Of a stretch of DNA of 64,000 nt, positions 1-64,000 are shown in pieces; within the stretch, counting starts at the first letter, position 1; every line of letters starts with the position of its first letter. Source of the DNA: a bacterium D16-76 (lineage in GTDB: Bacteria; Bacillota; Clostridia; Oscillospirales; Acutalibacteraceae); the NCBI GenBank assembly GCA_009917445.1, contig QZEE01000017.1:1-64000 (forward strand). The letters run 5' to 3'. Made by a program: the position numbers and the translations under genes. The notes beneath the pieces were generated by a model. That model saw nothing but the letters and a program-made list of their open reading frames with translations, was not told where the DNA came from and did no database searches.

Positions 1-90
1 GGAGCGTTTAAGGACACACAAGAAACCTTTTAAGAAACCGCACAAATCCAGCATTGGCGCGGTTTAAGCGGCTTTTAAGAAAATAACAAC
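1..90. repeat. Left-end transposase binding site cluster
   Basis: The motif (G/C)NTTTAAG occurs at about 5-13, 27-36, 60-69 and 71-80. The first two lie 22 bases apart and are both followed by an AAGAAA-like tail, the size and spacing of MuA end sites. The right end (36900-36940, read inward on the minus strand) shows the same pair at nearly the same spacing, starting from GAGCG. I infer that these are L- and R-end sites for the transposase at 2078-4057. Confidence 0.5.
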
Positions 91-140
91 AGCCCTTTAA
101 GCGAGTACGCCCAAACGCCGCTTAAAGGGCTTGTTTTTTG
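91..140 (+). terminator. Hairpin with T-rich tail near left phage end
   Basis: AGCCCTTTAAGCG (91-103) pairs perfectly with CGCTTAAAGGGCT (119-131), followed by TGTTTTTTG. It fits a rho-independent terminator that would insulate the phage from transcription entering from the left. The arms also contain TTTAAG, so it may double as a transposase site pair. The stretch 141-347 after it shows no convincing gene. Confidence 0.55.
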
Positions 141-347
141 CTTTTAAGAGCCTGCCCCCCGCAACACCCCCCGCAAGTAACCGCCAGGGGGGCGCAACTG
201 CCGAAAAACCCAATAAAATCAAGGGGTTACGGCTTTTTGCGTTTTTGCGGAAACAAGGGCAGATTTCCGGGCTACTTGCACCCCCTCCCCACTTTTTGAA
301 AGAAAAGTTTAGTCCCTTAAAAGGTAGCCTTGAGCCTTACACTATTC

Positions 348-423
348 GTAAGAATATGACGAAATACGTCAGATTCTTACAAAGCGCTTACAAGAGATTG
401 TGTTTATGGTATATATACAAATG
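348..423. promoter_or_regulatory. Long inverted repeat and operator-like repeats downstream of the repressor gene
   Basis: GTAAGAATATGACG (348-361) and CGTCAGATTCTTAC (367-380) form a 14-base inverted repeat with one mismatch. CTTACAAAGCGC follows at 376-387; a near copy, CTTACAAAGTGC, lies at 36556-36567 before the right-end HTH gene, also beside a GTAAG/CTTAC palindrome. At 413-423 there is TATACAAATG, the same motif repeated in the lysogeny switch at 986-1072. These look like regulator binding sites shared between the phage ends. Confidence 0.45.
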
Positions 424-426
424 CAA

Positions 427-945
427 TCACTTTTTATATTGGTTTAGCTGCGTTAATTCACCAGCACGCTTGTCAAGCTCAGTAAGCCCATCTGAGTTTA
501 GGGCGAATGCCGCTTGAAAAATCCTACCAACTTTTGCACCATCTAAGTTAGCGGAACCATCACGCCGAAGCAGGTCGCGTGAAATAGTGCGCATTACTTC
601 ATTTAATATAGATATAGCAAGATACTGGCGTTCTTGGGAAGCGCAATTTAGGTCTGGCCGAAACACTTGAAAGAGGTGGACAAGTTCATCCATTTGCCCT
701 TGAATGGCATCACTATTTTGCATGAAAGTTTCCCGATCCACTTCTCCACGAAGATATTCACCACTGACACCAAAATAACGCTCCAGGGCAGCCATAGCTT
801 TAGAGTTTGGCTCGCGCAGATTATTTTCATAATTCCGTATAGCAGCCATACTTACGTGAATCTCTTTTGCTAGTTCGGTTTGTGTAAGCCCCTTATGCTT
901 GCGCAATTCTTGAATACGCTGGCCCATCGAGTTTTGTTTATCCAT
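427..945 (-). CDS. XRE-family phage repressor
   Basis: A 172-residue protein with an XRE-type helix-turn-helix at about residues 8-62 (TQTELAKEIHVSMAAIRNYE). The rest is probably a dimerisation region with no recognisable protease motif. It is the only minus-strand gene of the left phage arm and diverges from the HTH gene at 1094, the classic repressor/Cro layout. By position it should keep the early transposition operon silent. The start has a good AAGGAG site upstream. Its promoter overlaps the TATACAAATG repeats, so autoregulation is likely. The DNA-binding role is read from the HTH; the lysogeny role is inferred from context. Confidence 0.8.
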   Translation of the reverse strand: MDKQNSMGQRIQELRKHKGLTQTELAKEIHVSMAAIRNYENNLREPNSKAMAALERYFGVSGEYLRGEVDRETFMQNSDAIQGQMDELVHLFQVFRPDLNCASQERQYLAISILNEVMRTISRDLLRRDGSANLDGAKVGRIFQAAFALNSDGLTELDKRAGELTQLNQYKK

Positions 946-971
946 ATCGGCAACTCCTTCCTACTTTTACT

Positions 972-1001
972 AGTATATCGCAAAGCATATACAAATGTAA
1001 A
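972..1001 (-). promoter_or_regulatory. Putative repressor promoter
   Basis: On the minus strand TTTACA (complement of 996-1001) and TATACT (complement of 972-977) are 18 bases apart, ending about 25 bases before the repressor start. The -35 side overlaps two operator-like ACAAAT repeats. Confidence 0.5.
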
Positions 1002-1072
1002 TACAAATTTTGAAAAAGCTCTTGACATATACAAATGGAGACGTTATAATAAGCTTGAGATGTATACAAACG
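986..1072 (+). promoter_or_regulatory. Early promoter with repeated operator motif
   Basis: TTGACA (1022-1027), a 17-base spacer and TATAAT (1045-1050) form a consensus promoter for the early operon. Copies of (T)ATACAAA(T/C)(G/T) start near 988, 1001, 1029 and 1063; one sits in the promoter spacer. The arrangement is that of operators bound by the divergent repressor and/or the Cro-like protein. Confidence 0.75.
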
Positions 1073-1093
1073 GAAATATAAAGGAGGGCCATA

Positions 1094-1312
1094 ATGCTAT
1101 TAAGAGTCAACGCTACTGAATTACAGCGTCAAAGGGAGCGGGCTGCAATGACGCCCTATAAGCTGGCAAAGGAGTCTGGCCTCCCTATCAATGCAATTTA
1201 CCGGCTGGAGAACGGCACCACTAAGCTGACCAACCACCTGCGGGCCAGGGAGATCGCTAAGGCACTTCACTGTAAAGTTGAAGATATTTTCATAGTTAAG
1301 AAAGGAGCATGA
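1094..1312 (+). CDS. Cro/Ner-like helix-turn-helix regulator
   Basis: A 72-residue protein that is almost entirely one XRE-type HTH domain (TPYKLAKESGLPINAIYRLE). It is the first gene behind the strong early promoter, starts after an AAGGAGGG site, and is followed after three bases by the antirepressor gene. The size and position match Cro or Mu Ner, which shut off repressor and early transcription during lytic growth. Function is inferred from domain and position. Confidence 0.75.
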   Translation: MLLRVNATELQRQRERAAMTPYKLAKESGLPINAIYRLENGTTKLTNHLRAREIAKALHCKVEDIFIVKKGA

Positions 1313-1315
1313 CAA

Positions 1316-2014
1316 ATGAACGCAATGCAGGTATTCAACTACGAGGGCAACGAGGTACGCACGATCATGAAAGACAACGAGCCGTGGTGGGTGCTGGCAG
1401 ATGTGTGCCGAGTTCTGGATATCCAGAACAACCGCAACGCAGCACGGCGGCTGGATGATGATGAAAAGGGTGTCCATCTGATGGACACCCTTGGCGGGGG
1501 CCAGAAAATGACCATCATCAACGAGTCCGGGCTGTACAAAGTCATCCTGCGGTCGGACAAGCCAGAGGCCAAGAAGTTTACCCGCTGGGTGACCCACGAG
1601 GTGCTGCCCACCATCCGCAAGACCGGCAGCTACAGCCAGCCGGGTGCAGCGCAGCCCTTTACCATGGAACAGATGGCGCAGTTTGCGGCTGCGGTAGCCG
1701 CCCAGGTGGTGACGCAGATTGTACCCATCATTGTTGCTACAGTGAAAGAAGCAACACAAACCGCACAGCCTGCAGCACCAGCGGCCACGGCCCCGGAGGT
1801 GATCCCGTTTTTCACAAGTGACGGCCCCGCTAAGTGCAAGCTGGAAACATTCCCGCCGGATATCGTCCGCAAGGTGGAGGAAATGCTGACCGCCATGGAG
1901 GAACAGCAAAATCTTAACTTTAGCATGATTGCCCGGTTCTGCACCATCAACGGCTATACCATTTCCAGCCCCGCCGTAAAAACCTACTACCAGCGGCATT
2001 TTACCGCCGCATAA
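1316..2014 (+). CDS. BRO-N domain antirepressor
   Basis: A 232-residue protein. Residues 1 to about 105 are a BRO-N domain (start MQVFNYEGNEVRTI, then WWVLADVCRVLDI and the basic end VTHEVLPTIRKTGSY). A low-complexity Ala/Pro/Gln linker follows at about 125-165, then a separate C-terminal domain. BRO-N proteins in phages act as DNA-binding antirepressors. Its place directly after the Cro-like gene suggests that it helps release lysogeny. Which repressor it counters is unknown. Confidence 0.75.
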   Translation: MNAMQVFNYEGNEVRTIMKDNEPWWVLADVCRVLDIQNNRNAARRLDDDEKGVHLMDTLGGGQKMTIINESGLYKVILRSDKPEAKKFTRWVTHEVLPTIRKTGSYSQPGAAQPFTMEQMAQFAAAVAAQVVTQIVPIIVATVKEATQTAQPAAPAATAPEVIPFFTSDGPAKCKLETFPPDIVRKVEEMLTAMEEQQNLNFSMIARFCTINGYTISSPAVKTYYQRHFTAA

Positions 2015-2020
2015 GCCGAA

Positions 2021-2038
2021 ACTGCCCCATGGGGCAGT
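2021..2038. repeat. Perfect 18-base palindrome before the transposase gene
   Basis: ACTGCCCCATGGGGCAGT is a perfect palindrome seven bases after the antirepressor stop and 40 bases before the transposase start. It could be a dimeric protein binding site or an RNA hairpin; there is no T-tract, so a simple terminator is unlikely. Confidence 0.5.
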
Positions 2039-2077
2039 CCGCAGGGGATGACCGCCCTGCGCTGACGATGGCAGGTC

Positions 2078-4057
2078 ATGAAAGACGGTGAAATAGTGAA
2101 TCCTGTGCTAAGTGTTAAAGAGCTGGCCGACCTTAAGGGATGCAGCCCGCAATGGATACGCAAGCTGGCCGGTGAACAGAAGTTGCATGGCCAGAAGCGC
2201 ATAAACGCCGATGGCTCTCCAGAGTGGGTGTTCCCCCTCAAAAGCCTGGAGCCCCATCTGCAGCTTAGATACTACAAGAATAAAGCCGCAGAAATGCCGG
2301 GGCTGGCTGAGTTTACAAAATCCCTGCAAAATGAGGGCAGGCCCTTTGACCATTTCAGTGAAGAGGAGCGCCAGGAAATCATCTGGTGGCAAAAGACCCT
2401 GGAGGACTGGAAAGAATACAGAAACCGCTACCCTGGGGATAAGGCCGAAGCTGACAAAAAGTTTATCTCTATCCGAGCAGAGCTTGACCCAGAGAACACC
2501 TTCTCGGTAGATACATTATACCGCAAGGAGCGCAATTTCCGCAAGCTGGGTCTGGACGGCCTGCTGGACAAGCGTGGCAAGGGCCGCAAGGGAAAAAGCA
2601 AGATCACCGAGGAAATGTGGCAGACCTTTTTGAGCTACTACCTGGACGAGGCCCAGCACCCCATCCAAAAGTGCTATGAGTACACCCGGCTCTACTTCCA
2701 GGACACGGCCCCGGAGCTGGTGGCGGATATCCCCACCTATTCCACATTCTGGCGCAGGGTGCAGAACGATATACCCGAACCCATGGAAGTGTTGGGCCGC
2801 CAAGGTCAAAAGGCTTTCCGCGACCGCTGCGCCCCCTACATACATCGCATATATGAGGAAATGGCCAGCAACGAGTGGTGGGTGGCCGATAACCACACCT
2901 TTGACGTTATCACCCAGGGCGAGAACGGCCAGCTCCATCGTCTGTACCTTACGGCCTTCTTTGACGCCAGGAGCGGGATATATACTGGGAGCCACGTCAC
3001 CACGGCCCCCAGCAGCCAGTCCACCCTGGTGGCGCTGCGCAAGGGCATCTTGAAATACGGCATCCCGGAGAATATTTACGTTGACAATGGCCGCGAGTTC
3101 CTGACCCATGACATAGGCGGCCTGGGCCACCGAAAGAAGAAACCCAAAAACGGCGAGGAGCGCTTTGAGGTACCCCCGGTATTTGAGCGGCTGGGCATAA
3201 ATATGACAAACGCCTTAGTCCGCAACGCCAAGGCGAAAATCATTGAGCGGCGCTTTAGGGACATAAAAGACCACCTTTCCCGCCTGTTCGAGACCTACAC
3301 GGGCGGCAACGTAGTGGAAAAGCCGGAAAAGCTCAAGGGTGTGCTGAAAAACGGGGAGATACCCCTGGACGCCACCTTTACCGACACGGTGGAGACCCTG
3401 CTGGACTGGTATTTCAACCAGCAGCCCTATGGCGGCGAGGTGGCCGCAGACCATGGCAAGCCCCGCCAGCAGGTCTACAATGAGAACCTGCACACCAAGC
3501 GGGTGGCCGGGGCCGAGGACTTGAACCTTATGCTCATGCGCAGCGCCAGGGTGCAGAAGGTCACCCGGCGCGGGGTGCATCTGGATATCGCGGGCCAGCG
3601 GCTGGACTACTGGAACGATGATTTCACCTTTAACTACATGGGCAAAAAAGTGTATTTCCGCTATGACCCGGACGATCTGAGCGCCGTGCGGGTGTATGAC
3701 CTGGAAGACCGCTTTATTATGACGGTGCCGGTGGATAACACAGCGGTGCTCACCTACGGGGCCAGCAAGGAAGAAGTCAAGCAGGCCATGGGCAAGGTGC
3801 GGCGGCTGGAGCGCATTACCAAAGAGGCGCTGGAGGCCAGCACGGTGCAGGCTTTTGGCAAGCGCACAGCCCTGGAGCTGGTGCTGGAGCAGGCCCTTGA
3901 TAACAAGACGGCCCGGATCATCCCGGAGGCCCGGCCCAAGGTGCTGGAGCTGCAAAGGCCCAACGAGGAGCCGCTGCTTAAAGCGGTGGGCGGGCCTGAC
4001 CTGGATGTTATGAATAGGAACGCTCTCAGAAGACAAGGAGGAACCGATAATGAGTAA
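2078..4057 (+). CDS. MuA-type DDE transposase
   Basis: A 659-residue protein, close to the 663 residues of MuA. It has an N-terminal Mu-type DNA-binding helical region (about 10-75, SVKELADLKGCSPQWIRKLA), a retroviral-integrase-like core and a C-terminal beta-barrel region. The likely catalytic triad is D271 (VADNHTFDV), D336 (YVDNGREF) and E390 (IIERRFRD), almost the spacing of MuA D269/D336/E392. It should bind the phage end sites and catalyse integration and replicative transposition. Its last bases overlap the MuB-like gene by eight, so the two are probably translationally coupled, as in Mu. Confidence 0.95.
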   Translation: MKDGEIVNPVLSVKELADLKGCSPQWIRKLAGEQKLHGQKRINADGSPEWVFPLKSLEPHLQLRYYKNKAAEMPGLAEFTKSLQNEGRPFDHFSEEERQEIIWWQKTLEDWKEYRNRYPGDKAEADKKFISIRAELDPENTFSVDTLYRKERNFRKLGLDGLLDKRGKGRKGKSKITEEMWQTFLSYYLDEAQHPIQKCYEYTRLYFQDTAPELVADIPTYSTFWRRVQNDIPEPMEVLGRQGQKAFRDRCAPYIHRIYEEMASNEWWVADNHTFDVITQGENGQLHRLYLTAFFDARSGIYTGSHVTTAPSSQSTLVALRKGILKYGIPENIYVDNGREFLTHDIGGLGHRKKKPKNGEERFEVPPVFERLGINMTNALVRNAKAKIIERRFRDIKDHLSRLFETYTGGNVVEKPEKLKGVLKNGEIPLDATFTDTVETLLDWYFNQQPYGGEVAADHGKPRQQVYNENLHTKRVAGAEDLNLMLMRSARVQKVTRRGVHLDIAGQRLDYWNDDFTFNYMGKKVYFRYDPDDLSAVRVYDLEDRFIMTVPVDNTAVLTYGASKEEVKQAMGKVRRLERITKEALEASTVQAFGKRTALELVLEQALDNKTARIIPEARPKVLELQRPNEEPLLKAVGGPDLDVMNRNALRRQGGTDNE

Positions 4058-5009
4058 GGTTTACAACAGCGCATTGCAGGCAAGGGTGGAGCAGTTTTTG
4101 CAAGATAAGCAGATCAGCCAGGCCAAGGCCGCCCCCCTTATGGGTATCAGCCAGACGGCCCTTTCCCAATACCGCCGCAGTATGTACGACAACGGCGACA
4201 TTTCGGCCCTGGAAAGCAAGCTGGAGGAATTCTTCAAGGCCCAGGACGAACAGGACGCCAGCACGGAAAAGGCCCTGCCCTATAAGCCCATCCAGGACTA
4301 TATCCCCACCTCCATTTCCGAGGACGTGTACAAGCTGATCCGCTATTGCCAGCTGGAAAAGGGCATGGTCATTATCCACGGTGACGCAGGCATCGGCAAG
4401 ACCAAGGGCGCGGAAAAGTTCGTAAGGGACAACCCCACCAGCAGCGTGTACATACAGGCCACCCCCAGCATCGGCACCCTGGGCAACCTTTTGAAGATGC
4501 TGGCGCGGGCCTTGCGGGTGCCGGAGAGCCGCAGCAAGCTGGAGCTGGCCCTTTCCATCCGGGAGAAGCTGGAGGGCACCAACCGGGTTATTATCATTGA
4601 CGAGGCCCAGCACCTGCAGCTGCGGGCGCTGGAGGAGATACGCACATGGACAGACCCCAACCCCATCACCGGGCAGCAGGGCGTGGGCATTGCGCTGATC
4701 GGCAACACCGAAACCTATACCCGCATGGTGGGTAAGCAGGAGGCCCGGTTCGCCCAGCTGTTTTCCCGTATCCGCATGAACCGCTTTTACAGCACCCACA
4801 AGGTCACAGCCGAGGACGTAAAGGCCCTGTTCCCCAAGCTGGCCGAGGAGGGGCAGAAAAAAGAGGCCAGCTTCCTGCATGGTATCTGCCAAAGCAAATG
4901 GGGCGTCCGGGGCGCGGTGAATGTCTATAACAACGCCGTAAACAACGAGGACATTACCTATACTGGGCTTTATAACATGGCCCGCAATATGGGTATAGGC
5001 GTGGTATAA
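4050..5009 (+). CDS. MuB-type transposition target ATPase
   Basis: A 319-residue AAA ATPase. The N-terminal about 60 residues carry an HTH (SQAKAAPLMGISQTALSQYR), as in MuB. The Walker A motif GDAGIGKT lies at 111-118 and Walker B VIIIDEAQ near 180. A C-terminal helical domain follows. MuB coats target DNA, stimulates MuA and gives target immunity. It starts inside the end of the transposase gene after an AAGGAGG site. Assignment is firm from motifs plus context. Confidence 0.93.
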   Translation: MSKVYNSALQARVEQFLQDKQISQAKAAPLMGISQTALSQYRRSMYDNGDISALESKLEEFFKAQDEQDASTEKALPYKPIQDYIPTSISEDVYKLIRYCQLEKGMVIIHGDAGIGKTKGAEKFVRDNPTSSVYIQATPSIGTLGNLLKMLARALRVPESRSKLELALSIREKLEGTNRVIIIDEAQHLQLRALEEIRTWTDPNPITGQQGVGIALIGNTETYTRMVGKQEARFAQLFSRIRMNRFYSTHKVTAEDVKALFPKLAEEGQKKEASFLHGICQSKWGVRGAVNVYNNAVNNEDITYTGLYNMARNMGIGVV

Positions 5010-5021
5010 GGGGGGATCAGC

Positions 5022-5096
5022 GTGACAGGGGTACTTATTACAGCGATTATTTGTGCAACTATTATTATCCTTGCCCGTATGGGTAAAGAGAAATAG
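5022..5096 (+). CDS. Very small single-pass membrane peptide
   Basis: A 24-codon reading frame starting with GTG seven bases after a GGGGGG site. It is one hydrophobic segment (VLITAIICATIIILA) followed by a short basic tail, RMGKEK. It fits tightly between the MuB-like gene and the next RBS/ATG. No family is recognisable. It could be real on the strength of RBS and composition, but it is short enough to be chance. Confidence 0.45.
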   Translation: MTGVLITAIICATIIILARMGKEK

Positions 5097-5105
5097 GAGG
5101 GGCTT

Positions 5106-5425
5106 ATGATTTTTAAGAGGGTTTTACCGCTGGTTTTGGCGGCGCTTGCAGGGCTTTTGGGCGGTATGTATATCCGGCTGGGGTTTGAGATTGCAAAGGG
5201 CCGACCGTTTTCCCCAGGTGGAGAGGCGCTGTTTCTTCCCTTGGTGGGGTTGCTGCTTACCTGGGATACAACATAGGCAAGGCGGCAGCCACCCAGCGGG
5301 CCGCAGACGCCGCCTATAAGGCCGGATACCAGGACGGCTATCAGCGGGGGTGCATAGGCAGGCGCAAGGTAGAGGCTGGGCCTGCAGAGCCTGCCAGGGC
5401 CGTTAATGAATATATGGGGCCGTAA
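5106..5425 (+). CDS. Small membrane protein, apparently frameshifted in a G-run
   Basis: ATG 5106 follows a GGAGGGGC site and opens a frame with a hydrophobic N-terminus (LPLVLAALAGLLGG). In the start frame it stops at 5276 after 56 residues. In the -1 frame from the GGGG at about 5247-5250 the protein would continue naturally (VGVAAYLGYNIGKAATQ, then an Ala/Tyr-rich helical tail) to a stop at 5423-5425, about 106 residues. One missing G, by mutation or sequencing error, explains this best. A programmed shift is possible but no classic heptamer is seen. Function unknown. Confidence 0.5.
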
Positions 5426-5426
5426 G

Positions 5427-5502
5427 CCCCGCCTTAATGCAGCTTCCCTTTGGGGCAACGGTCGCAAGCCCGTGTTAATGCAGAGCGAGGAAAACAGAAA
5501 GG
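5427..5502 (+). repeat. 76-base dispersed intergenic repeat, copy A
   Basis: Matches 6949-7024 at 65 of 76 positions without gaps, running from CCCCGCCTTAATGC to GAGGAAAACA(G/C)AAAGG. Each copy sits directly after a stop codon and ends in the ribosome binding site of the next gene. See copy B. Confidence 0.8.
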
Positions 5503-5511
5503 GGCGTGGGA

Positions 5512-6288
5512 ATGGATCTGGAACATACAGCCATCATGCGGCTGCAGGAAGCGTCAAAGCTTAGCGAGTTCTATTACCAAAAGCCCCTGTTGCTGACCTA
5601 CTCTGGCGGTAAAGACAGTGAGGTGTGCCTGGAGCTTTGCAGGCGGGCCGGGGCGCCCTTTGAGGTAATCCATAGCTTGACCACTGCCGATGCGCCCGAA
5701 ACCGTATACCATGTGCGAAAGGTATTCCGCAGGCTGGAGCTGGAGGGCGTCAAGTGTGAAATACTACATCCCCAGTACAAGGGCCAGCCCACCTCCATGT
5801 GGGCGCTTATCCCCCAAAAACTCATGCCCCCGGTACGCACAGTGCGGTACTGCTGCCAGGTCTTGAAGGAGGGGCGCGGTAAAAACCGGTGCATAGTACT
5901 TGGTGTGCGCAGGGCAGAAAGCCAAAGCCGGTCTGATTCGGGCGTGGCAGAGCTGCACGGAAAATCTAAGAGGGAAAAACAGATATTTGACTTTGACAAC
6001 GGTGACAAAGGCATTATTGCCCCTTGTCAAATGAAAGCAAAAATCAAAATCCATCCCATTGTGGACTGGACAGACCGGGATGTATGGCAGTTTTTGAGGG
6101 ATGCAAAAGCGGATATAAACCCTTGTTATGCTATGGGATTTAACCGGGTGGGCTGTATAGGCTGCCCCATGGCCGATAAACTTCGCTGGCGTGAGTTTCG
6201 TCATTGGCCCAAGTTTGAAAGCCTGTACCGCAGGGCATTTGCCCGTATGCTGGAGGAACGCAAAGCACAGGGCAAGCCCTGCCAGTGA
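5512..6288 (+). CDS. PAPS-reductase-like phage enzyme, with in-frame TGA before its usual end
   Basis: A 258-residue member of the PAPS reductase/ATP pyrophosphatase superfamily. The PP-loop SGGKDS lies at 31-36, a CC pair near residue 116, and a C-terminal zinc-type cluster CIGCPM follows NPCYAMGFNRVG. Phage members have uncertain roles (sulfur or nucleic-acid modification such as DndC-like steps). After the TGA at 6286-6288 the same frame continues to 6385-6387 with KTADDVFRWWMDD and QLDIFGREV, which looks like the natural C-terminus of this family, where the stop position would be Trp. So the gene may be truncated by a TGG-to-TGA change. ATG 5512 is chosen for its spacing to GAAAGGGG; GTG 5506 is the alternative. 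Confidence 0.8.
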   Translation: MDLEHTAIMRLQEASKLSEFYYQKPLLLTYSGGKDSEVCLELCRRAGAPFEVIHSLTTADAPETVYHVRKVFRRLELEGVKCEILHPQYKGQPTSMWALIPQKLMPPVRTVRYCCQVLKEGRGKNRCIVLGVRRAESQSRSDSGVAELHGKSKREKQIFDFDNGDKGIIAPCQMKAKIKIHPIVDWTDRDVWQFLRDAKADINPCYAMGFNRVGCIGCPMADKLRWREFRHWPKFESLYRRAFARMLEERKAQGKPCQ

Positions 6289-6376
6289 AAAACCGCCGAT
6301 GATGTTTTCCGTTGGTGGATGGATGACAAGAACCTGGACGGCCAGCTGGACATATTTGGCAGGGAGGTGGGCGCGG

Positions 6377-6589
6377 ATGGCTTGTAATTGGCCCTATACC
6401 TGCAGCAGGTGCAGGAAAGCCGACTGGATACTGGAAACCGGGGAGCGGGCCTGCTGCACCTGCCGGTTTTGGGGACTGGACGTTGACTCCCCTGTGTGCT
6501 GGAAGAAAATGCAGATCATGCTGCCCTGCGAGGACTGCGGGGAGTGGGAAAGGAGAGAGCCATGGCGGCAAAGAAACAGAAGCGCATGA
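6377..6589 (+). CDS. Cysteine-rich zinc-ribbon-like small protein
   Basis: A 70-residue protein starting at ATG 6377 after GGGAGGTGG. It has at least ten cysteines in pairs (CSRC, CCTC, CEDC) typical of small zinc-binding phage proteins. It overlaps the reading frame before it and the start of the gene after it. No specific function can be assigned. The overlap at both ends and the RBS argue that it is real. Confidence 0.55.
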   Translation: MACNWPYTCSRCRKADWILETGERACCTCRFWGLDVDSPVCWKKMQIMLPCEDCGEWERREPWRQRNRSA

Positions 6590-6939
6590 CCCAGCGCCAG
6601 AAGGACGAAAGGGCACAGGTCAAAAAGGAGCTGCAGGCAAAAGGGGTACTCCCGCCTGACAAGCCCAGGCTGAACCGCAAAAAGTTTGCCAAAGAGGTGT
6701 GGGGAGAATATGAGGCCATGGAACCCATCCGGCGGGAGGTTTTTCTCCTTAAGGCCATCGGCTGCATGGTGGGGCCGGATATGCGGGAGGTCACGCCGGA
6801 AGAGGTGGGGGTGCTTAAACTGCTCAAGTTAGCCGTGGAAATGGACAAGTTTTCCCAGCGGCTCAAGGCAGAGGGCCGGGATACCTACACCCTGGGGGAG
6901 CTGTCCGATAAAGTTATCATGCCTGTTTTGAAGCTATAG
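6562..6939 (+). CDS. Hypothetical basic phage protein
   Basis: A 125-residue protein starting MAAKKQKRMTQRQ after a strong AAAGGAGAG site. The N-terminal half is very basic and helical; the C-terminal half is mixed (REVTPEEVGVLKLLKLA). No recognised domain. It lies in the early/middle block between the zinc-ribbon protein and the second intergenic repeat. A nucleic-acid binding role is possible from charge only. Confidence 0.6.
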   Translation: MAAKKQKRMTQRQKDERAQVKKELQAKGVLPPDKPRLNRKKFAKEVWGEYEAMEPIRREVFLLKAIGCMVGPDMREVTPEEVGVLKLLKLAVEMDKFSQRLKAEGRDTYTLGELSDKVIMPVLKL

Positions 6940-6948
6940 GGGCCTCGG

Positions 6949-7024
6949 CCCCGCCTTAATGCGGCTGCCCATTGGGGCAACGGTCACAAGCCCGGATAGA
7001 CGCAGAGTGAGGAAAACACAAAGG
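6949..7024 (+). repeat. 76-base dispersed intergenic repeat, copy B
   Basis: Second copy of the element at 5427-5502 (65/76 identical). The core GGGGCAACGGTC is conserved, and TGCCC/GGGCA arms can form a short hairpin. It carries the AAAGGAGG site of the next gene. The pair flanks the module 5512-6939, suggesting a recombination or shared regulatory element. Confidence 0.8.
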
Positions 7025-7034
7025 AGGTATGCGG

Positions 7035-7283
7035 ATGGACGCACAAAAGAAGCTGGGCAAAAAAGGCACCCTGACCATCCCCCAGCAGCTGCGGCACCAG
7101 CTGGGCCTGCAGGGGGGCGCGGCGCTGGATATCACCACGACAGAGGACGGGGGCCTGCTGCTGCAGAAACATCTGCCCGCCTGCAATATCTGCGGCGGCA
7201 CCCAGGGCGTGGTAAAGTTTAAGGGCTTTGACATCTGCCGGGAGTGCCGCCAGGGCCTGCGGGAGGTGGCCGGGGATGATTAG
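7035..7283 (+). CDS. AbrB/SpoVT-like domain protein with zinc finger
   Basis: An 82-residue protein. The N-terminal part (KLGKKGTLTIPQQLRHQLGL, then ALDI) is a SpoVT/AbrB-type swapped-hairpin DNA-binding domain. It is followed by CNIC and CREC cysteine pairs that should bind zinc. ATG 7035 is preferred to ATG 7029 because it is seven bases from AAGGAGG. AbrB proteins are transition-state transcription regulators; here a phage regulatory role is likely. Its stop overlaps the next gene. Confidence 0.7.
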   Translation: MDAQKKLGKKGTLTIPQQLRHQLGLQGGAALDITTTEDGGLLLQKHLPACNICGGTQGVVKFKGFDICRECRQGLREVAGDD

Positions 7284-7932
7284 CCAGGAACAGGTGAGGG
7301 CCTATGTGGACGAATACGCCGCCCTGACCCTTGAATCCAGCCGGATCAAGGAGCGCATGGACTGGCTTAAGGGGTATTTTGAGACCCTGGCCGCCGATGA
7401 CCTTAAGGACACCAAGCTGCTGACCGCCTCCTATTGGGGCAGCCAAAACAGCCGGGTGACGGTGACAAACGCCGCCACAGTCAAGCCGGTATCCCTTACG
7501 ATGGTAAAGGAGGTGCTGGGCAAGGTGGCCGGGGACTTTATCAAGACAGAGAGCACCGACACCATGACCGCCCCCTGCAAAAAGCTGCTGGGCATGGTGG
7601 CCCAGGGGAATTATACCGAGGGGAGCCTTAATAGCCTGATCCAGAAAATCAGCAGCGACCCCAAGGTGCAGGCCACCCTGCAGAAACGGCTCAAGGGTAC
7701 TTACAACCGGGACAAGGCCGCGCTCATGAAGGTGGGCGGCCTGCCGGAGCAGGAGGCCAGCGATTGGGCCTACCTTGCCGCCGAGGTGATAAATTGGGAA
7801 TGGCTCACCCAGGTGCTGCGGGCCGCAGGCTGGCAGGGCAGCACCCAGGAGGCCGTGGACATCATCCGGGCCGCCGTTATCGTGGAGGAAAGCATCAAGG
7901 TGGGCGTGGAAGCAGAGCAGCCGCCAGCGTAG
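7276..7932 (+). CDS. Hypothetical middle-region phage protein
   Basis: A 218-residue protein starting MISQEQVRAYVDEYA, overlapping the previous stop by eight bases. The N-terminus is helical and charged, and the C-terminal part (EASDWAYLAAEVINWEWLTQVLRAAGW) looks globular. No known family recognised. Its place just before gemA in a transposable phage suggests a replication or host-takeover accessory role, but this is only positional. Confidence 0.6.
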   Translation: MISQEQVRAYVDEYAALTLESSRIKERMDWLKGYFETLAADDLKDTKLLTASYWGSQNSRVTVTNAATVKPVSLTMVKEVLGKVAGDFIKTESTDTMTAPCKKLLGMVAQGNYTEGSLNSLIQKISSDPKVQATLQKRLKGTYNRDKAALMKVGGLPEQEASDWAYLAAEVINWEWLTQVLRAAGWQGSTQEAVDIIRAAVIVEESIKVGVEAEQPPA

Positions 7933-7951
7933 GCGGGGAAAGGAGGACGCT

Positions 7952-8443
7952 ATGGCAGCCATCAACGGGCAACAGATCAAGAAAATTTACGCCATAGGCA
8001 ATGCGCTGGGCATTGTGGAGCGGGGCAATGAGGAGGACGCCCTGCACTCCCTGGTGGCTGCCATTACCGGGAAAGGCTCTGTAAGGGCGCTCACCAGCAC
8101 CGAGGCTCAGGCGGTGATCAGCGAGCTGCAGCAGCGCCAGGGCACCCCTCCCCCGCGCCGCAAGCCCAAGACGCACACAGAGCGCCCTGGCGGGGCCACG
8201 GTGGCCCAGCAGCGCAAGGTGTGGGCATTACTCTATGAGCTGCAAAAAGCGGACACAGCGCCCAGCAGGGCCACGTTAGGGCAAAGGCTGTGTGGTATCC
8301 TCAAAAAGGAGCTGCACATAGACGCCCTGCCAAAGGAGCCCTTTGCCTGGGTAGACTTTGAGACCTGCAACCGGCTCATTGAGATTCTGAAAAAATATGT
8401 GGCCAATGTGGAAAAGGCCGCGCCGGGAGGTGGTACACAATGA
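7952..8443 (+). CDS. GemA/Gp16-family (DUF1018) regulator
   Basis: A 163-residue protein with the DUF1018 pattern of Mu Gp16/GemA: an N-terminal helix (NGQQIKKIYAIGNALGI), a basic Pro/Arg linker at about 65-85, then VAQQRKVWALLYELQK and a C-terminal FETCNRLIEILKKY segment. In Mu, GemA modulates host and phage gene expression and DNA topology. An AAAGGAGG site precedes it. It overlaps the Mor-like gene by an ATGA junction, matching the Mu gene order. Confidence 0.8.
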   Translation: MAAINGQQIKKIYAIGNALGIVERGNEEDALHSLVAAITGKGSVRALTSTEAQAVISELQQRQGTPPPRRKPKTHTERPGGATVAQQRKVWALLYELQKADTAPSRATLGQRLCGILKKELHIDALPKEPFAWVDFETCNRLIEILKKYVANVEKAAPGGGTQ

Positions 8444-8751
8444 GTGCCCCGGAAACAAACTGGCTTCAAGATTTAAGCCATGACCAAAGGAAAATAGCTG
8501 ACCTGATTGGCGAGGAAAGCTTCATAAAGCTAATGGAGGAATATGGGGGCACTTACTTCTATATTCCAAAAACGGACAAAATTGAGCGCATGGAAAGGAA
8601 TGAACAAATCAAGGCCGAGTTTGACGGGTACAACTTCCGGGAACTGGCGCAAAAATACGGATTGACAGAAGTCACAATAAGGAGTATCGTATCAGATAGG
8701 GTGCGGGCCGTCCGTGCCCGCCCCATGGAGGGGCAGCTCTCCCTATTGTAA
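8440..8751 (+). CDS. Mor-type transcription activator
   Basis: A 103-residue protein of the Mor family. The N-terminal half (DLIGEESFIKLMEEYGGTYFYIPK) is the dimerisation region; the C-terminal half (NFRELAQKYGLTEVTIRSIV) is an HTH. Mor activates Mu middle transcription, switching from early to late development. The gene overlaps gemA and is followed by a promoter/terminator region, as expected for an activator at the end of the early transcript. Only one Mor/C-type gene is seen, so it may serve both middle and late steps. Confidence 0.85.
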   Translation: MSAPETNWLQDLSHDQRKIADLIGEESFIKLMEEYGGTYFYIPKTDKIERMERNEQIKAEFDGYNFRELAQKYGLTEVTIRSIVSDRVRAVRARPMEGQLSLL

Positions 8752-8775
8752 AGTAAAAAACTTAAACGCTTTACG

Positions 8776-8836
8776 TTGACCGCTTGCGTGTTTTGAGGGT
8801 ATGATTGAGACAAATCAATCATACCTTTTCTTTTTT
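8776..8836 (+). terminator. Perfect hairpin terminator overlapping a possible middle promoter
   Basis: GGTATGATTGA (8798-8808) pairs perfectly with TCAATCATACC (8815-8825), followed by TTTTCTTTTTT, a good rho-independent terminator ending the early transcript after mor. TTGACC (8776-8781), 18 bases and TATGAT (8800-8805) also form a plausible promoter, so the inverted repeat could instead be the site where the activator works. The terminator reading is the stronger one. Confidence 0.65.
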
Positions 8837-8849
8837 CGGGGGTGTTCGT

Positions 8850-9164
8850 GTGACGTTTGATAATGGGACATGGTGGCTGGCGCTGGCCCTTTTGGGCCTG
8901 ATAACAGGCGGCTTGACCTACCTGGTAAAGCGGACTGTGTTTGGGCGGGTGGATAAGCTAGCAGACGATATCGAGCGCATAAAGCAGGACTATACCCCTC
9001 GCCGGGTGCATGATAAAGACCACGATGCTACACAGGCAGAAATAAAAAGGATAACGGAGAATTATCTCACCAAAGAGGACTTTTTTCGTGAGCAGGCCAA
9101 AACAGAGCGCAAGCTAGACACAATACTGGATATATTGATGAAGCAGGGAGGCAGGGGTGCATGA
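8850..9164 (+). CDS. Small membrane-anchored coiled-coil protein
   Basis: A 104-residue protein. GTG 8850 after CGGGGGTG gives an N-terminus with one membrane segment (WWLALALLGLITGGLTYLV), then a charged, helical cytoplasmic tail (KLADDIERIKQDY). It resembles the small membrane proteins often found before terminase genes in Firmicutes phages (DUF2730-like in Mu relatives). Its stop overlaps the next gene. The function is not known. Confidence 0.65.
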   Translation: MTFDNGTWWLALALLGLITGGLTYLVKRTVFGRVDKLADDIERIKQDYTPRRVHDKDHDATQAEIKRITENYLTKEDFFREQAKTERKLDTILDILMKQGGRGA

Positions 9165-9814
9165 CGGAAATGGACGTAAAGCGCATAAGGGCCGGTAACT
9201 TTGCCCGGAACAATGGCCAGGTTTTGCAGGCGGTCAATATCCTGCGCATAAAGTTTAACAAACTGGCCGGGATAGAGCGGGTGGTCAAAAGCAGCGGCAT
9301 GGCCCCGGATGAGTTTCTGGAAAGCGTCAACTTCCTGGCAGAGGAGGGGTATATCCGTCTGCGGTATATTTCCACAAAAGAGACGGCCACCCTGGCCGAT
9401 GCGGAATATACGGCCCTGGAGGCCAAGCTCACCGGCAAGGGCATAAGGCTGCGGGCCGGAGGGATTGAAGACGATATGGTGGAAGTATCCAGCAGCGACA
9501 AGAGCCTTTTGCGGGCTGGCAACTTTGTCCAAAACAATGGCGGGGTGCTGCGGCCTTTGAATATCCTCTCCCACAAGTACAACAAGCTGGGCAACCTGCA
9601 AAGCCTGCTGGCTGGTGAAGGAGTGGCCGAGGATGAATTTCTGGACAGTGTAAACTTTCTGGCGTCTGAGGGCTATATCCATTTGCGGCTGATCTCCACA
9701 CGGGAGCCCGCGCTGCTGGCAGACCATGAATACACCGAGCTGGAGGGTAAGCTTACCAGCCAGGGCAAGCGCCTTTTGAAAGGCGGCATAGAGGACAACA
9801 TGATCGAAGTATAG
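9161..9814 (+). CDS. Tandem-duplicated domain protein of unknown function
   Basis: A 217-residue protein made of two homologous halves, about residues 6-109 and 114-217. Both contain RAGNF..NNG.VL...NIL, EFL(E/D)SVNFLA.EGYI, and end GGIED(D/N)M(V/I)EV. The predicted helix-rich fold with a terminal beta pair suggests winged-helix units in tandem. Position before the small-terminase candidate parallels the conserved hypothetical genes of Mu (gp25-26 region). No biochemical role can be claimed. Confidence 0.7.
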   Translation: MTEMDVKRIRAGNFARNNGQVLQAVNILRIKFNKLAGIERVVKSSGMAPDEFLESVNFLAEEGYIRLRYISTKETATLADAEYTALEAKLTGKGIRLRAGGIEDDMVEVSSSDKSLLRAGNFVQNNGGVLRPLNILSHKYNKLGNLQSLLAGEGVAEDEFLDSVNFLASEGYIHLRLISTREPALLADHEYTELEGKLTSQGKRLLKGGIEDNMIEV

Positions 9815-9826
9815 GAGAGCGGGCAC

Positions 9827-10390
9827 ATGGGCAAAAAAGCAGGCAACCGGAAGCACAGCAAAATAGACGGGCTAGACCCCGCGCTGCGGGAAGCGGTGGA
9901 GCAGATGCTTTTGTCCAATGCCACCTATGGGGAGATTGTGGACTTTTTAGGCCAGAATGGCGTGGGCATATCGGTGGCAAGCGTGTGCCGGTACGCCCAG
10001 GCATACCAGGCCAATGTGCAGATGCTGGCGGTGGCCCAGGAGAATTTCCGGCGCATGATGGACGAATTAGACCGCTACCCGGACTTGGATACCACCGAGG
10101 CCATTATCCGGCTCACCAGCCAGAACCTTCTCAATGCCCTGGCCGGGGCCAGCGAGGAGGACTGGCAGGGGGTAAGCATTGACAAGATGCTGCGGGAGGC
10201 CAATGCCCTGGTACGGGCTGCCGCCTACAAGAAACGGGTGGAAATGCAGAACCAGGACGCTACAGAGGCGGGCCTGGAGGCTGTGCGGGCTTTGGTATTT
10301 GACGCCATGGCCAGGGAGCAGCCGGAGCTTTATAAACAGGTGAATGACTTCCTCAACGCGAAAAAGCGGGAGGGCTTAGAAAAGGGGTGA
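9827..10390 (+). CDS. DUF3486-family protein, likely small terminase subunit
   Basis: A 187-residue protein matching the DUF3486/Mu Gp27 pattern: a basic N-terminus (GNRKHSKIDGLDP), an HTH-like segment (NATYGEIVDFLGQNGVGISVAS), then long helices. Gp27-type proteins sit before the large terminase and are proposed small terminase subunits. Here the NusG-like gene and its leader separate it from TerL at 11196. Confidence 0.75.
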   Translation: MGKKAGNRKHSKIDGLDPALREAVEQMLLSNATYGEIVDFLGQNGVGISVASVCRYAQAYQANVQMLAVAQENFRRMMDELDRYPDLDTTEAIIRLTSQNLLNALAGASEEDWQGVSIDKMLREANALVRAAAYKKRVEMQNQDATEAGLEAVRALVFDAMAREQPELYKQVNDFLNAKKREGLEKG

Positions 10391-10394
10391 GGGT

Positions 10395-10895
10395 ATGTGG
10401 GTTGTGCTGCAGGTGGAAACCGGGCAGGAGCAGGGTGTGCAGCAGGCGCTGCAGGCCATGGAAAACATGGTGGCCCTGGTGCCCAGGGAAAACCGGCTGG
10501 TGAGAAAAGCCGGGGCCTGGACGCAAAAGGAGTATATCCTCTTCCCCGGCTATGTGTTCTTAAGCCTGGACTACAATGCCGACAACTATTACAGGGTGCG
10601 GGCCGTGCCCCATGTGCTGCGGTTTTTGGGTGCCAGCGGCCTTGCCCCCTCCCGGCTCTCCTATCTGGAGGCCGAGTGGATCAAGGTACTGTCCGGGGGC
10701 GGCAAGCCCCTGGAGCCCACCAAGGTGCGCAGGCAGCCGGACGGCTCCCTCAAGGTGGTGGGCGGGGTGCTGGGGAATTTTGCCAGCCGCGCTATCCAGT
10801 ATGACAGCCATGCCCGCAGGGCCAAGGTGGAGCTGACCATCTGCGGGGAGCCGAAAACGGTACAGCTTTCGGTGGAGCTTGTAAATGATTCTTAA
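10395..10895 (+). CDS. Phage NusG-family (LoaP-like) transcription factor
   Basis: A 166-residue NusG paralogue. It starts WVVLQVETGQEQGVQQAL, has the NGN core LFPGYVFLSLDY, RAVPHVLRFLG and a C-terminal KOW-like segment (VVGGVLGNFASRAIQYD). Specialised NusG paralogues such as LoaP and RfaH promote processive antitermination over long operons. This gene sits right before a 300-base leader with hairpins and a terminator, then the whole late operon. I infer that it lets RNA polymerase read through into the head and tail genes. LoaP-type assignment is by resemblance and context. Confidence 0.75.
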   Translation: MWVVLQVETGQEQGVQQALQAMENMVALVPRENRLVRKAGAWTQKEYILFPGYVFLSLDYNADNYYRVRAVPHVLRFLGASGLAPSRLSYLEAEWIKVLSGGGKPLEPTKVRRQPDGSLKVVGGVLGNFASRAIQYDSHARRAKVELTICGEPKTVQLSVELVNDS

Positions 10896-11195
10896 ACACT
10901 ACACACAGGAAACCGAAAAAGGCCGGGCGGTTGATGCGTCCCCCCGGCGCGGATCGGCGGACATAGACGCATAGAGACCGGGCCAAAACAGGCCCCGGAT
11001 GGCGAAGCACACCCATCTGGAGGCTGGTTTTGCAGCCCCGGCCTCTTTTGTTTTGATTCTACCCGTTTAATTTGCTTTTAGGGCCGTTTAATTCGCCGCC
11101 AGCGTATGAGGGCGGGAAAAGTTACCACCAAAAGGCAAGGGGGCAAATAAGGGCATTTCCGGCCCCGTATCAGCAAAGGAAAGGAGGCGGGCTGT
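10896..11195 (+). promoter_or_regulatory. Structured leader upstream of the late operon
   Basis: A 300-base gap without a convincing gene. ATGCGTC (10934-10940) pairs with GACGCAT (10966-10972), and CCGGGCC (978-984) can pair with the GGCC-CCGG region (991-998), giving two hairpins in a row. A terminator-like hairpin follows at 11020-11045. LoaP proteins recognise dual hairpins in leaders, so this is a candidate antitermination target. The RBS AAGGAGG at 11181-11187 serves the TerL gene. Confidence 0.5.
11020..11056 (+). terminator. Terminator-like hairpin before terL
   Basis: GAGGCTGG (11020-11027) pairs with CCGGCCTC (11038-11045), one G-U pair, followed by TTTTGTTTTG. It would stop transcription between the NusG-like gene and the late genes unless overridden. 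Confidence 0.6.
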
Positions 11196-12950
11196 TTGAA
11201 GCAGCGGAAAAAGCAGAGCATAGCTACCTTGGCGGGGGCCATAGCCGAGGCAGAGGCTAAAAAATACGAGGCCGAGGGCACAGACTTAAACGCCCTGGGG
11301 GCGCTCTTAAAGGATTTCCTGGAAAGGGATCATTCTCCGGAACGGGAACAGCTGAAAAGGGACTATCTCGCGGGCCTGCCCCTTACCGGGGCCAGCGGCC
11401 TGCGCAAGCGGCTTGCCGCCATTGACCTGGAATTTTTTGGGCGGGCCTACTTCCCCCACTATTTCAGCCGCCCCTCCCCGGGCTTCCACCGGGAGCTGGA
11501 CGGCATCTGGCAACAGGGGGTGCTCAAGGGCCGTTCCCCCCTGGCCCTGGCAGAGGCTAAGAAGATAAGCCGCCTGCCGGGTGTGCGCCGGGTGGTGGCC
11601 GCCCCCCGTGGCCACGCCAAAAGCACCAACCTGACCTTTAAGGGCACCATGCACGCCGTTTTATACGAGTACAAGCATTACCCCATTATCATATCGGACA
11701 GCAGCGAACAGGCCGAGGGCTTCCTGGACAATATCCGGGTGGAGTTTGAGGAAAACGCCGCTATTATAGAGGACTTTGGCTTTCTGCCCGGTAAGGTATG
11801 GCGCAGCAATGTGCTGGTGACAAAAAGCAATATCAAGCTGGAGGCCATCGGCAGCGGCAAGAAAATCCGTGGGCGCAAGCACCGAAACTGGCGGCCCGAC
11901 CTTATTATCCTGGACGATGTGGAGAATGATGAAAATGTCCGTACCCCTGACCAGAGGGCCAAGCTCGACAACTGGTTTAAGAAAGCCGTATCCAAGGCCG
12001 GGGACGATTACACGGACATTATCTATATCGGCACCCTGCTGCACTATGACAGCCTGCTTGCGAACACCTTGAAGAACCCGGCCTATAGGGCCATCAAGTA
12101 TAAGGCGGTCATTTCCTTTTCGGAGGAGGACGCCCTCTGGCAGCAGTGGACGGAGATTTATACAGACCTTGCAAACGATGGCCGGGAGCGGGACGCCCTG
12201 GCTTTCTTCCATATGCATGAGGCCGCCATGCTGGCGGGCACAAAGGTGCTGTGGGAGGAAAAGCTTTCCTATTATGACCTTATGGTTATGCGGGTATCCG
12301 AGGGCGAGAGCGCTTTCAACAGTGAAATGCAGAACGAACCTATAAACCCGGACGATTGCCTGTTTATGGAGGAATGGCTGGACTATTACAACGAGGCCGA
12401 GATAGATTTTCGCGACCGGGCCTATCAATTCTTTGGCTTTGTAGACCCCTCCCTGGGCAAAAACAAGAAAAGCGACTTTTCCGCTATCCTGACCATAGCC
12501 AAGCACAAGGCCAGCGGCTATATGTTCATAATGGACGCCGATATCGAGCGTAGGCATCCAGACCGCATAATCATGGACGTGCTGGATAAGGAGCGCTGGC
12601 TGCGGGCCACCTATGGCCGGGGCTATAAGAAGTTTGGGGCCGAGGTGAACCAATTCCAGTGGTTCTTAAAGGAGGAGCTGGCAAAGGCCAGCGCCAGGGC
12701 GGGGTTGTACCTGCCCATAGAGGAGGTGCAGCAGTCCAGCGACAAGGTGCTGCGTATCCAGACCCTGCAGCCGGACGTAAAAAACAAGTATATCAAGTTT
12801 AACCGCCGCCATAAAAGGCTCCTGGAGCAGCTGACGCAATTCCCCATGGCGGCCCACGATGACGGCCCGGACGCCCTGGAGGGTGCCCGTACTATAGCCA
12901 AAAAGTCAAGGCGTTTCCGCATTGTAGACCGTGCGGATTTAGGATTATAG
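11196..12950 (+). CDS. Large terminase subunit (TerL)
   Basis: A 584-residue terminase ATPase/nuclease of the Mu Gp28-like type. Walker A-like VVAAPRGHAKST is at about 133-144, Walker B LIILDD at 236-241. The RNase H-like nuclease has an acidic residue in FFGFVDPSLG and a late AHDDGPDALE motif. It packages phage DNA into proheads, and in Mu relatives cuts flanking host DNA. TTG 11196 is the start, eight bases after AAGGAGG. Confidence 0.93.
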   Translation: MKQRKKQSIATLAGAIAEAEAKKYEAEGTDLNALGALLKDFLERDHSPEREQLKRDYLAGLPLTGASGLRKRLAAIDLEFFGRAYFPHYFSRPSPGFHRELDGIWQQGVLKGRSPLALAEAKKISRLPGVRRVVAAPRGHAKSTNLTFKGTMHAVLYEYKHYPIIISDSSEQAEGFLDNIRVEFEENAAIIEDFGFLPGKVWRSNVLVTKSNIKLEAIGSGKKIRGRKHRNWRPDLIILDDVENDENVRTPDQRAKLDNWFKKAVSKAGDDYTDIIYIGTLLHYDSLLANTLKNPAYRAIKYKAVISFSEEDALWQQWTEIYTDLANDGRERDALAFFHMHEAAMLAGTKVLWEEKLSYYDLMVMRVSEGESAFNSEMQNEPINPDDCLFMEEWLDYYNEAEIDFRDRAYQFFGFVDPSLGKNKKSDFSAILTIAKHKASGYMFIMDADIERRHPDRIIMDVLDKERWLRATYGRGYKKFGAEVNQFQWFLKEELAKASARAGLYLPIEEVQQSSDKVLRIQTLQPDVKNKYIKFNRRHKRLLEQLTQFPMAAHDDGPDALEGARTIAKKSRRFRIVDRADLGL

Positions 12951-12960
12951 GAGGTATTGC

Positions 12961-13224
12961 ATGGGATATACAAAGCTTTACAGCGGGTGCAGGGCCTGCC
13001 CCTACCGGGAGACCTGCAGCCATAAGCTGCTGATAGGCGAGGGGCTTTTGGAGCCTGCGGCCGCCCCCCTGGTGCAGCCCTTGATCCAGCCCATACTGCA
13101 GCCCCATGATTACCGCCATGTCAAAATAGACGCAAATACTACTATTACCATTGACCTGGAAAAGCTTAAGCAGCAGCTGGAGGAAAGCCATTTCCCGCCC
13201 ATGCTGTTCCAAGGGGGTGCATAG
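12961..13224 (+). CDS. Small cysteine-containing hypothetical protein
   Basis: An 87-residue protein with an N-terminal cysteine cluster (SGCRACPYRETCSH) and a C-terminal amphipathic helix (DLEKLKQQLEE). It has a strong TAGGAGG site, ten bases after the TerL stop. It may bind zinc or an iron-sulfur cluster, judging by the cysteines alone. Role in packaging is only positional. Confidence 0.6.
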   Translation: MGYTKLYSGCRACPYRETCSHKLLIGEGLLEPAAAPLVQPLIQPILQPHDYRHVKIDANTTITIDLEKLKQQLEESHFPPMLFQGGA

Positions 13225-13225
13225 T

Positions 13226-14608
13226 TTGCCTGTACTTTACATGGAGCGCTCGGCCCTGGGGGGGCTTACCGAGCGGGACATCAAGAAAATCATAGAGGAA
13301 AACGAGGGCGGCACCAAGTACCAGCGCCTGGAGGGGTACTATGTGGGAGACCATGATATCCTGCGGTACACCAAAAAGGACAAGGCGGTGCCCAATAACC
13401 GGCTGGTGAACAATATGCCCCGGTATATCACGGACACGGCGGTGGGGTACTTCCTGGGCAAGCCGGTGACCTATTCCAGCCAGGACGATGCTTTCCTCCA
13501 GGCCCTGCAGGACATTTTCGACTATAACGATGAGCAGGACGAAAATACAGAGCTGGCCAAAACCGCCAGCATAGACGGCAGCTGCTTTGAAATGCTGTAC
13601 ATGGATGAGGACGCCATGATCCGCTTTGTGAAGGTGGCCCCCGGCAGCTGTGTCATGATCTACGAGACCGGCTACAGCACCCCCATGGCGGCCCTGCGGT
13701 TTATCCATTCCAAGGACAGGGACGGCAACCCCATCAAAAAGGTGGAGTTCTGGACTTCCACCGAGTGCTGGTATTTTATAAGCCTGCACGGCGGCCCCCT
13801 GGAGCTTACGGATATTGTGGAGCACTACTGGCAGGACGTGCCCTTTATTGAATATATCAACAATGAGGAGCGCATAGGGGACTTTGAGGGGGTTATCACC
13901 CTGGTGGACGCCTATAACCGGGTGCAGAGCAATACCGCCAACTTTTTCCAGTACAACGATGAGGCCATCCTTAAGGTGCTGAAAATGGGGGAAGTTACCC
14001 CCCAAAACATAAAAGACATGAAGGAGGCCGGGGCCATCCTGCTGGAGGATGGCGGGGATATCCAGTGGCTTATCAAAGAGGTGGCCGACACTCCCCTGGA
14101 AAACTACAAGCAGCGCCTGCGGGAGGATATGCACCTTTTTTCCAATGTCCCCAACCTTAACGATGAAAACTTCGGCGGGAACCTGTCCGGGGTGGCTGTG
14201 TCCTATAAGCTGTGGGGCCTGGAGCAGGTGTGCGCTATAAAGGAGCGCAAGTTCAAGCGGGCGCTGCAGCGGCGCATTGAGCTTATCACCACCATGCTGA
14301 ATATCCAGGGCGGGCACTATGATTACCGGGATATCGACCTGCAGTTTAGGCGCAACCGGCCCCAAAACCTCCTGGAGAGCGCCCAGATCGTCACCACCCT
14401 TTCCGGGGAGCTTTCCAGGGAATCCCGGCTGCAGATGCTGCCCACGGTGGATAATGTGCAGGATGAGCTGCAGAAGCTGGAGGAGGAAAAGAAAGCGGAC
14501 ATGGGGGACTTTGGCGGCTACAATGCCCTGGCTAACGCCCTGCAGCAGGCCCAGGCCCCGGAACAGCCCCAGCAGCCGCCCCCCGTCCCTGCTGCAGGAA
14601 GGGGATGA
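13226..14608 (+). CDS. SPP1-type portal protein
   Basis: A 460-residue portal protein of the SPP1 Gp6-like family: VNNMPRYITDTAVGYFLGKPV near the N-terminus, the conserved FNSxx-like core replaced by YNRVQSNTANFF, and the downstream wing region FGGNLSGVAVSYKLWGLE. It forms the dodecameric ring at the capsid vertex through which DNA enters. The start is TTG 13226, eight bases after AAGGGGG and one base after the previous stop. Mu itself has a different (DUF935) portal, so the head module is of another origin. Confidence 0.88.
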   Translation: MPVLYMERSALGGLTERDIKKIIEENEGGTKYQRLEGYYVGDHDILRYTKKDKAVPNNRLVNNMPRYITDTAVGYFLGKPVTYSSQDDAFLQALQDIFDYNDEQDENTELAKTASIDGSCFEMLYMDEDAMIRFVKVAPGSCVMIYETGYSTPMAALRFIHSKDRDGNPIKKVEFWTSTECWYFISLHGGPLELTDIVEHYWQDVPFIEYINNEERIGDFEGVITLVDAYNRVQSNTANFFQYNDEAILKVLKMGEVTPQNIKDMKEAGAILLEDGGDIQWLIKEVADTPLENYKQRLREDMHLFSNVPNLNDENFGGNLSGVAVSYKLWGLEQVCAIKERKFKRALQRRIELITTMLNIQGGHYDYRDIDLQFRRNRPQNLLESAQIVTTLSGELSRESRLQMLPTVDNVQDELQKLEEEKKADMGDFGGYNALANALQQAQAPEQPQQPPPVPAAGRG

Positions 14609-14611
14609 GGC

Positions 14612-15637
14612 ATGAGCTATCAGACCCGCAATGAGTGGATAGAGGACGCCAAAAACCGGCTGCTAAAGAATGAGCGCCGCGCCGATGAGGCAGCGCGGGA
14701 GCTGCTTTTCCTCTATGATGAGGCGGCCTATGCCATAGAAAAGGATATCAATACCCTTTTTGCCCGGTATGCCAAAGACAACCGCCTGACCGCCGCCGAG
14801 GCTTCCCGGCTGCTGTCGGGCCGGGAGTACAGCCATTGGCGCAAGTCCATAGAAAAGTACATAGAGGACGCCAAGGGCAAAGATAAGGCCAAGGCCAGCA
14901 AGGCCCTGCTGGAGCTGAACACTTTAGCCATGAAAAGCCGTATCAGCCGCAAGGAGCAGCTGCTTTCTTCCGTATACATGGCCATGATGGACTTAGCTGA
15001 AGACAGTGAAACAAAGCTCACCACCCTTATGGGGGACATGCTGCGGGTGAATTATTATGAGAGCTGCTTTTCCATGCAGAAGGGCATCGGCATGGGCTTC
15101 AACGTGGCAAAGCTGGACACAGCCTTAATTAAACAAATCATTTCCTACCCCTGGAGCGAAAAGCACTTTTCCGAGGCCATATGGGGTGCCTGTGACCATA
15201 TCGCGGCTGTGGCAAAGCGGGAGATCACCCTGGGCTTTATCCAGGGCAGCGGCGTGGACAAAATGGCAAAGGCCGTGGACGATATCATGGACAGGGGCCG
15301 GTACAACGCCCAGCGCCTGGTGCGTACTGAGTGCAAATACTTTGCAAACCAGGGGGAGTTGCTGGCCTACAAGGAAAACGGCATCCAGAAATACCGCTTT
15401 ATCGGGGGTACAGAGGGCAGTACACACTGTGACTGCGCCCTGCTCAATGGCCGGGTATTCCCGGTGGAGGAGGCGGTGGCGGGGGTAAACTTCCCGCCCA
15501 TGCACCCTAACTGCCTGTGCATTGTAGTGGCTGCCTTTGCCAGGAGCCTGTTTGCAGACCGCAAGGATGCGCGGCCCCTGTCGGAAAATATCAAGTTTAA
15601 GGAGTGGGCAGAAAAATATGCGGGAGGTGCGGCATGA
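14612..15637 (+). CDS. Minor head protein (SPP1 Gp7/Mu F-like)
   Basis: A 341-residue protein. The N-terminal two thirds are helical. The C-terminal part is a phage head morphogenesis domain (RLVRTECKYFANQ, then HCDCALLNGRVFPVEEA and PPMHPNCLCIVV). It binds the portal and helps assemble the head or eject DNA. It starts three bases after the portal stop. Confidence 0.85.
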   Translation: MSYQTRNEWIEDAKNRLLKNERRADEAARELLFLYDEAAYAIEKDINTLFARYAKDNRLTAAEASRLLSGREYSHWRKSIEKYIEDAKGKDKAKASKALLELNTLAMKSRISRKEQLLSSVYMAMMDLAEDSETKLTTLMGDMLRVNYYESCFSMQKGIGMGFNVAKLDTALIKQIISYPWSEKHFSEAIWGACDHIAAVAKREITLGFIQGSGVDKMAKAVDDIMDRGRYNAQRLVRTECKYFANQGELLAYKENGIQKYRFIGGTEGSTHCDCALLNGRVFPVEEAVAGVNFPPMHPNCLCIVVAAFARSLFADRKDARPLSENIKFKEWAEKYAGGAA

Positions 15638-15837
15638 AAGCACAGATACAAAAAAACTGCCCCTTTTGTAAGGGGAAGGTGACCCAGCGCCTGGGCTTTG
15701 CGGGCGTCCGTCTTTTTGAGTGCCACCAATGTGGGGCTATGGTCAGTTTCAATAACAAGGAGTGCAATAAAAATAAGGCGGTGGCTCTTAAATACTGGAA
15801 CCGCCGCGCAGAGGATGATAATTTAAGCGCCATGTAA
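15634..15837 (+). CDS. Lar-like zinc-ribbon protein
   Basis: A 67-residue protein: CPFCKGK, then CHQCGA and the ending AVALKYWNRRAEDD, the layout of the Lar restriction-alleviation family. Lar proteins modulate type I restriction enzymes, which would help an incoming phage, although many phage family members are untested. ATG 15634 overlaps the previous stop and follows GGGAGGTG. Confidence 0.65.
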   Translation: MKAQIQKNCPFCKGKVTQRLGFAGVRLFECHQCGAMVSFNNKECNKNKAVALKYWNRRAEDDNLSAM

Positions 15838-15886
15838 AGGGCGTTTTTATTATACCCAAAACCATTTTACAAGGAGGATTTTCACA

Positions 15887-16531
15887 ATGGCAGATGAAGT
15901 CAATACCACCCAAGGCACGGCGGCCCCCGCTGTCGGTACGCCCCAGGCGGCCCCGGAGGCCGCCCCCACCCAGGAGCAGCAGAACGCTTTCCAGCGCTTC
16001 CTGGGCAGCCTGTTCGGCGGCAAGGCCGAGGCCCCCGCCCCCGCAGAGGGTACGGATACCACCCCCGCCCCGGCCCCCAAACAGGAGCCGGAGGGCAAGA
16101 CCTACACCGAGGCCCAGCTGCAGGCCCAGCTGGAGGCCGCAAAGGCGCAGTGGGCCGCCCAGCAGCAAGAGGAGGCGCGGCTTTCTAAGCTGCCCCCGGA
16201 GGAGCGGGCCAAGGCGGAAGCGGACGCCCAGAAAAAAGAGGTTGAGGACTTGCGGGCACAGCTGCTGCAGCGCGACCTTAAGGACGCCGCCTTGAAACAG
16301 CTGGAAAAAGACGGTTTCCCCGCTGGCCTTGCCGAGCTGCTTACCTACACGGACAAGGAATCCATGGAAAAGAGCATGGCCCACGCACAGGAGGTTTTCA
16401 AGTCCTGCCTGGAGGCCGCTGTCAAGGAACGGCTGCGGGGCAAGACCCCGGAGGGCCTGGGCGGGGCCGCTTCTGCGGAAAACGCCATCAAAGACCAGAT
16501 CGCGCAGAATATCAGAGGAGGGTTAAACTAA
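15887..16531 (+). CDS. Capsid scaffold protein (DUF4355-like)
   Basis: A 214-residue, Ala/Glu/Lys-rich protein. A disordered Pro/Ala N-terminus (about 1-70) is followed by a long coiled coil (YTEAQLQAQLEAAKAQWAAQ) and a helical C-terminus containing LLTYTDKESMEKSM. It is directly before the major capsid gene after an AAGGAGG site, the usual place for a scaffold that shapes the prohead and is lost on maturation. Confidence 0.8.
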   Translation: MADEVNTTQGTAAPAVGTPQAAPEAAPTQEQQNAFQRFLGSLFGGKAEAPAPAEGTDTTPAPAPKQEPEGKTYTEAQLQAQLEAAKAQWAAQQQEEARLSKLPPEERAKAEADAQKKEVEDLRAQLLQRDLKDAALKQLEKDGFPAGLAELLTYTDKESMEKSMAHAQEVFKSCLEAAVKERLRGKTPEGLGGAASAENAIKDQIAQNIRGGLN

Positions 16532-16532
16532 T

Positions 16533-17465
16533 ATGGCTAACAATGTTTTGCAGTATGCGTCTGTTTTCCAGAGTGAGCTTGACAAGGCGGCGGTGGAACA
16601 GGCCACCAGCGGCTGGATGGAGCTCAACAGCAAGCTGGTGAAGTATGAAGGCGGCAGCGAGGTGAAGATCCCCCAGCTGGATATGGACGGCCTTGCCGAC
16701 TATGACCGCCAGAATGGCTTTGTGGAGGGCGCTATCAGCCTTGCATGGCAGACCAAGCAGATGACCATGGACAGGGGCCGCCAGTTTACCTTTGATGAAC
16801 AGGAGGTCAATGATACTAACTTTGTGCTGACCGCCTCCACGGTTATGGGCGAGTTCCAGCGTACCAAGGTGGTGCCGGAGATTGACGCCTACCGCTACAG
16901 CCGTCTGGCGGCCCTGGCCGCTGAAAAGGGGCGGGCGGTATACGGCTACACCCCGGAGGAGGGCACCATCCTAAAGCAGCTTTACACGGATATCGCCGCC
17001 ATCCAGGATGAAGTGGGGGACGATACCCCCCTGGTGATCACCATGGCTACCCCGGTGGCGGCGCTGTTTGACCTTAATACCTCCCTGGCCCGTTCGGTGG
17101 CGGTGGCGGACTTCCAGCAGGGCGGCATAAACCTTAAGGTGAAGTCCATCAATGGCCAGCATCCCATTATCCGGGCAGGCTCCGGGCGGCTGAAAACTGC
17201 CTACCAGTTTAATGACGGTACTACCGATGAGCAAAAAAAGGGCGGCTTCACCCCTGCCGAGGGTGCGCAGGATATCAACTGGATTATCTGCCCCCGGACG
17301 GCGGCCATCGCGGTTTCCCGCACAGACAAGGTGCGTATCTTTGACCCGGAGACCTACCAGAAAAAGCGGGCCTGGGCCGTGGACTACCGCAAGTACCACG
17401 ACCTGTGGGTGCTGGAAAACAAGATGAACACCATCCGGGTGAATATCCGGCAGGCCAAGGCGTAA
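16533..17465 (+). CDS. Major capsid protein
   Basis: A 310-residue HK97-fold-type coat protein. It has the N-terminal helix (YASVFQSELDKAAVEQATSG), a central VEGAISLAWQTKQMTMDRGR strand region and a C-terminal DINWIICPRTAAIAVSRTDKVRIFDP spine-like segment ending in NTIRVNIRQAKA. It builds the capsid shell. It follows the scaffold gene by one base. Confidence 0.88.
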   Translation: MANNVLQYASVFQSELDKAAVEQATSGWMELNSKLVKYEGGSEVKIPQLDMDGLADYDRQNGFVEGAISLAWQTKQMTMDRGRQFTFDEQEVNDTNFVLTASTVMGEFQRTKVVPEIDAYRYSRLAALAAEKGRAVYGYTPEEGTILKQLYTDIAAIQDEVGDDTPLVITMATPVAALFDLNTSLARSVAVADFQQGGINLKVKSINGQHPIIRAGSGRLKTAYQFNDGTTDEQKKGGFTPAEGAQDINWIICPRTAAIAVSRTDKVRIFDPETYQKKRAWAVDYRKYHDLWVLENKMNTIRVNIRQAKA

Positions 17466-17477
17466 GGAGGGTTTCCC

Positions 17478-17807
17478 ATGATCAAGATGAAAAAGCTTAA
17501 TGTGGTGCTGGAAGTCCCTACAGAGGAAAAAGCCAGCATCCTGGAAAAACAGGGCTTTGAACGTGTGGGCGGGGAGCCTGCCCCTGCGGCTGACCGCTTT
17601 GCCACCATGAAAGACCTGCAGGAAGCTACCGATGCCATCTATGCGCATATAAGCGAGACCTTTCAGAAAATGGGCGAGGCCATGTATGAACGCCTGCACA
17701 GCGCCCTGACAGCCGCCCAGGATAAGCCCAAGGCCGCAAAGGCCAGCAAAAAGGAGGAACCCCATGGAGGAACAGATCAGCCGGATAGCGCAGACAGTGC
17801 AAAGTAA
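17478..17807 (+). CDS. Hypothetical head-region protein
   Basis: A 109-residue protein. The N-terminal part (KKLNVVLEVPTEEKASILEKQGFE) looks like a small beta-alpha domain; a helical stretch follows and the C-terminus is charged and disordered. It sits between the capsid and connector genes, where capsid decoration or head-accessory proteins are common. It overlaps the next gene by 44 bases. Confidence 0.55.
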   Translation: MIKMKKLNVVLEVPTEEKASILEKQGFERVGGEPAPAADRFATMKDLQEATDAIYAHISETFQKMGEAMYERLHSALTAAQDKPKAAKASKKEEPHGGTDQPDSADSAK

Positions 17808-18135
17808 CCTGGGGCTGCCGGAAGAGCAGCAGCCCCTTGTCCTGCGGTATGCGCGGCGGGCGGTGAACCGTATCTGCATATTCTGCAGCCGCAAGGACTT
17901 ACCCGAGCCGCTGGAGGACGTGGCGGCGCAAATGGTGGAGGATATGCTGCGGGCCGACCAAGCTGGCGCTGGCGGCGGGAACGAGGTATCCAGCATCACC
18001 CGTGGGGACACCAGCATCCACTACCGGGATAAAGCCTCGGCCTATCAAAACGCCGCCAATTTTGTCCGGGACTATGAAAAAATGATTATCCCCTTTCGCC
18101 GGATGAAGTACCCCAAGGAGCATAGCTATGACTGA
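17764..18135 (+). CDS. Head-tail connector adaptor
   Basis: A 123-residue helical protein with the pattern of Gp6/Gp15-like connectors: an early NLGLPEEQQPLVLRYARRAVNRI and a late NFVRDYEKMIIPFRRMK segment. It should form the ring below the portal. It starts inside the preceding gene after AAAAAGGAGG and overlaps the next by eight bases, so translation is coupled along the head-tail block. Confidence 0.7.
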   Translation: MEEQISRIAQTVQSNLGLPEEQQPLVLRYARRAVNRICIFCSRKDLPEPLEDVAAQMVEDMLRADQAGAGGGNEVSSITRGDTSIHYRDKASAYQNAANFVRDYEKMIIPFRRMKYPKEHSYD

Positions 18136-18490
18136 GGCGGATATTTTAGCCAGCACCTATACCGACACCTGCACGGCCTACCGGCCCGGTAAGACCTTGC
18201 TGCCCAGCGGGGAGAGCGTGTTCAAAAAGGGCCTGGAGGGGCAGGTGGTGTATGAAAATATCCCATGCGCCCTTTCCAGCCCCAGCGGGGGTAAGTTGAA
18301 TCAGACCAACACCACCGCCAGGGTGGACACAGACTTTTCGCTGTTCGTGCGCCCGGAGGTGGATATCCAGCCGGGGGACACGGTGGTGGCGGTGCGCCTG
18401 GGGAAAGTGTTTATCTGCGGGGCTGGTTTGGCAGAGCGGCACCCCTCCCACAACAATGTCCCCCTGAAACTGCAGAAGGACAAAGCATAA
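18128..18490 (+). CDS. Head closure (stopper) protein
   Basis: A 120-residue beta-rich protein (CTAYRPGKTLLPSGESVF, then VDTDFSLFVRPEVDIQPGD and VFICGAGLAERHPSH). Size and place between the connector adaptor and the Gp10-like gene fit the stopper protein family that seals the filled head. No diagnostic catalytic motif is expected. Confidence 0.65.
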   Translation: MTEADILASTYTDTCTAYRPGKTLLPSGESVFKKGLEGQVVYENIPCALSSPSGGKLNQTNTTARVDTDFSLFVRPEVDIQPGDTVVAVRLGKVFICGAGLAERHPSHNNVPLKLQKDKA

Positions 18491-18891
18491 TGGCTGGCAC
18501 GGATTACAGCTTTGAGGGCCTGGACAGGCTGGAGCAGCAGCTTTCCCGGATGATAGAGCAGGAATACCCGGCAGAATTTGAGCGGATGGTGCTGCAGGTG
18601 GCCTATGAGCTGCAGGGAAAGGTCAAGGAGAAAACACCTTTCCGAACCGGTGTTTTACAAGATAGCTGGAAAGTGGGGAAAATCAAGCGGTTTGGCGGCG
18701 AGTATTACATAGAGGTTTATACCAATGTGGACTATGCCGAGCCTGTGGAATACGGCCACCGAACCCGCGGGGGCCGGGGTTTTGTCCCCGGCAAGCACAT
18801 GATGCAGCTGTCCCTGGAGGAGGTGGCGGCCCGCCTGCCTGGTTTCCTGCAGGGCTGGCTGGATGATTTTATCAGCACACACGACCTATAA
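18490..18891 (+). CDS. HK97 Gp10-like tail/head-tail protein
   Basis: A 133-residue protein of the HK97 Gp10-like (neck/tail completion) type. It has ELQGKVKEKTPFRTGVLQDSW and YTNVDYAEPVEYGHRTRGGRG, the usual marks of this family, and a late FVPGKHMMQ motif. It links the head-completion complex to the tail. Overlaps both neighbours by at most one base. Confidence 0.78.
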   Translation: MAGTDYSFEGLDRLEQQLSRMIEQEYPAEFERMVLQVAYELQGKVKEKTPFRTGVLQDSWKVGKIKRFGGEYYIEVYTNVDYAEPVEYGHRTRGGRGFVPGKHMMQLSLEEVAARLPGFLQGWLDDFISTHDL

Positions 18892-18907
18892 GGAAAGGAG
18901 GCGGGAC

Positions 18908-19384
18908 GTGGCGTCCACTATCTTTGAAAGCATAAAAGAAAGCCTTGTGGGGCTGTTTAAGGGCTTGTATCCGGCCTTTGACGTTTTCTGCGAGGAAATA
19001 CCCAAAACCCGGCATGACGCGCCGGAGCCGGATATAGAGGACTATATCTTTCTGGATATCGTCCCCGCCGCCAACACCACGGCCAGCGCATACCACACAG
19101 ACCGCCGGGTGCTGGTGGACGCCGCCCTCCATACGGCCTCGGAAAGCAACGGGGAATACCTGCGCATGGGCCAGGAGGTGGACGGGGCGGTGCGGCCCGT
19201 GTTCCGCTTTACGGACGGGGGCGAGGCCCGGGCCATTACGGTGCCGGAGGTTTCCCTTAAGGTGGTGGACAGGGTGCTGCACTGCACCTTTACCCTGAGT
19301 TTCCGGGACAGCATCCAGGAAGCGCCCCAGCCGCCCCTTATGGAGGAGCTGGATATTCATATAAGCAACAAAGAAAGGACGTGA
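18908..19384 (+). CDS. Tail terminator family protein
   Basis: A 158-residue protein resembling the Firmicutes tail terminator family (DUF6838). The N-terminal helix (IFESIKESLVGLFKGLYP) is followed by strands (EDYIFLDIVPAANTTAS, HTDRRVLVDAALH). It caps the tail tube at the head-proximal end. GTG 18908 after AAGGAGGCGGG is the likely start; longer in-frame starts would lie in the preceding gene. Confidence 0.7.
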   Translation: MASTIFESIKESLVGLFKGLYPAFDVFCEEIPKTRHDAPEPDIEDYIFLDIVPAANTTASAYHTDRRVLVDAALHTASESNGEYLRMGQEVDGAVRPVFRFTDGGEARAITVPEVSLKVVDRVLHCTFTLSFRDSIQEAPQPPLMEELDIHISNKERT

Positions 19385-19388
19385 GGCA

Positions 19389-20453
19389 ATGGGATTGCCT
19401 GAGATCAATATCATTTTCAAGACTAAGGGCCTAACCGCCATCCAGCGCAGTGAGCGCGGCATTGTGGCCGTTATCCTCAAGGATGATACCGAGGGCGGGC
19501 AGCCTGTAAGTATTTATAAAAGCATTTTGGGCGTGGACTTTTCCCAGTTTACCCAGCGCAATTATGAATATCTCAAGCTGCTCTATGAGGGCGGCCCCTA
19601 CAAGGTCATTGTGGTGAAGGTGCCCACCAACGTGGAAAGCCTGTCCCCCTGGCTTAAAAAGCTGCGTGACCTGAAATGGAACTATCTCACGGTGCCGGGT
19701 ATCACGGAGGAGGAAAAGCCCCTGGTCTCCGCCTGGATCAAGGAACAGCGGGAAAAAGACCACAAAACCTTTAAGGCCGTGCTGCCGGAGTGCGTGGCCG
19801 ACCATGAGGGCATTATCAACCTTACCACGGGCAATATCAAGAGCACCCTGGGCGGGGAGGCTTTCTCCACAGCTGAATACTGCGCCCGGATAGCCGGGGT
19901 GCTGGCGGGGCTTTCCCTGGCCCGCAGCAGCACCTATTTTGTGCTCTCGGACATCGTGGGCGCGGACGTGCCGGACGACCCGGACGAACGGATCGACAAG
20001 GGGGAGCTGGTGATCGTCTTTGACAGCGAGAAATACAAGATAGGCCGGGGCGTGAACAGCCTGACCACCTTTACCCCCGAGCATGGCGAGGAATTTTCCA
20101 AAATCAAGATCATGGAAGGGGTGGACTTGTACCAGGACGATATCCGCAGCACCTTTGAGGACGCCTATGTGGGCAAGGTCATCAACGACTATGACAACAA
20201 GCAGGCGTTTGTGGCGGCCATCCGGGCCTATCAGAAGTCCCTGGAGGGCAATGTGCTGGACAGCAGCTTTGACAATACCGCCGCTGTGGATATCGAAGAG
20301 CAGCGGCGGTATATCGAGAGCAAGGGCATCAACACCACCGATATGAGCGACATTGACATTGCCAAGTACAACACCGGCTCCAAGGTCTTTATTTCCAGCA
20401 ACGTCAAATTTGTGGACGCCATGGAAGATTTGAGCCTGGTGTGCAATATGTAG
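19389..20453 (+). CDS. Contractile tail sheath protein (XkdK-like)
   Basis: A 354-residue sheath protein of the PBSX XkdK type: MGLPEINIIFKTKG start, a NIKSTLGGEAFSTAEYCARIAGVLAG core and a C-terminal NVKFVDAMEDLSLVCNM end. The sheath contracts to drive the tube through the envelope, so this is a myovirus-type particle like Mu. Confidence 0.9.
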   Translation: MGLPEINIIFKTKGLTAIQRSERGIVAVILKDDTEGGQPVSIYKSILGVDFSQFTQRNYEYLKLLYEGGPYKVIVVKVPTNVESLSPWLKKLRDLKWNYLTVPGITEEEKPLVSAWIKEQREKDHKTFKAVLPECVADHEGIINLTTGNIKSTLGGEAFSTAEYCARIAGVLAGLSLARSSTYFVLSDIVGADVPDDPDERIDKGELVIVFDSEKYKIGRGVNSLTTFTPEHGEEFSKIKIMEGVDLYQDDIRSTFEDAYVGKVINDYDNKQAFVAAIRAYQKSLEGNVLDSSFDNTAAVDIEEQRRYIESKGINTTDMSDIDIAKYNTGSKVFISSNVKFVDAMEDLSLVCNM

Positions 20454-20500
20454 AAAACATTGCACAAGCGCAAGTTTTGTAAGCGAAAGGAGGAAAGCGC

Positions 20501-20935
20501 ATGAGCAAAATCAGGGGAAATAAGACCCTTTCCGGCACCTGGGGCGAGGTGTGGGTGGATGGCGAGAAAATCTTTGAGCTGTCCAAGGTGGAGCTTAAGA
20601 TAACCGCCAACCGGGAAGACGTGCAGATAGGCGTGGACGTGGACAGCAAGATGACTGGCCTCAAGGGTGAGCTGACCCTCACCACCAAAAAAGTATACTC
20701 CCGGTATAATGCCGTATTTGAGAATTGGAAAAAGGGCATCGACCAGCGCAGCCAGATCATCACCAAGCTGGCAGACCCGGACGCTGTGGGGGGCCAGGTC
20801 GAGCGTTACAGCTGCGATAATATCTGGTTTAACGAGCTGCCCCTTGTCACCATGGAAATGGGCGGTATTATTGAGCAGGAGGTTAGCGGCGGCTTTACCC
20901 CGTCCGACCTTGTGAACCTGGACAAGATCGCATAG
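20501..20935 (+). CDS. Tail tube protein (XkdM-like)
   Basis: A 144-residue tube protein starting SKIRGNKTLSGTWGEVWVDG, followed by KVELKITANREDVQ and ending GGFTPSDLVNLDKI. It polymerises into the inner tail tube. It lies right after the sheath gene with a strong AAAGGAGG site, as in PBSX-type tails. Confidence 0.88.
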   Translation: MSKIRGNKTLSGTWGEVWVDGEKIFELSKVELKITANREDVQIGVDVDSKMTGLKGELTLTTKKVYSRYNAVFENWKKGIDQRSQIITKLADPDAVGGQVERYSCDNIWFNELPLVTMEMGGIIEQEVSGGFTPSDLVNLDKIA

Positions 20936-20952
20936 TTTAGGAGGTACTTACA

Positions 20953-21390
20953 ATGGCAGAAAACAAAAAGAGCCTTTTGGCTGAATTTTCCCGCAAGGCC
21001 ATGCAGCGGCTGCAGGCCAAAAAGGCGCATAAGAAGCAGGTGCTGCACGTCCCCGGCCTGGAGCAGGATATCACCATCCGCAGCCTGACCTATAACGAGA
21101 TTGCGGAATGTAACGAGATTGACGATAGCACAGACAGGGGGCGCAGCGACAAATACGGGGTTTACCTAGCTATGGTGGAGCCGGACTTAAAGGCCGCCGC
21201 CAAGGAGATCATGGAAGCCGAGGCCGACCTTCCCCCAGAGGAGCGTACCCTGCACGAGCCCCTGGACATTATGAATGTTTTTGAAATATTCGAGCTCAAC
21301 CAGATCGCGGCGGCAGTTATGAAACTGAGCGGTGTGGTTGGTGGCCAGGGCAAAGACGTGACGGCGGTAAATGAGTTAAAAAACTCATAG
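20953..21390 (+). CDS. Tail assembly chaperone (XkdN-like), with -1 frameshift extension to 21563
   Basis: The zero-frame product is 145 residues (XkdN-like, ending VNELKNS). Just before the stop is AAAAAAC (21378-21384) in the correct phase for -1 slippage. The -1 frame then runs without a stop to 21561-21563, adding about 59 residues (LIAQDGEAYLLHYYIQKGWD, then FYAASMEKALEDR). Tail chaperones in many tailed phages are made as such a G/GT pair that loads tube subunits onto the tape measure. The extension is too small to be its own gene. Confidence 0.85.
   Translation: MAENKKSLLAEFSRKAMQRLQAKKAHKKQVLHVPGLEQDITIRSLTYNEIAECNEIDDSTDRGRSDKYGVYLAMVEPDLKAAAKEIMEAEADLPPEERTLHEPLDIMNVFEIFELNQIAAAVMKLSGVVGGQGKDVTAVNELKNS
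21378..21384 (+). promoter_or_regulatory. Programmed -1 ribosomal frameshift site
   Basis: A AAA AAC heptamer, read as ttA AAA AAC in the zero frame, two codons before the TAG at 21388-21390. After slippage the next codon is CTC at 21384. This is one of the best-known -1 slippery sequences and it lies in the expected gene. Confidence 0.85.
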
Positions 21391-21563
21391 CCCAGGATGG
21401 CGAGGCGTACCTGCTGCACTACTACATACAAAAGGGCTGGGATGCGGAAAGGTTTTTAAGCCTTGACCGGGAATCCCGGCTCTTTTATGCTGCGTCCATG
21501 GAAAAGGCCCTGGAGGACAGGGCCGCTATGTTCCAGATCGACACGAAAGGAGGGGGTGGCTGA

Positions 21564-23996
21564 TTGGGCGTTATCAAGGGCGCAATCTCCATTAAAGACA
21601 ATATGTCGGCCACCCTGCGCAGCATACGGCAGGAGCAGAGCGCTTTCCGGCAGGATGTGGCCAAGACCAAGCAGGAGCTGAAAGCCACCTGGGATAAAAA
21701 ACGCACGGCACGGCTGGACGCTACGGCGGCCCATAAGGCTATGGAGAGCCTAAAGCAAAAGGCCCAGCCTCTAAGAAAGAAAATCGTCATGGCAGCGGCC
21801 CTTAAGGACGCTGCCAGCGACAAAATACGCAATGTAAGCAATAAGGTCAAAGGGGTGGGCAAGCTGGTGGCCCGCCCCTTTGTGAAACTCAAGGACGGGG
21901 CCACCTCCCTGATAAAGGGCGTCGCCAATAAGGTGAAATCCGTGGGGAAGCTGGTGGCCCATGCCACGGTGAAGTTGAAAGACGGGGTGACGGCGGGGCT
22001 TTCCAAGATAAAGTCCGGCCTTGCGGCTGTAGGCAAAAACGTGGTGATACCCGTGACCCTGGCAGCGGCCACTATCACCATGGGGGCCATCAGCCAGGGG
22101 GCCAAGCTGGAACAAAGCCTGGGGGGCGTGGATACGCTCTTTAAGGACAGCTCCAGCGTGGTCAAGGCGAACGCCGCCTCGGCTTTCAAAACGGCTGGCC
22201 TGTCCGCCAACGAGTACATGGAGCAGATCACCAGCTTTTCGGCCTCCCTGATTGGCAGCTTAAGCGGGGATACCGCCAAGGCCGCCACGGTGGCCGACAT
22301 GGCCATGGGCGATATGTCCGACAACGCCAACAAATTCGGCACGGACATGGAGTCCATCCAGAACGCCTACCAGGGTTTTGCCAAGCAAAACTATACCATG
22401 CTGGACAACCTTAAGCTGGGGTATGGCGGCACCAAGGAGGAAATGCAGCGGCTGCTGCAGGACGCCCAGAAGCTGACCGGCACCGAGTACAATATCGACA
22501 ACCTGTCGGACGTGTACAACGCCATCCACGCCGTACAGAACCAGCTGGGGGTGACCGGCACCACGGCAAAAGAGGCCAGCGAGACCTTTAGCGGCTCTTT
22601 TTCAGCCATGAAAGCCGCTGCCCAGAACCTTTTGGGCAATATGGCCATTGGCGGGGACGTGACCGGCTCCATGCAGAGCCTGGTGGACACGGCCTCCACC
22701 TTCCTGTTTAACAACGCCATCCCCATGATAGGGCGGGTGTTATCCTCCCTGCCGGGGGCGATAAAGTCCGGCATCAAGTCCGCAGGCCCGAAAATCAAGG
22801 CGGCGGGCGGCGAGATCGTCAAGAGCCTAAAGGCCGGTATCAAGGGTATTTTGCCCTCCAGCATGGGCGGGCTTGTCACGTCTGTCTTTGACGGCCTGCT
22901 GCCCAAAATAGGGCCAGCCTTTGGGAAGATAACCTCGGGACTGGGCTCCATGCTGAAAACCGCTTCCCCCTATCTTGTTTCCTTTGGGGAGGCGGTCATA
23001 AGCGGCATAGGCGGGGCCATCGACTTTGCGGCAGCAGCCATGCCCACACTGGTGAGCGCCTTTGACACGGTGCTGCCGGTCATAGCCAGCATTGCGGGCG
23101 GCTTCCAGACCCTTATGCCATCCATTATGAGCTTTGGCGGCGCGGTCATGGGGGCCATCCAGCAGGTGGGCACGGCGGTCATGCCGGTCATTGCCAGCAT
23201 AATGGACACGGTGCAGTCCGTGATCCCGGCTGTGCTGCCGGTGCTGGAAACGGTAGTCACACAAATAGGCTCTATCATAAGCGCGGCGGCCCCGGTCATA
23301 GGCGGGCTGGTGGAGGGCATCGGGCAGGTCATATCGGCCCTGGCCCCTGTGTTCCAGACCATCTTTGACGGCATCGGCCAGAAGGTGGGCACAGTGCTGG
23401 AGTTTGTGGGCAGCAAAATGGGGTGGATACAGCAGATCATAGGGCAGGCAGCGCCGCTGATTGCCAGCGTGCTTTCCTCTGCGTGGTCGGTCATTTCCCC
23501 CATACTGGACATGGCGATCAGCGTGTTCCAGCTGCTTTTCAACGTAACGCAAACTGTCTTTAACGGCATTTTGGGTGTGGTGCAAAACGTCTGGAACGCC
23601 ATCCAGCCCATTATCTCCTCTGTGGCGGACGCCCTTTCCTGGGTATCCAGCAAGGTGAGCGGGCTGTTTGGGGGCATATTCGGCGGCGGTGGAGGCGGCA
23701 GCGTGGGTGCGAACGCCGATGGCACCAACAACTGGCGGGGCGGCCCCACCTGGGTGGGCGAGAAAGGCCCGGAGCTGGTAGACCTGCCCCGTGGCAGCCG
23801 GGTGCTGCCCAATAAGGAAAGTGTGCAGGTGGCCAGGGCCGCCGCCCAGCCCCAAAGGGGCGGCACGGTGATACACCTTACCATTGCCAAGCTTGCAGAC
23901 CAGATCATTGTGCGGGAGGACGCCGACATCGACCGCATAGGCGAGGCGGTGGCTAAAAAGGTGATACTGGCCATAGAGAACCTTGTGCCAGCGTAA
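21564..23996 (+). CDS. Tape measure protein
   Basis: An 810-residue tape measure. The N-terminal 100 residues are helical and charged. Repeats of (P/A)xVKLKDG(A/V)T occur at about 108-150. A MuGam-like helical domain (SLGGVDTLFKDSSS, NEYMEQITSFSASLIGS) follows, then a long Ala/Gly/Val hydrophobic part with several membrane-type helices, and a C-terminal GPELVDLPRGSRVLPNKES motif. It sets tail length and may enter the cell membrane. Start TTG 21564 after GGAGGGGG overlaps the chaperone extension stop. Confidence 0.9.
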   Translation: MGVIKGAISIKDNMSATLRSIRQEQSAFRQDVAKTKQELKATWDKKRTARLDATAAHKAMESLKQKAQPLRKKIVMAAALKDAASDKIRNVSNKVKGVGKLVARPFVKLKDGATSLIKGVANKVKSVGKLVAHATVKLKDGVTAGLSKIKSGLAAVGKNVVIPVTLAAATITMGAISQGAKLEQSLGGVDTLFKDSSSVVKANAASAFKTAGLSANEYMEQITSFSASLIGSLSGDTAKAATVADMAMGDMSDNANKFGTDMESIQNAYQGFAKQNYTMLDNLKLGYGGTKEEMQRLLQDAQKLTGTEYNIDNLSDVYNAIHAVQNQLGVTGTTAKEASETFSGSFSAMKAAAQNLLGNMAIGGDVTGSMQSLVDTASTFLFNNAIPMIGRVLSSLPGAIKSGIKSAGPKIKAAGGEIVKSLKAGIKGILPSSMGGLVTSVFDGLLPKIGPAFGKITSGLGSMLKTASPYLVSFGEAVISGIGGAIDFAAAAMPTLVSAFDTVLPVIASIAGGFQTLMPSIMSFGGAVMGAIQQVGTAVMPVIASIMDTVQSVIPAVLPVLETVVTQIGSIISAAAPVIGGLVEGIGQVISALAPVFQTIFDGIGQKVGTVLEFVGSKMGWIQQIIGQAAPLIASVLSSAWSVISPILDMAISVFQLLFNVTQTVFNGILGVVQNVWNAIQPIISSVADALSWVSSKVSGLFGGIFGGGGGGSVGANADGTNNWRGGPTWVGEKGPELVDLPRGSRVLPNKESVQVARAAAQPQRGGTVIHLTIAKLADQIIVREDADIDRIGEAVAKKVILAIENLVPA

Positions 23997-24008
23997 AGGG
24001 GGGGCGGC

Positions 24009-24656
24009 ATGAAAGAACGTATCATAGAATTAAGCTATAATAACCATGAGGAAATGTTCGAGCTGCCCATAAACCCGGAGGAGTTCGAGTTTACGGAACC
24101 CCATAACAACCAGCGCATTACCCTGCTGAATATCGGGGAGGCAAATCTTATGGGGCATAGGGGGCTTTTGACCGGCTCCTTTTCCAGCTTCTTCCCCTCC
24201 CGTTCCTCCCCCTTTGCCCGGTATGCGGACAGGGAGCCTATGGAATATATCAAGCTGCTGCAGAAGTGGAAATCCAAGACCCAGCCCATCCGGGTGATCA
24301 TCAGCGACTGCGACTTTAACCTGGCCATGACCATAGACAGCTTGAAATACAGCCACAAGGAGGGCGATAAGGACGTATATTATACCCTGGATCTGACCGA
24401 GTACCGCTTCCTGAACGTGCCCACGGTCAAGCAGGAGGCAGCCGCCCCCAAAAAGGACAGCGGCCTCAAGGAGCGGCCCAATACCCAGCCTGCCCCCAAG
24501 ACTTATACGGTGGTATCCGGGGACTGCCTCTGGAATATCGCCAAGAAATTCTATGGGGACGGCAGCCAGTACACAAAGATTTACAATGCCAATAAGGGGG
24601 TGATCGGCAGCAACCCCAACCTGATAAGGGCGGGGCAGGTTTTTACAATCCCGTAA
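24009..24656 (+). CDS. LysM-domain baseplate/tail protein (XkdP-like)
   Basis: A 215-residue protein. Residues 1-150 ([19 protein letters not shown], then [12 protein letters not shown]) are a baseplate hub-type domain. The C-terminal LysM domain ([22 protein letters not shown] to [12 protein letters not shown]) would bind peptidoglycan. XkdP occupies the same place in PBSX-like tails. Confidence 0.85.
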
Positions 24657-24672
24657 GAAAGGAGGCGGCGGT

Positions 24673-25686
24673 ATGATTGACTGGTTTATAGGCGGGGCCA
24701 CGAAATACAAAAAGCTGGTGGTCAATAACCGCGACCTGTCCCAGCTGGTGGGGACGGTGACCTGGAGCGGGGACAGCAAGCAGGTGGCCCGGAAACTGGT
24801 GTTTACAGTGGCCTCCAGGGCAAGCGACCGCTTCCTGCCCAAGGTGCCCATCCGCGAGGGGGATCAGGTAGTTTTCTCCTACAAGGACAAAAGCGCCCCG
24901 GAAAAGGTGCTTTTCGGCGGGCCTATCCTGGACATTGACAAGGCGGCTTCCGGGAACAGCATCACATACACGGCCCTAGACCTGCTGTTCTATATCAATG
25001 GCAGCGACATCAGCCACGTGTTTGACGATACCCCGGAGGCCATTACCGCCTGGGTGTGCTCCCACCTGGGGGTGCCCTTTGGCTCGGCTGCCCCTACGGG
25101 CATCCGGGTATATATGCCGTGCCTGGGCAAGAGGGCCTATGAGGCCATCATGGCAGCCTACACAGCCGCCAGCCGCCAGAATGGCAAAAAGTATATACCC
25201 ATGATGCGGGATATCAACAAGGTATGCGTCATAGAAAAGGGCACTTTGTGCGGGGCCGTCCTGGAGGGCGGCTACAACCTGACCGAGGCAACCTACAAAA
25301 CAAGCCTGCAAAACATGGTCAACCGGGTGGTGATCACCAATAAGGAAGGGGGCCAGGTGGGCGTGGTGGAGGATGCGGAGGCCCGGAAGAAATACGGCAC
25401 CCTCCAGCGGGTATACCAGCAGCAGGACGGCAAGAACGATACTGCCGAGGCCAAGGCCCTGCTGCAGGCTATAGAGCAGTCCGGCGCGGTGACGGCCATG
25501 AGCGATGTGCGGGTCATATCCGGCTATGGCATCATCGTGCAGGAGCCTGTCACCGGGCTTTACGGCAAATTCTACATTGAAAGCGATACACACACCTTTT
25601 CGGACGGCAAGGACGAAATGCAGCTGACCCTGGCTTTCTCCAACATGATGGACGAAAAGGAAATTGACAAAGAAACGAAAGCATAA
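24673..25686 (+). CDS. Baseplate hub protein (XkdQ/GpD-like)
   Basis: A 337-residue hub protein: LVVNNRDLSQLVGTVTWSGD at the start, ARKLVFTVASRASD, and a C-terminal YGKFYIESDTHTFSDGKDEM motif typical of XkdQ-type hubs. It forms the central base of the tail tube. It follows the LysM protein after an AAAGGAGG site. Confidence 0.85.
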   Translation: MIDWFIGGATKYKKLVVNNRDLSQLVGTVTWSGDSKQVARKLVFTVASRASDRFLPKVPIREGDQVVFSYKDKSAPEKVLFGGPILDIDKAASGNSITYTALDLLFYINGSDISHVFDDTPEAITAWVCSHLGVPFGSAAPTGIRVYMPCLGKRAYEAIMAAYTAASRQNGKKYIPMMRDINKVCVIEKGTLCGAVLEGGYNLTEATYKTSLQNMVNRVVITNKEGGQVGVVEDAEARKKYGTLQRVYQQQDGKNDTAEAKALLQAIEQSGAVTAMSDVRVISGYGIIVQEPVTGLYGKFYIESDTHTFSDGKDEMQLTLAFSNMMDEKEIDKETKA

Positions 25687-25699
25687 GGGAGGCGGTAAA

Positions 25700-25948
25700 G
25701 TGGCGGAGCATTGGGCGGCGGCAATGGCCAGCGCCATGCAGGGCCTTGCAGGCGGGAAAGGCAGCGGCCAGGGGCTGCTGTTTGCCCGGATAAACAGCCC
25801 CAGCCCCCTGAGTATCCAGGTGAACGGGCAGACCATCTCCCGGCACCTTTACAGGAATTATGGCTATACCCCCCAGGCAGGTGACCAGGTGCTGGCCCTG
25901 CGGCAGGGGGACGCCTTTTACATTTTGATGAAGGTGGTGCCTGCATGA
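25700..25948 (+). CDS. DUF2577-family baseplate spike protein (XkdR-like)
   Basis: An 82-residue OB-fold-type protein: ARINSPSPLSIQVNGQTI, then GDQVLALRQGDAFYILMKV. The family is the XkdR/DUF2577 tail spike base. GTG 25700, seven bases after AAGGGAGG, is the start. The last bases overlap the next ATG. Confidence 0.75.
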   Translation: MAEHWAAAMASAMQGLAGGKGSGQGLLFARINSPSPLSIQVNGQTISRHLYRNYGYTPQAGDQVLALRQGDAFYILMKVVPA

Positions 25949-26388
25949 GCGTTTTCCCCTTTATCGACCCGTCTGCCCTGGGGCCGGAGGAGAGCACAGA
26001 GCTGCCCCTGTTCCGGGAGTATGCCTATGACTTCCAAAACAACTGCCTGCTGCTGAAAAGCGGGCAGACCTACCTGGTAGAGGGTAACGAGGCCCTGCGG
26101 ATATGGATATACAAGGCCCTTACCACCGAGCGGTTTCGGTATACGGCCTATGACGCAGACTTTGGCAGCGAGATAGATACCCTCATCGGCAGCCCCCTGA
26201 ATAGTGATATAGCAAAGTCTGAATTAAAGCGGTTTATCACCGAGGCTTTGATGGTAAACCCCTATATTGAGGAGCTGGGCAATTTCCAGATAACCCAAAC
26301 GGGCAGCGGGGTAAAGGCAGAGTTTGACTGCACCACCATTTACGGGCCGGACAAAATAGCATGGGACTTTAAGGGGGTGAAACTGTAA
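25945..26388 (+). CDS. DUF2634 baseplate wedge protein (XkdS-like)
   Basis: A 147-residue protein with REYAYDFQNNCLLLKSGQTYLVEGNEAL and TERFRYTAYDADFGSEID, the diagnostic core of the GpW/Gp25-like XkdS family. It forms part of the baseplate wedge. It overlaps both neighbours by one to four bases. Confidence 0.85.
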   Translation: MSVFPFIDPSALGPEESTELPLFREYAYDFQNNCLLLKSGQTYLVEGNEALRIWIYKALTTERFRYTAYDADFGSEIDTLIGSPLNSDIAKSELKRFITEALMVNPYIEELGNFQITQTGSGVKAEFDCTTIYGPDKIAWDFKGVKL

Positions 26389-27494
26389 TGAGTGATTTAG
26401 ACTTTAGTGCCAGCGCGGTGCTACAGCGGATGCGGGAAAGCCTTAAGAATGACGCCAACCGCATGGAGGGCGGCTTCTGCATGGACAACCTGCAGGCGGT
26501 GGCGGAGGAGATATCCAGGCTTGACACCATGGAGGTCATGCCCATCCCGGACAGGGTGCTGCTGGACACAGCCGAGGGGGAGTTTTTAGACCGCAAGGCC
26601 CTGGACTATAACGAAATCAGGAACCCTGCCACAGCAGCCACGGGCACCCTGCTCTTTACCGGGGACGTGGGCGCGGCCATCCCCCAGGGCACCGGGGCGC
26701 TGTACGGCGCTCTGGTGTTTGAAACAACCACCCCGGCCCGGATCGGCGCGGACGGCACCTGCCAGGTAGGGGCTAAGTGCCAGGAAACCGGCCCAGCGGG
26801 CAACGCCCCGGCAGGGGCTATAGCAGCCCTGCAGGCATCGGTGGACGGGGTGAAATCCGTTACTAACCCCCAGCCCTTTGGGGGCGGCACCGGGGCCGAG
26901 AGCGATGATTCTTTCCGGCAGCGCATTTTTGACAAGATACGGCGGCCCATCACCAGCGGGAACCGCAACCACTTTATCTATTGGGCCAAGCAGGTGTCCG
27001 GGGTGGGCGGGGCCAAGTGCCTGGGGGCGGAAGTCTGCGGGGCGGGCAAGGTGAAAGTCATTGTTTTGTCCGACCAATACAAGGCCCCGGACAGGGTGGT
27101 GCTGGAAAACGTGAAAGCCCATATCCAGGAGGAACGGCAGATCGGCGCGGACGTGACGGTGGCGGGGGCAGCCCCCAAAGCCGCCCATATCGTGGTGGAG
27201 GTGCAGGCGGCCCCTGGCTACAACATAGCCGACATACGCCAGAACGCCATAGCGGTGCTGCAGGCATATGTGGACAGCGTAAACCGGGAGGACTTCGACC
27301 AAGCCCCGGCCCGGGGCGATGAGGGCCGGGAAAGCACCATAAGCTACTACCGCATAGGCGACCTTATTTTTGGCGTGGAGGGCGTGGCCGATATCGTAAG
27401 CTATACCCTAAACGGCGGCCTTGCCTCCCTTTCCTGCGGGTATGGGGAATACTTCACCCTGGAGGAGGTGGACATCCATGCCCCTGACAGATGA
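26388..27494 (+). CDS. Baseplate J-like protein (XkdT)
   Basis: A 368-residue baseplate J family protein. The N-terminus has RVLLDTAEGEFLDRKALDYN, the middle GTGAESDDSFRQRIFDKIRRP, and the C-terminus GVADIVSYTLNGGLASLSCGY. It builds the wedge that connects sheath and fibres. It overlaps the next gene by 17 bases. Confidence 0.88.
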   Translation: MSDLDFSASAVLQRMRESLKNDANRMEGGFCMDNLQAVAEEISRLDTMEVMPIPDRVLLDTAEGEFLDRKALDYNEIRNPATAATGTLLFTGDVGAAIPQGTGALYGALVFETTTPARIGADGTCQVGAKCQETGPAGNAPAGAIAALQASVDGVKSVTNPQPFGGGTGAESDDSFRQRIFDKIRRPITSGNRNHFIYWAKQVSGVGGAKCLGAEVCGAGKVKVIVLSDQYKAPDRVVLENVKAHIQEERQIGADVTVAGAAPKAAHIVVEVQAAPGYNIADIRQNAIAVLQAYVDSVNREDFDQAPARGDEGRESTISYYRIGDLIFGVEGVADIVSYTLNGGLASLSCGYGEYFTLEEVDIHAPDR

Positions 27495-28623
27495 TTTCAT
27501 GCTGCCCCGCAGGGTGCGGACTATGGAGCAAATGGCCGACCTGCTCCAGGCGGAGGAGGCGGAAATCAACCAGGCCCAGCGAACCATAGACGCTATGGCG
27601 GCCCAGCTGGCGGTGTGTACCAGCACTTTCCTCCTGCCCCGGCATGAGCGCATATTCGGCCTGCCGGTCAATACCGGGGAAAGCCTGGAGGTGCGGCGGG
27701 CCAGGGTGCTGGCCCGCCTTAACACACGGGGCGTCACTACGGTGCAGGCCATACGGGAGCTGGTGCAGATTATAACGGGCCGGGAGGGGGAAGTCACCGA
27801 GCATTTTGCGGGCTATGCCTTTTCTGTGACTGTCCGCCTGCTTTTCCCGGACGCCACCAAAGACCTGGGGGAGCTTATCCGGCAGATAGACGAAATAAAG
27901 CCCGCCCACCTGATTTTCGACACCATCGGGGCGGTGCAGCCGGTGGTGCTGGAAAACCGAAACCGGCTGCTGTTCGTGAGCCAGTCCCTGCGGCTGCGGG
28001 TGAGCAACCTGGGTGAGGGGGCCATATACCTGGACGGGCGCAGAAGCCTGGACGGCACCTGGCAGCTCGTGCAGAGGTTTACCAGGGGCGCGGCCTTTTC
28101 CCAGCTCCTGCTCTCCATGGGGGCCAACAACTGCTTAAGCTGCGGGCAGGCCCTTAGTTGGGCTGTCCGGGCCATGGCCCATATGCAAAACAAGGTGGGC
28201 CTTGCCAGTGTGCAGGTGTGCCGCTACGGCGCAAACAACCTGGGGATAGAGGAAACCCTGCTAAACGGCAAGCGCCCCTTAGACGGGGGCTGGTATCTTG
28301 CGGCCTCCTTCAGCAAGGGGGTGGGCCTGTCCCGTTTCCTTTTGGGCTATAAGGCCACGAACGGGCAGGACGCGCACGGGGGCATACACTTACGGGCACG
28401 GGCATACAGCCCCTGTAAAGGGGCTGTAAAGGCCGTTTATGGGGCCATGGGAAAGAATGTACAGACAGCACGGCAGCAGGGCTTTACAACCGCCTGCGGG
28501 GCCGTAAACGCCCAAAGGGCGGCAGGCTCCGTCACCTCCCGGATAGACCGGGGGCTGGACGGGGCTTTTTACCTGGACGGCGTAAAGAAACTGAACGCCG
28601 GGACAATAAGGAGTGAATTATAA
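27478..28623 (+). CDS. DUF2313 baseplate protein (XkdU-like) with long C-terminal extension
   Basis: A 381-residue protein. Residues 1-165 form the XkdU/DUF2313 domain (SLEVRRARVLARLNTRGVTT, GYAFSVTVRLLFPD). XkdU itself is about 200 residues; here a further 200 contain two (YLDGR)RSLDGTW / GKRPLDGGW type repeats at about 190 and 280 and end FYLDGVKKLNAG. The extension probably anchors fibres. ATG 27478 follows GGAGGAGGTGG. Confidence 0.8.
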   Translation: MPLTDDFMLPRRVRTMEQMADLLQAEEAEINQAQRTIDAMAAQLAVCTSTFLLPRHERIFGLPVNTGESLEVRRARVLARLNTRGVTTVQAIRELVQIITGREGEVTEHFAGYAFSVTVRLLFPDATKDLGELIRQIDEIKPAHLIFDTIGAVQPVVLENRNRLLFVSQSLRLRVSNLGEGAIYLDGRRSLDGTWQLVQRFTRGAAFSQLLLSMGANNCLSCGQALSWAVRAMAHMQNKVGLASVQVCRYGANNLGIEETLLNGKRPLDGGWYLAASFSKGVGLSRFLLGYKATNGQDAHGGIHLRARAYSPCKGAVKAVYGAMGKNVQTARQQGFTTACGAVNAQRAAGSVTSRIDRGLDGAFYLDGVKKLNAGTIRSEL

Positions 28624-29015
28624 TGGCAAGCAGCAGCACAAGCGTTATCACCAGGGCAAGGCGCATAAACCTTGCGAAGATCACCAGGGGGGCTATTGAG
28701 ACCATCCCGAAAATCACCCATATAGCCTTTGGGGACGGGGGCGTGGGAGAGGACGGCCAGCCCCTGCAGCCCAACGAGCTGCAGACGGAATTAAACAACG
28801 AGATCGGGCGGTATGCAGTTGCCAGCGTGGAGAACCCCGTGGAGACCACAAACCGCTACACGGTCACCATCCCGGAAAGCGATCTGAACGGGAAGAACAT
28901 CAACGAGATGGCGCTGGTGGATGCAGAGGGCCAGCTGGCGGCGGTGAAAACTTTCCTCAACAAGGGCAAGGATGAGGATGTGAAATTCACCTTTGAGTTT
29001 GACGATGAATTTTAA
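28623..29015 (+). CDS. Phage tail-collar fibre N-terminal-type protein
   Basis: A 130-residue protein like the DUF3751 fibre attachment domain: TSVITRARRINLAKITRGA, HIAFGDGG, then NPVETTNRYTVTIPESDLNGKNINEMALVD. It likely connects the baseplate to the fibre encoded next. Its stop is 11 bases before the fibre gene. Confidence 0.78.
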   Translation: MASSSTSVITRARRINLAKITRGAIETIPKITHIAFGDGGVGEDGQPLQPNELQTELNNEIGRYAVASVENPVETTNRYTVTIPESDLNGKNINEMALVDAEGQLAAVKTFLNKGKDEDVKFTFEFDDEF

Positions 29016-29026
29016 GGGAGGGCGCA

Positions 29027-31020
29027 ATGGCAGAGGAATATTATAAGATACCAAAAGACCCGCAGTACAGGGCCGCCGCGATCCGCAAGCTGCAGGACAG
29101 CGACCCGGCCAGCGCCACCCTGATTTTTAACCCCCTGATAGAGGCAATGCTGGAAAGCCTGGCCCATGTGCAGGTACATAAGGCGGCACTGGGGGAGGAC
29201 GGCAAGGTGGACGCCAGCCAGCTGCCGGAAATGGACGCCTCCAATTTTACCTATGACGGCCAGCCGTTGGATGAATTTCTGGATGAGGTAAAGGAGTCCG
29301 TTTCCGTTGACCGTGGCATCCCCCGGACGCCATACCAGTTTGGGAGCCTTACCTATAACGGGGAAGTGCAGAAACCCGTCTGGAATGGCTTTGACCCTGC
29401 TGCCATGCTGATAAGCGGGATACAGGAGGCCACGGATGCAGGCACATATGAGGTCATATTCTCCCCCAAACAGGGCTACTATTGGACGGATAACGGCGGC
29501 AACGAGAGCCGGAGCAGCTTCTGGACAATAGGCCGTATCGTGGTAGAGGTGCCCAGCCAAAGCAATGCGCCGGTTTACAATGGGGAAAGCCAGTCCCCCA
29601 CATGGGAGGGCTACCAGCCGGATATTATGACTTTAGCCGGGGACACCAGCGGAACCGGTGCCGGGGAGTATGGGGCAATTTTTATCCTGGATAACAACTA
29701 CCAATGGCCGGACGGCACGGTGGGCAGCCGGGATGTCACCTGGGCCATAGGGCGGGCCACAATAGCCTCTGTGCCCAGCCAGAGCGGCAGCCTCACCTAT
29801 ACCGGGGAGGAACAAACCCCGGCCTTTGAGGGCTACAACGCCGCGCAGATGGCTATTGCGGGGGCGCAGGCAGGCACCAATGCGGGCACCTACAAGGTAC
29901 AGTTTACCCCGGACGAAAACCATCAATGGCCCGATGGAACCACGGGGGCCAAAGAGGTAAGCTGGGCAATAGCCCCGGCAGCTGGCAGCATAACCCTGGA
30001 CAAGAGCAGCCTGGAGCTGCGGGCCTCCCTTATGTCGGGGGTTATCACGGTAACAAGGCCGGGTGACGGGGCAATTACTGCCAGCTCCGGCAATACCAGC
30101 ATAGCCACGGTAAGTGTGGATGGGAACGAGGTCACGGTGACGGCAAAGGCCAAAGGCTCGGTGAATATCACCATAGCGGTGGGGGCGGGCGCAAACTATA
30201 CGGCCCCCCAGAGCAAGACCGTAAGCGTGACTGTAACCCTGCCCACCACGGTGCTGAACGATAACAGCTGGGCCACCATCCAGGACGTGGCGGCCTCGGG
30301 CAATGCCGCCAATTATTGGAGCGTGGGGGATACCAAGAATATTACTATAAATGGGAAGGTGGGGAATTTCACCTTTGCCAATTTAGCCATCCAGACCTAT
30401 ATCATAGGGTTTGACCACAACAGCGCCAGGGAGGGCACAAAGACCATCCATTTCCTGATAGGGAAAATCGGCACGGCAAAGAGGTGGCGCTGTGCGATAA
30501 CCAGTTTGGTAATGAGCAGACTGCTGCAGGTTATTTCCACATGAATAGCAGCCGGACAAATTCTGGCGGGTGGGATAGCTGCTATATGAACAAGACGCTC
30601 CTAAACGGTGCCAGCAACAGCCTGCTGAAAGCGCTGCCCAGCGAGCTGCAGGCAGTGATCCAGCCGGTGACCAAGTATACCGACAACACGGGAGGCGGCT
30701 CCAATACGGCATCCTATGTAACAGGCAAGCCTTGCAAGCTGTTCCTGCTGGCAGAGTTTGAGGTGCAGGGCACAAGGAGCTATGCAAATAGCGCGGAGCA
30801 AAACTATCAGCAGCAGTATGCCTATTTTAAGGCAGGCAACCCAAAGATTGCTAATCGACACACCGCAGTAACGTCTGCGGTGTGGTGGTGGCTGCGCTCC
30901 CCTCGTTACAACAACACTAACACTTTCTGTGGTGTGAACACCGATGGCTCTCCTAACTATGCCAGTGCCTCTTGGAGTGCAGGCGTTCGCCCCGGCTTCT
31001 GCGTATCGGCGGCAGCCTAA
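29027..31020 (+). CDS. DGR target: repeat-rich tail fibre adhesin with variable C-type-lectin-like end; frameshifted near 30475
   Basis: The start frame (505 residues to 30544) has an attachment domain, three MBG-like repeats (GxLTYxGExQxPxxxGY ... AGTYxVxFxPxxxxxW, about residues 105-325) and a Big-2-like domain (ITLDKSSLELRAS, about 325-405). The protein then leaves frame at GGCACGGCAAAG (30470-30481). In the -1 frame the domain continues sensibly (GKEVALCDNQFGNEQ through TSAVWWWLRSP to PGFCVSAAA, stop 31018-31020). One missing G restores a single protein of about 664 residues. The C-terminal domain is DUF6273/lectin-fold type and its last 43 codons are the DGR variable repeat. It should bind the host receptor. 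Confidence 0.85.
30873..31001 (+). repeat. DGR variable repeat (VR)
   Basis: 129 bases matching the template at 31707-31835 without gaps. There are 12 mismatches, each at a template adenine: 30904, 30905, 30917, 30923, 30931, 30932, 30941, 30958, 30961, 30962, 30965 and 30996. Eight residues change, all from template Asn codons (AAT/AAC) to Arg, Thr, Thr, Gly, Thr, Tyr, Ala and Ser; the last mismatch is silent. The GC-rich 3' part (30966-30995) is the likely IMH, the point where mutagenic homing begins. Confidence 0.97.
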
Positions 31021-31036
31021 TCGTTTTTTCTATCCA

Positions 31037-31054
31037 GGGGTGCGAAAGCACCCC
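31037..31054 (+). promoter_or_regulatory. GAAA-loop hairpin downstream of VR, likely DGR target-site element
   Basis: GGGGTGC (31037-31043), GAAA, GCACCCC (31048-31054): a perfect seven-pair stem with a GAAA tetraloop 35 bases after VR. In the Bordetella phage BPP-1 DGR a stem with a GAAA loop just past VR is needed for efficient homing. A second hairpin, ACCGCC/GGCGGT with GTAA loop, follows at 31106-31121. They could alternatively act as a transcription attenuator for the fibre message, but no T-tract follows. Confidence 0.75.
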
Positions 31055-31166
31055 GTCCCCAGGACAGCAGGCCCAGCGGGAGCAGGCCCTTACGCCCTTC
31101 CCCATACCGCCGTAAGGCGGTCGCGCAAAATCGCAAAAAATGGCACTTTCCCCCTTTGGCAGAATA

Positions 31167-31175
31167 TGGTATAAT
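31167..31175 (+). promoter_or_regulatory. Extended -10 promoter for the DGR cassette
   Basis: TGGTATAAT is a consensus extended -10 element 34 bases before the avd start; no good -35 is seen. It would transcribe avd, the template RNA and the reverse transcriptase independently of the late operon, so the retroelement could be active in the lysogen. Confidence 0.6.
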
Positions 31176-31208
31176 GGGCAGCAGAATAGCGGAAAGAGGT
31201 GATTCTTT

Positions 31209-31673
31209 ATATCGGTCTTAAAGGACAAGCGCACGGTTAGCAAAGCGGATTTTATAAATGTGGCCCATCAAATATTTGTAGAAACCATGGCTTTTCTAAC
31301 CCGGCTCTCGGCCCGGTACTCCCGGCTGCTGGCAGAACCAACGGCAAAGCTGGCCGGGGAGGTGCTGGACGAAGCCGAAAAGGCAAACAGCATATACCCC
31401 TCGGACGAACAGCGCATAAGGCTGCGCAAAGCCCATTTGCTGGAAGCGCGGGCCTCGCTTATGGCCCTGGATGTGCGGCTGGCCCTGTGTTATGAGGTTA
31501 TCATGCAGAACCCGCAAGGGGCCTTTACCAACTCGGCAGGGCAAAACGTGCCGCCAGGAAAGGCAGAGGACAAGCTTGAAAAAATGGCACAAAGCCTAGG
31601 CGGATTGATAGACCGGGAAAATGACCTGATAAAAGGTGCGCTGGAATCCCTGGGCCGAAAAAAGAAAGCCTGA
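31209..31673 (+). CDS. avd: DGR accessory variability protein (Avd), apparent ATA start
   Basis: A 154-residue four-helix-bundle type protein. The family core is clear: AFLTRLSARYSRLLAEPTA, EKANSIYPSDEQRIRLRKAH, EARASLMALDVRLALCYEVI and NPQGAFTNSAG. Avd forms a pentamer that binds the reverse transcriptase and the template RNA. Family members begin MSVLK(D/S)KRTVSK; here the same residues SVLKDKRTVSK are preceded by ATA at 31209, six bases after GGAAAGAGGTGA. The only orthodox alternative, GTG 31260, removes 17 conserved residues and has no RBS. The start is therefore unusual. Confidence 0.88.
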   Translation: MSVLKDKRTVSKADFINVAHQIFVETMAFLTRLSARYSRLLAEPTAKLAGEVLDEAEKANSIYPSDEQRIRLRKAHLLEARASLMALDVRLALCYEVIMQNPQGAFTNSAGQNVPPGKAEDKLEKMAQSLGGLIDRENDLIKGALESLGRKKKA

Positions 31674-32048
31674 CCTGTTCTTTGGGTGTATCTCTGGAAA
31701 CTCGCTGTCTGCGGTGTGGTGGTGGCTGCGCTCCCCTAATTACAACAACAATAACAATTTCTGTAATGTGAACAACGATGGCTCTCCTAACAATAACAAT
31801 GCCTCTTGGAGTGCAGGCGTTCGCCCCGGATTCTGAAACGCATAGGTCAAATGGAGTACCGAAAGGGAAAGACGACCTTTTCAGAAGGAGAGATACTTCC
31901 CGGTCTTTAAGGCCGAAAGTGCCCTTTGACGCCCTTGCACGGACGCTGCTTGCATGGCGGGTGGATGTGCCCTATCCCGTTTCATGTGCAGGGGCAAAGC
32001 AGATTAGACGGCACCCTACAAGACATCTGCTCGGAGGAGCGAATAATT
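31674..32048 (+). ncRNA. DGR template RNA region (avd 3' flank, TR and TR-RT spacer)
   Basis: No credible gene lies here. It holds the template repeat at 31707-31835 and 213 bases of spacer before the RT start. In BPP-1 the RNA spanning the avd end, TR and about 140 bases of spacer is the specific RT substrate and self-primes cDNA synthesis. By analogy this region is a functional RNA. The RBS GGAGG at 32033-32037 lies at its end. Its fold cannot be proven here. Confidence 0.75.
31707..31835 (+). repeat. DGR template repeat (TR)
   Basis: Donor copy for VR (30873-31001). It would encode a run of Asn codons (AAY) at the variable positions, the codon choice that maximises amino-acid diversity on A mutagenesis without creating stops. 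It has 31 adenines; 12 of them differ in VR while the other 98 bases are identical. The 5' 31 bases contain no adenine. Confidence 0.97.
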
Positions 32049-33230
32049 ATGACCAGTGAGGAGCGCCGGGAGGCGCGTTACCAGCGCCGCAGGGCAAAAC
32101 GTGCGGCAAATAGGCAAAAGCGGTGTGAGGGGCTTGGCCCTATCGGGAAAGTATTCTCATACCGAGAAATGTTCAAGTACGGCAGGAAGTGCTGCAACGG
32201 GGTGCGCTGGAAACAGTCTGTGCAAAACTTTGAAATGCACCTGTTTTCCGGCACAGCCAAGCGCCGCAGGCTGGTGCTGGAGCAGAGGTGGAAGCCTATG
32301 AAATGCTCCCACTTCACCCTGCGGGAAAGGGGCAAGGTGCGGCCCATAGATGCGCCCCATGTGTCGGACAGGCAGGTGCATAAGACCCTTTGCAATAATG
32401 TGCTGGTGCCCCTGTACGGCCCCAGCATGATAAAGCACAACGGGGCCAGCCAGAAGGGCAAGGGCCTGCATTGGCATTTCCGGGAGCTTAAGGAACAGCT
32501 GCGCTGGCATTACCGGCGCTATGGCAGGCAGGGCGGGGTGCTGCTTATGGACTTAAAGCAGTTTTTCCCCAGCGCCCCCCATAAGACCATTTACCAGCGC
32601 CACCAGCAGCTGATACCAGGCCCGCATTTGAGATGGCTTGCGGATACCATCATATCCCACTCCCCGTGCCCCACGCCGGATCGGGGTATGCCCCTGGGGG
32701 TGGAACCCAGCCAGCAGGAAATGGTGGCCCTGCCCAGCGCTGTGGACAACTGGCTCAAGTGCCAGAAGGGCATAAAGTGCATGGGGCACTATATGGATGA
32801 TTACTATATCATCCTGCCGGATATTGAACAGCTTAAAAAACTGGCCCATGAGATGGTGCGGAAGTTTGCGGCCATCGGGGTGCCGGTAAACCAGCGCAAG
32901 TGCAAAATTATCCCTTTGACAAAGCCTTTCAAATTCTGCAAGGCCAAGTTCCGTTTACTGGAAACCGGGAAAGTCATTGTCAACGGCTGCCGGGACGGGG
33001 TAAAGCGGGCGCGGCGCAAGCTGAAACTTTTTAAGAGCCAGGTGGCGGCGGGCAGGCGGGCCATGGAAGATGTAAAGCAATTCATGACCTGCCAGCTGGC
33101 CTACTACAAGAATTATAACGACCATGGGCGGGTGCTGCGGCTCTCACGGCTGTGCTATGCCCTGTTCGGCAATATTATGGGAGGTAAACCGTGTATAGAA
33201 TTACCAAAGACGGGGCCAGCCTCGGCATGA
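32049..33230 (+). CDS. DGR reverse transcriptase
   Basis: A 393-residue reverse transcriptase. Motifs in order: RGKVRPIDAP, HNGASQKGKGLHWH, LLMDLKQFFPS (catalytic Asp in domain 3), GMPLGVEPSQQ (SQ at 221-222, where group II intron and retroviral enzymes have SP or an equivalent), and YMDD at 248-251. The SQ variant and the compact size mark DGR enzymes. It copies TR RNA, misincorporating opposite adenines, and the cDNA replaces VR. ATG 32049 is preferred to the far-upstream in-frame codon because GGAGG lies 11 bases before it. Confidence 0.95.
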   Translation: MTSEERREARYQRRRAKRAANRQKRCEGLGPIGKVFSYREMFKYGRKCCNGVRWKQSVQNFEMHLFSGTAKRRRLVLEQRWKPMKCSHFTLRERGKVRPIDAPHVSDRQVHKTLCNNVLVPLYGPSMIKHNGASQKGKGLHWHFRELKEQLRWHYRRYGRQGGVLLMDLKQFFPSAPHKTIYQRHQQLIPGPHLRWLADTIISHSPCPTPDRGMPLGVEPSQQEMVALPSAVDNWLKCQKGIKCMGHYMDDYYIILPDIEQLKKLAHEMVRKFAAIGVPVNQRKCKIIPLTKPFKFCKAKFRLLETGKVIVNGCRDGVKRARRKLKLFKSQVAAGRRAMEDVKQFMTCQLAYYKNYNDHGRVLRLSRLCYALFGNIMGGKPCIELPKTGPASA

Positions 33231-33811
33231 CCGAGGCCCCCACATATATTAAGCAGGCACCCAATGGGTGCCTTGTTTTGTGCCCGGAAAACGAGGCCAT
33301 GGGCATCGCCCATGAGGGCCAGGTATACAGCCTGCTGGGCCGGGAACCGCTGCCGGACGCGCCCACCATCATGCTGGAGCAGGTGGATGGCGGCGGGGAG
33401 CTGTACAAGGCCAGCGAAACGGGCGGCATTATGTTTGTCACACTGGCCGAGGGCGGGCAGATCGACCACGCGACTGCCGCCGAGCATACCGAGCTTTTTG
33501 CCCCCTGGGCCTGCCCGGTAAGCTATGCTGTAGGGCAGATACGCCAGCACGGCGGCAAGCTGTACAAATGCCTGCAAGCCCATACTTCACAAGAGGGCTG
33601 GACGCCGGATGCGGCCCCCAGCCTTTGGGTGGCGATATCCGACCCGGCAGAGGAGTGGCCCGCCTGGAGCCAGCCCATAGGGGCGCAGGACGCATACCCT
33701 CTGGGGGCCAAGGTAAGCCATAAGGAAAAGCGCTGGATTTCTACAGCGGACAATAATGTGTGGGAGCCGGGAGTATATGGCTGGGAGGAGGCCCAGGAGG
33801 ATGGCATATAA
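33191..33811 (+). CDS. Carbohydrate-binding-module-containing tail protein
   Basis: A 206-residue protein. The N-terminal half begins YRITKDGASLGMTEAP, a pattern of small beta-rich phage tail proteins. The C-terminal half has two ChiC-type carbohydrate-binding signatures (YAVGQIRQHGGKLYKCLQAHTS and YPLGAKVSHKEKRWISTADNN), each ending in W(V/E). It may bind cell-wall glycans. GTG 33191 follows GGGAGGTAA and overlaps the RT end by 40 bases, so the two are probably translated together. Confidence 0.75.
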   Translation: MYRITKDGASLGMTEAPTYIKQAPNGCLVLCPENEAMGIAHEGQVYSLLGREPLPDAPTIMLEQVDGGGELYKASETGGIMFVTLAEGGQIDHATAAEHTELFAPWACPVSYAVGQIRQHGGKLYKCLQAHTSQEGWTPDAAPSLWVAISDPAEEWPAWSQPIGAQDAYPLGAKVSHKEKRWISTADNNVWEPGVYGWEEAQEDGI

Positions 33812-34214
33812 AAGATATATAGCCCGCCGCCGTGCCCGGTTCCAGGGTTTAAGCGGCCCGGTCAATCTGCCCTACGGCACAGCTTTAGACTGCCGGGAGG
33901 GCTTTCTCTTTTGGAAAAACAGGAAGCTGTGCGCCGCCGCCAGCCAGAACACGAAAGACTATTTTGTCCAGGACGATGACGGGCTGGGCAAGATACGGGG
34001 TACTCTGGTGACGCTTATCCTAGCCCGCCTGGGGCCGCAGGAGGCCCGTAAAGGCAGGGCAGCGGGGCGGTGGGAAAAGGTATGGGCCGACCCTGTTTGT
34101 GGGCGCTATAAGCGGCCTGACAATGAGGAACACTGGCTCTGGAATGAGGCTTTTTACAATGCGCCGGTGGATGACCTGCGGCACATTGCAAGGCTGGTGG
34201 GTGTGAAAATTTAG
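33801..34214 (+). CDS. Hypothetical tail/lysis-region protein
   Basis: A 137-residue basic protein (start MAYKRYIARRRARFQG). A compact beta-rich middle (LPYGTALDCREGFLFWKNRKLCAA) is followed by a Trp-rich C-terminus (HWLWNEAFYN). ATG 33801 after CAGGAGG overlaps the previous stop. Similar small proteins lie before holins in Clostridia prophages, but no function is known. Confidence 0.6.
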   Translation: MAYKRYIARRRARFQGLSGPVNLPYGTALDCREGFLFWKNRKLCAAASQNTKDYFVQDDDGLGKIRGTLVTLILARLGPQEARKGRAAGRWEKVWADPVCGRYKRPDNEEHWLWNEAFYNAPVDDLRHIARLVGVKI

Positions 34215-34223
34215 AGAGGAAAA

Positions 34224-34276
34224 GCTGGGGTGACAGTTAATCGCAAAGCGATTTACTGTTTTCCCCGGCCTTTTTT
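34224..34276 (+). terminator. Terminator after the fibre/DGR block
   Basis: A long interrupted hairpin: GCTGGGG, ACAGT and ATCGC on one side pair with GCGAT, ACTGT and CCCCGGC on the other, followed by TTTTTT (34271-34276). It ends the transcript after 34214 before the lysis genes. Confidence 0.8.
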
Positions 34277-34377
34277 CATATGTGCAGAAAAGGGGGCGGT
34301 CAAAATGGGCAGCTTTCGGCCCTTATAAAGGGCCTGTAAACGGTGCAAAAAATACATTTACAAAGGAGAGATATTTC

Positions 34378-34731
34378 ATGCTGGAAACTTCCAAGGCCGT
34401 GGCCATTATGCTGGTGTTCGCTATCCTGGTGCAGTTCCTGGTGGACAGGGTAAAGGACATCGTGGGCGAAAAGGTTATGGGGTATGTAAAAGCCCCGGTA
34501 TGGGCCGCCCTGCTGGGCGTCCTGTTCGCGTTCCTCTTTAGGCTGGACGTGTTCGCCATGTTTGGCTACACAGCCCAACTGCCCGCCGTGGCCTATATCA
34601 TAACGGGCCTTATTTTGTCCGCAGGGGCCGCGCCCATCCATGAGCTTATCGAGAAGGTACGGGCCTCCAGGGACACAATCCTACTGCCCGGTGAAATTTT
34701 CGAGCCGGAGAAAGGGGCGCGGGATGAGTAA
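34378..34731 (+). CDS. Holin-like membrane protein
   Basis: A 117-residue protein with three hydrophobic segments (about 5-22, 41-58, 66-84: AIMLVFAILVQFLV, VWAALLGVLFAFLF, AYIITGLILSAGAA) and a charged C-terminus. Directly before the amidase gene, it is the likely holin that opens the membrane. ATG 34378 follows AAAGGAGAG. Confidence 0.7.
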   Translation: MLETSKAVAIMLVFAILVQFLVDRVKDIVGEKVMGYVKAPVWAALLGVLFAFLFRLDVFAMFGYTAQLPAVAYIITGLILSAGAAPIHELIEKVRASRDTILLPGEIFEPEKGARDE

Positions 34732-35692
34732 CAGCGCTTTAAGCTGTATGCGGCAAATAAGCCCCAACTGCGACAGCCCCCGGAACCACAAAATCGACAC
34801 CATCACCATCCATTGTGTGGTGGGCCAGATGGGCGTGGAGGCCCTGTGCAGCGAGTTCAGCCGTACATCTAAAGGGGCCAGCTGTAACTATGGCATAGGC
34901 TACGATGGCCGCATTTGTACCATTGTGGACGAAAGCGACCGCTCCTGGTGTTCCTCCAGCGCGGCAAATGACAACCGGGCCATTACCATTGAGTGCGCAA
35001 GCGATGCTATTTACCCTTACGCCATCAACGCCAATGTCTGGAAGTCCCTTATTGAGCTGTGCGCGGATATCTGCAAGCGCAACACGATTAAGCGGCTGCT
35101 GTGGCAGGCCGACAAGGGGCTGGTGGGCCAAGTGAACCTCCAGAACATGACCGCCCACCGTTGGTTTGAAAACAAGTCCTGCCCCGGCGATTATATCTAC
35201 AACCGGCTGGGGCAGATTGCCAAAGAGGTAAACCAGAAATTGAGCGGCGCTCCCGCTGGCCCCTTTAAGCCGTACCAAGGCCAGGTAAACGCCGATGACG
35301 GTCTTAACTGCCGCACGGCCCCGGTAAGCGGCTCGGTAATTAAAGCTTTCGAGGACGGTACGGTGCTCACCATTACCAAAGAGGACGGCAACTGGGGCTA
35401 CTGCGGCGAGGGCTGGGTGTGCCTGGATTACATCAACAAAATTGCCTCGGCCAAAGACCCGGCGGCAAAGGAGGAAAGCATCATGACTGGCAAGGAATTT
35501 AAGAAGATGTACGATGAGATCAACCCCACCTACAACACCATTGATGAGGTGCCCAGCTATTGGCGGGACGATATCCGGGAGCTGGTGGAGAAAGGTATTA
35601 TCTCCGGCGTGGGCGGCGGTAAGCTGGGCCTGACTCATAGCGACTGCAAGGCCGCTGTGCTTGCCAAGCGGATCGTGGAAAAGCTGAAATAG
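34724..35692 (+). CDS. N-acetylmuramoyl-L-alanine amidase endolysin
   Basis: A 322-residue endolysin. Residues about 15-165 are an Amidase_2 domain (DTITIHCVVGQM, ASCNYGIGYDGRICTIVDES, MTAHRWFENKSCPG; likely zinc ligands H in ITIHC and H in TAHRW, plus the late C/H site). An SH3-type wall-binding domain (DGLNCRTAPVSGSVIKAFEDG) is at about 190-245. A C-terminal tail (PSYWRDDIRELVEKGIISGVG) resembles an S-layer-like/peptidoglycan anchor repeat. It overlaps the holin gene by eight bases. Confidence 0.88.
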   Translation: MSNSALSCMRQISPNCDSPRNHKIDTITIHCVVGQMGVEALCSEFSRTSKGASCNYGIGYDGRICTIVDESDRSWCSSSAANDNRAITIECASDAIYPYAINANVWKSLIELCADICKRNTIKRLLWQADKGLVGQVNLQNMTAHRWFENKSCPGDYIYNRLGQIAKEVNQKLSGAPAGPFKPYQGQVNADDGLNCRTAPVSGSVIKAFEDGTVLTITKEDGNWGYCGEGWVCLDYINKIASAKDPAAKEESIMTGKEFKKMYDEINPTYNTIDEVPSYWRDDIRELVEKGIISGVGGGKLGLTHSDCKAAVLAKRIVEKLK

Positions 35693-35760
35693 CCTGCTGC
35701 CCTTTGGTAGTCCGTCCGAGGATTCTGCCCCTTAATTTTTATGAAGGGATGGACTATGAT

Positions 35761-36519
35761 ATGGACAGCTTTATGGGTTGGATTGGCGGCAAGCGTATCC
35801 TGCGCAAGGCCATTTTAGAGCGTTTCCCCACGGACAAGGTGGAGCGCTATATTGAGGTATTCGGTGGCGCGGCCTGGGTACTTTTCGCCAAGGAGAAGCA
35901 GGCGGGCCAGCTGGAGGTCTATAACGATATCAACGGCGATTTGGTGAACCTGTTTCGTTGTGTAAAGTACCACTGTGGGGAGCTGCAGCGGGAATTTGAC
36001 TGGCTGCTTTCCTCGCGGGAGCAGTTCTTTGACTATGTGGCCCAGGCCAATATGCGGGGCCTTACAGACATTCAGCGGGCCGCCCGGTTTTTCTATGTGG
36101 TAAAGCTGAGTTTCGGCAGTGAGCACAGAACCTATGGAACCAGCAAAAAGATGGTGGACAATGCTGTCGAACGTCTTGCCTCCATAAAAGAACGCCTCCG
36201 GGGCGTGAACATAGAGCACAAGGACTATGCCGACCTTATCCGGGTATATGACCGCAAGGCTGCGCTGTTCTACCTTGACCCGCCCTATATTGGCGCTGAG
36301 GGGTACTATGACAGCCCCTTTATCCCGGATGACCACCAGCGTTTAAGAGCCGCCCTGGAGCCTCTTAAGGGCCGTTTTATCCTCTCTTACAATGACTGCC
36401 CCCAGGTGCGGGAATTGTATAAAGGCTATACCATCGAGAGGGTAGAGCGCAAGGAAAACCTGTCTGGCAGCGGGGAAAATAAAAAGCAGTATGCGGAAGT
36501 GATTATCCGTAACTTCTAA
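35761..36519 (+). CDS. D12-class adenine-specific DNA methyltransferase (Dam-like)
   Basis: A 252-residue enzyme. The N-terminal SAM-binding motif is MGWIGGKRIL with FGGAAWVLF, the catalytic motif DPPY occurs in ALFYLDPPYIGAEG, and a C-terminal ILSYNDCPQVRELY follows. It adds a methyl group to N6 of adenine. In Mu the equivalent place near the right end carries the mom DNA-modification gene, so an anti-restriction role is likely. ATG 35761 is chosen (AAGGGA 11 bases before); ATG 35749 is possible. Confidence 0.88.
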   Translation: MDSFMGWIGGKRILRKAILERFPTDKVERYIEVFGGAAWVLFAKEKQAGQLEVYNDINGDLVNLFRCVKYHCGELQREFDWLLSSREQFFDYVAQANMRGLTDIQRAARFFYVVKLSFGSEHRTYGTSKKMVDNAVERLASIKERLRGVNIEHKDYADLIRVYDRKAALFYLDPPYIGAEGYYDSPFIPDDHQRLRAALEPLKGRFILSYNDCPQVRELYKGYTIERVERKENLSGSGENKKQYAEVIIRNF

Positions 36520-36527
36520 CAGATATT

Positions 36528-36581
36528 GTAAGGTTCTTACGATATTTGTCACAACCTTACAAAGTGCGGACAAATTATACT
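36528..36581 (+). promoter_or_regulatory. Palindrome and shared repeat before the right-end regulator
   Basis: GTAAGGTTCTTAC (36528-36540) is a near palindrome and CTTACAAAGTGC (36556-36567) matches CTTACAAAGCGC at 376-387. TATACT at 36576-36581 is a possible -10. The layout suggests operators for the HTH protein encoded next, with a second set at the left phage end. Confidence 0.45.
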
Positions 36582-36617
36582 CTTTCTGGTAAAATGCCCA
36601 ATAAAGGGGCATGAAAG

Positions 36618-36887
36618 ATGATTAAAATTCATCTATCCAGAATCCTCGGCGAACGCCGGTGGACACAAGCCAAATTGTCCAGGGAAACAGGCATCCGGCC
36701 CGGTACTATCAGCGATTTATATCAAGAAGTAGCCGAGCGGGTAAGCTTCGAACACCTGGACAAAATCTGTGAGGCTTTGGGCTGCACCCTGCCTGAGCTG
36801 CTGGAATACATACCGAACCAGCAGCCCCGGACAGGGGAAAATCTTATCCTTGAGGAACACGGAAACCGCAGGAAAAAGCCAAGCTGA
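36618..36887 (+). CDS. Small XRE-family regulator at the right phage end
   Basis: An 89-residue protein with an XRE HTH (WTQAKLSRETGIRPGTISDLY) and the LDKICEALGCTLPELLEYIP segment common to small Cro/C1-type regulators. It is the last phage gene before the right terminus. It may regulate the methylase or respond to the shared palindromes; the target is not shown by the sequence alone. Confidence 0.75.
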   Translation: MIKIHLSRILGERRWTQAKLSRETGIRPGTISDLYQEVAERVSFEHLDKICEALGCTLPELLEYIPNQQPRTGENLILEEHGNRRKKPS

Positions 36888-36890
36888 TTT

Positions 36891-37664
36891 CTAAAAAGTA
36901 AGAGCGCTTAAACGGTTTATTTTACCATTTAAGCGCTCTTCTTTTTTTGCAGATAATTTGAAATTTTTTTGCGGTTTTTTCGCAAAGCTACAGTAATAGC
37001 CCAGCGTGTTTTGGACAGAAAATTTATACACACCTTCTGCCATGCGCCAGCGTATGCCTGCCTTGATAGCCTCGCTTTTTTGCTGGGATTCCATCTCCGC
37101 CAGGGCAGACAGCAGGATAATCAGCAGGCTGTTTTTTCCATCGCCGGTGTGGGTGATGCCCTCTGTTTCAAATTCTACTGAAACAGGCGGCTCCAGGGAG
37201 GACAGCGTCCGCAGGTTGCCCAGGATATCTACAATATTCCTGCCAAAACGGCTGATGCTCTTGGTAAGTATCAGGTCGATTTTCCCTGCTTTAGCGTCCT
37301 CGATCATCTTTTGAAAGCCTAAGCGTTTATGCACAGTGGTGGCGCTTAAGCCCTCGTCCTGATAAATCCCTGCCATCTCCCACTGGGGGTTGCCCTCGAT
37401 GCGTTTTGTAAAATGATGGACTTGCATATCGAAGCTCCCCATCTGCTCTTCTTCCTGTGTGCTGACCCGGCAGTAGGCGGCAACACGGAGTTTTTGCCGC
37501 TCCATTTGCGGCCCTGCCTTTGGCGGAGGCGGTATCACAATCACGCCGCCGCTCCCCTGGTTTTGCCGGATCTCTTCCCATAGCTGCTGGCGCCTGCGCT
37601 CTTTCCGTCCTCTGCGGTTTTCCAAACTCTTAAACGAGTTGTCTGCCATAACTGCGAGCGTCAT
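36891..37664 (-). pseudogene. Serine recombinase, 3' part apparently lost at the prophage insertion
   Basis: The 257-codon frame has an intact resolvase catalytic domain (RVAAYCRVSTQ, catalytic S68; GIYQDEGLSATTV; ILTKSISRFGRN). Large serine recombinases of this type continue for 250-300 more residues with a recombinase and zinc-ribbon domain. Here the homologous part stops soon after GVYKFSVQNTLGYY, and the last about 20 codons are the phage-end hairpin. I infer that the phage inserted in this gene, leaving the other half beyond the left edge. It may be a remnant of an older mobile element. A 34-codon frame at 37630-37734 minus overlaps its 5' end and has a good RBS, but is doubtful. Confidence 0.7.
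36900..36951. terminator. Perfect hairpin terminator and right prophage end
   Basis: AAGAGCGCTTAAA (36900-36912) pairs perfectly with TTTAAGCGCTCTT (36928-36940), followed by CTTTTTTTG, terminating the right-end regulator. Read inward on the minus strand the arms form two TTTAAG/CTTAAA sites 21-22 bases apart, like positions 5-36. TGCA at 36948-36951 gives the CA expected at a Mu-type right end. The last codons of the minus-strand recombinase read through this hairpin, showing that its natural end has been replaced. Confidence 0.65.
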
Positions 37665-37824
37665 AGCTGGCCTTTATGGATATAAAAAGACCTTGCACGG
37701 CGCTGTAACCTCCTCTCATAAAATTTTTCCGCATCAGGTATGCACCTCCTTCCGTTTTTTATAACCGCCTCCCCCGTGCTGTAGGAAGCCAATATAAAAT
37801 AGCAGAATCATTTTGCTGTGTCAA

Positions 37825-37860
37825 AATAAGAAGACGTCATCCGTATTGGACAGCGTCTTC
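37825..37860 (-). terminator. Terminator downstream of spoVAC
   Basis: GAAGACG (37830-37836) pairs with CGTCTTC (37854-37860); on the minus strand the stem is followed by TTATTTT. It ends the spoVAC transcript 13 bases after its stop. Confidence 0.65.
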
Positions 37861-37872
37861 CCATTGAAAACA

Positions 37873-38319
37873 TTAAATTAGTTGAATTATCCACAAAACC
37901 AGCCCAAACACCACGCTGGCCGTGATGCCGAACACCAGCACCGGCCCCGCCACTGTGAACAGCTTGGCCCCCAGGCCGGTAATGAAGCCTTCTGCCTTAA
38001 ACTCCATAGCCGGCGAGACCATCGAATTGGCAAAGCCCGTAATGGGCACCAGCATGCCTGCGCCGGCGTGCTTGGCCAGGTCGTCGTACCAGCCCAGGGC
38101 GGTAAGGGCGGCGGAAAGGAGGATCAGGCTGATGGACACCACGGCCCGGGCGTCTTTCAGCTCCAGGCCCATATTTTGGTAAGCGCCCAGCAGCAGCTGG
38201 CCTATGGTGCAGATAAACCCCCCGGCCACAAAAGCCAGCGCGCAGTCCTTTAGCACCGGCGACGGCGGCGACGCCTCCTTGACCATCCGGCCGTATTCCT
38301 GTTTATCCACGCTCTTCAC
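37873..38319 (-). CDS. spoVAC: Stage V sporulation protein AC
   Basis: A 148-residue membrane protein, matching the 150 residues of SpoVAC. It has four to five membrane segments and the conserved AGAGMLVPITGFANSMVSPAMEFKAEG stretch (shown here in part as ITGFANSMVSPAMEFKAEG). SpoVA proteins form the channel that moves dipicolinic acid into the spore and out on germination. GTG 38319 after AAAGGGAGG is the start. The usual partners spoVAD/AE are not next to it; the gene stands alone beside the prophage-disrupted region. Confidence 0.85.
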   Translation of the reverse strand: MKSVDKQEYGRMVKEASPPSPVLKDCALAFVAGGFICTIGQLLLGAYQNMGLELKDARAVVSISLILLSAALTALGWYDDLAKHAGAGMLVPITGFANSMVSPAMEFKAEGFITGLGAKLFTVAGPVLVFGITASVVFGLVLWIIQLI

Positions 38320-38424
38320 GGCAAACGCCTCCCTTTCTTTATACAAGTATGGAAGTAGTCTGCACCCAAAAAGCCAAAATATGCACGTCCCCAAAAAGCG
38401 CCGCCGGGGGCAGCTAACCGCACA

Positions 38425-38470
38425 CATGCCTCCGGCGGTTTAGGGGCTTAGCCCCTAAAAACCCCACCAC
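38425..38470. repeat. Host intergenic hairpin repeat
   Basis: GCCTCCGGCGG followed by AGGGGCTTAGCCCCT, a member of the GC-rich repeat family also seen at 42440-42530, 48486-48545 and 52770-52851 (reverse). The hairpin could serve as a terminator or attenuator. Confidence 0.55.
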
Positions 38471-38579
38471 CTTTGAAAAGGTGGACGAAACTTTCGCCTT
38501 TTACATGCCAGCTATGGCCAGCATCATATAATGGCTATCTTGAAAACAAGGGAACTTGAACGAAAAGTATGGATTCCCA

Positions 38580-38972
38580 TCAAAGCCGCTGGTTGAACTC
38601 TATGCGCTCCCGGTTGGGCCCCAGGATGATAAAAAACCTTACGCCCTTTTCCCAAAAAGGCAGGGCCTCTATGCCGTGGCTCACCACCTCATATCCCTGT
38701 GCCCGCGCTTGGGCATAGCATCCGTCTATGTCCTTTACGTCTATGGCCAGGTGGTCTATAGCGCCTGAGGCCATGGCCGCCTGCCCGTTCTCGTAGGCTT
38801 CCAGCACAAGACCCCCCAGGCGCAAAAAGGCTACCCGCTCCCCCGCAGCCTGGTTTACGGTCTCGTAGACATTCTCAAACCCCAGGCCCTCATAAAAAGC
38901 GATGGTCTGGTCCATATCGTTGGTAGGCAGGCCTACATGCTGCAGGCCTGTGGCAAAATCCCCTAATTTCAC
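38580..38972 (-). CDS. VOC/glyoxalase superfamily protein
   Basis: A 130-residue protein with the paired beta-alpha-beta-beta-beta pattern: LQHVGLPTNDMDQTIAFYEGLGF and DHLAIDVKDIDGCYAQARAQGYEV, ending FFIILGPNRERIEFNQRL. Metal-ligand candidates are the H in QHVGLP, H in DHLAID and E in RIEF. The superfamily includes glyoxalase I and resistance proteins; the substrate is unknown. It is 16 bases downstream of murF and likely co-transcribed. Confidence 0.8.
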   Translation of the reverse strand: MKLGDFATGLQHVGLPTNDMDQTIAFYEGLGFENVYETVNQAAGERVAFLRLGGLVLEAYENGQAAMASGAIDHLAIDVKDIDGCYAQARAQGYEVVSHGIEALPFWEKGVRFFIILGPNRERIEFNQRL

Positions 38973-38988
38973 AAAAACAACCCCTTTG

Positions 38989-40347
38989 TTAATTTTCCCT
39001 GCCCAGCAAGGCGTTTACGATTTCTTCTGTCCGCATGCCCCGGGAGCCCTTTACCAGCAAAGCGTCGCCAGGGGCCAAAACGCCCCGCAGATAGCTGGCA
39101 GCCTCGGCATTTGTGGCAAACCAGTGGGCCGCCGGGCCAAAGCCCGAAGCGATATCCTTTGCCAAAGGCCCCACCGCCACCAGCTGGTGGATGCCCTTCT
39201 CCCGGGCATAGCGGCCTACGGCCCAGTGCTCCCGCTGGGCGACCGCCCCCAGCTCCAGCATATCCGCCAGCACCGCCACCCGCTTGCCCGCGGCGGGGCG
39301 GGTACAGAGCACATCTAGGGCGGTGCGCATGGAATCCGGGCTGGCGTTATAGGTGTCGTCAATCACGGTGACGCCGCCCCAGTCCTGTATCTGCTGGCGC
39401 ATGGCCGGGGGCCGGTAGGCGGCAATGGCATCGGCGGCTGCGTCGCCGGGCACGCCCAGGTGGCAGGCTACGGCAATGGCCGCCAAAGCGTTACGCACAT
39501 TGTGCACACCCACGGCCGGCACAAAGGTCTCGGCCTCCCAGCCCTGGGGGGCCAGGCAGGTAAAGTAGGTGCAGCCGTCTATCTCCCGCAAATCCCGGGC
39601 CTGCCAGTAGCAGTCTTCGCCCAGGCCAAAGGTCACCACCTGGCAATGGACGTTGTCCTCTAAAGCAGGCAGCAGGGGGTCGTCGCCGTTGACGAACAGT
39701 ACGCCCCCATAAGGGATGTAATCGGCAATATGGGCCTTTTCCTGCAAAATATTCTGCTGGGTACCCAAAAACTCAATATGGGAAACACCGATATTGGTCA
39801 TGACCGCGCAGGTAGGCCGGGCCACGGCGGCAATGCGCTCCATTTCTCGGGGAAGGCTGACGCCCATTTCAATAACAGCGGCCGTGTAGTCATGCTCTAA
39901 ACCGCAGATGGTAATGGGCACGCCCACCTGGCTGTTATGGTTGGCGGGGGTCTTGTAAACATGGAACCGGGCCGTGAGCGCCTGGGCAATCATCTCCTTG
40001 GCTGTGGTCTTGCCCACGCTGCCGGTGACGCCCACAACGGGCAGGTCAAACCGGCAGCGGTAATAGGCGGCAACCTGCTGCAAGGCGGCGCGGCAGTCGT
40101 CTACCAGCACCAAAGGGTTGGGGCCGGCAGGGATCTCGTGGTCTGTAAAGGCAGCGGCGCCGCCCTGCTGGAACACCGACGGGATATATGTATGGCCGTC
40201 GGCCCGTTCGCCGCGAATGGGGACGAACATGGCGCCAGGGGCCGCCTCCCGGCTGTCGGTAATAAAATGGGTGATCTGGGCGCTGCCGTCGCCGCAAAGG
40301 AGCCTGCCGCCAGCCGCCGCGCAAATTTCGTTAATAGAAAGACGCAT
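38989..40347 (-). CDS. murF: UDP-N-acetylmuramoyl-tripeptide--D-alanyl-D-alanine ligase
   Basis: A 452-residue Mur ligase. The N-terminal domain begins MRLSINEICAAAGG with ITHFITDSREAAPGAMFVPI. The ATP loop is GVTGSVGKTTAKEM, followed by TPANHNSQVGVPITI, and later DDTYNASPDSMRTAL and the KGSRGM end are MurF hallmarks. It adds D-Ala-D-Ala to the UDP-MurNAc tripeptide, the last cytoplasmic precursor step of peptidoglycan. ATG 40347 with AGGTGA upstream is the start. Confidence 0.95.
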   Translation of the reverse strand: MRLSINEICAAAGGRLLCGDGSAQITHFITDSREAAPGAMFVPIRGERADGHTYIPSVFQQGGAAAFTDHEIPAGPNPLVLVDDCRAALQQVAAYYRCRFDLPVVGVTGSVGKTTAKEMIAQALTARFHVYKTPANHNSQVGVPITICGLEHDYTAAVIEMGVSLPREMERIAAVARPTCAVMTNIGVSHIEFLGTQQNILQEKAHIADYIPYGGVLFVNGDDPLLPALEDNVHCQVVTFGLGEDCYWQARDLREIDGCTYFTCLAPQGWEAETFVPAVGVHNVRNALAAIAVACHLGVPGDAAADAIAAYRPPAMRQQIQDWGGVTVIDDTYNASPDSMRTALDVLCTRPAAGKRVAVLADMLELGAVAQREHWAVGRYAREKGIHQLVAVGPLAKDIASGFGPAAHWFATNAEAASYLRGVLAPGDALLVKGSRGMRTEEIVNALLGREN

Positions 40348-40403
40348 AGTAAATTCACCTGCTCCGGTTGGATTTTCATAACACACAGCCACGCGTTGGG
40401 GGT

Positions 40404-40472
40404 CCAGGGGGGATCATCCCCCCTGGCAGGGTGCAGGGGCGGGGCCCCTGCTGGGGCTTGGGGCAAAGCCCC
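40404..40472. repeat. Intergenic hairpins between murF and lepA
   Basis: Two hairpins: CCAGGGGGGAT with ATCCCCCCTGG (40404-40426), perfect, and GGGGCTT/AAGCCCC (40453-40472). The first resembles one at about 62853-62887. They probably act as terminator/attenuator after lepA on the minus strand. Confidence 0.5.
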
Positions 40473-40478
40473 AAAAAA

Positions 40479-42281
40479 TCACTCATCCAGCTTCAAAACG
40501 GACATAAACGCCTCCTGGGGCACCTCCACCGTCCCCAGCTGCCGCATGCGTTTTTTGCCCTCCTTCTGCTTTTCCAGCAGCTTCTTCTTCCGGGTAATGT
40601 CGCCGCCGTAGCACTTGGCCAGCACGTCCTTGCGCATGGCCTTCACGGTCTCGCGGGCAATGATCTTGCCGCCGATGCAGGCCTGTATGGGCACCTCAAA
40701 AAGCTGGCGGGGGATCTTCTCCTTAAGCTTCTCGGACATTTTCCGTGCCCGGGGGTAAGCCTTTTCCGCGTGGATGATAAAGGACAAGGCGTCCACCACC
40801 TCGCCGTTGAGCATAATATCCAGCTTTACCAGCTCGGACTTGCGGTACCCCAAAAGCTCGTAGTCAAAGGAGGCGTAGCCCCGGGTGCGGGATTTTAGGG
40901 CGTCGAAAAAGTCGTAGATGATCTCGTTTAAGGGCAGCTCATAGTGGATGTCTACCCGGTCGGTGTCGATGTAGCTCATATCTTTAAAGATCCCCCGGCG
41001 CTCCTGGCAAAGCTCCATAATATTGCCCACGTAGTCTGAAGGGGCATAGATATGGGCGTTTGTAATGGGCTCCTGGGCCTCTTTAATGGTGGCGGGGTCA
41101 GGGTAGTTGGTGGGGTTGTCGACGCGGATGGACTCGCCGTTCGTTTTGGTGATCTCATAGACCACGCTGGGGGCGGTAGTGATCAAGTCTAAATTATACT
41201 CCCGTTCCAAGCGCTCCTGGATGATCTCCATGTGCAAAAGCCCCAAAAACCCGCACCGGAAGCCAAAGCCCAGGGCAATGGAGGTTTCCGGCTCAAAGGT
41301 AAGGGAGGCGTCGTTTAGCTGCAGCTTTTCCAGGGCGTCCCGCAGGTCGGTGTAATGGGCGCCGTCTGCCGGGTAGATGCCGCAGAACACCATGGGCTGC
41401 ACTGCCCGGTAGCCCTCTAAGGGCTCGGCCGCCGGGCGCTCTGCCAGGGTGACGGTATCGCCCACCCGGGCATGGCGCACGTCTTTGATGGAGGCGGCAA
41501 TGTAGCCCACCTCCCCGGCCTGCAGGCGCTGGGCGGGCTCCAGGGTGGTGGCCCGCAAGAAGCCGCACTCTACCACGGTAAACTCGCCGCCCGTGGCCAT
41601 CATGCGGATGGTGTCCCCGGGGCGCACCTCCCCGTCCATCACCCGGATATAGACGATGACGCCCCGGTAAGAATCATAATACGAATCAAAGATCAGCGCC
41701 CGAAGAGGGTCGTTTTCGTCGCCCTTTGGGGCGGGGATGTCTGTGACGATACGCTCCAGGACCTCTTCGATGTTCACGCCGGTCTTGGCGGAAATGCGCG
41801 GGGCGTCTAGGGCCGGTATGCCGATGATATCCTCGATCTCGTGACACACCCGGTCAGGCTCAGCCCCCGGCAGGTCGATTTTATTTACCACCGGCAGGAT
41901 TTCCAGCCCCGCGTCCACCGCCAAATACGTATTGGCCAGGGTCTGGGCCTCAATGCCCTGGGAGGCATCTACCACCAGCACAGCCCCCTCGCAGGCCGCT
42001 AAGGACCGGGAGACCTCATAGTTAAAGTCCACGTGCCCCGGGGTGTCGATGAGGTTAAAGATATACTCTTCCCCATCCTTCGCCTTATACACCAGTGTCA
42101 CCGCGTGGGCCTTGATGGTAATGCCCCGCTCCCGTTCCAGGTCCATATTGTCCAACAGCTGGTTTTCCATCTCCCGCAGGGCCACGGCGCTGGTCTTTTC
42201 CAGGATGCGGTCGGCCAGGGTGCTTTTCCCGTGGTCGATATGGGCCACAATACAGAAATTTCGAATCTTGCTCCTATCCAT
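40479..42281 (-). CDS. lepA: Elongation factor 4 (back-translocating GTPase LepA)
   Basis: A 600-residue translational GTPase, the usual LepA length. G1 is [10 protein letters not shown]3 DTPGHVDF, G4 NKID, and the C-terminal LepA-specific domain has [23 protein letters not shown]. It binds ribosomes and aids translation under stress and ribosome assembly. It often neighbours spoIIP/hemW in Firmicutes. Start ATG 42281 has GGAAGGAT upstream. Confidence 0.96.
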
Positions 42282-42320
42282 GATCCTTCCATCCTTCTCT
42301 TTTGTCTATCATAAATTATA

Positions 42321-42743
42321 GCAAAAACCCGCACCGCCGTCAATTCGCCTGCAAAAAGCCCACGCAGCCACGCAGCCAGCGAAAAGACCTTGGGGGCAAA
42401 GCCCCCAAACCCCTGCTGACGCCATTTTGGGCGGCTTCGCCGCAAGACCGTCCCCGACGGCTTAGGGCTCCGCCCTAAGGACCCGCCAAAGGGCTTGCGC
42501 CCTCTGGACTCCCACGCTTCGCTTCCCGCGCTCTCACTGTGTGCTGTCGGGAGCACGTCCGGCACGCGATGGCTCGCGTAAGCGCGTGAACTCTTCACGC
42601 GGCGAAAAGCCACCACCAGCCAGCGAACGAAGTGAGCGGTGCTGGTCTCCGGTGGAGACCGTCCAGCACCGACCGAACCGGCAGGTGAGACCCCCGCGCC
42701 GCGGATGCAAACGCTTTGCGAAGCAATGCGTTTCGTCACGTTG
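42321..42743. repeat. GC-rich intergenic region with host repeat family
   Basis: No gene. It contains a string of hairpins: GGGGGCAAAGCCCCC, TTAGGGCTCCGCCCTAA (42461-42477), AAGGGCTTGCGCCCTCT and the sequence TCCCACGCTTCGCTT at 42509-42523, which recurs at 48522-48536 and, reversed with changes, near 52771-52788. Further inverted repeats follow to 42740. It looks like a composite repeat element inserted between two convergently isolated minus-strand genes. Confidence 0.55.
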
Positions 42744-44381
42744 CTACATGTCGCGGAATTTTCTTACGCGGCGGAGCATTTTTTGCTTGCGGCGGTACAT
42801 GACCACCAGGATAAAATATACAATCACAAGCGCCACGATTACGGCTAAAATTACCAAAAACCAGGGCGAAGACAACAGCGATTTCCCCTGCTCCCAGCTG
42901 GCCAGCAGGTCGCTTCTGGATACCGATTCCGCTGCCACCAGCGGCACCGTGGCAATGACCTCGTCTGCGTAGCTTAGGGTGGCTGTGCCTACCTGCTCGC
43001 CCTTGCGCACCGGGGCCTGTACGCTTTCCGGCTTGTTTACCGTCACCACAATGCTGCTGGCGTCTACACTGTTGGGCAGCATCACGCTGGCGGCTTCCCC
43101 GGCGGCTAAAAGAAGCTGGTCCTTCTGGAACGCGTATTCCAGGTTCACCGAGCTTAATATGTCCCCCTGTACCGCCACCGTCTTTTTGCCCAGGCTCGAA
43201 AGGGCCCACCGGAACAGCGTCCGGGCGTCCAGCATTTCCCCGTGGATTTTCTGCTCGTATCCCTCCATGTCCCCCAGGCATACCACAATGTACGTATACC
43301 CCAGCGCCGTAGCCGAAGCCGCCAGGCAGTAGCCCGCCTGGTCGTGTGAGCCGGTCTTGATGCCCGTGGCCGACTGGTAATAATACTCTATGCCGCTTTG
43401 CTCGTCCATATAATTCTGCAGCAGCTTGTTGGTGCTGTGGAAGGTCACCTCATAGTCGCACATGTTGGTTACGGGCTTTACATAGGCAAAGGTGCCGGTG
43501 ATTTCTGTGAAATTCGGCAGGGTCATGGCGTATTCCGCAATGGTCGCCATGTCCCGGGCCGTGGTATAGTGGTCGGGGTTATACAGGCCGTGGGCGTTTG
43601 TAAAGTGGGTGTTGCGGCAGCCTAATTGCTCGGCCTTTTTGTTCATCAGCTGCACAAAGTAGCTGTCCGACGCGTAGCCCGCCGCGTCCCCGGTAAATTC
43701 GCCTGCGTCCCCGGTGCCGCCGCCTTCTGCCATGCCGGCAAGCTGGGGCTCGCCGGTGCTTTGGGCCATGCCGTTTGCCTGGGGGTCGTCTGTCGCGGGC
43801 TGCTGGCCTTCGTCAGACGGCGCCTGGGGGGCCTCCCCGGCAGGGGTAGGCTGCTCGGCCTGGGGGTCTTCCTGGGCGCTTTCCAGGGGGGCCAGCTTCC
43901 CCTGCTCATAAAGGGAGTCCACGTATTCGGCCAGCGTCAAGGCGGCGTCGTTGCCAGAGGGCACCATCATTAAATAAAGCAGCTGCAAGCCCGTTAGCTC
44001 TTCGCCCACCGTAATGTCCGCCAAAGAGCTGCCGGTGCCTTCCAGGTCGTCGGCCACGCTTTGCGGCACCGTGATTACCGTATTCTCAATGTCCGGTATC
44101 GTCTCATACGCCACAATATAGCTCATAATTTTGGTTAGCGACGCCATAGACAGCCGCTCGTCCGGGTTCAGGGCATACACCACCGCGCCGGTGTCCAGGT
44201 TCAGCATGAAAATAGACTTGCAGTGGGGCGCTTCGTTTCTCATGGGCTCGTCCAGGTCCCAGTTAAAGGTAAAGCCCTCGGCCCCGGCGGGCAGGGCGCA
44301 AAGCAGGGCCGTGCACACAGCCAGCAGCAGCGCAAGCGCCCGCTGGACGTGCCGGGTTTTCCGTGTCGTTTTTATTTTCAT
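42744..44381 (-). CDS. D-alanyl-D-alanine carboxypeptidase (peptidase S11)
   Basis: A 545-residue penicillin-binding protein. It has a basic N-terminus and signal peptide (ALALLLAVCTALLCALPAGA), then SxxK at 81-84 (SLTK), SGN at 142-144 and KTG in TGIKTGSHDQAGY. A C-terminal beta domain and a late membrane segment (FLVILAVIVALVIVYFILVV) anchor it, unlike DacA's amphipathic helix. An Ala/Pro/Glu-rich low-complexity insert of about 70 residues (165-236) follows the SGN motif and is not usual in the family. It trims the pentapeptide terminal D-Ala. ATG 44381 is chosen because the longer frame lacks an RBS and a signal. Confidence 0.88.
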   Translation of the reverse strand: MKIKTTRKTRHVQRALALLLAVCTALLCALPAGAEGFTFNWDLDEPMRNEAPHCKSIFMLNLDTGAVVYALNPDERLSMASLTKIMSYIVAYETIPDIENTVITVPQSVADDLEGTGSSLADITVGEELTGLQLLYLMMVPSGNDAALTLAEYVDSLYEQGKLAPLESAQEDPQAEQPTPAGEAPQAPSDEGQQPATDDPQANGMAQSTGEPQLAGMAEGGGTGDAGEFTGDAAGYASDSYFVQLMNKKAEQLGCRNTHFTNAHGLYNPDHYTTARDMATIAEYAMTLPNFTEITGTFAYVKPVTNMCDYEVTFHSTNKLLQNYMDEQSGIEYYYQSATGIKTGSHDQAGYCLAASATALGYTYIVVCLGDMEGYEQKIHGEMLDARTLFRWALSSLGKKTVAVQGDILSSVNLEYAFQKDQLLLAAGEAASVMLPNSVDASSIVVTVNKPESVQAPVRKGEQVGTATLSYADEVIATVPLVAAESVSRSDLLASWEQGKSLLSSPWFLVILAVIVALVIVYFILVVMYRRKQKMLRRVRKFRDM

Positions 44382-44643
44382 GGGGGTCCATCCTTTCCTG
44401 CGGTTGCCGGGGCGGGGGTTCTGTGTTACAATATTACCCGGCATACTATAAAGAGTATGGGCAGGGTTCGGCCTTGTTTTGCACATGGGGCATGTCTTTC
44501 CCACGGCCCGGGGCACTTTTATAATTCCAAGGCCCTATACCGGGAAAGCGGCCGCGCCCTGCACGCCCTCCTTACTAGTATACTATTTCGCAGCCAAAAA
44601 GAAAAGGCGGAATTTTTGAACTTTTCAGAAAGAGGTGTCCCAT

Positions 44644-45765
44644 TTGCGTATTTTCCATACCTCAGACTGGCATTTAGGGCGCATGCTCTACGGCCGCAGC
44701 CTGCTGGAAGACCAGCGCCATTTTTTAGAAAAGGCCCTGCTGCCCGCAATAGAGCGGGAAAAGCCCGCCGGCCTTCTCCTTTGCGGGGACGTATACGACC
44801 GGCCCGTAGCCCCTGCCGAAGCCATCGCCCTCTTTGACAGGGCCCTTTCCCGGCTTGTAGAGCTGGGGGTGAAGGTGTGCGTCATCCCCGGCAACCACGA
44901 CGGGGCCCAGCGCATGGCCCTTTTGAAAGGGGCGCTGCGCAAAAGCGGGGTCTTCTTCGCCACTTCTTTAGAAGATTCCCTCTCCCCTGTGCTCCTGGAA
45001 GAAGGGGGGCAGCGGGTACAGGTGTTCCCCCTGCCCTTTTTCGACACCCCCACGGCCCGGGACTTTTTAGGCGACCCCACCCTGCGCGGCGAGGCGGCCT
45101 GTATGGAAAAGCTGCTTCAAAAGCTTTACCCCCTTTTCGAGCCCGGGGCCGCCCATGTGCTTATGGCCCATTGCTTTTGCGCGGGCTCTGTGGTGGGCGA
45201 TTCGGAAAGCGGCGCTTTTGTCGGGGGCAGCGGCCAAATCCCCCCCGCCCTTTTTGAGCGCTTCGACTACGTGGCCCTGGGCCACCTGCACGGCTGCCAG
45301 CGGGCCGGGGGCAACGCCCGGTACTGCGGCACCCCCTTAAAATATTCCCTCGACGAAGCCGGGCAGGAAAAGGGCTTTTTGGTGCTGGATTGGGAGGGCG
45401 GCAAGCCTTCCATCCGCCATCAGGAAGCCATGCCCCTGCGGGACGTGCGGAAAATAGAGGGCCCCTTTGCCGGCCTGCTGGCCCAGGGGGAAGCCTGCCC
45501 CTGTGAGGACTATGTAGAGCTGTGCTTGACTGATAAATCCCCGGTGCTGCTGGCCAGCCAGCGCCTGCGGCCCTTTTACCCCAACCTGCTGGCCGTGCGC
45601 AACCAATGGGCTTTAGAGGGCGCGGCCGGCAAGCGGGCCCTAAGCCTGCAGGGCGCCCGGGAGGACGCTGTGTTCGCCGCCTTTTTCCAAGAGGTCTGCG
45701 GTACCGCCCCAGAGGAAGCGGACATGGCCTTATTCCAAGAGGTTTGGAAGGAGGTGCGCCTATGA
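44644..45765 (+). CDS. sbcD: Exonuclease SbcCD, nuclease subunit D
   Basis: A 373-residue Mre11-type nuclease. Metal-binding motifs: HTSDWHLG, GDVYDRP, GNHDGAQR, LMAHCF and ALGHLHG. With SbcC it opens hairpins and processes DNA double-strand ends. TTG 44644, eight bases after AGAGGTG, is the better start; GTG 44635 lies within the ribosome binding site. ATGA overlap links it to sbcC. Confidence 0.95.
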   Translation: MRIFHTSDWHLGRMLYGRSLLEDQRHFLEKALLPAIEREKPAGLLLCGDVYDRPVAPAEAIALFDRALSRLVELGVKVCVIPGNHDGAQRMALLKGALRKSGVFFATSLEDSLSPVLLEEGGQRVQVFPLPFFDTPTARDFLGDPTLRGEAACMEKLLQKLYPLFEPGAAHVLMAHCFCAGSVVGDSESGAFVGGSGQIPPALFERFDYVALGHLHGCQRAGGNARYCGTPLKYSLDEAGQEKGFLVLDWEGGKPSIRHQEAMPLRDVRKIEGPFAGLLAQGEACPCEDYVELCLTDKSPVLLASQRLRPFYPNLLAVRNQWALEGAAGKRALSLQGAREDAVFAAFFQEVCGTAPEEADMALFQEVWKEVRL

Positions 45766-48485
45766 GACCCCTGCGGCTTTGCGCCCAGGCCTTTGGGCCT
45801 TATTTAGAGCGGGTGGAGATCGACTTTGCCCCCTTTTACGAGGCCGGGCTTTTCCTTATCACCGGCCCCACCGGCGGGGGCAAGACCTCCCTTCTGGACG
45901 CCGCCTGCTTTGCCCTTTACGGCGAAGCCACCGGCGGCCGGCGGGATTTCCCGGCTATGCGCTGCATGAGCGCCGGGCCGGACGTGCCCACTATCGTGGA
46001 GTTTGACTTTTCTTTAGGCGGGCAGGCCTACCGGTTCAGCCGCAGCCGGGCCTATACCCCCAACCGCCGCACCAAAGAGCCCACCCCCCGGGACACCCAC
46101 CAGTGCTTTACCCTGGAAAACGGGGAAGCCCGCCTGCTGGAAAGCGGCTCTGCCCGGGCCATTACCCAGCGGGCCGAACAGCTTTTGCACTTGACCCGCA
46201 GCCAGTTTTCCCAGGTGGCCGTACTGCCCCAGGGGGATTTCCTGCGGCTTTTGCGGGCAGGCTCCCAGGAAAAAGGGGAGATTCTGCGCACACTGTTTTC
46301 CGCTGAGGTGTGGAAGTCCCTGCGGGACGCCTTTGCCGGGCGCAGCAAAAAAATGGAAGAGGAAAGCGCCCAGCTGGAACACACCCTCTCGGCGCTTCTG
46401 GCCCAGGGCGGCGCCGACAGCCCCGCCGCTTTTGCCAAAGCCTTTGAGGGCCTGCGGGCCCAGGGGCCCCTTTTGCAGCGCCAGGCCGAAGAAAGCGCCC
46501 AACAGCTGCAAAAGGCCAAGTCCCTGCTGGCCACCCGGGAAGCCCATGCCCAGCTTCAGCTGGCGGTAAACCTGGCCTGGAAAGACAGCGAAGCCGCCCA
46601 GTCCCGCCTGGATAAGCTGGAAGCCGAAGCCCCAGAGGCCCAGGAAAAGAAAGACCGCGCCGCCCAGCTGCGGCGGCAGTCCCTGGCCCTGGCCCAAGAC
46701 GCCGCCCGCCTGGAAGGCCTGCTGGCCCAGGCCCGCCAGGCGGAGGAAACAAAAAAGAAAGCCCTTCTCGCCCGCAAAAGCCAAAAAGAGCGCCAAGCCC
46801 AAGCCGCCCGGCTGGAAAAGCAGCTGGAAGAAGCCGCCGGGCGCATCGCCAAAGGCCGCGCCTATGAAGAGCAATACCGGGACCAGGCCCAACGCCTGCC
46901 CGCCCTGGTAGAAGAGCGCAACCGGCTGGAAAAGGCCCTGGCCGCACTGGACGAATGGGAAAAGCGCCAGGAAGCCCTGCGGGAAGCCCAAGCCGCCCTG
47001 GCCCAAAGCCGCCGGGACGCCGGGGAAACGGCAGCGGCCTCCCAGGCCTTGGCCTGCCGGCTGGAAGAGCAGGACGCCCTGCGCCGTCAAAATGCCGCCT
47101 TAGAGCTGGCCCAGCATCTGGCGGACGGCGCCCCCTGCCCCGTCTGCGGGGCTACCCATCACCCGGCCCCGGCCCAGGGCGGCGGGCAGGCCCTGGACGC
47201 CCACGCCCTGGAAAACCTGCGGGCCGCCGGAAAAAAAGCCCTCGCCGCCGCCCAGTCTGCCGCCGCCCAGCAGCAAGCAGCCGAAAAAGCCCTGGCACAG
47301 GCCAAAGCCGCCTGCGAAGAGCTGGCCGCCCAGTGGGACGGCCCCCCGCCCTCCCGGGACGGGACCGCCCGGCAGCTGGAAGAAGCCAAAGCCGCCCAAG
47401 CCGGCGCCCAGCGCGGCGCAAAGCTCCTGCCCAGCGCCCGGAATAAGCTGGAAGAGCTGCAAAAGGAAAAGGAATCCCTAACCGCCCAAGCCGCCCAGGC
47501 CCGCCAGGAAGCTTTGGTGCAGGAAGCCCAGGCTGTCGAGCTGGAACGGCAGGCCAGCCAATCCGCCACAGAGGGCGCCGCCGAAGCCCTGGAAAAGCAG
47601 GCCGCGGAAAAGCGGCGGACCCTCAAGCAGCTGGGGCAAGAGGCAGAGTCCCTTGTGCGGCAGGCCGAAGAAGCCGCCGCCGCCCTGGAACGGGCCCGGG
47701 AAGCCCGCCAGCTTACCGCCCAGGCGCTGCAAAAGGCCCAATCCCAGCTGGACGCTTTCCCCGCCCCCTGGCAGTCCCCGCCAGAGCTGCCCCAGCTGCG
47801 GGAAGAAGTAGACAGTCTGGAAAAGGCGAACCTGGAAAGCGAAAAGGCCCTTGTGCAGCTTACCACCCAGCTGAAAGCCAAAAGCCAGGCCTTGGAAAAA
47901 ATCAAAAGCATGCAGGAAGAGCTGGAAGCCCTAAGCCTCCAATACAGCCGGGTGGCAAAGCTTTCTAAGCTTTTGGCCGGCGCAAACCCCAAAAAGATGC
48001 CCATCCTGCAATACGTCCTCAGCGTCACCTTAGACCAGGTTTTGGTAAGCGCCAACAAATTTTTCACCATCCTCAGCCGGGGCCGCTACGCCCTGCGGCT
48101 TATGGACTCCCCCAAAGGCGGCAACGCCTACGCCGGGCTGGACCTGGAGGTCCTGGACGGCGCTTCCATGCTCCCCCGCTCTATCGAGACCCTTTCCGGA
48201 GGCGAGCAGTTTTTAGCCTCCCTCTCCCTGGCCTTTGGGCTTTCCGACGTAGTCCAAAGCCACGCCGGCGCTGTAGAGCTGGAATCCCTTTTCATCGACG
48301 AGGGCTTTGGCTCCCTGGACGCTGAGACCCTGGACACCGCCATGAAAGCCCTCTCCGCCCTGCGCTCCGGCGGCCGCCTTGTGGGCGTCATCTCCCACGT
48401 CTCCGAGCTTCAGACCCGCATCCCCGCCCGCATCCAGGTCTCCCGCGACGCCCAGGGCTTTTCCCATGCCCGCGTTCAGGCCTGA
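45762..48485 (+). CDS. sbcC: Exonuclease SbcCD, ATPase subunit C
   Basis: A 907-residue Rad50-like ATPase. Walker A GPTGGGKTS is near residues 33-41. Two long Ala/Gln/Glu-rich coiled coils flank the zinc hook CPVC (459-462). The C-terminal half has signature LSGGEQF and Walker B SLFIDEGFGSLD. It works with SbcD in double-strand break processing. It starts at ATG 45762, four bases inside sbcD, so the pair is translationally coupled. Confidence 0.95.
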   Translation: MRPLRLCAQAFGPYLERVEIDFAPFYEAGLFLITGPTGGGKTSLLDAACFALYGEATGGRRDFPAMRCMSAGPDVPTIVEFDFSLGGQAYRFSRSRAYTPNRRTKEPTPRDTHQCFTLENGEARLLESGSARAITQRAEQLLHLTRSQFSQVAVLPQGDFLRLLRAGSQEKGEILRTLFSAEVWKSLRDAFAGRSKKMEEESAQLEHTLSALLAQGGADSPAAFAKAFEGLRAQGPLLQRQAEESAQQLQKAKSLLATREAHAQLQLAVNLAWKDSEAAQSRLDKLEAEAPEAQEKKDRAAQLRRQSLALAQDAARLEGLLAQARQAEETKKKALLARKSQKERQAQAARLEKQLEEAAGRIAKGRAYEEQYRDQAQRLPALVEERNRLEKALAALDEWEKRQEALREAQAALAQSRRDAGETAAASQALACRLEEQDALRRQNAALELAQHLADGAPCPVCGATHHPAPAQGGGQALDAHALENLRAAGKKALAAAQSAAAQQQAAEKALAQAKAACEELAAQWDGPPPSRDGTARQLEEAKAAQAGAQRGAKLLPSARNKLEELQKEKESLTAQAAQARQEALVQEAQAVELERQASQSATEGAAEALEKQAAEKRRTLKQLGQEAESLVRQAEEAAAALERAREARQLTAQALQKAQSQLDAFPAPWQSPPELPQLREEVDSLEKANLESEKALVQLTTQLKAKSQALEKIKSMQEELEALSLQYSRVAKLSKLLAGANPKKMPILQYVLSVTLDQVLVSANKFFTILSRGRYALRLMDSPKGGNAYAGLDLEVLDGASMLPRSIETLSGGEQFLASLSLAFGLSDVVQSHAGAVELESLFIDEGFGSLDAETLDTAMKALSALRSGGRLVGVISHVSELQTRIPARIQVSRDAQGFSHARVQA

Positions 48486-48600
48486 GCCTCCGGCGGCCAA
48501 AGGGCCGGGGGCCCTTTGGAATCCCACGCTTCGCTTCTCGCGTTTTGGCGGCTGCTGGGCATAGGGGGTTGTGCCGCGCCGGGGGGCTTTGGGGATTGGG
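48486..48600. repeat. Host intergenic repeat after sbcC
   Basis: GCCTCCGGCGG at 48486-48496, hairpin CAAAGGGC/GCCCTTTG (48498-48518), then TCCCACGCTTCGCTTCTCGCG, the same module order as at 52770-52851 (reverse). The hairpin may end sbcDC transcription. Confidence 0.6.
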
Positions 48601-48622
48601 GGAGTTGTAAGAAAAAAGTAAA

Positions 48623-48651
48623 TTGACAGGACAGCGAAAACTTGTTATGCT
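48623..48651 (+). promoter_or_regulatory. Promoter of the rhomboid-like gene
   Basis: TTGACA (48623-48628), 17 bases, TATGCT (48646-48651), about 40 bases before the gene start. A near-consensus vegetative promoter. Confidence 0.75.
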
Positions 48652-48692
48652 TTATACAATATAGAATATGCCGTAGGAAAGGGGCTGTGTTT

Positions 48693-49340
48693 ATGAATTG
48701 GATGGACCGGTTGGAGCGGAAGTTTGGCCGCTATGCCATCCCGCGCGTTATGGTTTTTATTACCGGTATTATGCTGGCTGTCTTTGCCGCCGATTTGATT
48801 TTGGGCGGCCGCGTCACCCCCATGCTGGTTTTCCACCGGGGGCTTATCCTGCAGGGGCAGGTTTGGCGGCTTATTACGTTTATTTTCCTGCCTCCCAATT
48901 CCTCTGTCCTTTGGATCGCTTTCAGCCTTTACTTTTACTGCCTTATGGGCAGCGCCCTGGAAAGTGCCTGGGGGGCTTTCCGCTTTAACCTTTTTTACCT
49001 CTGCGGCATCTTGGGCTCGATTTTGGCGGGCTTTGTTACTGGCTACGGGGTCAACCACTTCCTGAATATGTCCCTGTTCTTCGCCTACGCCGCCGTTTAC
49101 CCCGAAAACCAGCTTATGCTCTTTTTCCTCATTCCCATCAAGGTAAAGTGGCTGGCCGCGCTGGACGCCCTCTACTTTGCCTATATGTTCCTGGTGGGCG
49201 GCTGGTCCTCCCGGGTAGCTATCCTCTTCTCCCTGCTGAATATCTGGCTTTTCTTCGGCGGCGACCTCTTCCGCCGCATCCGCCAGCAGGCAGGCTATTG
49301 GAAGACCCGCCAGCAGTTCCGCAAAAACAACCGCTTTTAA
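48693..49340 (+). CDS. Rhomboid-like integral membrane protein, probably not a protease
   Basis: A 215-residue protein with five or six membrane helices. The layout RGLILQGQVWRLITFIFLPPN and the following helices match the rhomboid/derlin fold (WRxxT motif). The catalytic GxSG and the later His are not seen; NMSLFFAYA stands where GASG would be. It therefore resembles an inactive rhomboid. ATG 48693 follows GGAAAGGGG. Role unknown. Confidence 0.75.
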   Translation: MNWMDRLERKFGRYAIPRVMVFITGIMLAVFAADLILGGRVTPMLVFHRGLILQGQVWRLITFIFLPPNSSVLWIAFSLYFYCLMGSALESAWGAFRFNLFYLCGILGSILAGFVTGYGVNHFLNMSLFFAYAAVYPENQLMLFFLIPIKVKWLAALDALYFAYMFLVGGWSSRVAILFSLLNIWLFFGGDLFRRIRQQAGYWKTRQQFRKNNRF

Positions 49341-49398
49341 AAATTTCAGGGGAAGGGCCCAGCCCTCCCCCTGTTTTTATTTTGCCCAGCGCCTGTGC

Positions 49399-50202
49399 CT
49401 ACACCGGGGCCGCAAAAGCCAGCGCCTGCCGGCCCAGCCCCTCGTAGGCCCGCGCCACAGCCCCCTTGGGGTAGGCCACGGCCTTGCCCGCCATAGGGTC
49501 GTTAAAATAATAGCTTTCCTCGTCTACCCCCACCAGCAGCAGGCAGTGCATGGGGTATATCCATTGGAATTCCTCCTCCGTGCCTTCTATGGTAAAGGTG
49601 ATGTCCGCCTCCGGCTCCTGCATGCCGATAGTCCCCCACACCAGCACAGGCGTACCCCCGCGCAGGTATTCTTCCAGCCCTTCCAGGGCCGTGCCGGTCA
49701 GGTCTAAGATGGAGAGGGATGAAACATCCCTCTCCCGGAGGATATCCTCCACCGCCCGCAGCACCACAGGGGCGTAACACCCCCACCCCCCATGGGTATA
49801 GGGGTTGCCCGGGAAAGCCTCCCGGGGGTCGCAGCCTATGTAACCCCCGGCCCCGTCCGGCTGAGGGGCCCTGCCCTGGGGTATGGCGGCTATCATCTCA
49901 TCCGGCGACACATCTACCCCGGCATATTGCAGGGCCATAGCCGCCGTTACGCTTTCGCAGCCAGTAGGGTATTTTTCCCGCTGGTCCAAAAAAGGCGCGT
50001 CCAGCAGCACCCGCCCCCCCTCCGGCCCAGAAGGGGCCGGGGCGTAAATATACGCCTCCATAGCCCGGCTGGCCTTGCTGTTCCCACATCCCAGCAGAAA
50101 GGCCACCGCCCATATGCCGCCCATCGCCAAGCAGCCAAAAACCACGCCCTTAGCGGGCCCCCTCCCCTTGCCCCTATGGGCACACCGCTTTGCCCTACGC
50201 AT
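49399..50202 (-). CDS. C39-family-like peptidase, probable lipoprotein
   Basis: A 267-residue protein. A basic N-terminus and membrane segment (about 19-38) end in a lipobox-like LLGC (C39), so it may be lipid-anchored outside the cell. The papain-like peptidase_C39_2 domain has the catalytic cysteine C82 in KYPTGCESVTAAMAL, the histidine in YPMHCLLLVG and the Asn/Asp in YYFNDPMAG. It could cleave extracellular peptides or wall links; the substrate is unknown. Confidence 0.8.
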   Translation of the reverse strand: MRRAKRCAHRGKGRGPAKGVVFGCLAMGGIWAVAFLLGCGNSKASRAMEAYIYAPAPSGPEGGRVLLDAPFLDQREKYPTGCESVTAAMALQYAGVDVSPDEMIAAIPQGRAPQPDGAGGYIGCDPREAFPGNPYTHGGWGCYAPVVLRAVEDILRERDVSSLSILDLTGTALEGLEEYLRGGTPVLVWGTIGMQEPEADITFTIEGTEEEFQWIYPMHCLLLVGVDEESYYFNDPMAGKAVAYPKGAVARAYEGLGRQALAFAAPV

Positions 50203-50287
50203 AAAAAATACCTCCTTCGTTCTAGCTATCCATTAGACGAAGAAGGTACTTTTAAGGTTCGACCCCACCCAGCAAATTTTTAACCCC

Positions 50288-50443
50288 ACAACAAAAAGGC
50301 GCACCCAAAGGGGCGCCTTTTCCCGCCCAAAGTTTTACAAAAACTGCACAAGGTCTGCTCAGTTGCCCATCCCCTTCTCCCCGCTGAGTATCCGGCTTTC
50401 CGTCACATCCACCGGCCGCCCCGCAAAAACAACCGCTTTTAAA
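50288..50443. repeat. Mosaic of duplicated gene 3' ends
   Basis: Two foreign gene ends lie in this gap. Positions 50290-50369 align with 51237-51317, that is the terminator plus the last 12 codons of the M23 peptidase gene, here decayed (a stop interrupts the copied codons). Then CCGCAAAAACAACCGCTTTTAAA at 50421-50443 is identical over 23 bases to 49319-49341, the end of the rhomboid-like gene. The hairpin 50294-50321 still serves as terminator for the minus-strand gene at 50445. Confidence 0.7.
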
Positions 50444-50444
50444 G

Positions 50445-51218
50445 TCACAACGGGAAAAGCTCCATAACCTTCCATCCCAAAGCAAGGCTCGCCAAATTAG
50501 CCACAACCGTGCAGGCCGCCGTGACAAGCTTCCTCTTTTCCCGGATAAACACACAAAACAGCACAAGCTCTAAAAGGAAAATAACCGGCTCGGCAAAAAC
50601 CAAGGTCATCACAAAAATCCCGTGGCTGTCCAAATACTGGCCCATGAGGAACACATTGAGCCCAGCCTGGGTCAACAGGTTGACAAACAGGAACGTCTCC
50701 CAGCTACCCTTCTCCCGATAGCCGAACAGCCAGAACACAGCCCCTTCCAGCAGCAGCGTAGACAGCACCCGCAAGGCGATTTTCAAAGGTACCCACCAAA
50801 AAGGCTGCTCGCCAGGGAGGATAACCCCCTTTTTCAAGTCCAGGGTCACCAAGCGGCTATAGCCGGCATGGCTTTTTGGCGTGTTTTCCAGGGGCAGCAC
50901 CAGGTCAACCCCCTCCCCCTGCGCGACCAGCTCTACATTCACCTCTGGGCCCATATGGTACCAATTTTCCAACACCCAGGGGGTGAGCACATCGTACCAC
51001 TGATAATAACGCGTCCAGGGGCGGCGGGCCAACTCCAAGGGCTTTTCCTTTACCTGCTTTGTCTGCACGTCGGTAACACGCACAGATACCTTTAAATCCT
51101 CCGGCCCGCCCCGCACCAAGATAATCAGGCTGGGCGGCTCGGCAGCATTGGCCAGGGCCGCCACCGGTATCACCCAGGCAAGCAGGACCGCAAGGGCCGC
51201 TATCCTCCATTTTTTCAT
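50445..51218 (-). CDS. Unknown membrane protein with extracellular domain
   Basis: A 257-residue protein. The signal peptide (IAALAVLLAWVIPVAALANA) is followed by a beta-rich extracellular part of about 110 residues (SLIILVRGGPEDLKVSVRVTD), then four membrane helices in the C-terminal half (ALRVLSTLLLEGAVFWLFGY, then FVNLLTQAGLNVFLMGQYL). No known family. It sits between a copied and an intact 3' end of the M23 gene, so its position may result from a duplication or insertion. Confidence 0.6.
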   Translation of the reverse strand: MKKWRIAALAVLLAWVIPVAALANAAEPPSLIILVRGGPEDLKVSVRVTDVQTKQVKEKPLELARRPWTRYYQWYDVLTPWVLENWYHMGPEVNVELVAQGEGVDLVLPLENTPKSHAGYSRLVTLDLKKGVILPGEQPFWWVPLKIALRVLSTLLLEGAVFWLFGYREKGSWETFLFVNLLTQAGLNVFLMGQYLDSHGIFVMTLVFAEPVIFLLELVLFCVFIREKRKLVTAACTVVANLASLALGWKVMELFPL

Positions 51219-51235
51219 CTTAACCCTCCCCTATA

Positions 51236-51268
51236 CAAAAAGACGCCCCCAAAGGAGCGCCTTTCCCT
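51236..51268 (-). terminator. Terminator of the M23 peptidase gene
   Basis: On the minus strand AAGGCGCTCC pairs imperfectly with GGGGGCGTCTT, followed by TTTTTG. It lies ten bases after the peptidase stop. Confidence 0.7.
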
Positions 51269-51278
51269 ATGCAAAATT

Positions 51279-52508
51279 TTACAGGAACTGCATGGGGTCT
51301 ACCCGGTTGCCGTTCTGGTAGACCTCAAAGTGCAGGTGGGGCCCCGTAACGTTGCCGGTAGCGCCCTCGTAACCCACAATCTGCCCGGCAGAGACATACT
51401 GCCCCTTGCTCACCGCCACGCTGCTTAAATGGGCGTAACGGGTGGTATAGGTGCCGTTATGGTAAATCAACACATAATACCCCCACGACATACCCCAAGA
51501 GTCGTAGTTGTTGGCCTCAATCACCTGGCCGGACTCCGCCGCCACCACCGCCGTGCCATAAGGCCCAGCAATGTCCAAGCCCTTATGCCCCGGGTAGCCG
51601 TTATAACCGGCCGATATGTAAGACACCCCCGGCAAAGGCCAAATGGGGTTAAACCCGGCTACACCGCCGCCCCCTGTGGGGTAGCTAACGCTTCCGCCGC
51701 CGCCCCCGCCGCCGTTATTGCCGGCCGCGGCGGCCTCTTCCGCCAAGCGCTTCTGCTCTTCCTCAAACTTGCGCTGGGCCTCTATCAGCGCGGCGATCTC
51801 GGCCTCGTTGGCGTCCAGCTCTTCCTGGTTGCGCTGCAGGGTGTTCTGGGTAGCGGCCTGGGCCCCCTGCAGGTCGGCAATGGCCTGGGCGTTCTCTTCA
51901 TACAGGCCGTCCAGCTCTTCCTGCTTCTGCTCCAAGCCCTTTTTCAGCTCGGCTACCTTTGCCTTCTTCTCCTCGCACTCCCTGCGTTCGTCCTCGGTGG
52001 CTTCCATATAAGCCTGTATCTTGTCCACCAATTCCTTGTCCTTGCGGCTCATCGCGTTGATCAGCTCAGCCCGGGCGGTAAAATCGCTGAGGCTGGTAGA
52101 GTCCAGCAAAATTTGCAGTGTGCTCACCGACCCTGTCTTATACAACGCCACCACCCGCTGGCGGAAAGCCTGGATGGTATCGCCCATTTCCTCTTCCGAC
52201 TTGTCCAGCTTCATAGTCAATTCTTTAATGCTATGGTTCAAGTCGTCAATATCCTTTATAGCGCTGTCGATCTGCCCTTCCACCACGTCGATCTGCTTTT
52301 GCAGGGTTTCCTGGTATTCCTGCTTCTGGGCCTCATCGTCCCGCAGCTGTTCCAGCTGGGCCTGCAGGTTGTCCCGCTCGGCCTGCAGCTGGCCCTGCTC
52401 GGCTTCGATCTCCGCGATGGTGCGGGCCACCGCGTTCAGGGGCATCATGGCAAACAGGCACAGGGCCAGCAGCCCCGCACCTATACGCTTTCTCAGCTTC
52501 CGTCTCAT
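51279..52508 (-). CDS. M23-family peptidoglycan endopeptidase (EnvC/PcsB-like)
   Basis: A 409-residue secreted protein. The signal peptide (GLLALCLFAMMPLNAVA) is followed by a long coiled coil (about 30-255), a Gly-rich linker (NNGGGGGGGS) and a C-terminal LytM/M23 domain (HKGLDIAGPYG, YAHLSSVAVSKG, GPHLHFEV). Zinc ligands are the H and D of HKGLD and the last H of HLHF. Coiled-coil M23 proteins act at division or engulfment, cleaving or activating cleavage of stem peptides. The signal-like N-terminus and the upstream AAGGAAG site support ATG 52508. Confidence 0.9.
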   Translation of the reverse strand: MRRKLRKRIGAGLLALCLFAMMPLNAVARTIAEIEAEQGQLQAERDNLQAQLEQLRDDEAQKQEYQETLQKQIDVVEGQIDSAIKDIDDLNHSIKELTMKLDKSEEEMGDTIQAFRQRVVALYKTGSVSTLQILLDSTSLSDFTARAELINAMSRKDKELVDKIQAYMEATEDERRECEEKKAKVAELKKGLEQKQEELDGLYEENAQAIADLQGAQAATQNTLQRNQEELDANEAEIAALIEAQRKFEEEQKRLAEEAAAAGNNGGGGGGGSVSYPTGGGGVAGFNPIWPLPGVSYISAGYNGYPGHKGLDIAGPYGTAVVAAESGQVIEANNYDSWGMSWGYYVLIYHNGTYTTRYAHLSSVAVSKGQYVSAGQIVGYEGATGNVTGPHLHFEVYQNGNRVDPMQFL

Positions 52509-52851
52509 CTTGTACCGACTTCCTTTCTGTAGCAGGGGCGGCGCCCCTTTTCAGCTCAATAGAGCGTTTTATTACATATTTGTAATATAATTGTACTCCT
52601 TTCGCGCCTTGTTATTTTTCCCAAAAAGAACTATACTGTGAATAAAATTTGAAATTGGCGCCTAAAGGAGAACCAGCACAAGATATAGTTGTTTTTGCCG
52701 CCCAAAAGTGTAAGAAAACCACCCCGCCCGCCGCGAGAAAAAGCGCCCCTCCCCCATCCCCCAAAGAACGCGGAAAGCGAAGCGCGGGATCCTTAAGGGG
52801 CTGGGCCCCTTAAGCGGGTCCTAAGGGCAGAGCCCTTAGCCGCCGGAGGCC
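52509..52851. repeat. Intergenic region with A/T-rich promoter zone and host repeat
   Basis: The part next to the peptidase gene (52555-52720) is A/T-rich and should hold its minus-strand promoter; no single element is compelling. Positions about 52770-52851 are a reverse copy of the GC-rich family: on the minus strand GCCTCCGGCGG, hairpin AAGGGCTCTGCCCTT, GACCCGC, hairpin TTAAGGGGCCCAGCCCCTTAA, then a GCTTCGCTTTCCGCG module. Confidence 0.55.
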
Positions 52852-53163
52852 CTACTTGCGGGCCACGTAATGATGGTAGCGCCGGGAAGGGGGCGGGGTG
52901 TAAATGGAGCGGGGGAGCTTCTGGGGCTTCTTGGGGGCGCAGGCGGCGCGCAGGAAGATGCGGCGCTTGGGAGGGCGGGAGGCCAGCATGGCGGCCAGGG
53001 CTACGCCTAAAAACCCCAAACCCACTAGGCCCCAGCCCCATATGCCCAGCAGACGGGCCCAGATTGAAGCCCCCTGGGCCGGTGAAAAAACGCCCAAAGC
53101 CCACAAAAGGGCAAAGGCCCCGGCGGTGAGGAACACCCAAAGGCGCGGGAAAACCGGTTTCAC
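52852..53163 (-). CDS. Small two-helix membrane protein
   Basis: A 103-residue protein: two hydrophobic segments (LWVFLTAGAFALLWALGVF and LLGIWGWGLVGLGFLGVALAAM) and a very basic, Arg/Pro-rich tail. GTG 53163 follows AAAGGGGGG. It lies 13 bases downstream of the next minus-strand gene and near spoIIP, so they may form an operon. No family recognised. Confidence 0.6.
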   Translation of the reverse strand: MKPVFPRLWVFLTAGAFALLWALGVFSPAQGASIWARLLGIWGWGLVGLGFLGVALAAMLASRPPKRRIFLRAACAPKKPQKLPRSIYTPPPSRRYHHYVARK

Positions 53164-53176
53164 GTTTTGCCCCCCT

Positions 53177-53464
53177 TTACTTGTGCGGGATGCAGCCGAA
53201 GTCACAGATAAAATCTATGGCCCGGTCCAGGCTTGTGGCGTCGAAGTCTGCCTCTGCCCCAAAAACCTTCACGTGCAGCCGGGGCGGGGCCGACTGCCTG
53301 TCCAGGGACAGGGGCGGCACGGTGTCGCCAAAGCTGAGCCTGCGGCCCTGGTAATCTACCACCACAAGGCCCGCCGCCGTTATAAAAACAAACAGCCCTA
53401 TGGCCAGGGCAAACCAAAAGGCCCGGCGCTCTTCCCGCCTGCTGCGTACCTCCCGCTTTTTCAT
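53177..53464 (-). CDS. Small single-pass membrane protein
   Basis: A 95-residue protein with a basic start (MKKREVRSRREERR), one membrane segment (FWFALAIGLFVFITAAGLVVV) and a short outside domain ending FICDFGCIPHK. The two late cysteines could form a disulfide. ATG 53464 is preferred to upstream in-frame codons for RBS and sense. Function unknown; position next to spoIIP hints at sporulation or division, without proof. Confidence 0.55.
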   Translation of the reverse strand: MKKREVRSRREERRAFWFALAIGLFVFITAAGLVVVDYQGRRLSFGDTVPPLSLDRQSAPPRLHVKVFGAEADFDATSLDRAIDFICDFGCIPHK

Positions 53465-53556
53465 GGCCAGCCCGCCTTTCCTGCTTTTTTCTATTAGCTT
53501 TACCCGGCAGCAGGGGGCTATGCCTGGCACTTTTTGGAAAATAGCGCGGAAACCCT

Positions 53557-54648
53557 TTAAGGCTTGGGCAATAGGGTCTCTGCCAGAACCTCCCCCAGCA
53601 GGCTGCCGGTGTACCGGGCCTCGCCAATGGTGTTGACTTCGGTGCCCACCTCAATAAGCAAAGAGCCCTTGGTGGCGTTCATGTTATATTTGCTGTTGGA
53701 AAAATTCATAGGCCGGGTAAGGCCGGGATACAGCCGCGCGGCGGTCTGCTGGACCCGCAGGGCCAGGTGCAGGTTATCCCGCCAGTCGGGGAAATCCCCC
53801 CAGCCGCCGTCGGCGTCGCAGCCGGCCAGCACCATAAACTGGGCGGCCTTGCGCCCGCCTACCTCGGCGGTGGGCTTATACTTTACCCCCTCCTGGGTGG
53901 TCATGGAATCCCTGTGCAGGTCAATGGTCACCTGGATGGTAGGGTACTGGGAAAGGTTGTTCTGCAAAACCTCCCAGGACCGGGCGTAGGAGCCGTTAAA
54001 CAGGGTGTCGTTCACGGTGGTGTCGTGCACCACGCCAATGCCCCGCTCTTCCAGCGCGCGCTTGACTTCCTCCCCCACGGCCACCACGCTCATGTCCTGG
54101 TTTTGGGTGCGGGTCTCCATGTCGGTGTAATAAAAGCCGGTGTGGCTTTTCACGTAAGCCTCGGACGTATGGGTGTGGTATAACAGCACCTCTATGCTGC
54201 CGTCGCCTTTCAGGTCTACCGCCGGGTCCTGCAAAAGCTCCGCCGCCAGGTCGGTGCCGGACTCGGTGGTGTCCTTCACAAAAAAGTTATCCACCTGCTG
54301 CCCGCCCCCCAGCTGGATCTCTTCTACCGGGCCCGTGCCGCGGCCGGGCTCGGGGGTAACGGCAAGGCCGGGCAGAAGGTCGCTGTGGAAGGGCACCACG
54401 CCGTCGTCCGGCAAAAAGGGCTCGGCTTCCTCCGATAAAGTAGCGCCGCCCACCTGGGGCGGGCTGGCAGGGGTAGGGGCGGGGGCGCCCTCCGGCTGGG
54501 GCTGGGCCTGCATGCCCGCCGCAAAAAGCAGGGCTTCGCCGCCCTGCTCCTTTGCCCATTGCTGCAGGCTGCCCCCGGCGCACCACAGGCACACCGCCGC
54601 CGACGCCACGATTATCAGGTTCCGAAAAAATCTGCCCAGCCTTTGCAT
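53557..54648 (-). CDS. spoIIP: Stage II sporulation protein P
   Basis: A 363-residue protein. The N-terminal membrane segment (IIVASAAVCLWCAGGSL) and a Pro/Ala linker precede the SpoIIP amidase/endopeptidase domain: LLYHTHTSEAYV, TIDLHRDSM, NSKYNMNATKGSLLIEVGTE (H in HTHTSE, H in DLHRD and the late E as likely zinc/catalytic residues). With SpoIID and SpoIIM it drives engulfment by degrading septal peptidoglycan. Confirms a spore-forming host. Confidence 0.92.
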   Translation of the reverse strand: MQRLGRFFRNLIIVASAAVCLWCAGGSLQQWAKEQGGEALLFAAGMQAQPQPEGAPAPTPASPPQVGGATLSEEAEPFLPDDGVVPFHSDLLPGLAVTPEPGRGTGPVEEIQLGGGQQVDNFFVKDTTESGTDLAAELLQDPAVDLKGDGSIEVLLYHTHTSEAYVKSHTGFYYTDMETRTQNQDMSVVAVGEEVKRALEERGIGVVHDTTVNDTLFNGSYARSWEVLQNNLSQYPTIQVTIDLHRDSMTTQEGVKYKPTAEVGGRKAAQFMVLAGCDADGGWGDFPDWRDNLHLALRVQQTAARLYPGLTRPMNFSNSKYNMNATKGSLLIEVGTEVNTIGEARYTGSLLGEVLAETLLPKP

Positions 54649-54736
54649 ATGTTTTACCCTTTTCCTTTCTGGTAAGTGAATAGAAACAGATTGGCGAAAA
54701 TTGTCGAAAAACAGTATTCCAATCTGAAAGAAACTG

Positions 54737-54745
54737 TGCTATACT
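54737..54745 (+). promoter_or_regulatory. Extended -10 promoter before a structured RNA
   Basis: TGCTATACT is a TGN-TATACT element with no strong -35. A start about seven bases later would fall at 54752, the first base of a long stem. Confidence 0.55.
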
Positions 54746-54751
54746 GTAAAC

Positions 54752-54859
54752 GCGAGACAACTGCATATCTGCTAAGGCACAGGGGACGATACTCTGGCAA
54801 AGGGTGTTTTCTCTCTTTACTCTTATACTCCTGTGTCTTAGGAATAGAGGTTGTCTCGC
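54752..54859 (+). ncRNA. Unidentified structured RNA or leader
   Basis: GCGAGACAAC (54752-54761) pairs perfectly with GTTGTCTCGC (54850-54859). Inside, CTAAGGCACAGG (54772-54783) pairs with CCTGTGTCTTAG (54830-54841), one mismatch. A pyrimidine-rich apical region of about 46 bases remains. A second hairpin, ATGAGAG/CTCTCAT, follows at about 54866-54899 before the gene at 54943. It could be a riboswitch-like leader or a small RNA. I do not recognise the family. Confidence 0.6.
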
Positions 54860-54942
54860 AAACAAATGAGAGGTGCACATTTGCAGATGCGTCTCTCATG
54901 TGGAGGCGCATTTTATTTTCTAAAACAAGGGAGCTGTTGGAC

Positions 54943-55602
54943 ATGGAAAAACTGAAAAAACTATGGGAAAAAACGGTAAAGCCAAAAATCCCCCCTCTCC
55001 TCATTTCTTTTGCCGTGGGGATGTTGGTTATGGGTATGATATGGATAAACGTCGCCCGCTCCACCCCTCAAAAAGAACCAGAAACGAAAACTATTATCAA
55101 GACCGTGGAGAAAGAGGTTGAAAAGAAAGTAAAGGTCACTACCGAGTTTGTGGAAGAGCATTTATCCGATATCGGCGAGCTTGCTACGGTAGAGGCCCAA
55201 TACATGGGAATCCTCCAAGTGGAGGATGAAGACGGCATATCTTTTATCAACAAAACGGGCTATTCCATGCTGTATACCATTGAGGCTAAGTGCGGCATCC
55301 GCTTTGAGGATATCCAAGTAAACGTTACCGAAGAAGAAGTCCTTGTCACGCTGCCCGAGCCCCAAGTGCTGTCCCGCCATGCCGATGGGAAAACGCTACA
55401 ATTCTTCGACGAAAAGTGGGCCTTGTTCAAAAGCAACGAGCTTAACGATGTCCCGGACGCTGTCGCTATGGCCGAAGAGGATTTTGACCAGCAGAAAGAT
55501 AAAATCCAGCAATACCTGGAGTTGGCTAAACAGCGCGCCATAACATCCGTACATAGCTTGCTGGAAGGCATTATTGGCGATAAAAAGCTGACTGTGAAAT
55601 AG
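54943..55602 (+). CDS. DUF4230-like membrane-anchored protein
   Basis: A 219-residue protein. One membrane segment (LLISFAVGMLVMGMIWINVA) is followed by a Lys/Glu helix and a domain of the DUF4230 type (ELATVEAQYMGILQVEDE, FEDIQVNVTEEEVLVTLPEPQVL). Biochemical function unknown. ATG 54943 after AAGGGAGC fits the start of the membrane segment. A/T richer than its neighbours, with its own structured leader, so it may have been acquired. Confidence 0.7.
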   Translation: MEKLKKLWEKTVKPKIPPLLISFAVGMLVMGMIWINVARSTPQKEPETKTIIKTVEKEVEKKVKVTTEFVEEHLSDIGELATVEAQYMGILQVEDEDGISFINKTGYSMLYTIEAKCGIRFEDIQVNVTEEEVLVTLPEPQVLSRHADGKTLQFFDEKWALFKSNELNDVPDAVAMAEEDFDQQKDKIQQYLELAKQRAITSVHSLLEGIIGDKKLTVK

Positions 55603-55630
55603 CCCTGCATGTTATCACGCTTAATATATA

Positions 55631-55673
55631 TGGCAAAGAGCGCTTGTTATGCAGGCGCTCTTTGCCATTATAT
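55631..55673 (+). terminator. Terminator after the DUF4230-like gene
   Basis: TGGCAAAGAGCGC (55631-55643) pairs perfectly with GCGCTCTTTGCCA (55655-55667), followed by TTATAT. Thirteen base pairs. Confidence 0.8.
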
Positions 55674-55708
55674 CCCTGCCAAGCCACAAAAAGTTTACAA
55701 AATCCCCC

Positions 55709-55737
55709 TTGTACAGCGGGCCGCGCTTTAGTATAAT
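55709..55737 (+). promoter_or_regulatory. Citrate synthase promoter
   Basis: TTGTAC (55709-55714), 17 bases, TATAAT (55732-55737), about 85 bases before the gene. Confidence 0.75.
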
Positions 55738-55823
55738 AAACTTTACAGAATATTTATACAATAAAGTATAAAGCGGAAACCCCTCCATAACCCTATGGGG
55801 TACAACGAGAAAGGAGAGATTCC

Positions 55824-57167
55824 ATGTCTATCTATTCGGAGATCCGGCAGGAGGTCCGGGAGCTTTCCAGGCTGTGCGTGGAAAACGGCCAGATCGACCC
55901 GGCCCTGTACCAGCAGTATGACGTCAAGCGCGGCCTGCGGGATTTAAACGGCAAGGGCGTGCTTACGGGCCTTACCAATATCTCAGAGATCGAGGCCAGC
56001 AAAGTAGTAGACGGCAAAAGCGTGCCCTGCGAGGGCCGGCTCTTTTACCGGGGCTACAATGTAGAAGAGCTTATCCGCAGCCAGCCCGGGGGCGACAACT
56101 TCGGCTACGAGCGCATTGCCTACCTGCTGCTTTTCGGCAGCCTGCCCCAAGAGGAAAGCTTCCAGAAGTTCTGCGGGCTGCTGTCCTTTTACCGCACCCT
56201 GCCCACCAGCTTTGTGCGGGACATCATCATGAAGGCCCCCAGCAGCGACATGATGAACACCCTGGCCCGCAGCGTGCTCACCCTATATTCCTATGACGAG
56301 GCGGCGGAAGATATTTCTGTTGAGAACGTTTTGCGCCAGTGCATCCAGCTGATCGCCCTGTTCCCGCTTTTGTCGGTGTACGGCTACCAGGCCTACCGCC
56401 ATTACCACGACGGCCAAAGCCTTTTCATCCACCAGCCGGACCCCAAGCTCTCCACCGCCGAAAACATCCTGCGCATCCTCCGGCCGGACTGCCGGTATAC
56501 CGAGCTGGAAGCCAAGGTGCTGGACATTGCCCTGATCCTCCACGCCGACCACGGCGGCGGCAACAACTCCACCTTTACCACCCATGTGGTCACCTCCTCG
56601 GGCACCGACACCTACTCGGCCATTGCCGCGGCCCTGGGCTCTTTAAAGGGCCCCAAGCACGGCGGGGCCAACATCAAGGTGGTGCAGATGTTTGAGGACA
56701 TCAAAGAGCACGTAAAGGACTGGGGCGACGAAGAGGAGATATCGGCCTACCTGCAAAAGCTGCTGCACAAGGAGGCCTTTGACCGCACGGGCCTGATCTA
56801 CGGCATGGGCCACGCGGTGTATTCCATGTCCGACCCCCGCGCCAAGACCATGGCCCGCTTTGTCCAGGGCCTTTCGGCGGAAAAGGGCCGCACCGAGGAA
56901 TATAAGCTTTACACCAATGTAGAGCGCCTGGCCGTGCAGCTGATCGCCAAGGAGCGGAAAATCTACAAGGGCGTATCTGCCAACGTAGACTTTTACAGCG
57001 GCTTCATCTACAGCATGCTGGACCTGCCCATGGAGCTTTACACCCCCATCTTCGCCATCTCCCGCATTTCCGGGTGGAGCGCCCACCGCATCGAGGAGCT
57101 TATCGGCGGCGGGAAGATCATACGCCCGGCGTACATGGCCGTGCAGCCCCGGCGGCCCATCCAGTAG
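55824..57167 (+). CDS. gltA: Citrate synthase
   Basis: A 447-residue type II-like citrate synthase. Catalytic region: H240/H243 in ILHADHGGGNNST, H279 in GPKHGGAN and D389 in SANVDFYSG. It joins acetyl-CoA and oxaloacetate to citrate. In fermentative Clostridia this feeds glutamate synthesis. RBS AAAGGAGAG, own promoter and own terminator, so a single-gene transcript. Confidence 0.93.
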   Translation: MSIYSEIRQEVRELSRLCVENGQIDPALYQQYDVKRGLRDLNGKGVLTGLTNISEIEASKVVDGKSVPCEGRLFYRGYNVEELIRSQPGGDNFGYERIAYLLLFGSLPQEESFQKFCGLLSFYRTLPTSFVRDIIMKAPSSDMMNTLARSVLTLYSYDEAAEDISVENVLRQCIQLIALFPLLSVYGYQAYRHYHDGQSLFIHQPDPKLSTAENILRILRPDCRYTELEAKVLDIALILHADHGGGNNSTFTTHVVTSSGTDTYSAIAAALGSLKGPKHGGANIKVVQMFEDIKEHVKDWGDEEEISAYLQKLLHKEAFDRTGLIYGMGHAVYSMSDPRAKTMARFVQGLSAEKGRTEEYKLYTNVERLAVQLIAKERKIYKGVSANVDFYSGFIYSMLDLPMELYTPIFAISRISGWSAHRIEELIGGGKIIRPAYMAVQPRRPIQ

Positions 57168-57174
57168 AATACGC

Positions 57175-57204
57175 AAAAGGGACGGCTTGCGCCGCCCCTT
57201 TTTT
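57175..57204 (+). terminator. Citrate synthase terminator
   Basis: GGGACGGC (57179-57186), loop TTGC, GCCGCCCC (57191-57198), TTTTTT. Confidence 0.85.
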
Positions 57205-57273
57205 ACGCCCCCGCTGCCCCGGGCGCCGCTGCCCGCGCCGCTTTGCGGACCCATGAATTCCCGAAATCCCCCC

Positions 57274-57302
57274 TTGTAAAGTGTGGTACCGTGTGATATA
57301 AT
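57274..57302 (+). promoter_or_regulatory. Promoter of the plsC-ispH-rpsA operon
   Basis: TTGTAA (57274-57279), 17 bases, TATAAT (57297-57302), 130 bases before plsC. Confidence 0.7.
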
Positions 57303-57431
57303 ACTTTTTAACAAAATGGGGTGGTGTATGCCCGCAAAGCTTTATGTAAAAGCCTGCATGTATTATACTAAACGTATAATAAAAACCGACTTTCCCGCTT
57401 GCGCCTGCCCCATGGAGAGAGGAGCGGAGAC

Positions 57432-58115
57432 GTGGCAAAAAAGAAAAGGGATAGCAAGAGGAAAATGTGGCTGTACGCGGTCGGGCAGTTTTTGCTCACG
57501 CTGTTTTACTACCCGGTGTTCCGCATGCGGGTGCGGGGGCGGGAGAACATCCCCCGGGGCGGGCCGGTGCTGCTGTGCTGCAACCATGCGGCCAAGCGCG
57601 ACCCGGTCATGCTGGGGGTCTCGGTTACCCGCCAGGTGTTCTATATGGCCAAGGAAGAGCTTTTCCAGGGCCGCTTTTTAGGCGGGCTGCTGCGCAGGCT
57701 GGGGGCTTTCCCGGTGCTGCGGGGCAGCGGCGGGGCTGACGCCTTGCAGGAGGCCGTGGGCCTTTTGGACCAGGACGCCATGGTGGGTGTCTTTATCGAG
57801 GGCACCCGCTCGAAAACCGGGAAGCTGGGCCGGCCCAAAACCGGCGCGGCCCTGCTTGCCTGGCGCACCAAGGCCCCGGTGGTGCCGGTGTGCATCACCA
57901 GCGAGGACGGCAGGCCCCCCCGGATGTTCAAGCGCACCGTGGTAGAATTCGGCAGGCCCATCCCTTTTGAGGAGCTTGACATGCCGGACGATTCCAGCAT
58001 GCAGCTGCGCAAGGCCAGCCGCAAGATCATGGCGCAGATCGCCGCCCTACGGGCCCGGGCCCTGGAAGATTTCGGCCTGCCCCCCGAGGACGGCGCGGGA
58101 GAGGGGGATGGCTGA
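57432..58115 (+). CDS. plsC: 1-acyl-sn-glycerol-3-phosphate acyltransferase
   Basis: A 227-residue PlsC-type enzyme. The catalytic NHAAKRD motif (H52, D57) is followed by AKEELFQG, FIEGTRSKTG and KAPVVPVCIT. It acylates lysophosphatidic acid to phosphatidic acid at the membrane. GTG 57432 follows GAGAGGAG. Its stop overlaps the ispH-rpsA start by eight bases, a common Clostridia order, usually with cmk upstream; no cmk is seen here. Confidence 0.88.
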   Translation: MAKKKRDSKRKMWLYAVGQFLLTLFYYPVFRMRVRGRENIPRGGPVLLCCNHAAKRDPVMLGVSVTRQVFYMAKEELFQGRFLGGLLRRLGAFPVLRGSGGADALQEAVGLLDQDAMVGVFIEGTRSKTGKLGRPKTGAALLAWRTKAPVVPVCITSEDGRPPRMFKRTVVEFGRPIPFEELDMPDDSSMQLRKASRKIMAQIAALRARALEDFGLPPEDGAGEGDG

Positions 58116-60120
58116 GCTGCAAATCGAAGTGGCAAAAACAGCGGGCTTCTGCTTTGGGGTAGACCGGGCCGTGGGCGCGGTCTACCGGCTGCTGGGAGAG
58201 GGCAGGCAGGTGGCCACCCTGGGCCCCATTGCCCACAACCCGCTGGTGACAGGGGACCTGAAGGCAAAAGGCGTGGTGGTGGTAGGCGCCCCCGCCGAAA
58301 CGCCCCCTGGGTACGTGCTGGTCATCCGGTCCCATGGGGTGGCCCGGCAGGTAGAGGAGGAGATCGCCCGCCTGGGCCTGCCCTGCGTGGACGCCACGTG
58401 CCCCTCTGTCAAAAAAATACACGCCCTGGCTGCCGAGGCCGGGCGGCAGGGGCGGCTGTTCCTCCTGTTCGGCGACCGGGACCACCCAGAGGTACGGGGG
58501 ATCACCGGACACTGTACAGGGGAGTTTTGGGTTTGCCGGGGGCCGGATGAGCTGGCGGCCCTGCTGAAAACCCGGCCGGATTTGGCGAAATTGCCTATAG
58601 CGGTAGCGGCCCAGACCACCTTCCATATGGGAGACTGGCGAAATTGTTTGGAAACCCTGAAAAAAGTATGTACAAACGCCTCATTTTTTGCTACAATATG
58701 TAATGCAACTGCGAAGCGGCAAAAAGAGGCAAAGACCCTGGCCCAAAAAAGCCACCGCATGGTGGTCATCGGCGGCCGGGACAGCTCGAATACGGCAAAA
58801 CTCCGCGATATTTGCGCTGAATATTGTGAGACGTACCTCATAGAAAGGGCGGACGAGCTGCCCGCTTTTCCGGCCGGACTGCGCATTGGCATTACTGCGG
58901 GGGCATCGACCCCGGCAAGCATTATAAAGGAGGTACTGGTTACCATGGCAGAAGTAAACAACAACGAGCTGAATTTTGAGGAAATGCTGGAAGAATCCCT
59001 CAAAAGCTTAAATACAGACGAAAAGGTGCACGGCGTTGTTGTGGGCATCTCCCCCACGGAGGTGTACGTGGACGTAGGGCGCAAGCAGGCGGGCTTCATT
59101 CCGGCCAGCGAGCTTTCCAACGACCCCAGCGTAAAGCCCGAGGACGTGGTGAAGATGGGCGACGAAATGGACCTGCTCATTATGAAGACCAACGACCAGG
59201 AAGGCACCATTATGCTCTCCAAGCGGCGCGTAGACGCCATGAAGGGCTGGGACGAGCTGCAGGAGGCAATGGACAGCAGCGAGATCCTTACAGGCAAGGT
59301 TATTGAGGTGGTAAAGGGCGGCGTCATCGTCTTAAAGGGCGCCATGCGGGTGTTTGTGCCTGCCAGCCAGGCCACCGCCAGCCGGGGCGAGGATTTGAAC
59401 GCCCTGCTGAACACCGAGGTACGCTTCCGTGTTATTGAGGTAGACCGCAAGCGCCGCCGCTCGGTGGGCTCCATCCGCAGCGTGCTGCGGGAAGAGCGCA
59501 AGGCCGCCCAGGAGAAGTTCTGGGAGACCATTGAAGAGGGCCAGGCCTTTACCGGCACGGTCAAGTCCTTGACAAACTTCGGCGCCTTTGTAGACCTGGG
59601 CGGCGTAGACGGCATGGTCCATATTTCCGAGCTTTCCTGGAACCGCGTCAAGCACCCCAGCGAAGTGGTGAACGTAGGCGACACCGTAGACGTATACGTA
59701 AAGGGCCTGGACCGGGAGAACGGCAAGATTTCCCTGGGCTACAAGCGGCCTGAGGACAACCCCTGGGTGAAGCTGGAGCGGGAGTACCCTGTGGGCACCG
59801 TGTGCGACGCCAAGGTCGTGGGCATGACCGCCTTTGGCGCTTTTGCCAACGTTATCCCCGGCATTGACGGCCTGATCCATATTTCCCAGATTGCCGGCCA
59901 CCGCATCGAGAAGCCCCAGGACGTTTTGAAGGTGGGCGACGAGGTCCGCGTGAAGATCACCGAGATCGACTTTGACAAGCACCGGGTGTCCCTTTCCATC
60001 CGGGCCCTGCTGGAAGACGAGCAGGCACAGGCCGACGAGGCCGCTGCCGAGTCCCCGGCCAATGAGATCGTTTATTCTACTGAGGTGCCTGCCGACGAGG
60101 ACGGGAGCACGGAAGAATAA
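58108..60120 (+). CDS. Fused IspH reductase and ribosomal protein S1
   Basis: A 670-residue fusion. Residues 1 to about 279 are IspH, which makes isopentenyl and dimethylallyl diphosphate from HMBPP with a 4Fe-4S cluster; cysteine ligands are C15, C98 and C198, with SHGV and HPEV motifs. Residues 280-670 are S1-like RNA binding with four S1 repeats (for example GVVVGISPTEVYVDVG, GTVKSLTNFGAFVDLGG, AKVVGMTAFGAFANV). The fusion is typical for Clostridia. A full internal RBS and ATG at the joint (58926-58947) could give separate S1. Confidence 0.93.
   Translation: MAELQIEVAKTAGFCFGVDRAVGAVYRLLGEGRQVATLGPIAHNPLVTGDLKAKGVVVVGAPAETPPGYVLVIRSHGVARQVEEEIARLGLPCVDATCPSVKKIHALAAEAGRQGRLFLLFGDRDHPEVRGITGHCTGEFWVCRGPDELAALLKTRPDLAKLPIAVAAQTTFHMGDWRNCLETLKKVCTNASFFATICNATAKRQKEAKTLAQKSHRMVVIGGRDSSNTAKLRDICAEYCETYLIERADELPAFPAGLRIGITAGASTPASIIKEVLVTMAEVNNNELNFEEMLEESLKSLNTDEKVHGVVVGISPTEVYVDVGRKQAGFIPASELSNDPSVKPEDVVKMGDEMDLLIMKTNDQEGTIMLSKRRVDAMKGWDELQEAMDSSEILTGKVIEVVKGGVIVLKGAMRVFVPASQATASRGEDLNALLNTEVRFRVIEVDRKRRRSVGSIRSVLREERKAAQEKFWETIEEGQAFTGTVKSLTNFGAFVDLGGVDGMVHISELSWNRVKHPSEVVNVGDTVDVYVKGLDRENGKISLGYKRPEDNPWVKLEREYPVGTVCDAKVVGMTAFGAFANVIPGIDGLIHISQIAGHRIEKPQDVLKVGDEVRVKITEIDFDKHRVSLSIRALLEDEQAQADEAAAESPANEIVYSTEVPADEDGSTEE
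58926..58947 (+). promoter_or_regulatory. Internal ribosome binding site for a separate S1 product
   Basis: AAAGGAGGT (58926-58934) lies ten bases before an in-frame ATG (58945) exactly at the IspH-S1 junction. The local peptide is EVLVTMAEVNNNE. The Shine-Dalgarno is better than that of the full-length start. Confidence 0.6.
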
Positions 60121-60139
60121 TCTATAATTTAAGCGTATC

Positions 60140-60173
60140 AAAACAGGGTAGTGACGGCTGCTGCCCTGTTTTG
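60140..60173 (+). terminator. Terminator after ispH-rpsA
   Basis: AAAACAGGG (60140-60148) pairs perfectly with CCCTGTTTT (60164-60172). Confidence 0.75.
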
Positions 60174-60254
60174 TCTGCTGGCAGGCCAGCCCCATTACAG
60201 CCAGTGGGACAGGCCCTGTGGCCCGCAGAAAGAAGATAATTGGAGGAAAGACCC

Positions 60255-62621
60255 ATGAAGCGTGTAAAAAAACCGGTATTTTTTGTGGTACTGGTACTCA
60301 TTGCCGCCCTGGTGTATACGTCGCTTTTCGGCGTGTACGGCCAGAACGGCGACTTTAAGACCACCATCATCAAAGGCGCGGGGGATATCCGCTGGGGCAT
60401 CGACATCCGGGGTGGCGTAGAGGCCACCTTCAGCCCTGCCGGCGGCGTAGAGGCCACCGACAGCGAGCTGGAATCGGCCAAGCAGATCATTGAGACCCGC
60501 ATGGTGGCCCAGAACATCACCGACTACGAGCTGTACACCGACAGCGGCAACAACCGTATCATTGTTCGTTTCCCCTGGAAAAGCGACGAAACCGACTTTG
60601 ACCCGGAGAACGCCATAAAAGAGCTTTCGGCCACGGCCATGCTCACCTTCCGTGAAGGGGGCGAGTATGCCGACATGGAGTACGGCGCAGACGGCCAGCC
60701 CGTCTATAAGGCCCCCTCGGGCACCACAGCCGACACCATCATCTTAGAGGGCGCCGACGTGGTAAAGGCCGAGCCCGGCGTGCAGCAGGACCCCTCTACC
60801 GGGGCCACCCAGTACGTGGTCTCCCTGGAGTTCAGCGACGCGGGCAAGGAAAAATTTGCCGAAGCCACGGGCCGGCTGGTAGGGGGCACCATCTCCATTT
60901 GGATGGACGACGTGCGCCTTTCGGCCCCCACGGTAAACGAGGCCATCACCGATGGCAGGTGTATCATCTCCGGCAGCTTCACCAGCCAGTACGCCACCAC
61001 CCTGGCCGCCCAAATCCAGGCAGGCGCGCTGCCCTTTGCCCTGGAGACCTCCAACTTTAACGCCTTGGCCCCCACCCTGGGCGCCAACGCCCTTAACGCC
61101 ATGATGCTGGCGGGCATTATCGCCTTTATTGTGGTAGCGGTATTGATGATTGCCAGCTTCCGCCTGCCCGGCGTTGTGGCCGTTATCACCCTGGCAGGCC
61201 AGATGGGCATCTGCTTTGCGGCCATTACCGGTTTCTTCCCCAACATGAACTCCTTTACCATGACCCTGCCGGGCATAGCAGGCCTGATCCTCTCCATTGG
61301 CATCGGCGTAGACGCCAACGTCATTACCGCCAGCCGCGTGCGTGAAGAGCTGCGGGCCGGCAAGACCCTGGACGGTGCTTTGCAGCGGGGCTTCCAGAAC
61401 AGCTTCTGGGCTATTTTCGATGGCAACATCACCACCGCCATTGTAGCCATTATGCTTATGGGCGTGTTTGGCCCCAGCAACATCCTGTCTTTAATCTTTG
61501 GCGAATCCACCACCGGCTCCATCTTCTCCTTTGGCTTCACCCTGCTGGTGGGCATCATTGCCAACTTTGTCATGGGCGTAGCCGCCGCCAGGCTTATGAC
61601 CCTGTCCCTGGCCGCGTTCAAGCCCCTGCATAAAAAGTGGCTCTTCGGCGGCGCCAAGGACGAGGGCGCAGCCTCCCCGAAAACCGAGAAGGTATGGGAC
61701 TTTGTGGGCAGCCGCAAGACCTTCTATATTATCTCGGCCGCTGTTATCGCCGTAGGCGTCATTGCCAGTGCCGTCATGGGCCCCAAGCTGGATATCCAGT
61801 TTGCCGGCGGCGCCATGATCCGCTACACGGTAGAGGGCGCCGGCGTCACCTCCGACGCCATCTCCCAGACCATCCAGGACAAGCTGGGCAAGACCGCCTC
61901 GGTGTCCCTAAACACCGACATGGCCACTGGCGGCCAGCAGGCCACCCTTTCCTTCTCCGGCAACCAGAGCATGACCCCGGACGAACAGAAGGAAGTAGCC
62001 GATACCCTGTCCGAAGCTTTCAGCGATGCAACCTTTACCCTGCTGGAATCCAACTCGGTAGACGCCGCTATGGGCGCCAAGTTCTTCCAGAAGTGCCTGG
62101 TGTGCTTTGCCCTTACCGCTGTACTGCTGCTGGCCTACATTGCCCTGCGGTTTAAAAAGATCGGCGGACTGTCCGCTGGCCTAACCGCCATTGTAGCCCT
62201 GCTGCACGACGTAATCATCTCCTTCTGTGTATTCGTGGTGTTCGGCATGCCCATCAACGATATCTTCATTGCGGTGGTACTCACCATCCTGGGCTACTCG
62301 CTGAACAGCACCATCGTTATCTACGACCGGGTACGGGAAAACCAGCGCAAGCTGGGCAGCCGAACCGGCCTAACCGAAATCCTGAACCAGAGCCTGAGCC
62401 AGACCCTGGGCCGCACCCTGCTAACCAGCCTGACCACCTTCCTGGCGCTGGTGGTGGTGCTGGCTGTAGCGGGCACCTACTCCATTTCCAGCGTCATTTC
62501 CTTCTCGCTGCCCATGATGGTAGGCGTAGTGGCTGGCTGCTTCTCTTCCCAGTTCATTGCCCCCAACCTGTTTGCCGCCTGGCAAGCCCGGGTGCAGGAA
62601 AAAGAAAAAGCCGCGCACTAA
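60255..62621 (+). CDS. secDF: Fused protein translocase subunit SecDF
   Basis: A 788-residue SecD-SecF fusion. The first membrane segment (FFVVLVLIAALVYTSLFGVY) precedes the SecD periplasmic part with GIDIRGGVEATF, then the RND helices (LPGIAGLILSIGIGVDANVI). SecF begins near residue 470 (VWDFVGSRKTFYIISA) and has the matching TILGYSLNSTIVIYDRVREN. It uses the proton motive force to pull exported proteins through SecYEG. ATG 60255 is chosen, five bases after the GGAGGAAAG site, over an in-frame TTG at 60240 that precedes that site. Confidence 0.94.
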   Translation: MKRVKKPVFFVVLVLIAALVYTSLFGVYGQNGDFKTTIIKGAGDIRWGIDIRGGVEATFSPAGGVEATDSELESAKQIIETRMVAQNITDYELYTDSGNNRIIVRFPWKSDETDFDPENAIKELSATAMLTFREGGEYADMEYGADGQPVYKAPSGTTADTIILEGADVVKAEPGVQQDPSTGATQYVVSLEFSDAGKEKFAEATGRLVGGTISIWMDDVRLSAPTVNEAITDGRCIISGSFTSQYATTLAAQIQAGALPFALETSNFNALAPTLGANALNAMMLAGIIAFIVVAVLMIASFRLPGVVAVITLAGQMGICFAAITGFFPNMNSFTMTLPGIAGLILSIGIGVDANVITASRVREELRAGKTLDGALQRGFQNSFWAIFDGNITTAIVAIMLMGVFGPSNILSLIFGESTTGSIFSFGFTLLVGIIANFVMGVAAARLMTLSLAAFKPLHKKWLFGGAKDEGAASPKTEKVWDFVGSRKTFYIISAAVIAVGVIASAVMGPKLDIQFAGGAMIRYTVEGAGVTSDAISQTIQDKLGKTASVSLNTDMATGGQQATLSFSGNQSMTPDEQKEVADTLSEAFSDATFTLLESNSVDAAMGAKFFQKCLVCFALTAVLLLAYIALRFKKIGGLSAGLTAIVALLHDVIISFCVFVVFGMPINDIFIAVVLTILGYSLNSTIVIYDRVRENQRKLGSRTGLTEILNQSLSQTLGRTLLTSLTTFLALVVVLAVAGTYSISSVISFSLPMMVGVVAGCFSSQFIAPNLFAAWQARVQEKEKAAH

Positions 62622-62647
62622 TCACTCAAGCTTAAATAAGTTAAACG

Positions 62648-62681
62648 GCCGTCCATCCTTCCCGGGTGGGCGGCTATTTTT
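62648..62681 (+). terminator. secDF terminator
   Basis: GCCGTCCATCC (62648-62658) pairs, with wobble positions, with GGGTGGGCGGC (62664-62674), followed by TATTTTT. Confidence 0.7.
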
Positions 62682-62956
62682 ATAGCTAAAAAAGTGGGGG
62701 TTGGCAGAAGGAGGGCCCCACCGCCGGTCTGGCAGACCGGCGGGAGCGCGCCAGCGCGTGCATGCTTTAGCATGCGTGGGGCCCGGGCCTCCCCCCAAGA
62801 TGCCACCCCCGTACCGCAGCACCTACCCAACGGGAAGGTTTTTGGGGGTCCAGGGGGGCTTTTTCCTGAAAAAAGCCCCCCTGGCCGCCGGAGGCAGCCT
62901 TGCGCTTTTGGGTGGAGTGTGGTAAAATACCCATAATAACCGTATGGAGGGTACAT
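62682..62956. repeat. Intergenic hairpin cluster and promoter
   Basis: No gene. CCGCCGGTCT/AGACCGGCGG (62721-62743), GCATGC/GCATGC and a GGGGGGC/GCCCCCC hairpin (about 62853-62880) followed by CCGCCGGAGGC belong to the host repeat style. TTGCGC (62900-62905), 17 bases, TAAAAT (62923-62928) is a likely promoter for the next gene. Confidence 0.5.
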
Positions 62957-63925
62957 ATGAAGCAACAGGGACGCAGGAAGCCTATGCCCCGCCGGTACGG
63001 GCCCGTAGCGGGGCTGTTTTTGCTGGCGATGCTGTTTATCCTTTCCAGCCGGATGGGCCCCCTGGGCACCGACGCGCCGGAAGATATCAGCCAAGTACCA
63101 TTACCAGACAATACCGGCCAGGGCCTGGAAGTCTATTTCCTGGACGTGGGCCAGGGGGACAGCCAGCTCATCCGCATACCCGGGGAGGCCGGGCCCTTTA
63201 ACGTGCTCATCGATACCGGGGAGTACGCCTATGCCGACGGCCTTACCGCCTATTTGCAGGATTTAGAGGTAGAAAAAATCGACGCGCTGGTGAGCACCCA
63301 CCCCCATACCGACCATATGGGCTGCATGGCGCGGATCATCCAGCGGTTTGACATTGGCAGCCTGTATATGCCCTTGCTGCCCGACGACCAGACCCCCACT
63401 ACCCGGGCCTATGAAAAACTGCTGGACGCCGCTGAGGACAAGGGCCTAACCATCATCCGCCTGCATGAAGACGCCCTGCTGGAATCCCCGGCCGGGGCGC
63501 AATTCCAGGTCATGGCGCCCCGTATGGACGCGGACTGGGAGGGGGCCAACAACTACTCGGCTGTGCTGCGGCTGGTGTATGGGGAGACTTCCTTCCTCTT
63601 TACCGGGGACGCGGAATCGGAAAGCGAGCGGGTGATTTTAGACGACGGCTACGGGGTAGGGGCAGACGTGCTGAAATGCGGCCACCACGGCTCTTCCAGC
63701 TCCACTACAAAAGCCTTTTTAAGCCAGGTAGACCCCCGCTATGCGGTCATCAGCTGCGGGCTCGACAACTCTTACGGCCACCCCCACAAAGAGGTGCTGG
63801 CCCGGCTGGAAAAGCAGGGGGTTACCCTTTACCGCACAGACCAAGACGGAACGGTGCTGGCTAAGTCTGATGGGAAAGAGATTACCTTTGAAACCGGGCT
63901 GCCCAGCGTAGAAGCAGCTGATTAG
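62957..63925 (+). CDS. ComEC-like metallo-beta-lactamase-fold protein
   Basis: A 322-residue protein. An N-terminal membrane segment (VAGLFLLAMLFILSSRMG) precedes an extracellular metallo-beta-lactamase domain: LEVYFLDVGQGDSQLI, metal motif THPHTDHMG, LFTGDAESESE, and KCGHHGSSSSTT. It matches the C-terminal domain of the DNA-uptake protein ComEC without its channel, a common stand-alone form of unknown role (possible nuclease or phosphodiesterase). ATG 62957 follows GGAGGG. The last 75 bases of the window hold nothing recognisable. Confidence 0.85.
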   Translation: MKQQGRRKPMPRRYGPVAGLFLLAMLFILSSRMGPLGTDAPEDISQVPLPDNTGQGLEVYFLDVGQGDSQLIRIPGEAGPFNVLIDTGEYAYADGLTAYLQDLEVEKIDALVSTHPHTDHMGCMARIIQRFDIGSLYMPLLPDDQTPTTRAYEKLLDAAEDKGLTIIRLHEDALLESPAGAQFQVMAPRMDADWEGANNYSAVLRLVYGETSFLFTGDAESESERVILDDGYGVGADVLKCGHHGSSSSTTKAFLSQVDPRYAVISCGLDNSYGHPHKEVLARLEKQGVTLYRTDQDGTVLAKSDGKEITFETGLPSVEAAD

Positions 63926-64000
63926 CGGCTGGGGCCCTGGGTTTGCTGAAAGGTTTTGTGGTACGAACCCCCTTTGAGAAGAAAAAAATAGGACGATTTT

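What the first reader, a model, noticed from the sequence alone, without database searches (positions are those of the whole stretch)
29027..33230. Complete diversity-generating retroelement inside a Mu-like prophage tail-fibre module
All DGR parts are present in order: a fibre protein with a C-terminal variable repeat, a target-side hairpin, avd, a template repeat and an RT with YMDD and the DGR-type SQ motif. VR and TR are 129 bases each with 12 mismatches, every one at a template adenine (31 adenines in TR). Eight AAY Asn codons are replaced. This is direct evidence of past adenine-specific mutagenic homing, diversifying the phage receptor-binding tip. The combination with Mu-type replication is notable because the phage can move its diversifier by transposition.
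Basis: partly seen in the sequence, partly recalled or inferred. Interest (0 to 1): 0.95.

Follow-up and report, generated by a model that had tools for sequence, protein, structure and literature searches.

The report
Phage fibre mutator with split target
A virus resting in a gut bacterium's chromosome carries a known kind of gene-diversifying machine aimed at the tip of its tail fibre; the combination is already known, but the machine's RNA matches a family for which I found no stated function, and the fibre gene of this copy is cut in two.

Summary
The DGR is real. VR 30873-31001 and TR 31707-31835 differ at 12 of 129 bases, all at the 31 TR adenines (P 5.4e-9), with hairpin, Avd-like protein and DGR-type RT in the stated order, in a Mu-type prophage with a 5-bp duplication (GTAAT) and TG...CA ends. 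Corrections: (1) the VR gene is split by a frame change between 30415 and 30544; 3 of 3 distinct close relatives have one long ORF. (2) The Avd gene's conserved first codon is not a standard start here. (3) One mismatch (31830/30996) is a fixed IMH*/IMH difference (VR has C at 114 of 117 such sites), leaving 11. (4) Mu-type phages with DGRs are known (Mushu, hankyphage). New: the TR-RT spacer is Rfam RT-2 (158.5 bits). RT-2 lies at the RT start in 75 of 78 loci, and its conserved box pairs and covaries with the TR 3' flank (741 of 873 cells; 363-511 when slid). I read this as the cDNA-priming duplex. New member of a known kind.

The parts
29027..30544 (+). fibre body ORF (505 aa), weak Ig-like matches; first piece of the split target gene
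   Evidence: phrog_37900 E 7e-148
30484..31020 (+). second piece of the target gene: DUF6273 domain carrying the VR, in another frame; the frame change lies somewhere in 30415-30544
   Evidence: (DUF6273 E 5.2e-19); model pLDDT 96
30873..31001 (+). variable repeat VR
30996..30996 (+). fixed IMH/IMH* site: C here, A in the TR (31830)
31037..31054 (+). target-side hairpin, 7-bp stem, GAAA loop
   Evidence: sequence
31209..31673 (+). Avd-like four-helix protein; the conserved first codon at 31209 is not ATG/GTG/TTG; the mechanical ORF begins at 31260
31707..31835 (+). template repeat TR
31831..31838 (+). TR 3' end and flank, TR strand of the proposed priming duplex (UUCUGAAA)
31879..31886 (+). 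spacer strand of the proposed priming duplex, ending in the A before GGAG
   Evidence: coordinates from the sequence
31842..32060 (+). RT-2 RNA (Rfam RF03077), TR-RT spacer
   Evidence: 158.5 bits (gathering 40)
32049..33230 (+). DGR reverse transcriptase, 393 aa
28623..29015 (+). tail-collar fibre protein
27421..28623 (+). Mu Gp48-like tail protein
26388..27494 (+). baseplate J-like protein
2078..4057 (+). MuA-like transposase
   Evidence: Mu-transpos_C, HTH_Tnp_Mu_2; BalMu-1 transposase A 40%
4050..5009 (+). AAA/TniB-like ATPase in the MuB position
36993..36997 (.). right copy of the 5-bp target-site duplication GTAAT; the prophage ends ...CTACA at 36992

Best explanation
This is a DGR carried by a Mu-type prophage of an Acutalibacter-group gut bacterium. 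Proposed working: one transcript holds the TR followed by the RT-2 spacer RNA. The spacer folds, its box (31879-31886) pairs with the TR 3' end and flank (31831-31838), and the adenosine just before GGAG primes reverse transcription into the TR (inferred from covariation and from BPP-1). The RT, with the Avd-like four-helix protein, copies the TR and misreads adenines. The cDNA replaces the VR upstream of the IMH, guided by the hairpin at 31037-31054. Because priming starts beside 31830, sequence 3' of it is never transferred, so the A/C difference there stays fixed. Shown: the parts, the adenine-only differences, the fixed site, the covarying duplex, the recurring hairpin and the transposed prophage. 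Inferred: the priming step, the role as receptor-binding tip, and activity. In this copy the VR domain is out of frame with its fibre, so the machine edits a domain that the fibre does not carry, unless the break is a sequencing error.
Confidence: 0.88

Rival explanations
1. The frame break and the odd Avd first codon are real: this DGR copy is idle or decaying, a snapshot of a prophage under relaxed selection.
For: Two separate lesions in one cassette; 3 of 3 distinct close relatives have the VR in one long ORF; the recognised MuA-like, GemA, gp27, portal, MuF, sheath, baseplate J, gp48, amidase and methylase domains each lie in one open frame.
Against: RT open over its full length, spacer 158.5 bits, duplex 8 of 8 paired. 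Two relatives have ATT/ATC at the Avd first codon, so that lesion may be harmless.
Confidence: 0.5
2. The frame break is a sequencing or assembly error and the cassette is fully working.
For: Draft genome of 148 contigs. Against G018, four other window ORFs show net gaps not divisible by three (6496-6939, 13151-14608, 21564-23996, 35704-36519), so indel noise exists in these assemblies, perhaps in G018.
Against: Completeness 99.98 and contamination 0.2; the recognised domains of other phage genes that I scanned are not interrupted.
Confidence: 0.42
3. The two pieces are joined by programmed ribosomal frameshifting.
For: The two frames overlap.
Against: 3 of 3 distinct close relatives encode the whole protein in one frame, and 80 of 98 relatives' ORFs through the VR are at least 293 aa.
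Confidence: 0.05
4. RT-2 is a leader that regulates RT translation rather than part of the template RNA.
For: Its 3' end overlaps or adjoins the RT start.
Against: Its 5' end follows the TR at a median of 10 nt, and it covaries with the TR flank, as a template RNA would.
Confidence: 0.08

Closest known systems
Faecalibacterium phage Mushu DGR
   Same: Mu-type phage of a gut Clostridia host with RT, Avd homologue and A-specific VR (PMC5883640, passages; PMC10805732, passages)
   Different: Mushu's target is described as a Hoc-like capsid protein; here it is a fibre-module protein. Mushu is not among the 56 records matched by this RT.
Faecalibacterium phages Roos, Pioen, Taranis
   Same: nearest named phages by RT (65-66% identity); Roos has RT-2 between TR and RT and an Avd-like ORF, 66% to the window's
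   Different: Taranis is listed with 'LSR' (large serine recombinase, my reading of the table row in PMC5883640), not with a transposase
Bordetella phage BPP-1 DGR
   Same: order target, hairpin, avd, TR, spacer RNA, RT; A-specific mutagenesis (literature); Avd fold; RT homology
   Different: spacer belongs to another Rfam family (Phage_DGR); BPP-1 is not Mu-type (recalled)
Hankyphage (Bacteroides)
   Same: Mu-like transposition with 5-bp repeats plus a DGR (PMC6199706, passages)
   Different: Bacteroidota host; its RT and RNA were not compared here
Bacillus phage BalMu-1
   Same: closest named MuA-like transposase, 40%
   Different: its DGR content was not checked

Membership tests
diversity-generating retroelement | TR and VR nearly identical, differing at TR adenines | tested here: met
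   12 of 12 at A
diversity-generating retroelement | RT of the DGR clade | tested here: met
diversity-generating retroelement | accessory protein Avd | tested here: inconclusive
diversity-generating retroelement | IMH/IMH* difference and hairpin after the VR | tested here: met
   loop GAAA fits the GRNA rule in PMC3240598 (passages)
diversity-generating retroelement | target with C-type lectin fold | tested here: inconclusive
diversity-generating retroelement | target gene open in one frame in this copy (a working cassette, not a defining mark of the family) | tested here: not met
   split in this copy
diversity-generating retroelement | mutagenic homing activity | not testable with these tools
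   no reads or cells
Rfam RT-2 RNA | score over the gathering cut-off | tested here: met
   158.5 versus 40 bits
Mu-type transposable phage | MuA-like transposase, MuB-position ATPase and Mu-like head and tail genes | tested here: met
Mu-type transposable phage | 5-bp target duplication, TG...CA ends | tested here: met
   GTAAT on both sides, uninterrupted site in G027:C10

The most novel reading that the evidence does not exclude
Rfam RT-2, an RNA family for which I found no stated function, is the 3' part of the self-priming template RNA of a large DGR clade, mostly in phages of gut Firmicutes. Its conserved box forms a covarying duplex with the TR flank, which places the primer adenosine and thereby sets the IMH*/IMH boundary. 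Other 'RT-n' families (RT-18 in a second DGR of this same genome, over its cut-off; RT-14 and RT-17 below theirs) may be the same organ in other DGR lineages.
Probability: 0.82. Interest if true: 0.55.

Novelty: new member of a known kind. Interest (0 to 1): 0.42.

Why it matters
As a DGR in a Mu-type gut prophage it is ordinary. What is useful is that it ties an RNA family without a function that I could find in print to DGR template RNAs, and yields a precise, testable priming duplex and fixed IMH boundary outside Bordetella. It also gives a rule for DGR finders: do not count the fixed A/C site as mutagenesis, and use RT-2 to locate TRs. The split target is a caution that a present VR is not a working fibre.

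Tried and rejected
Considered and rejected: group II intron or retron RT; further VRs for this TR in the genome (only TR and VR matched). No sequence match of the target domain in the PDB (0 hits at E 0.01), of the Avd profile in the PDB (best E 0.039, an Mce/MlaD protein) or of the window's Avd in NCBIfam (0). The count '122 of 122 VR = C', which I also wrote in a note, is circular (the anchor required C); I use the scan that did not require it (117 sites, not de-duplicated: C 114, A 2, G 1). The counts 1566 versus 44 come from a score that favours mismatches at A and are not used as proof. The RT-2 assignment did not check contig numbers, so two loci of genome G548 may share one hit. against the wider claim: Acutalibacter phage Fontainebleau, whose RT falls near the RT-2 RTs, has no RT-n match; Toutatis and the own C44 DGR match RT-2 only below its cut-off (21.9 and 24.7 bits). 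I did not look for VR/TR in Perkons, VP58.5 or Fontainebleau, so calling them DGR RTs rests on RT similarity. Literature: no paper linking RT-2 to DGRs appeared in the listings (30 of 171 shown), 27, 35 and 56 or in the empty results; the original RNA-motif paper (Weinberg 2017, recalled) is not held and may already say so. No held paper contains both Acutalibacter and diversity-generating retroelement. PMC8144416 was searched for six terms with 0 hits. VIA-align lists are a second look at Foldseek hits; families not listed are not excluded. The Foldseek search for the Avd model did not run.

Full report
What is there. The window (G000:C58:1-64000) holds a prophage up to 36992, followed by bacterial genes (SpoVAC/SpoVAEB-like, Mur ligase, LepA). 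By plain identity the DGR pair is VR 30873-31001 and TR 31707-31835. They differ at 12 of 129 bases, every one at one of 31 TR adenines, P 5.4e-9; eight Asn codons are changed and one Gly codon is silent. The order is fibre body, VR domain, hairpin, Avd-like gene, TR, RT-2 RNA, RT. In the own genome the TR region matched only itself and this VR. The host genus holds genomes that match records titled Acutalibacter sp. 1XD8-36 and 1XD8-33 (same RT-2 coordinates and scores, titles).

The target is split. ORF 29027-30544 and ORF 30484-31020 are in different frames, yet one phage family, phrog_37900, covers the first up to profile position 448 and the second from 451. In three distinct close phages (G018 = L008; L009/L004; L010/L003) the VR lies in one long ORF. 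Both frames are open from 30415 to 30544, so the change lies there. Of 98 relatives' ORFs through the VR, 80 are at least 293 aa; 5 of the rest are under 250 aa without touching a locus end, and I did not examine these. The Avd-like gene also deviates: its first codon is ATG, GTG or TTG in 79 of 82 cassettes with that N-terminus (window included, not de-duplicated), ATT or ATC in two, and not a standard start in the window. Whether these are real lesions or draft errors cannot be told without reads. Of 33 ORFs listed against G018 (32 with aligned bases), the target and four others (6496-6939, 13151-14608, 21564-23996, 35704-36519) had net gaps not divisible by three, although each of those four is one open frame in the window; so indel noise exists in these assemblies.

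The prophage is Mu-type. A MuA-like transposase, a TniB/AAA ATPase in the MuB position, GemA, gp27, MuF, gp48 and baseplate J genes are present; the closest named transposase is BalMu-1, 40%. The right flank occurs uninterrupted, 98% identical, in G027:C10. Searching that stretch in the own genome gave two contigs overlapping by exactly five bases. The left junction in contig C62 reads ...CCCGGTAAT|TGTAAG and the right one ...CTACA|GTAATAG. C62 ends 90 bases into the phage; by the G018 phage about 0.15 kb are missing before the window begins. The insertion apparently interrupts a serine recombinase gene.

RT-2. Rfam places RF03077 (RT-2) at 31842-32060, 158.5 bits. It is present in 5 of 5 loci scanned and 3 of 3 phages (Roos, Dulem virus 34, Roseburia phage Shimadzu). 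Of 78 loci fetched by RT homology, 75 have RT-2 at the RT start; the three without are L168, whose contig begins 95 bases before its RT, and L191 and L197 of one genome (the searches behind it found RT-2 over its cut-off in 48 of 48 and 25 of 26 genomes, one genome in both lists, and in 0 of 14 control genomes each). In the 65 loci with both, the TR ends a median of 10 nt before RT-2 (range -227 to 76). RT-2 was also sought without reference to an RT: over the cut-off in 5 of 391 genomes of the class and 5 of 29 of the genus, the own genome included in each. In one search I examined 16 RT-2 places: 7 of the 8 not assigned, one already assigned (the tandem neighbour of one of these), 5 others over the cut-off (two of them the same records as L187 and L190) and 3 below it. 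An RT follows all 16 (15 distinct RTs), and 10 have a VR/TR pair found with a symmetric score (146 mismatches at A, 3 elsewhere). As a positive control the BPP-1 spacer matches Rfam Phage_DGR between TR and RT (104.7 bits), and a second DGR of this same genome (contig C72) has RT-18 (76.8 bits); Fontainebleau has no RT-n match, and Toutatis and the own C44 DGR match RT-2 only below the cut-off.

The priming duplex. Of 125 loci with a same-strand VR/TR, 122 could be anchored at a GG[A/C]T-like site near the TR end, 99 of them distinct. The bases after the site pair with a spacer box that ends in the A before GGAG (box chosen by motif alone, found in 97 of 99): 741 of 873 cells over nine positions, against 363-511 for slides of 1 to 3. 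Positions 3 to 8, not used for anchoring, pair in 94, 94, 90, 94, 85 and 67 of 97; position 9 in 38. Positions 4-8 pair in 88.7% with their own partner and 60.0% with swapped partners (maximum 66.0% of 2000). On the RT tree, independent pairs that differ on the TR strand differ the matching way on the spacer strand in about 25 cases, the opposite way in 0.5 and not at all in about 11, over five positions; median sign-test p per position is 0.016-0.25. In the window UUCUGAAA (31831-31838) pairs with UUUCAGAA (31879-31886), 8 of 8. For BPP-1 a spacer adenine primes cDNA within IMH* (PMC12875486, introduction passage; the position A56 is recalled). I infer the same here: cDNA begins beside the fixed site, so nothing 3' of it can be transferred.

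Hairpin. In 74 of 99 VRs a strong hairpin lies downstream, against 0 of 99 shuffled means; over all 99 the commonest loops are GAAA 20, GGAA 19, GCAA 16 and GACA 7; two of the nearest phages (L003, L004) score low. PMC3240598 (passages) describes stems of 7-10 bp, GRNA loops and distances of 4-34 bp; the window has 7 bp, GAAA and 35 bp.

What is known. Mu-type phage plus DGR: Mushu (PMC5883640 passages; [quoted passage not shown] Faecalibacterium prophages rich in DGRs, with variation in reads: PMC11792537 (outline and one section). For RT-2 I found only a table row in the Rfam 15 paper (PMC11701678 passage) and no functional statement; the founding paper is not held. Verdict: a real DGR of a known kind in a known setting, with a broken or mis-assembled target, and with a well-supported new link between RT-2 and DGR priming.

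Noticed in passing
G000:C44:37924-38814 (L212) and G000:C72:20451-21374 (L214, L221): Two further DGRs in the same bacterial genome: VR/TR of 95 nt (15 of 15 mismatches at A) and 138 nt (16 of 17); the second has RT-18 RNA.
   Followed up: partly
G000:C70:1874-2899 (L207), G000:C74 (L210): A 966-aa open frame that begins with a stretch looking like exonuclease III/AP endonuclease (my reading, not scanned) and continues into a group II-like RT (215 bits to TIGR04416), with a similar copy in several frames on another contig.
   Followed up: no
2014-2080 and 10924-11008: Type II hammerhead ribozyme just before the MuA-like gene, and RAGATH-28 RNA between a NusG-like ORF and ORF 11196; a phage relative (L003, 9564-9652 -) also has a type II hammerhead.
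   Followed up: no
33191-33811: Small protein with a carbohydrate-binding module (CBM5/12, E 5.3e-16) overlapping the end of the RT gene: a possible second sugar-binding virion part.
   Followed up: no
L226 (G532:C55) 272-509 and 653-895: Two RT-2 RNAs in tandem before one RT in a Spirochaetaceae metagenome bin, with no VR/TR found in the stretch held.
   Followed up: partly
36891-37664: Serine recombinase ORF on the host side that runs into the prophage end; the stretch that adjoins it in G027 lies on contig C62 of this genome.
   Followed up: partly
10395-10895: NusG-like protein encoded in the phage, just before the packaging and head genes.
   Followed up: no
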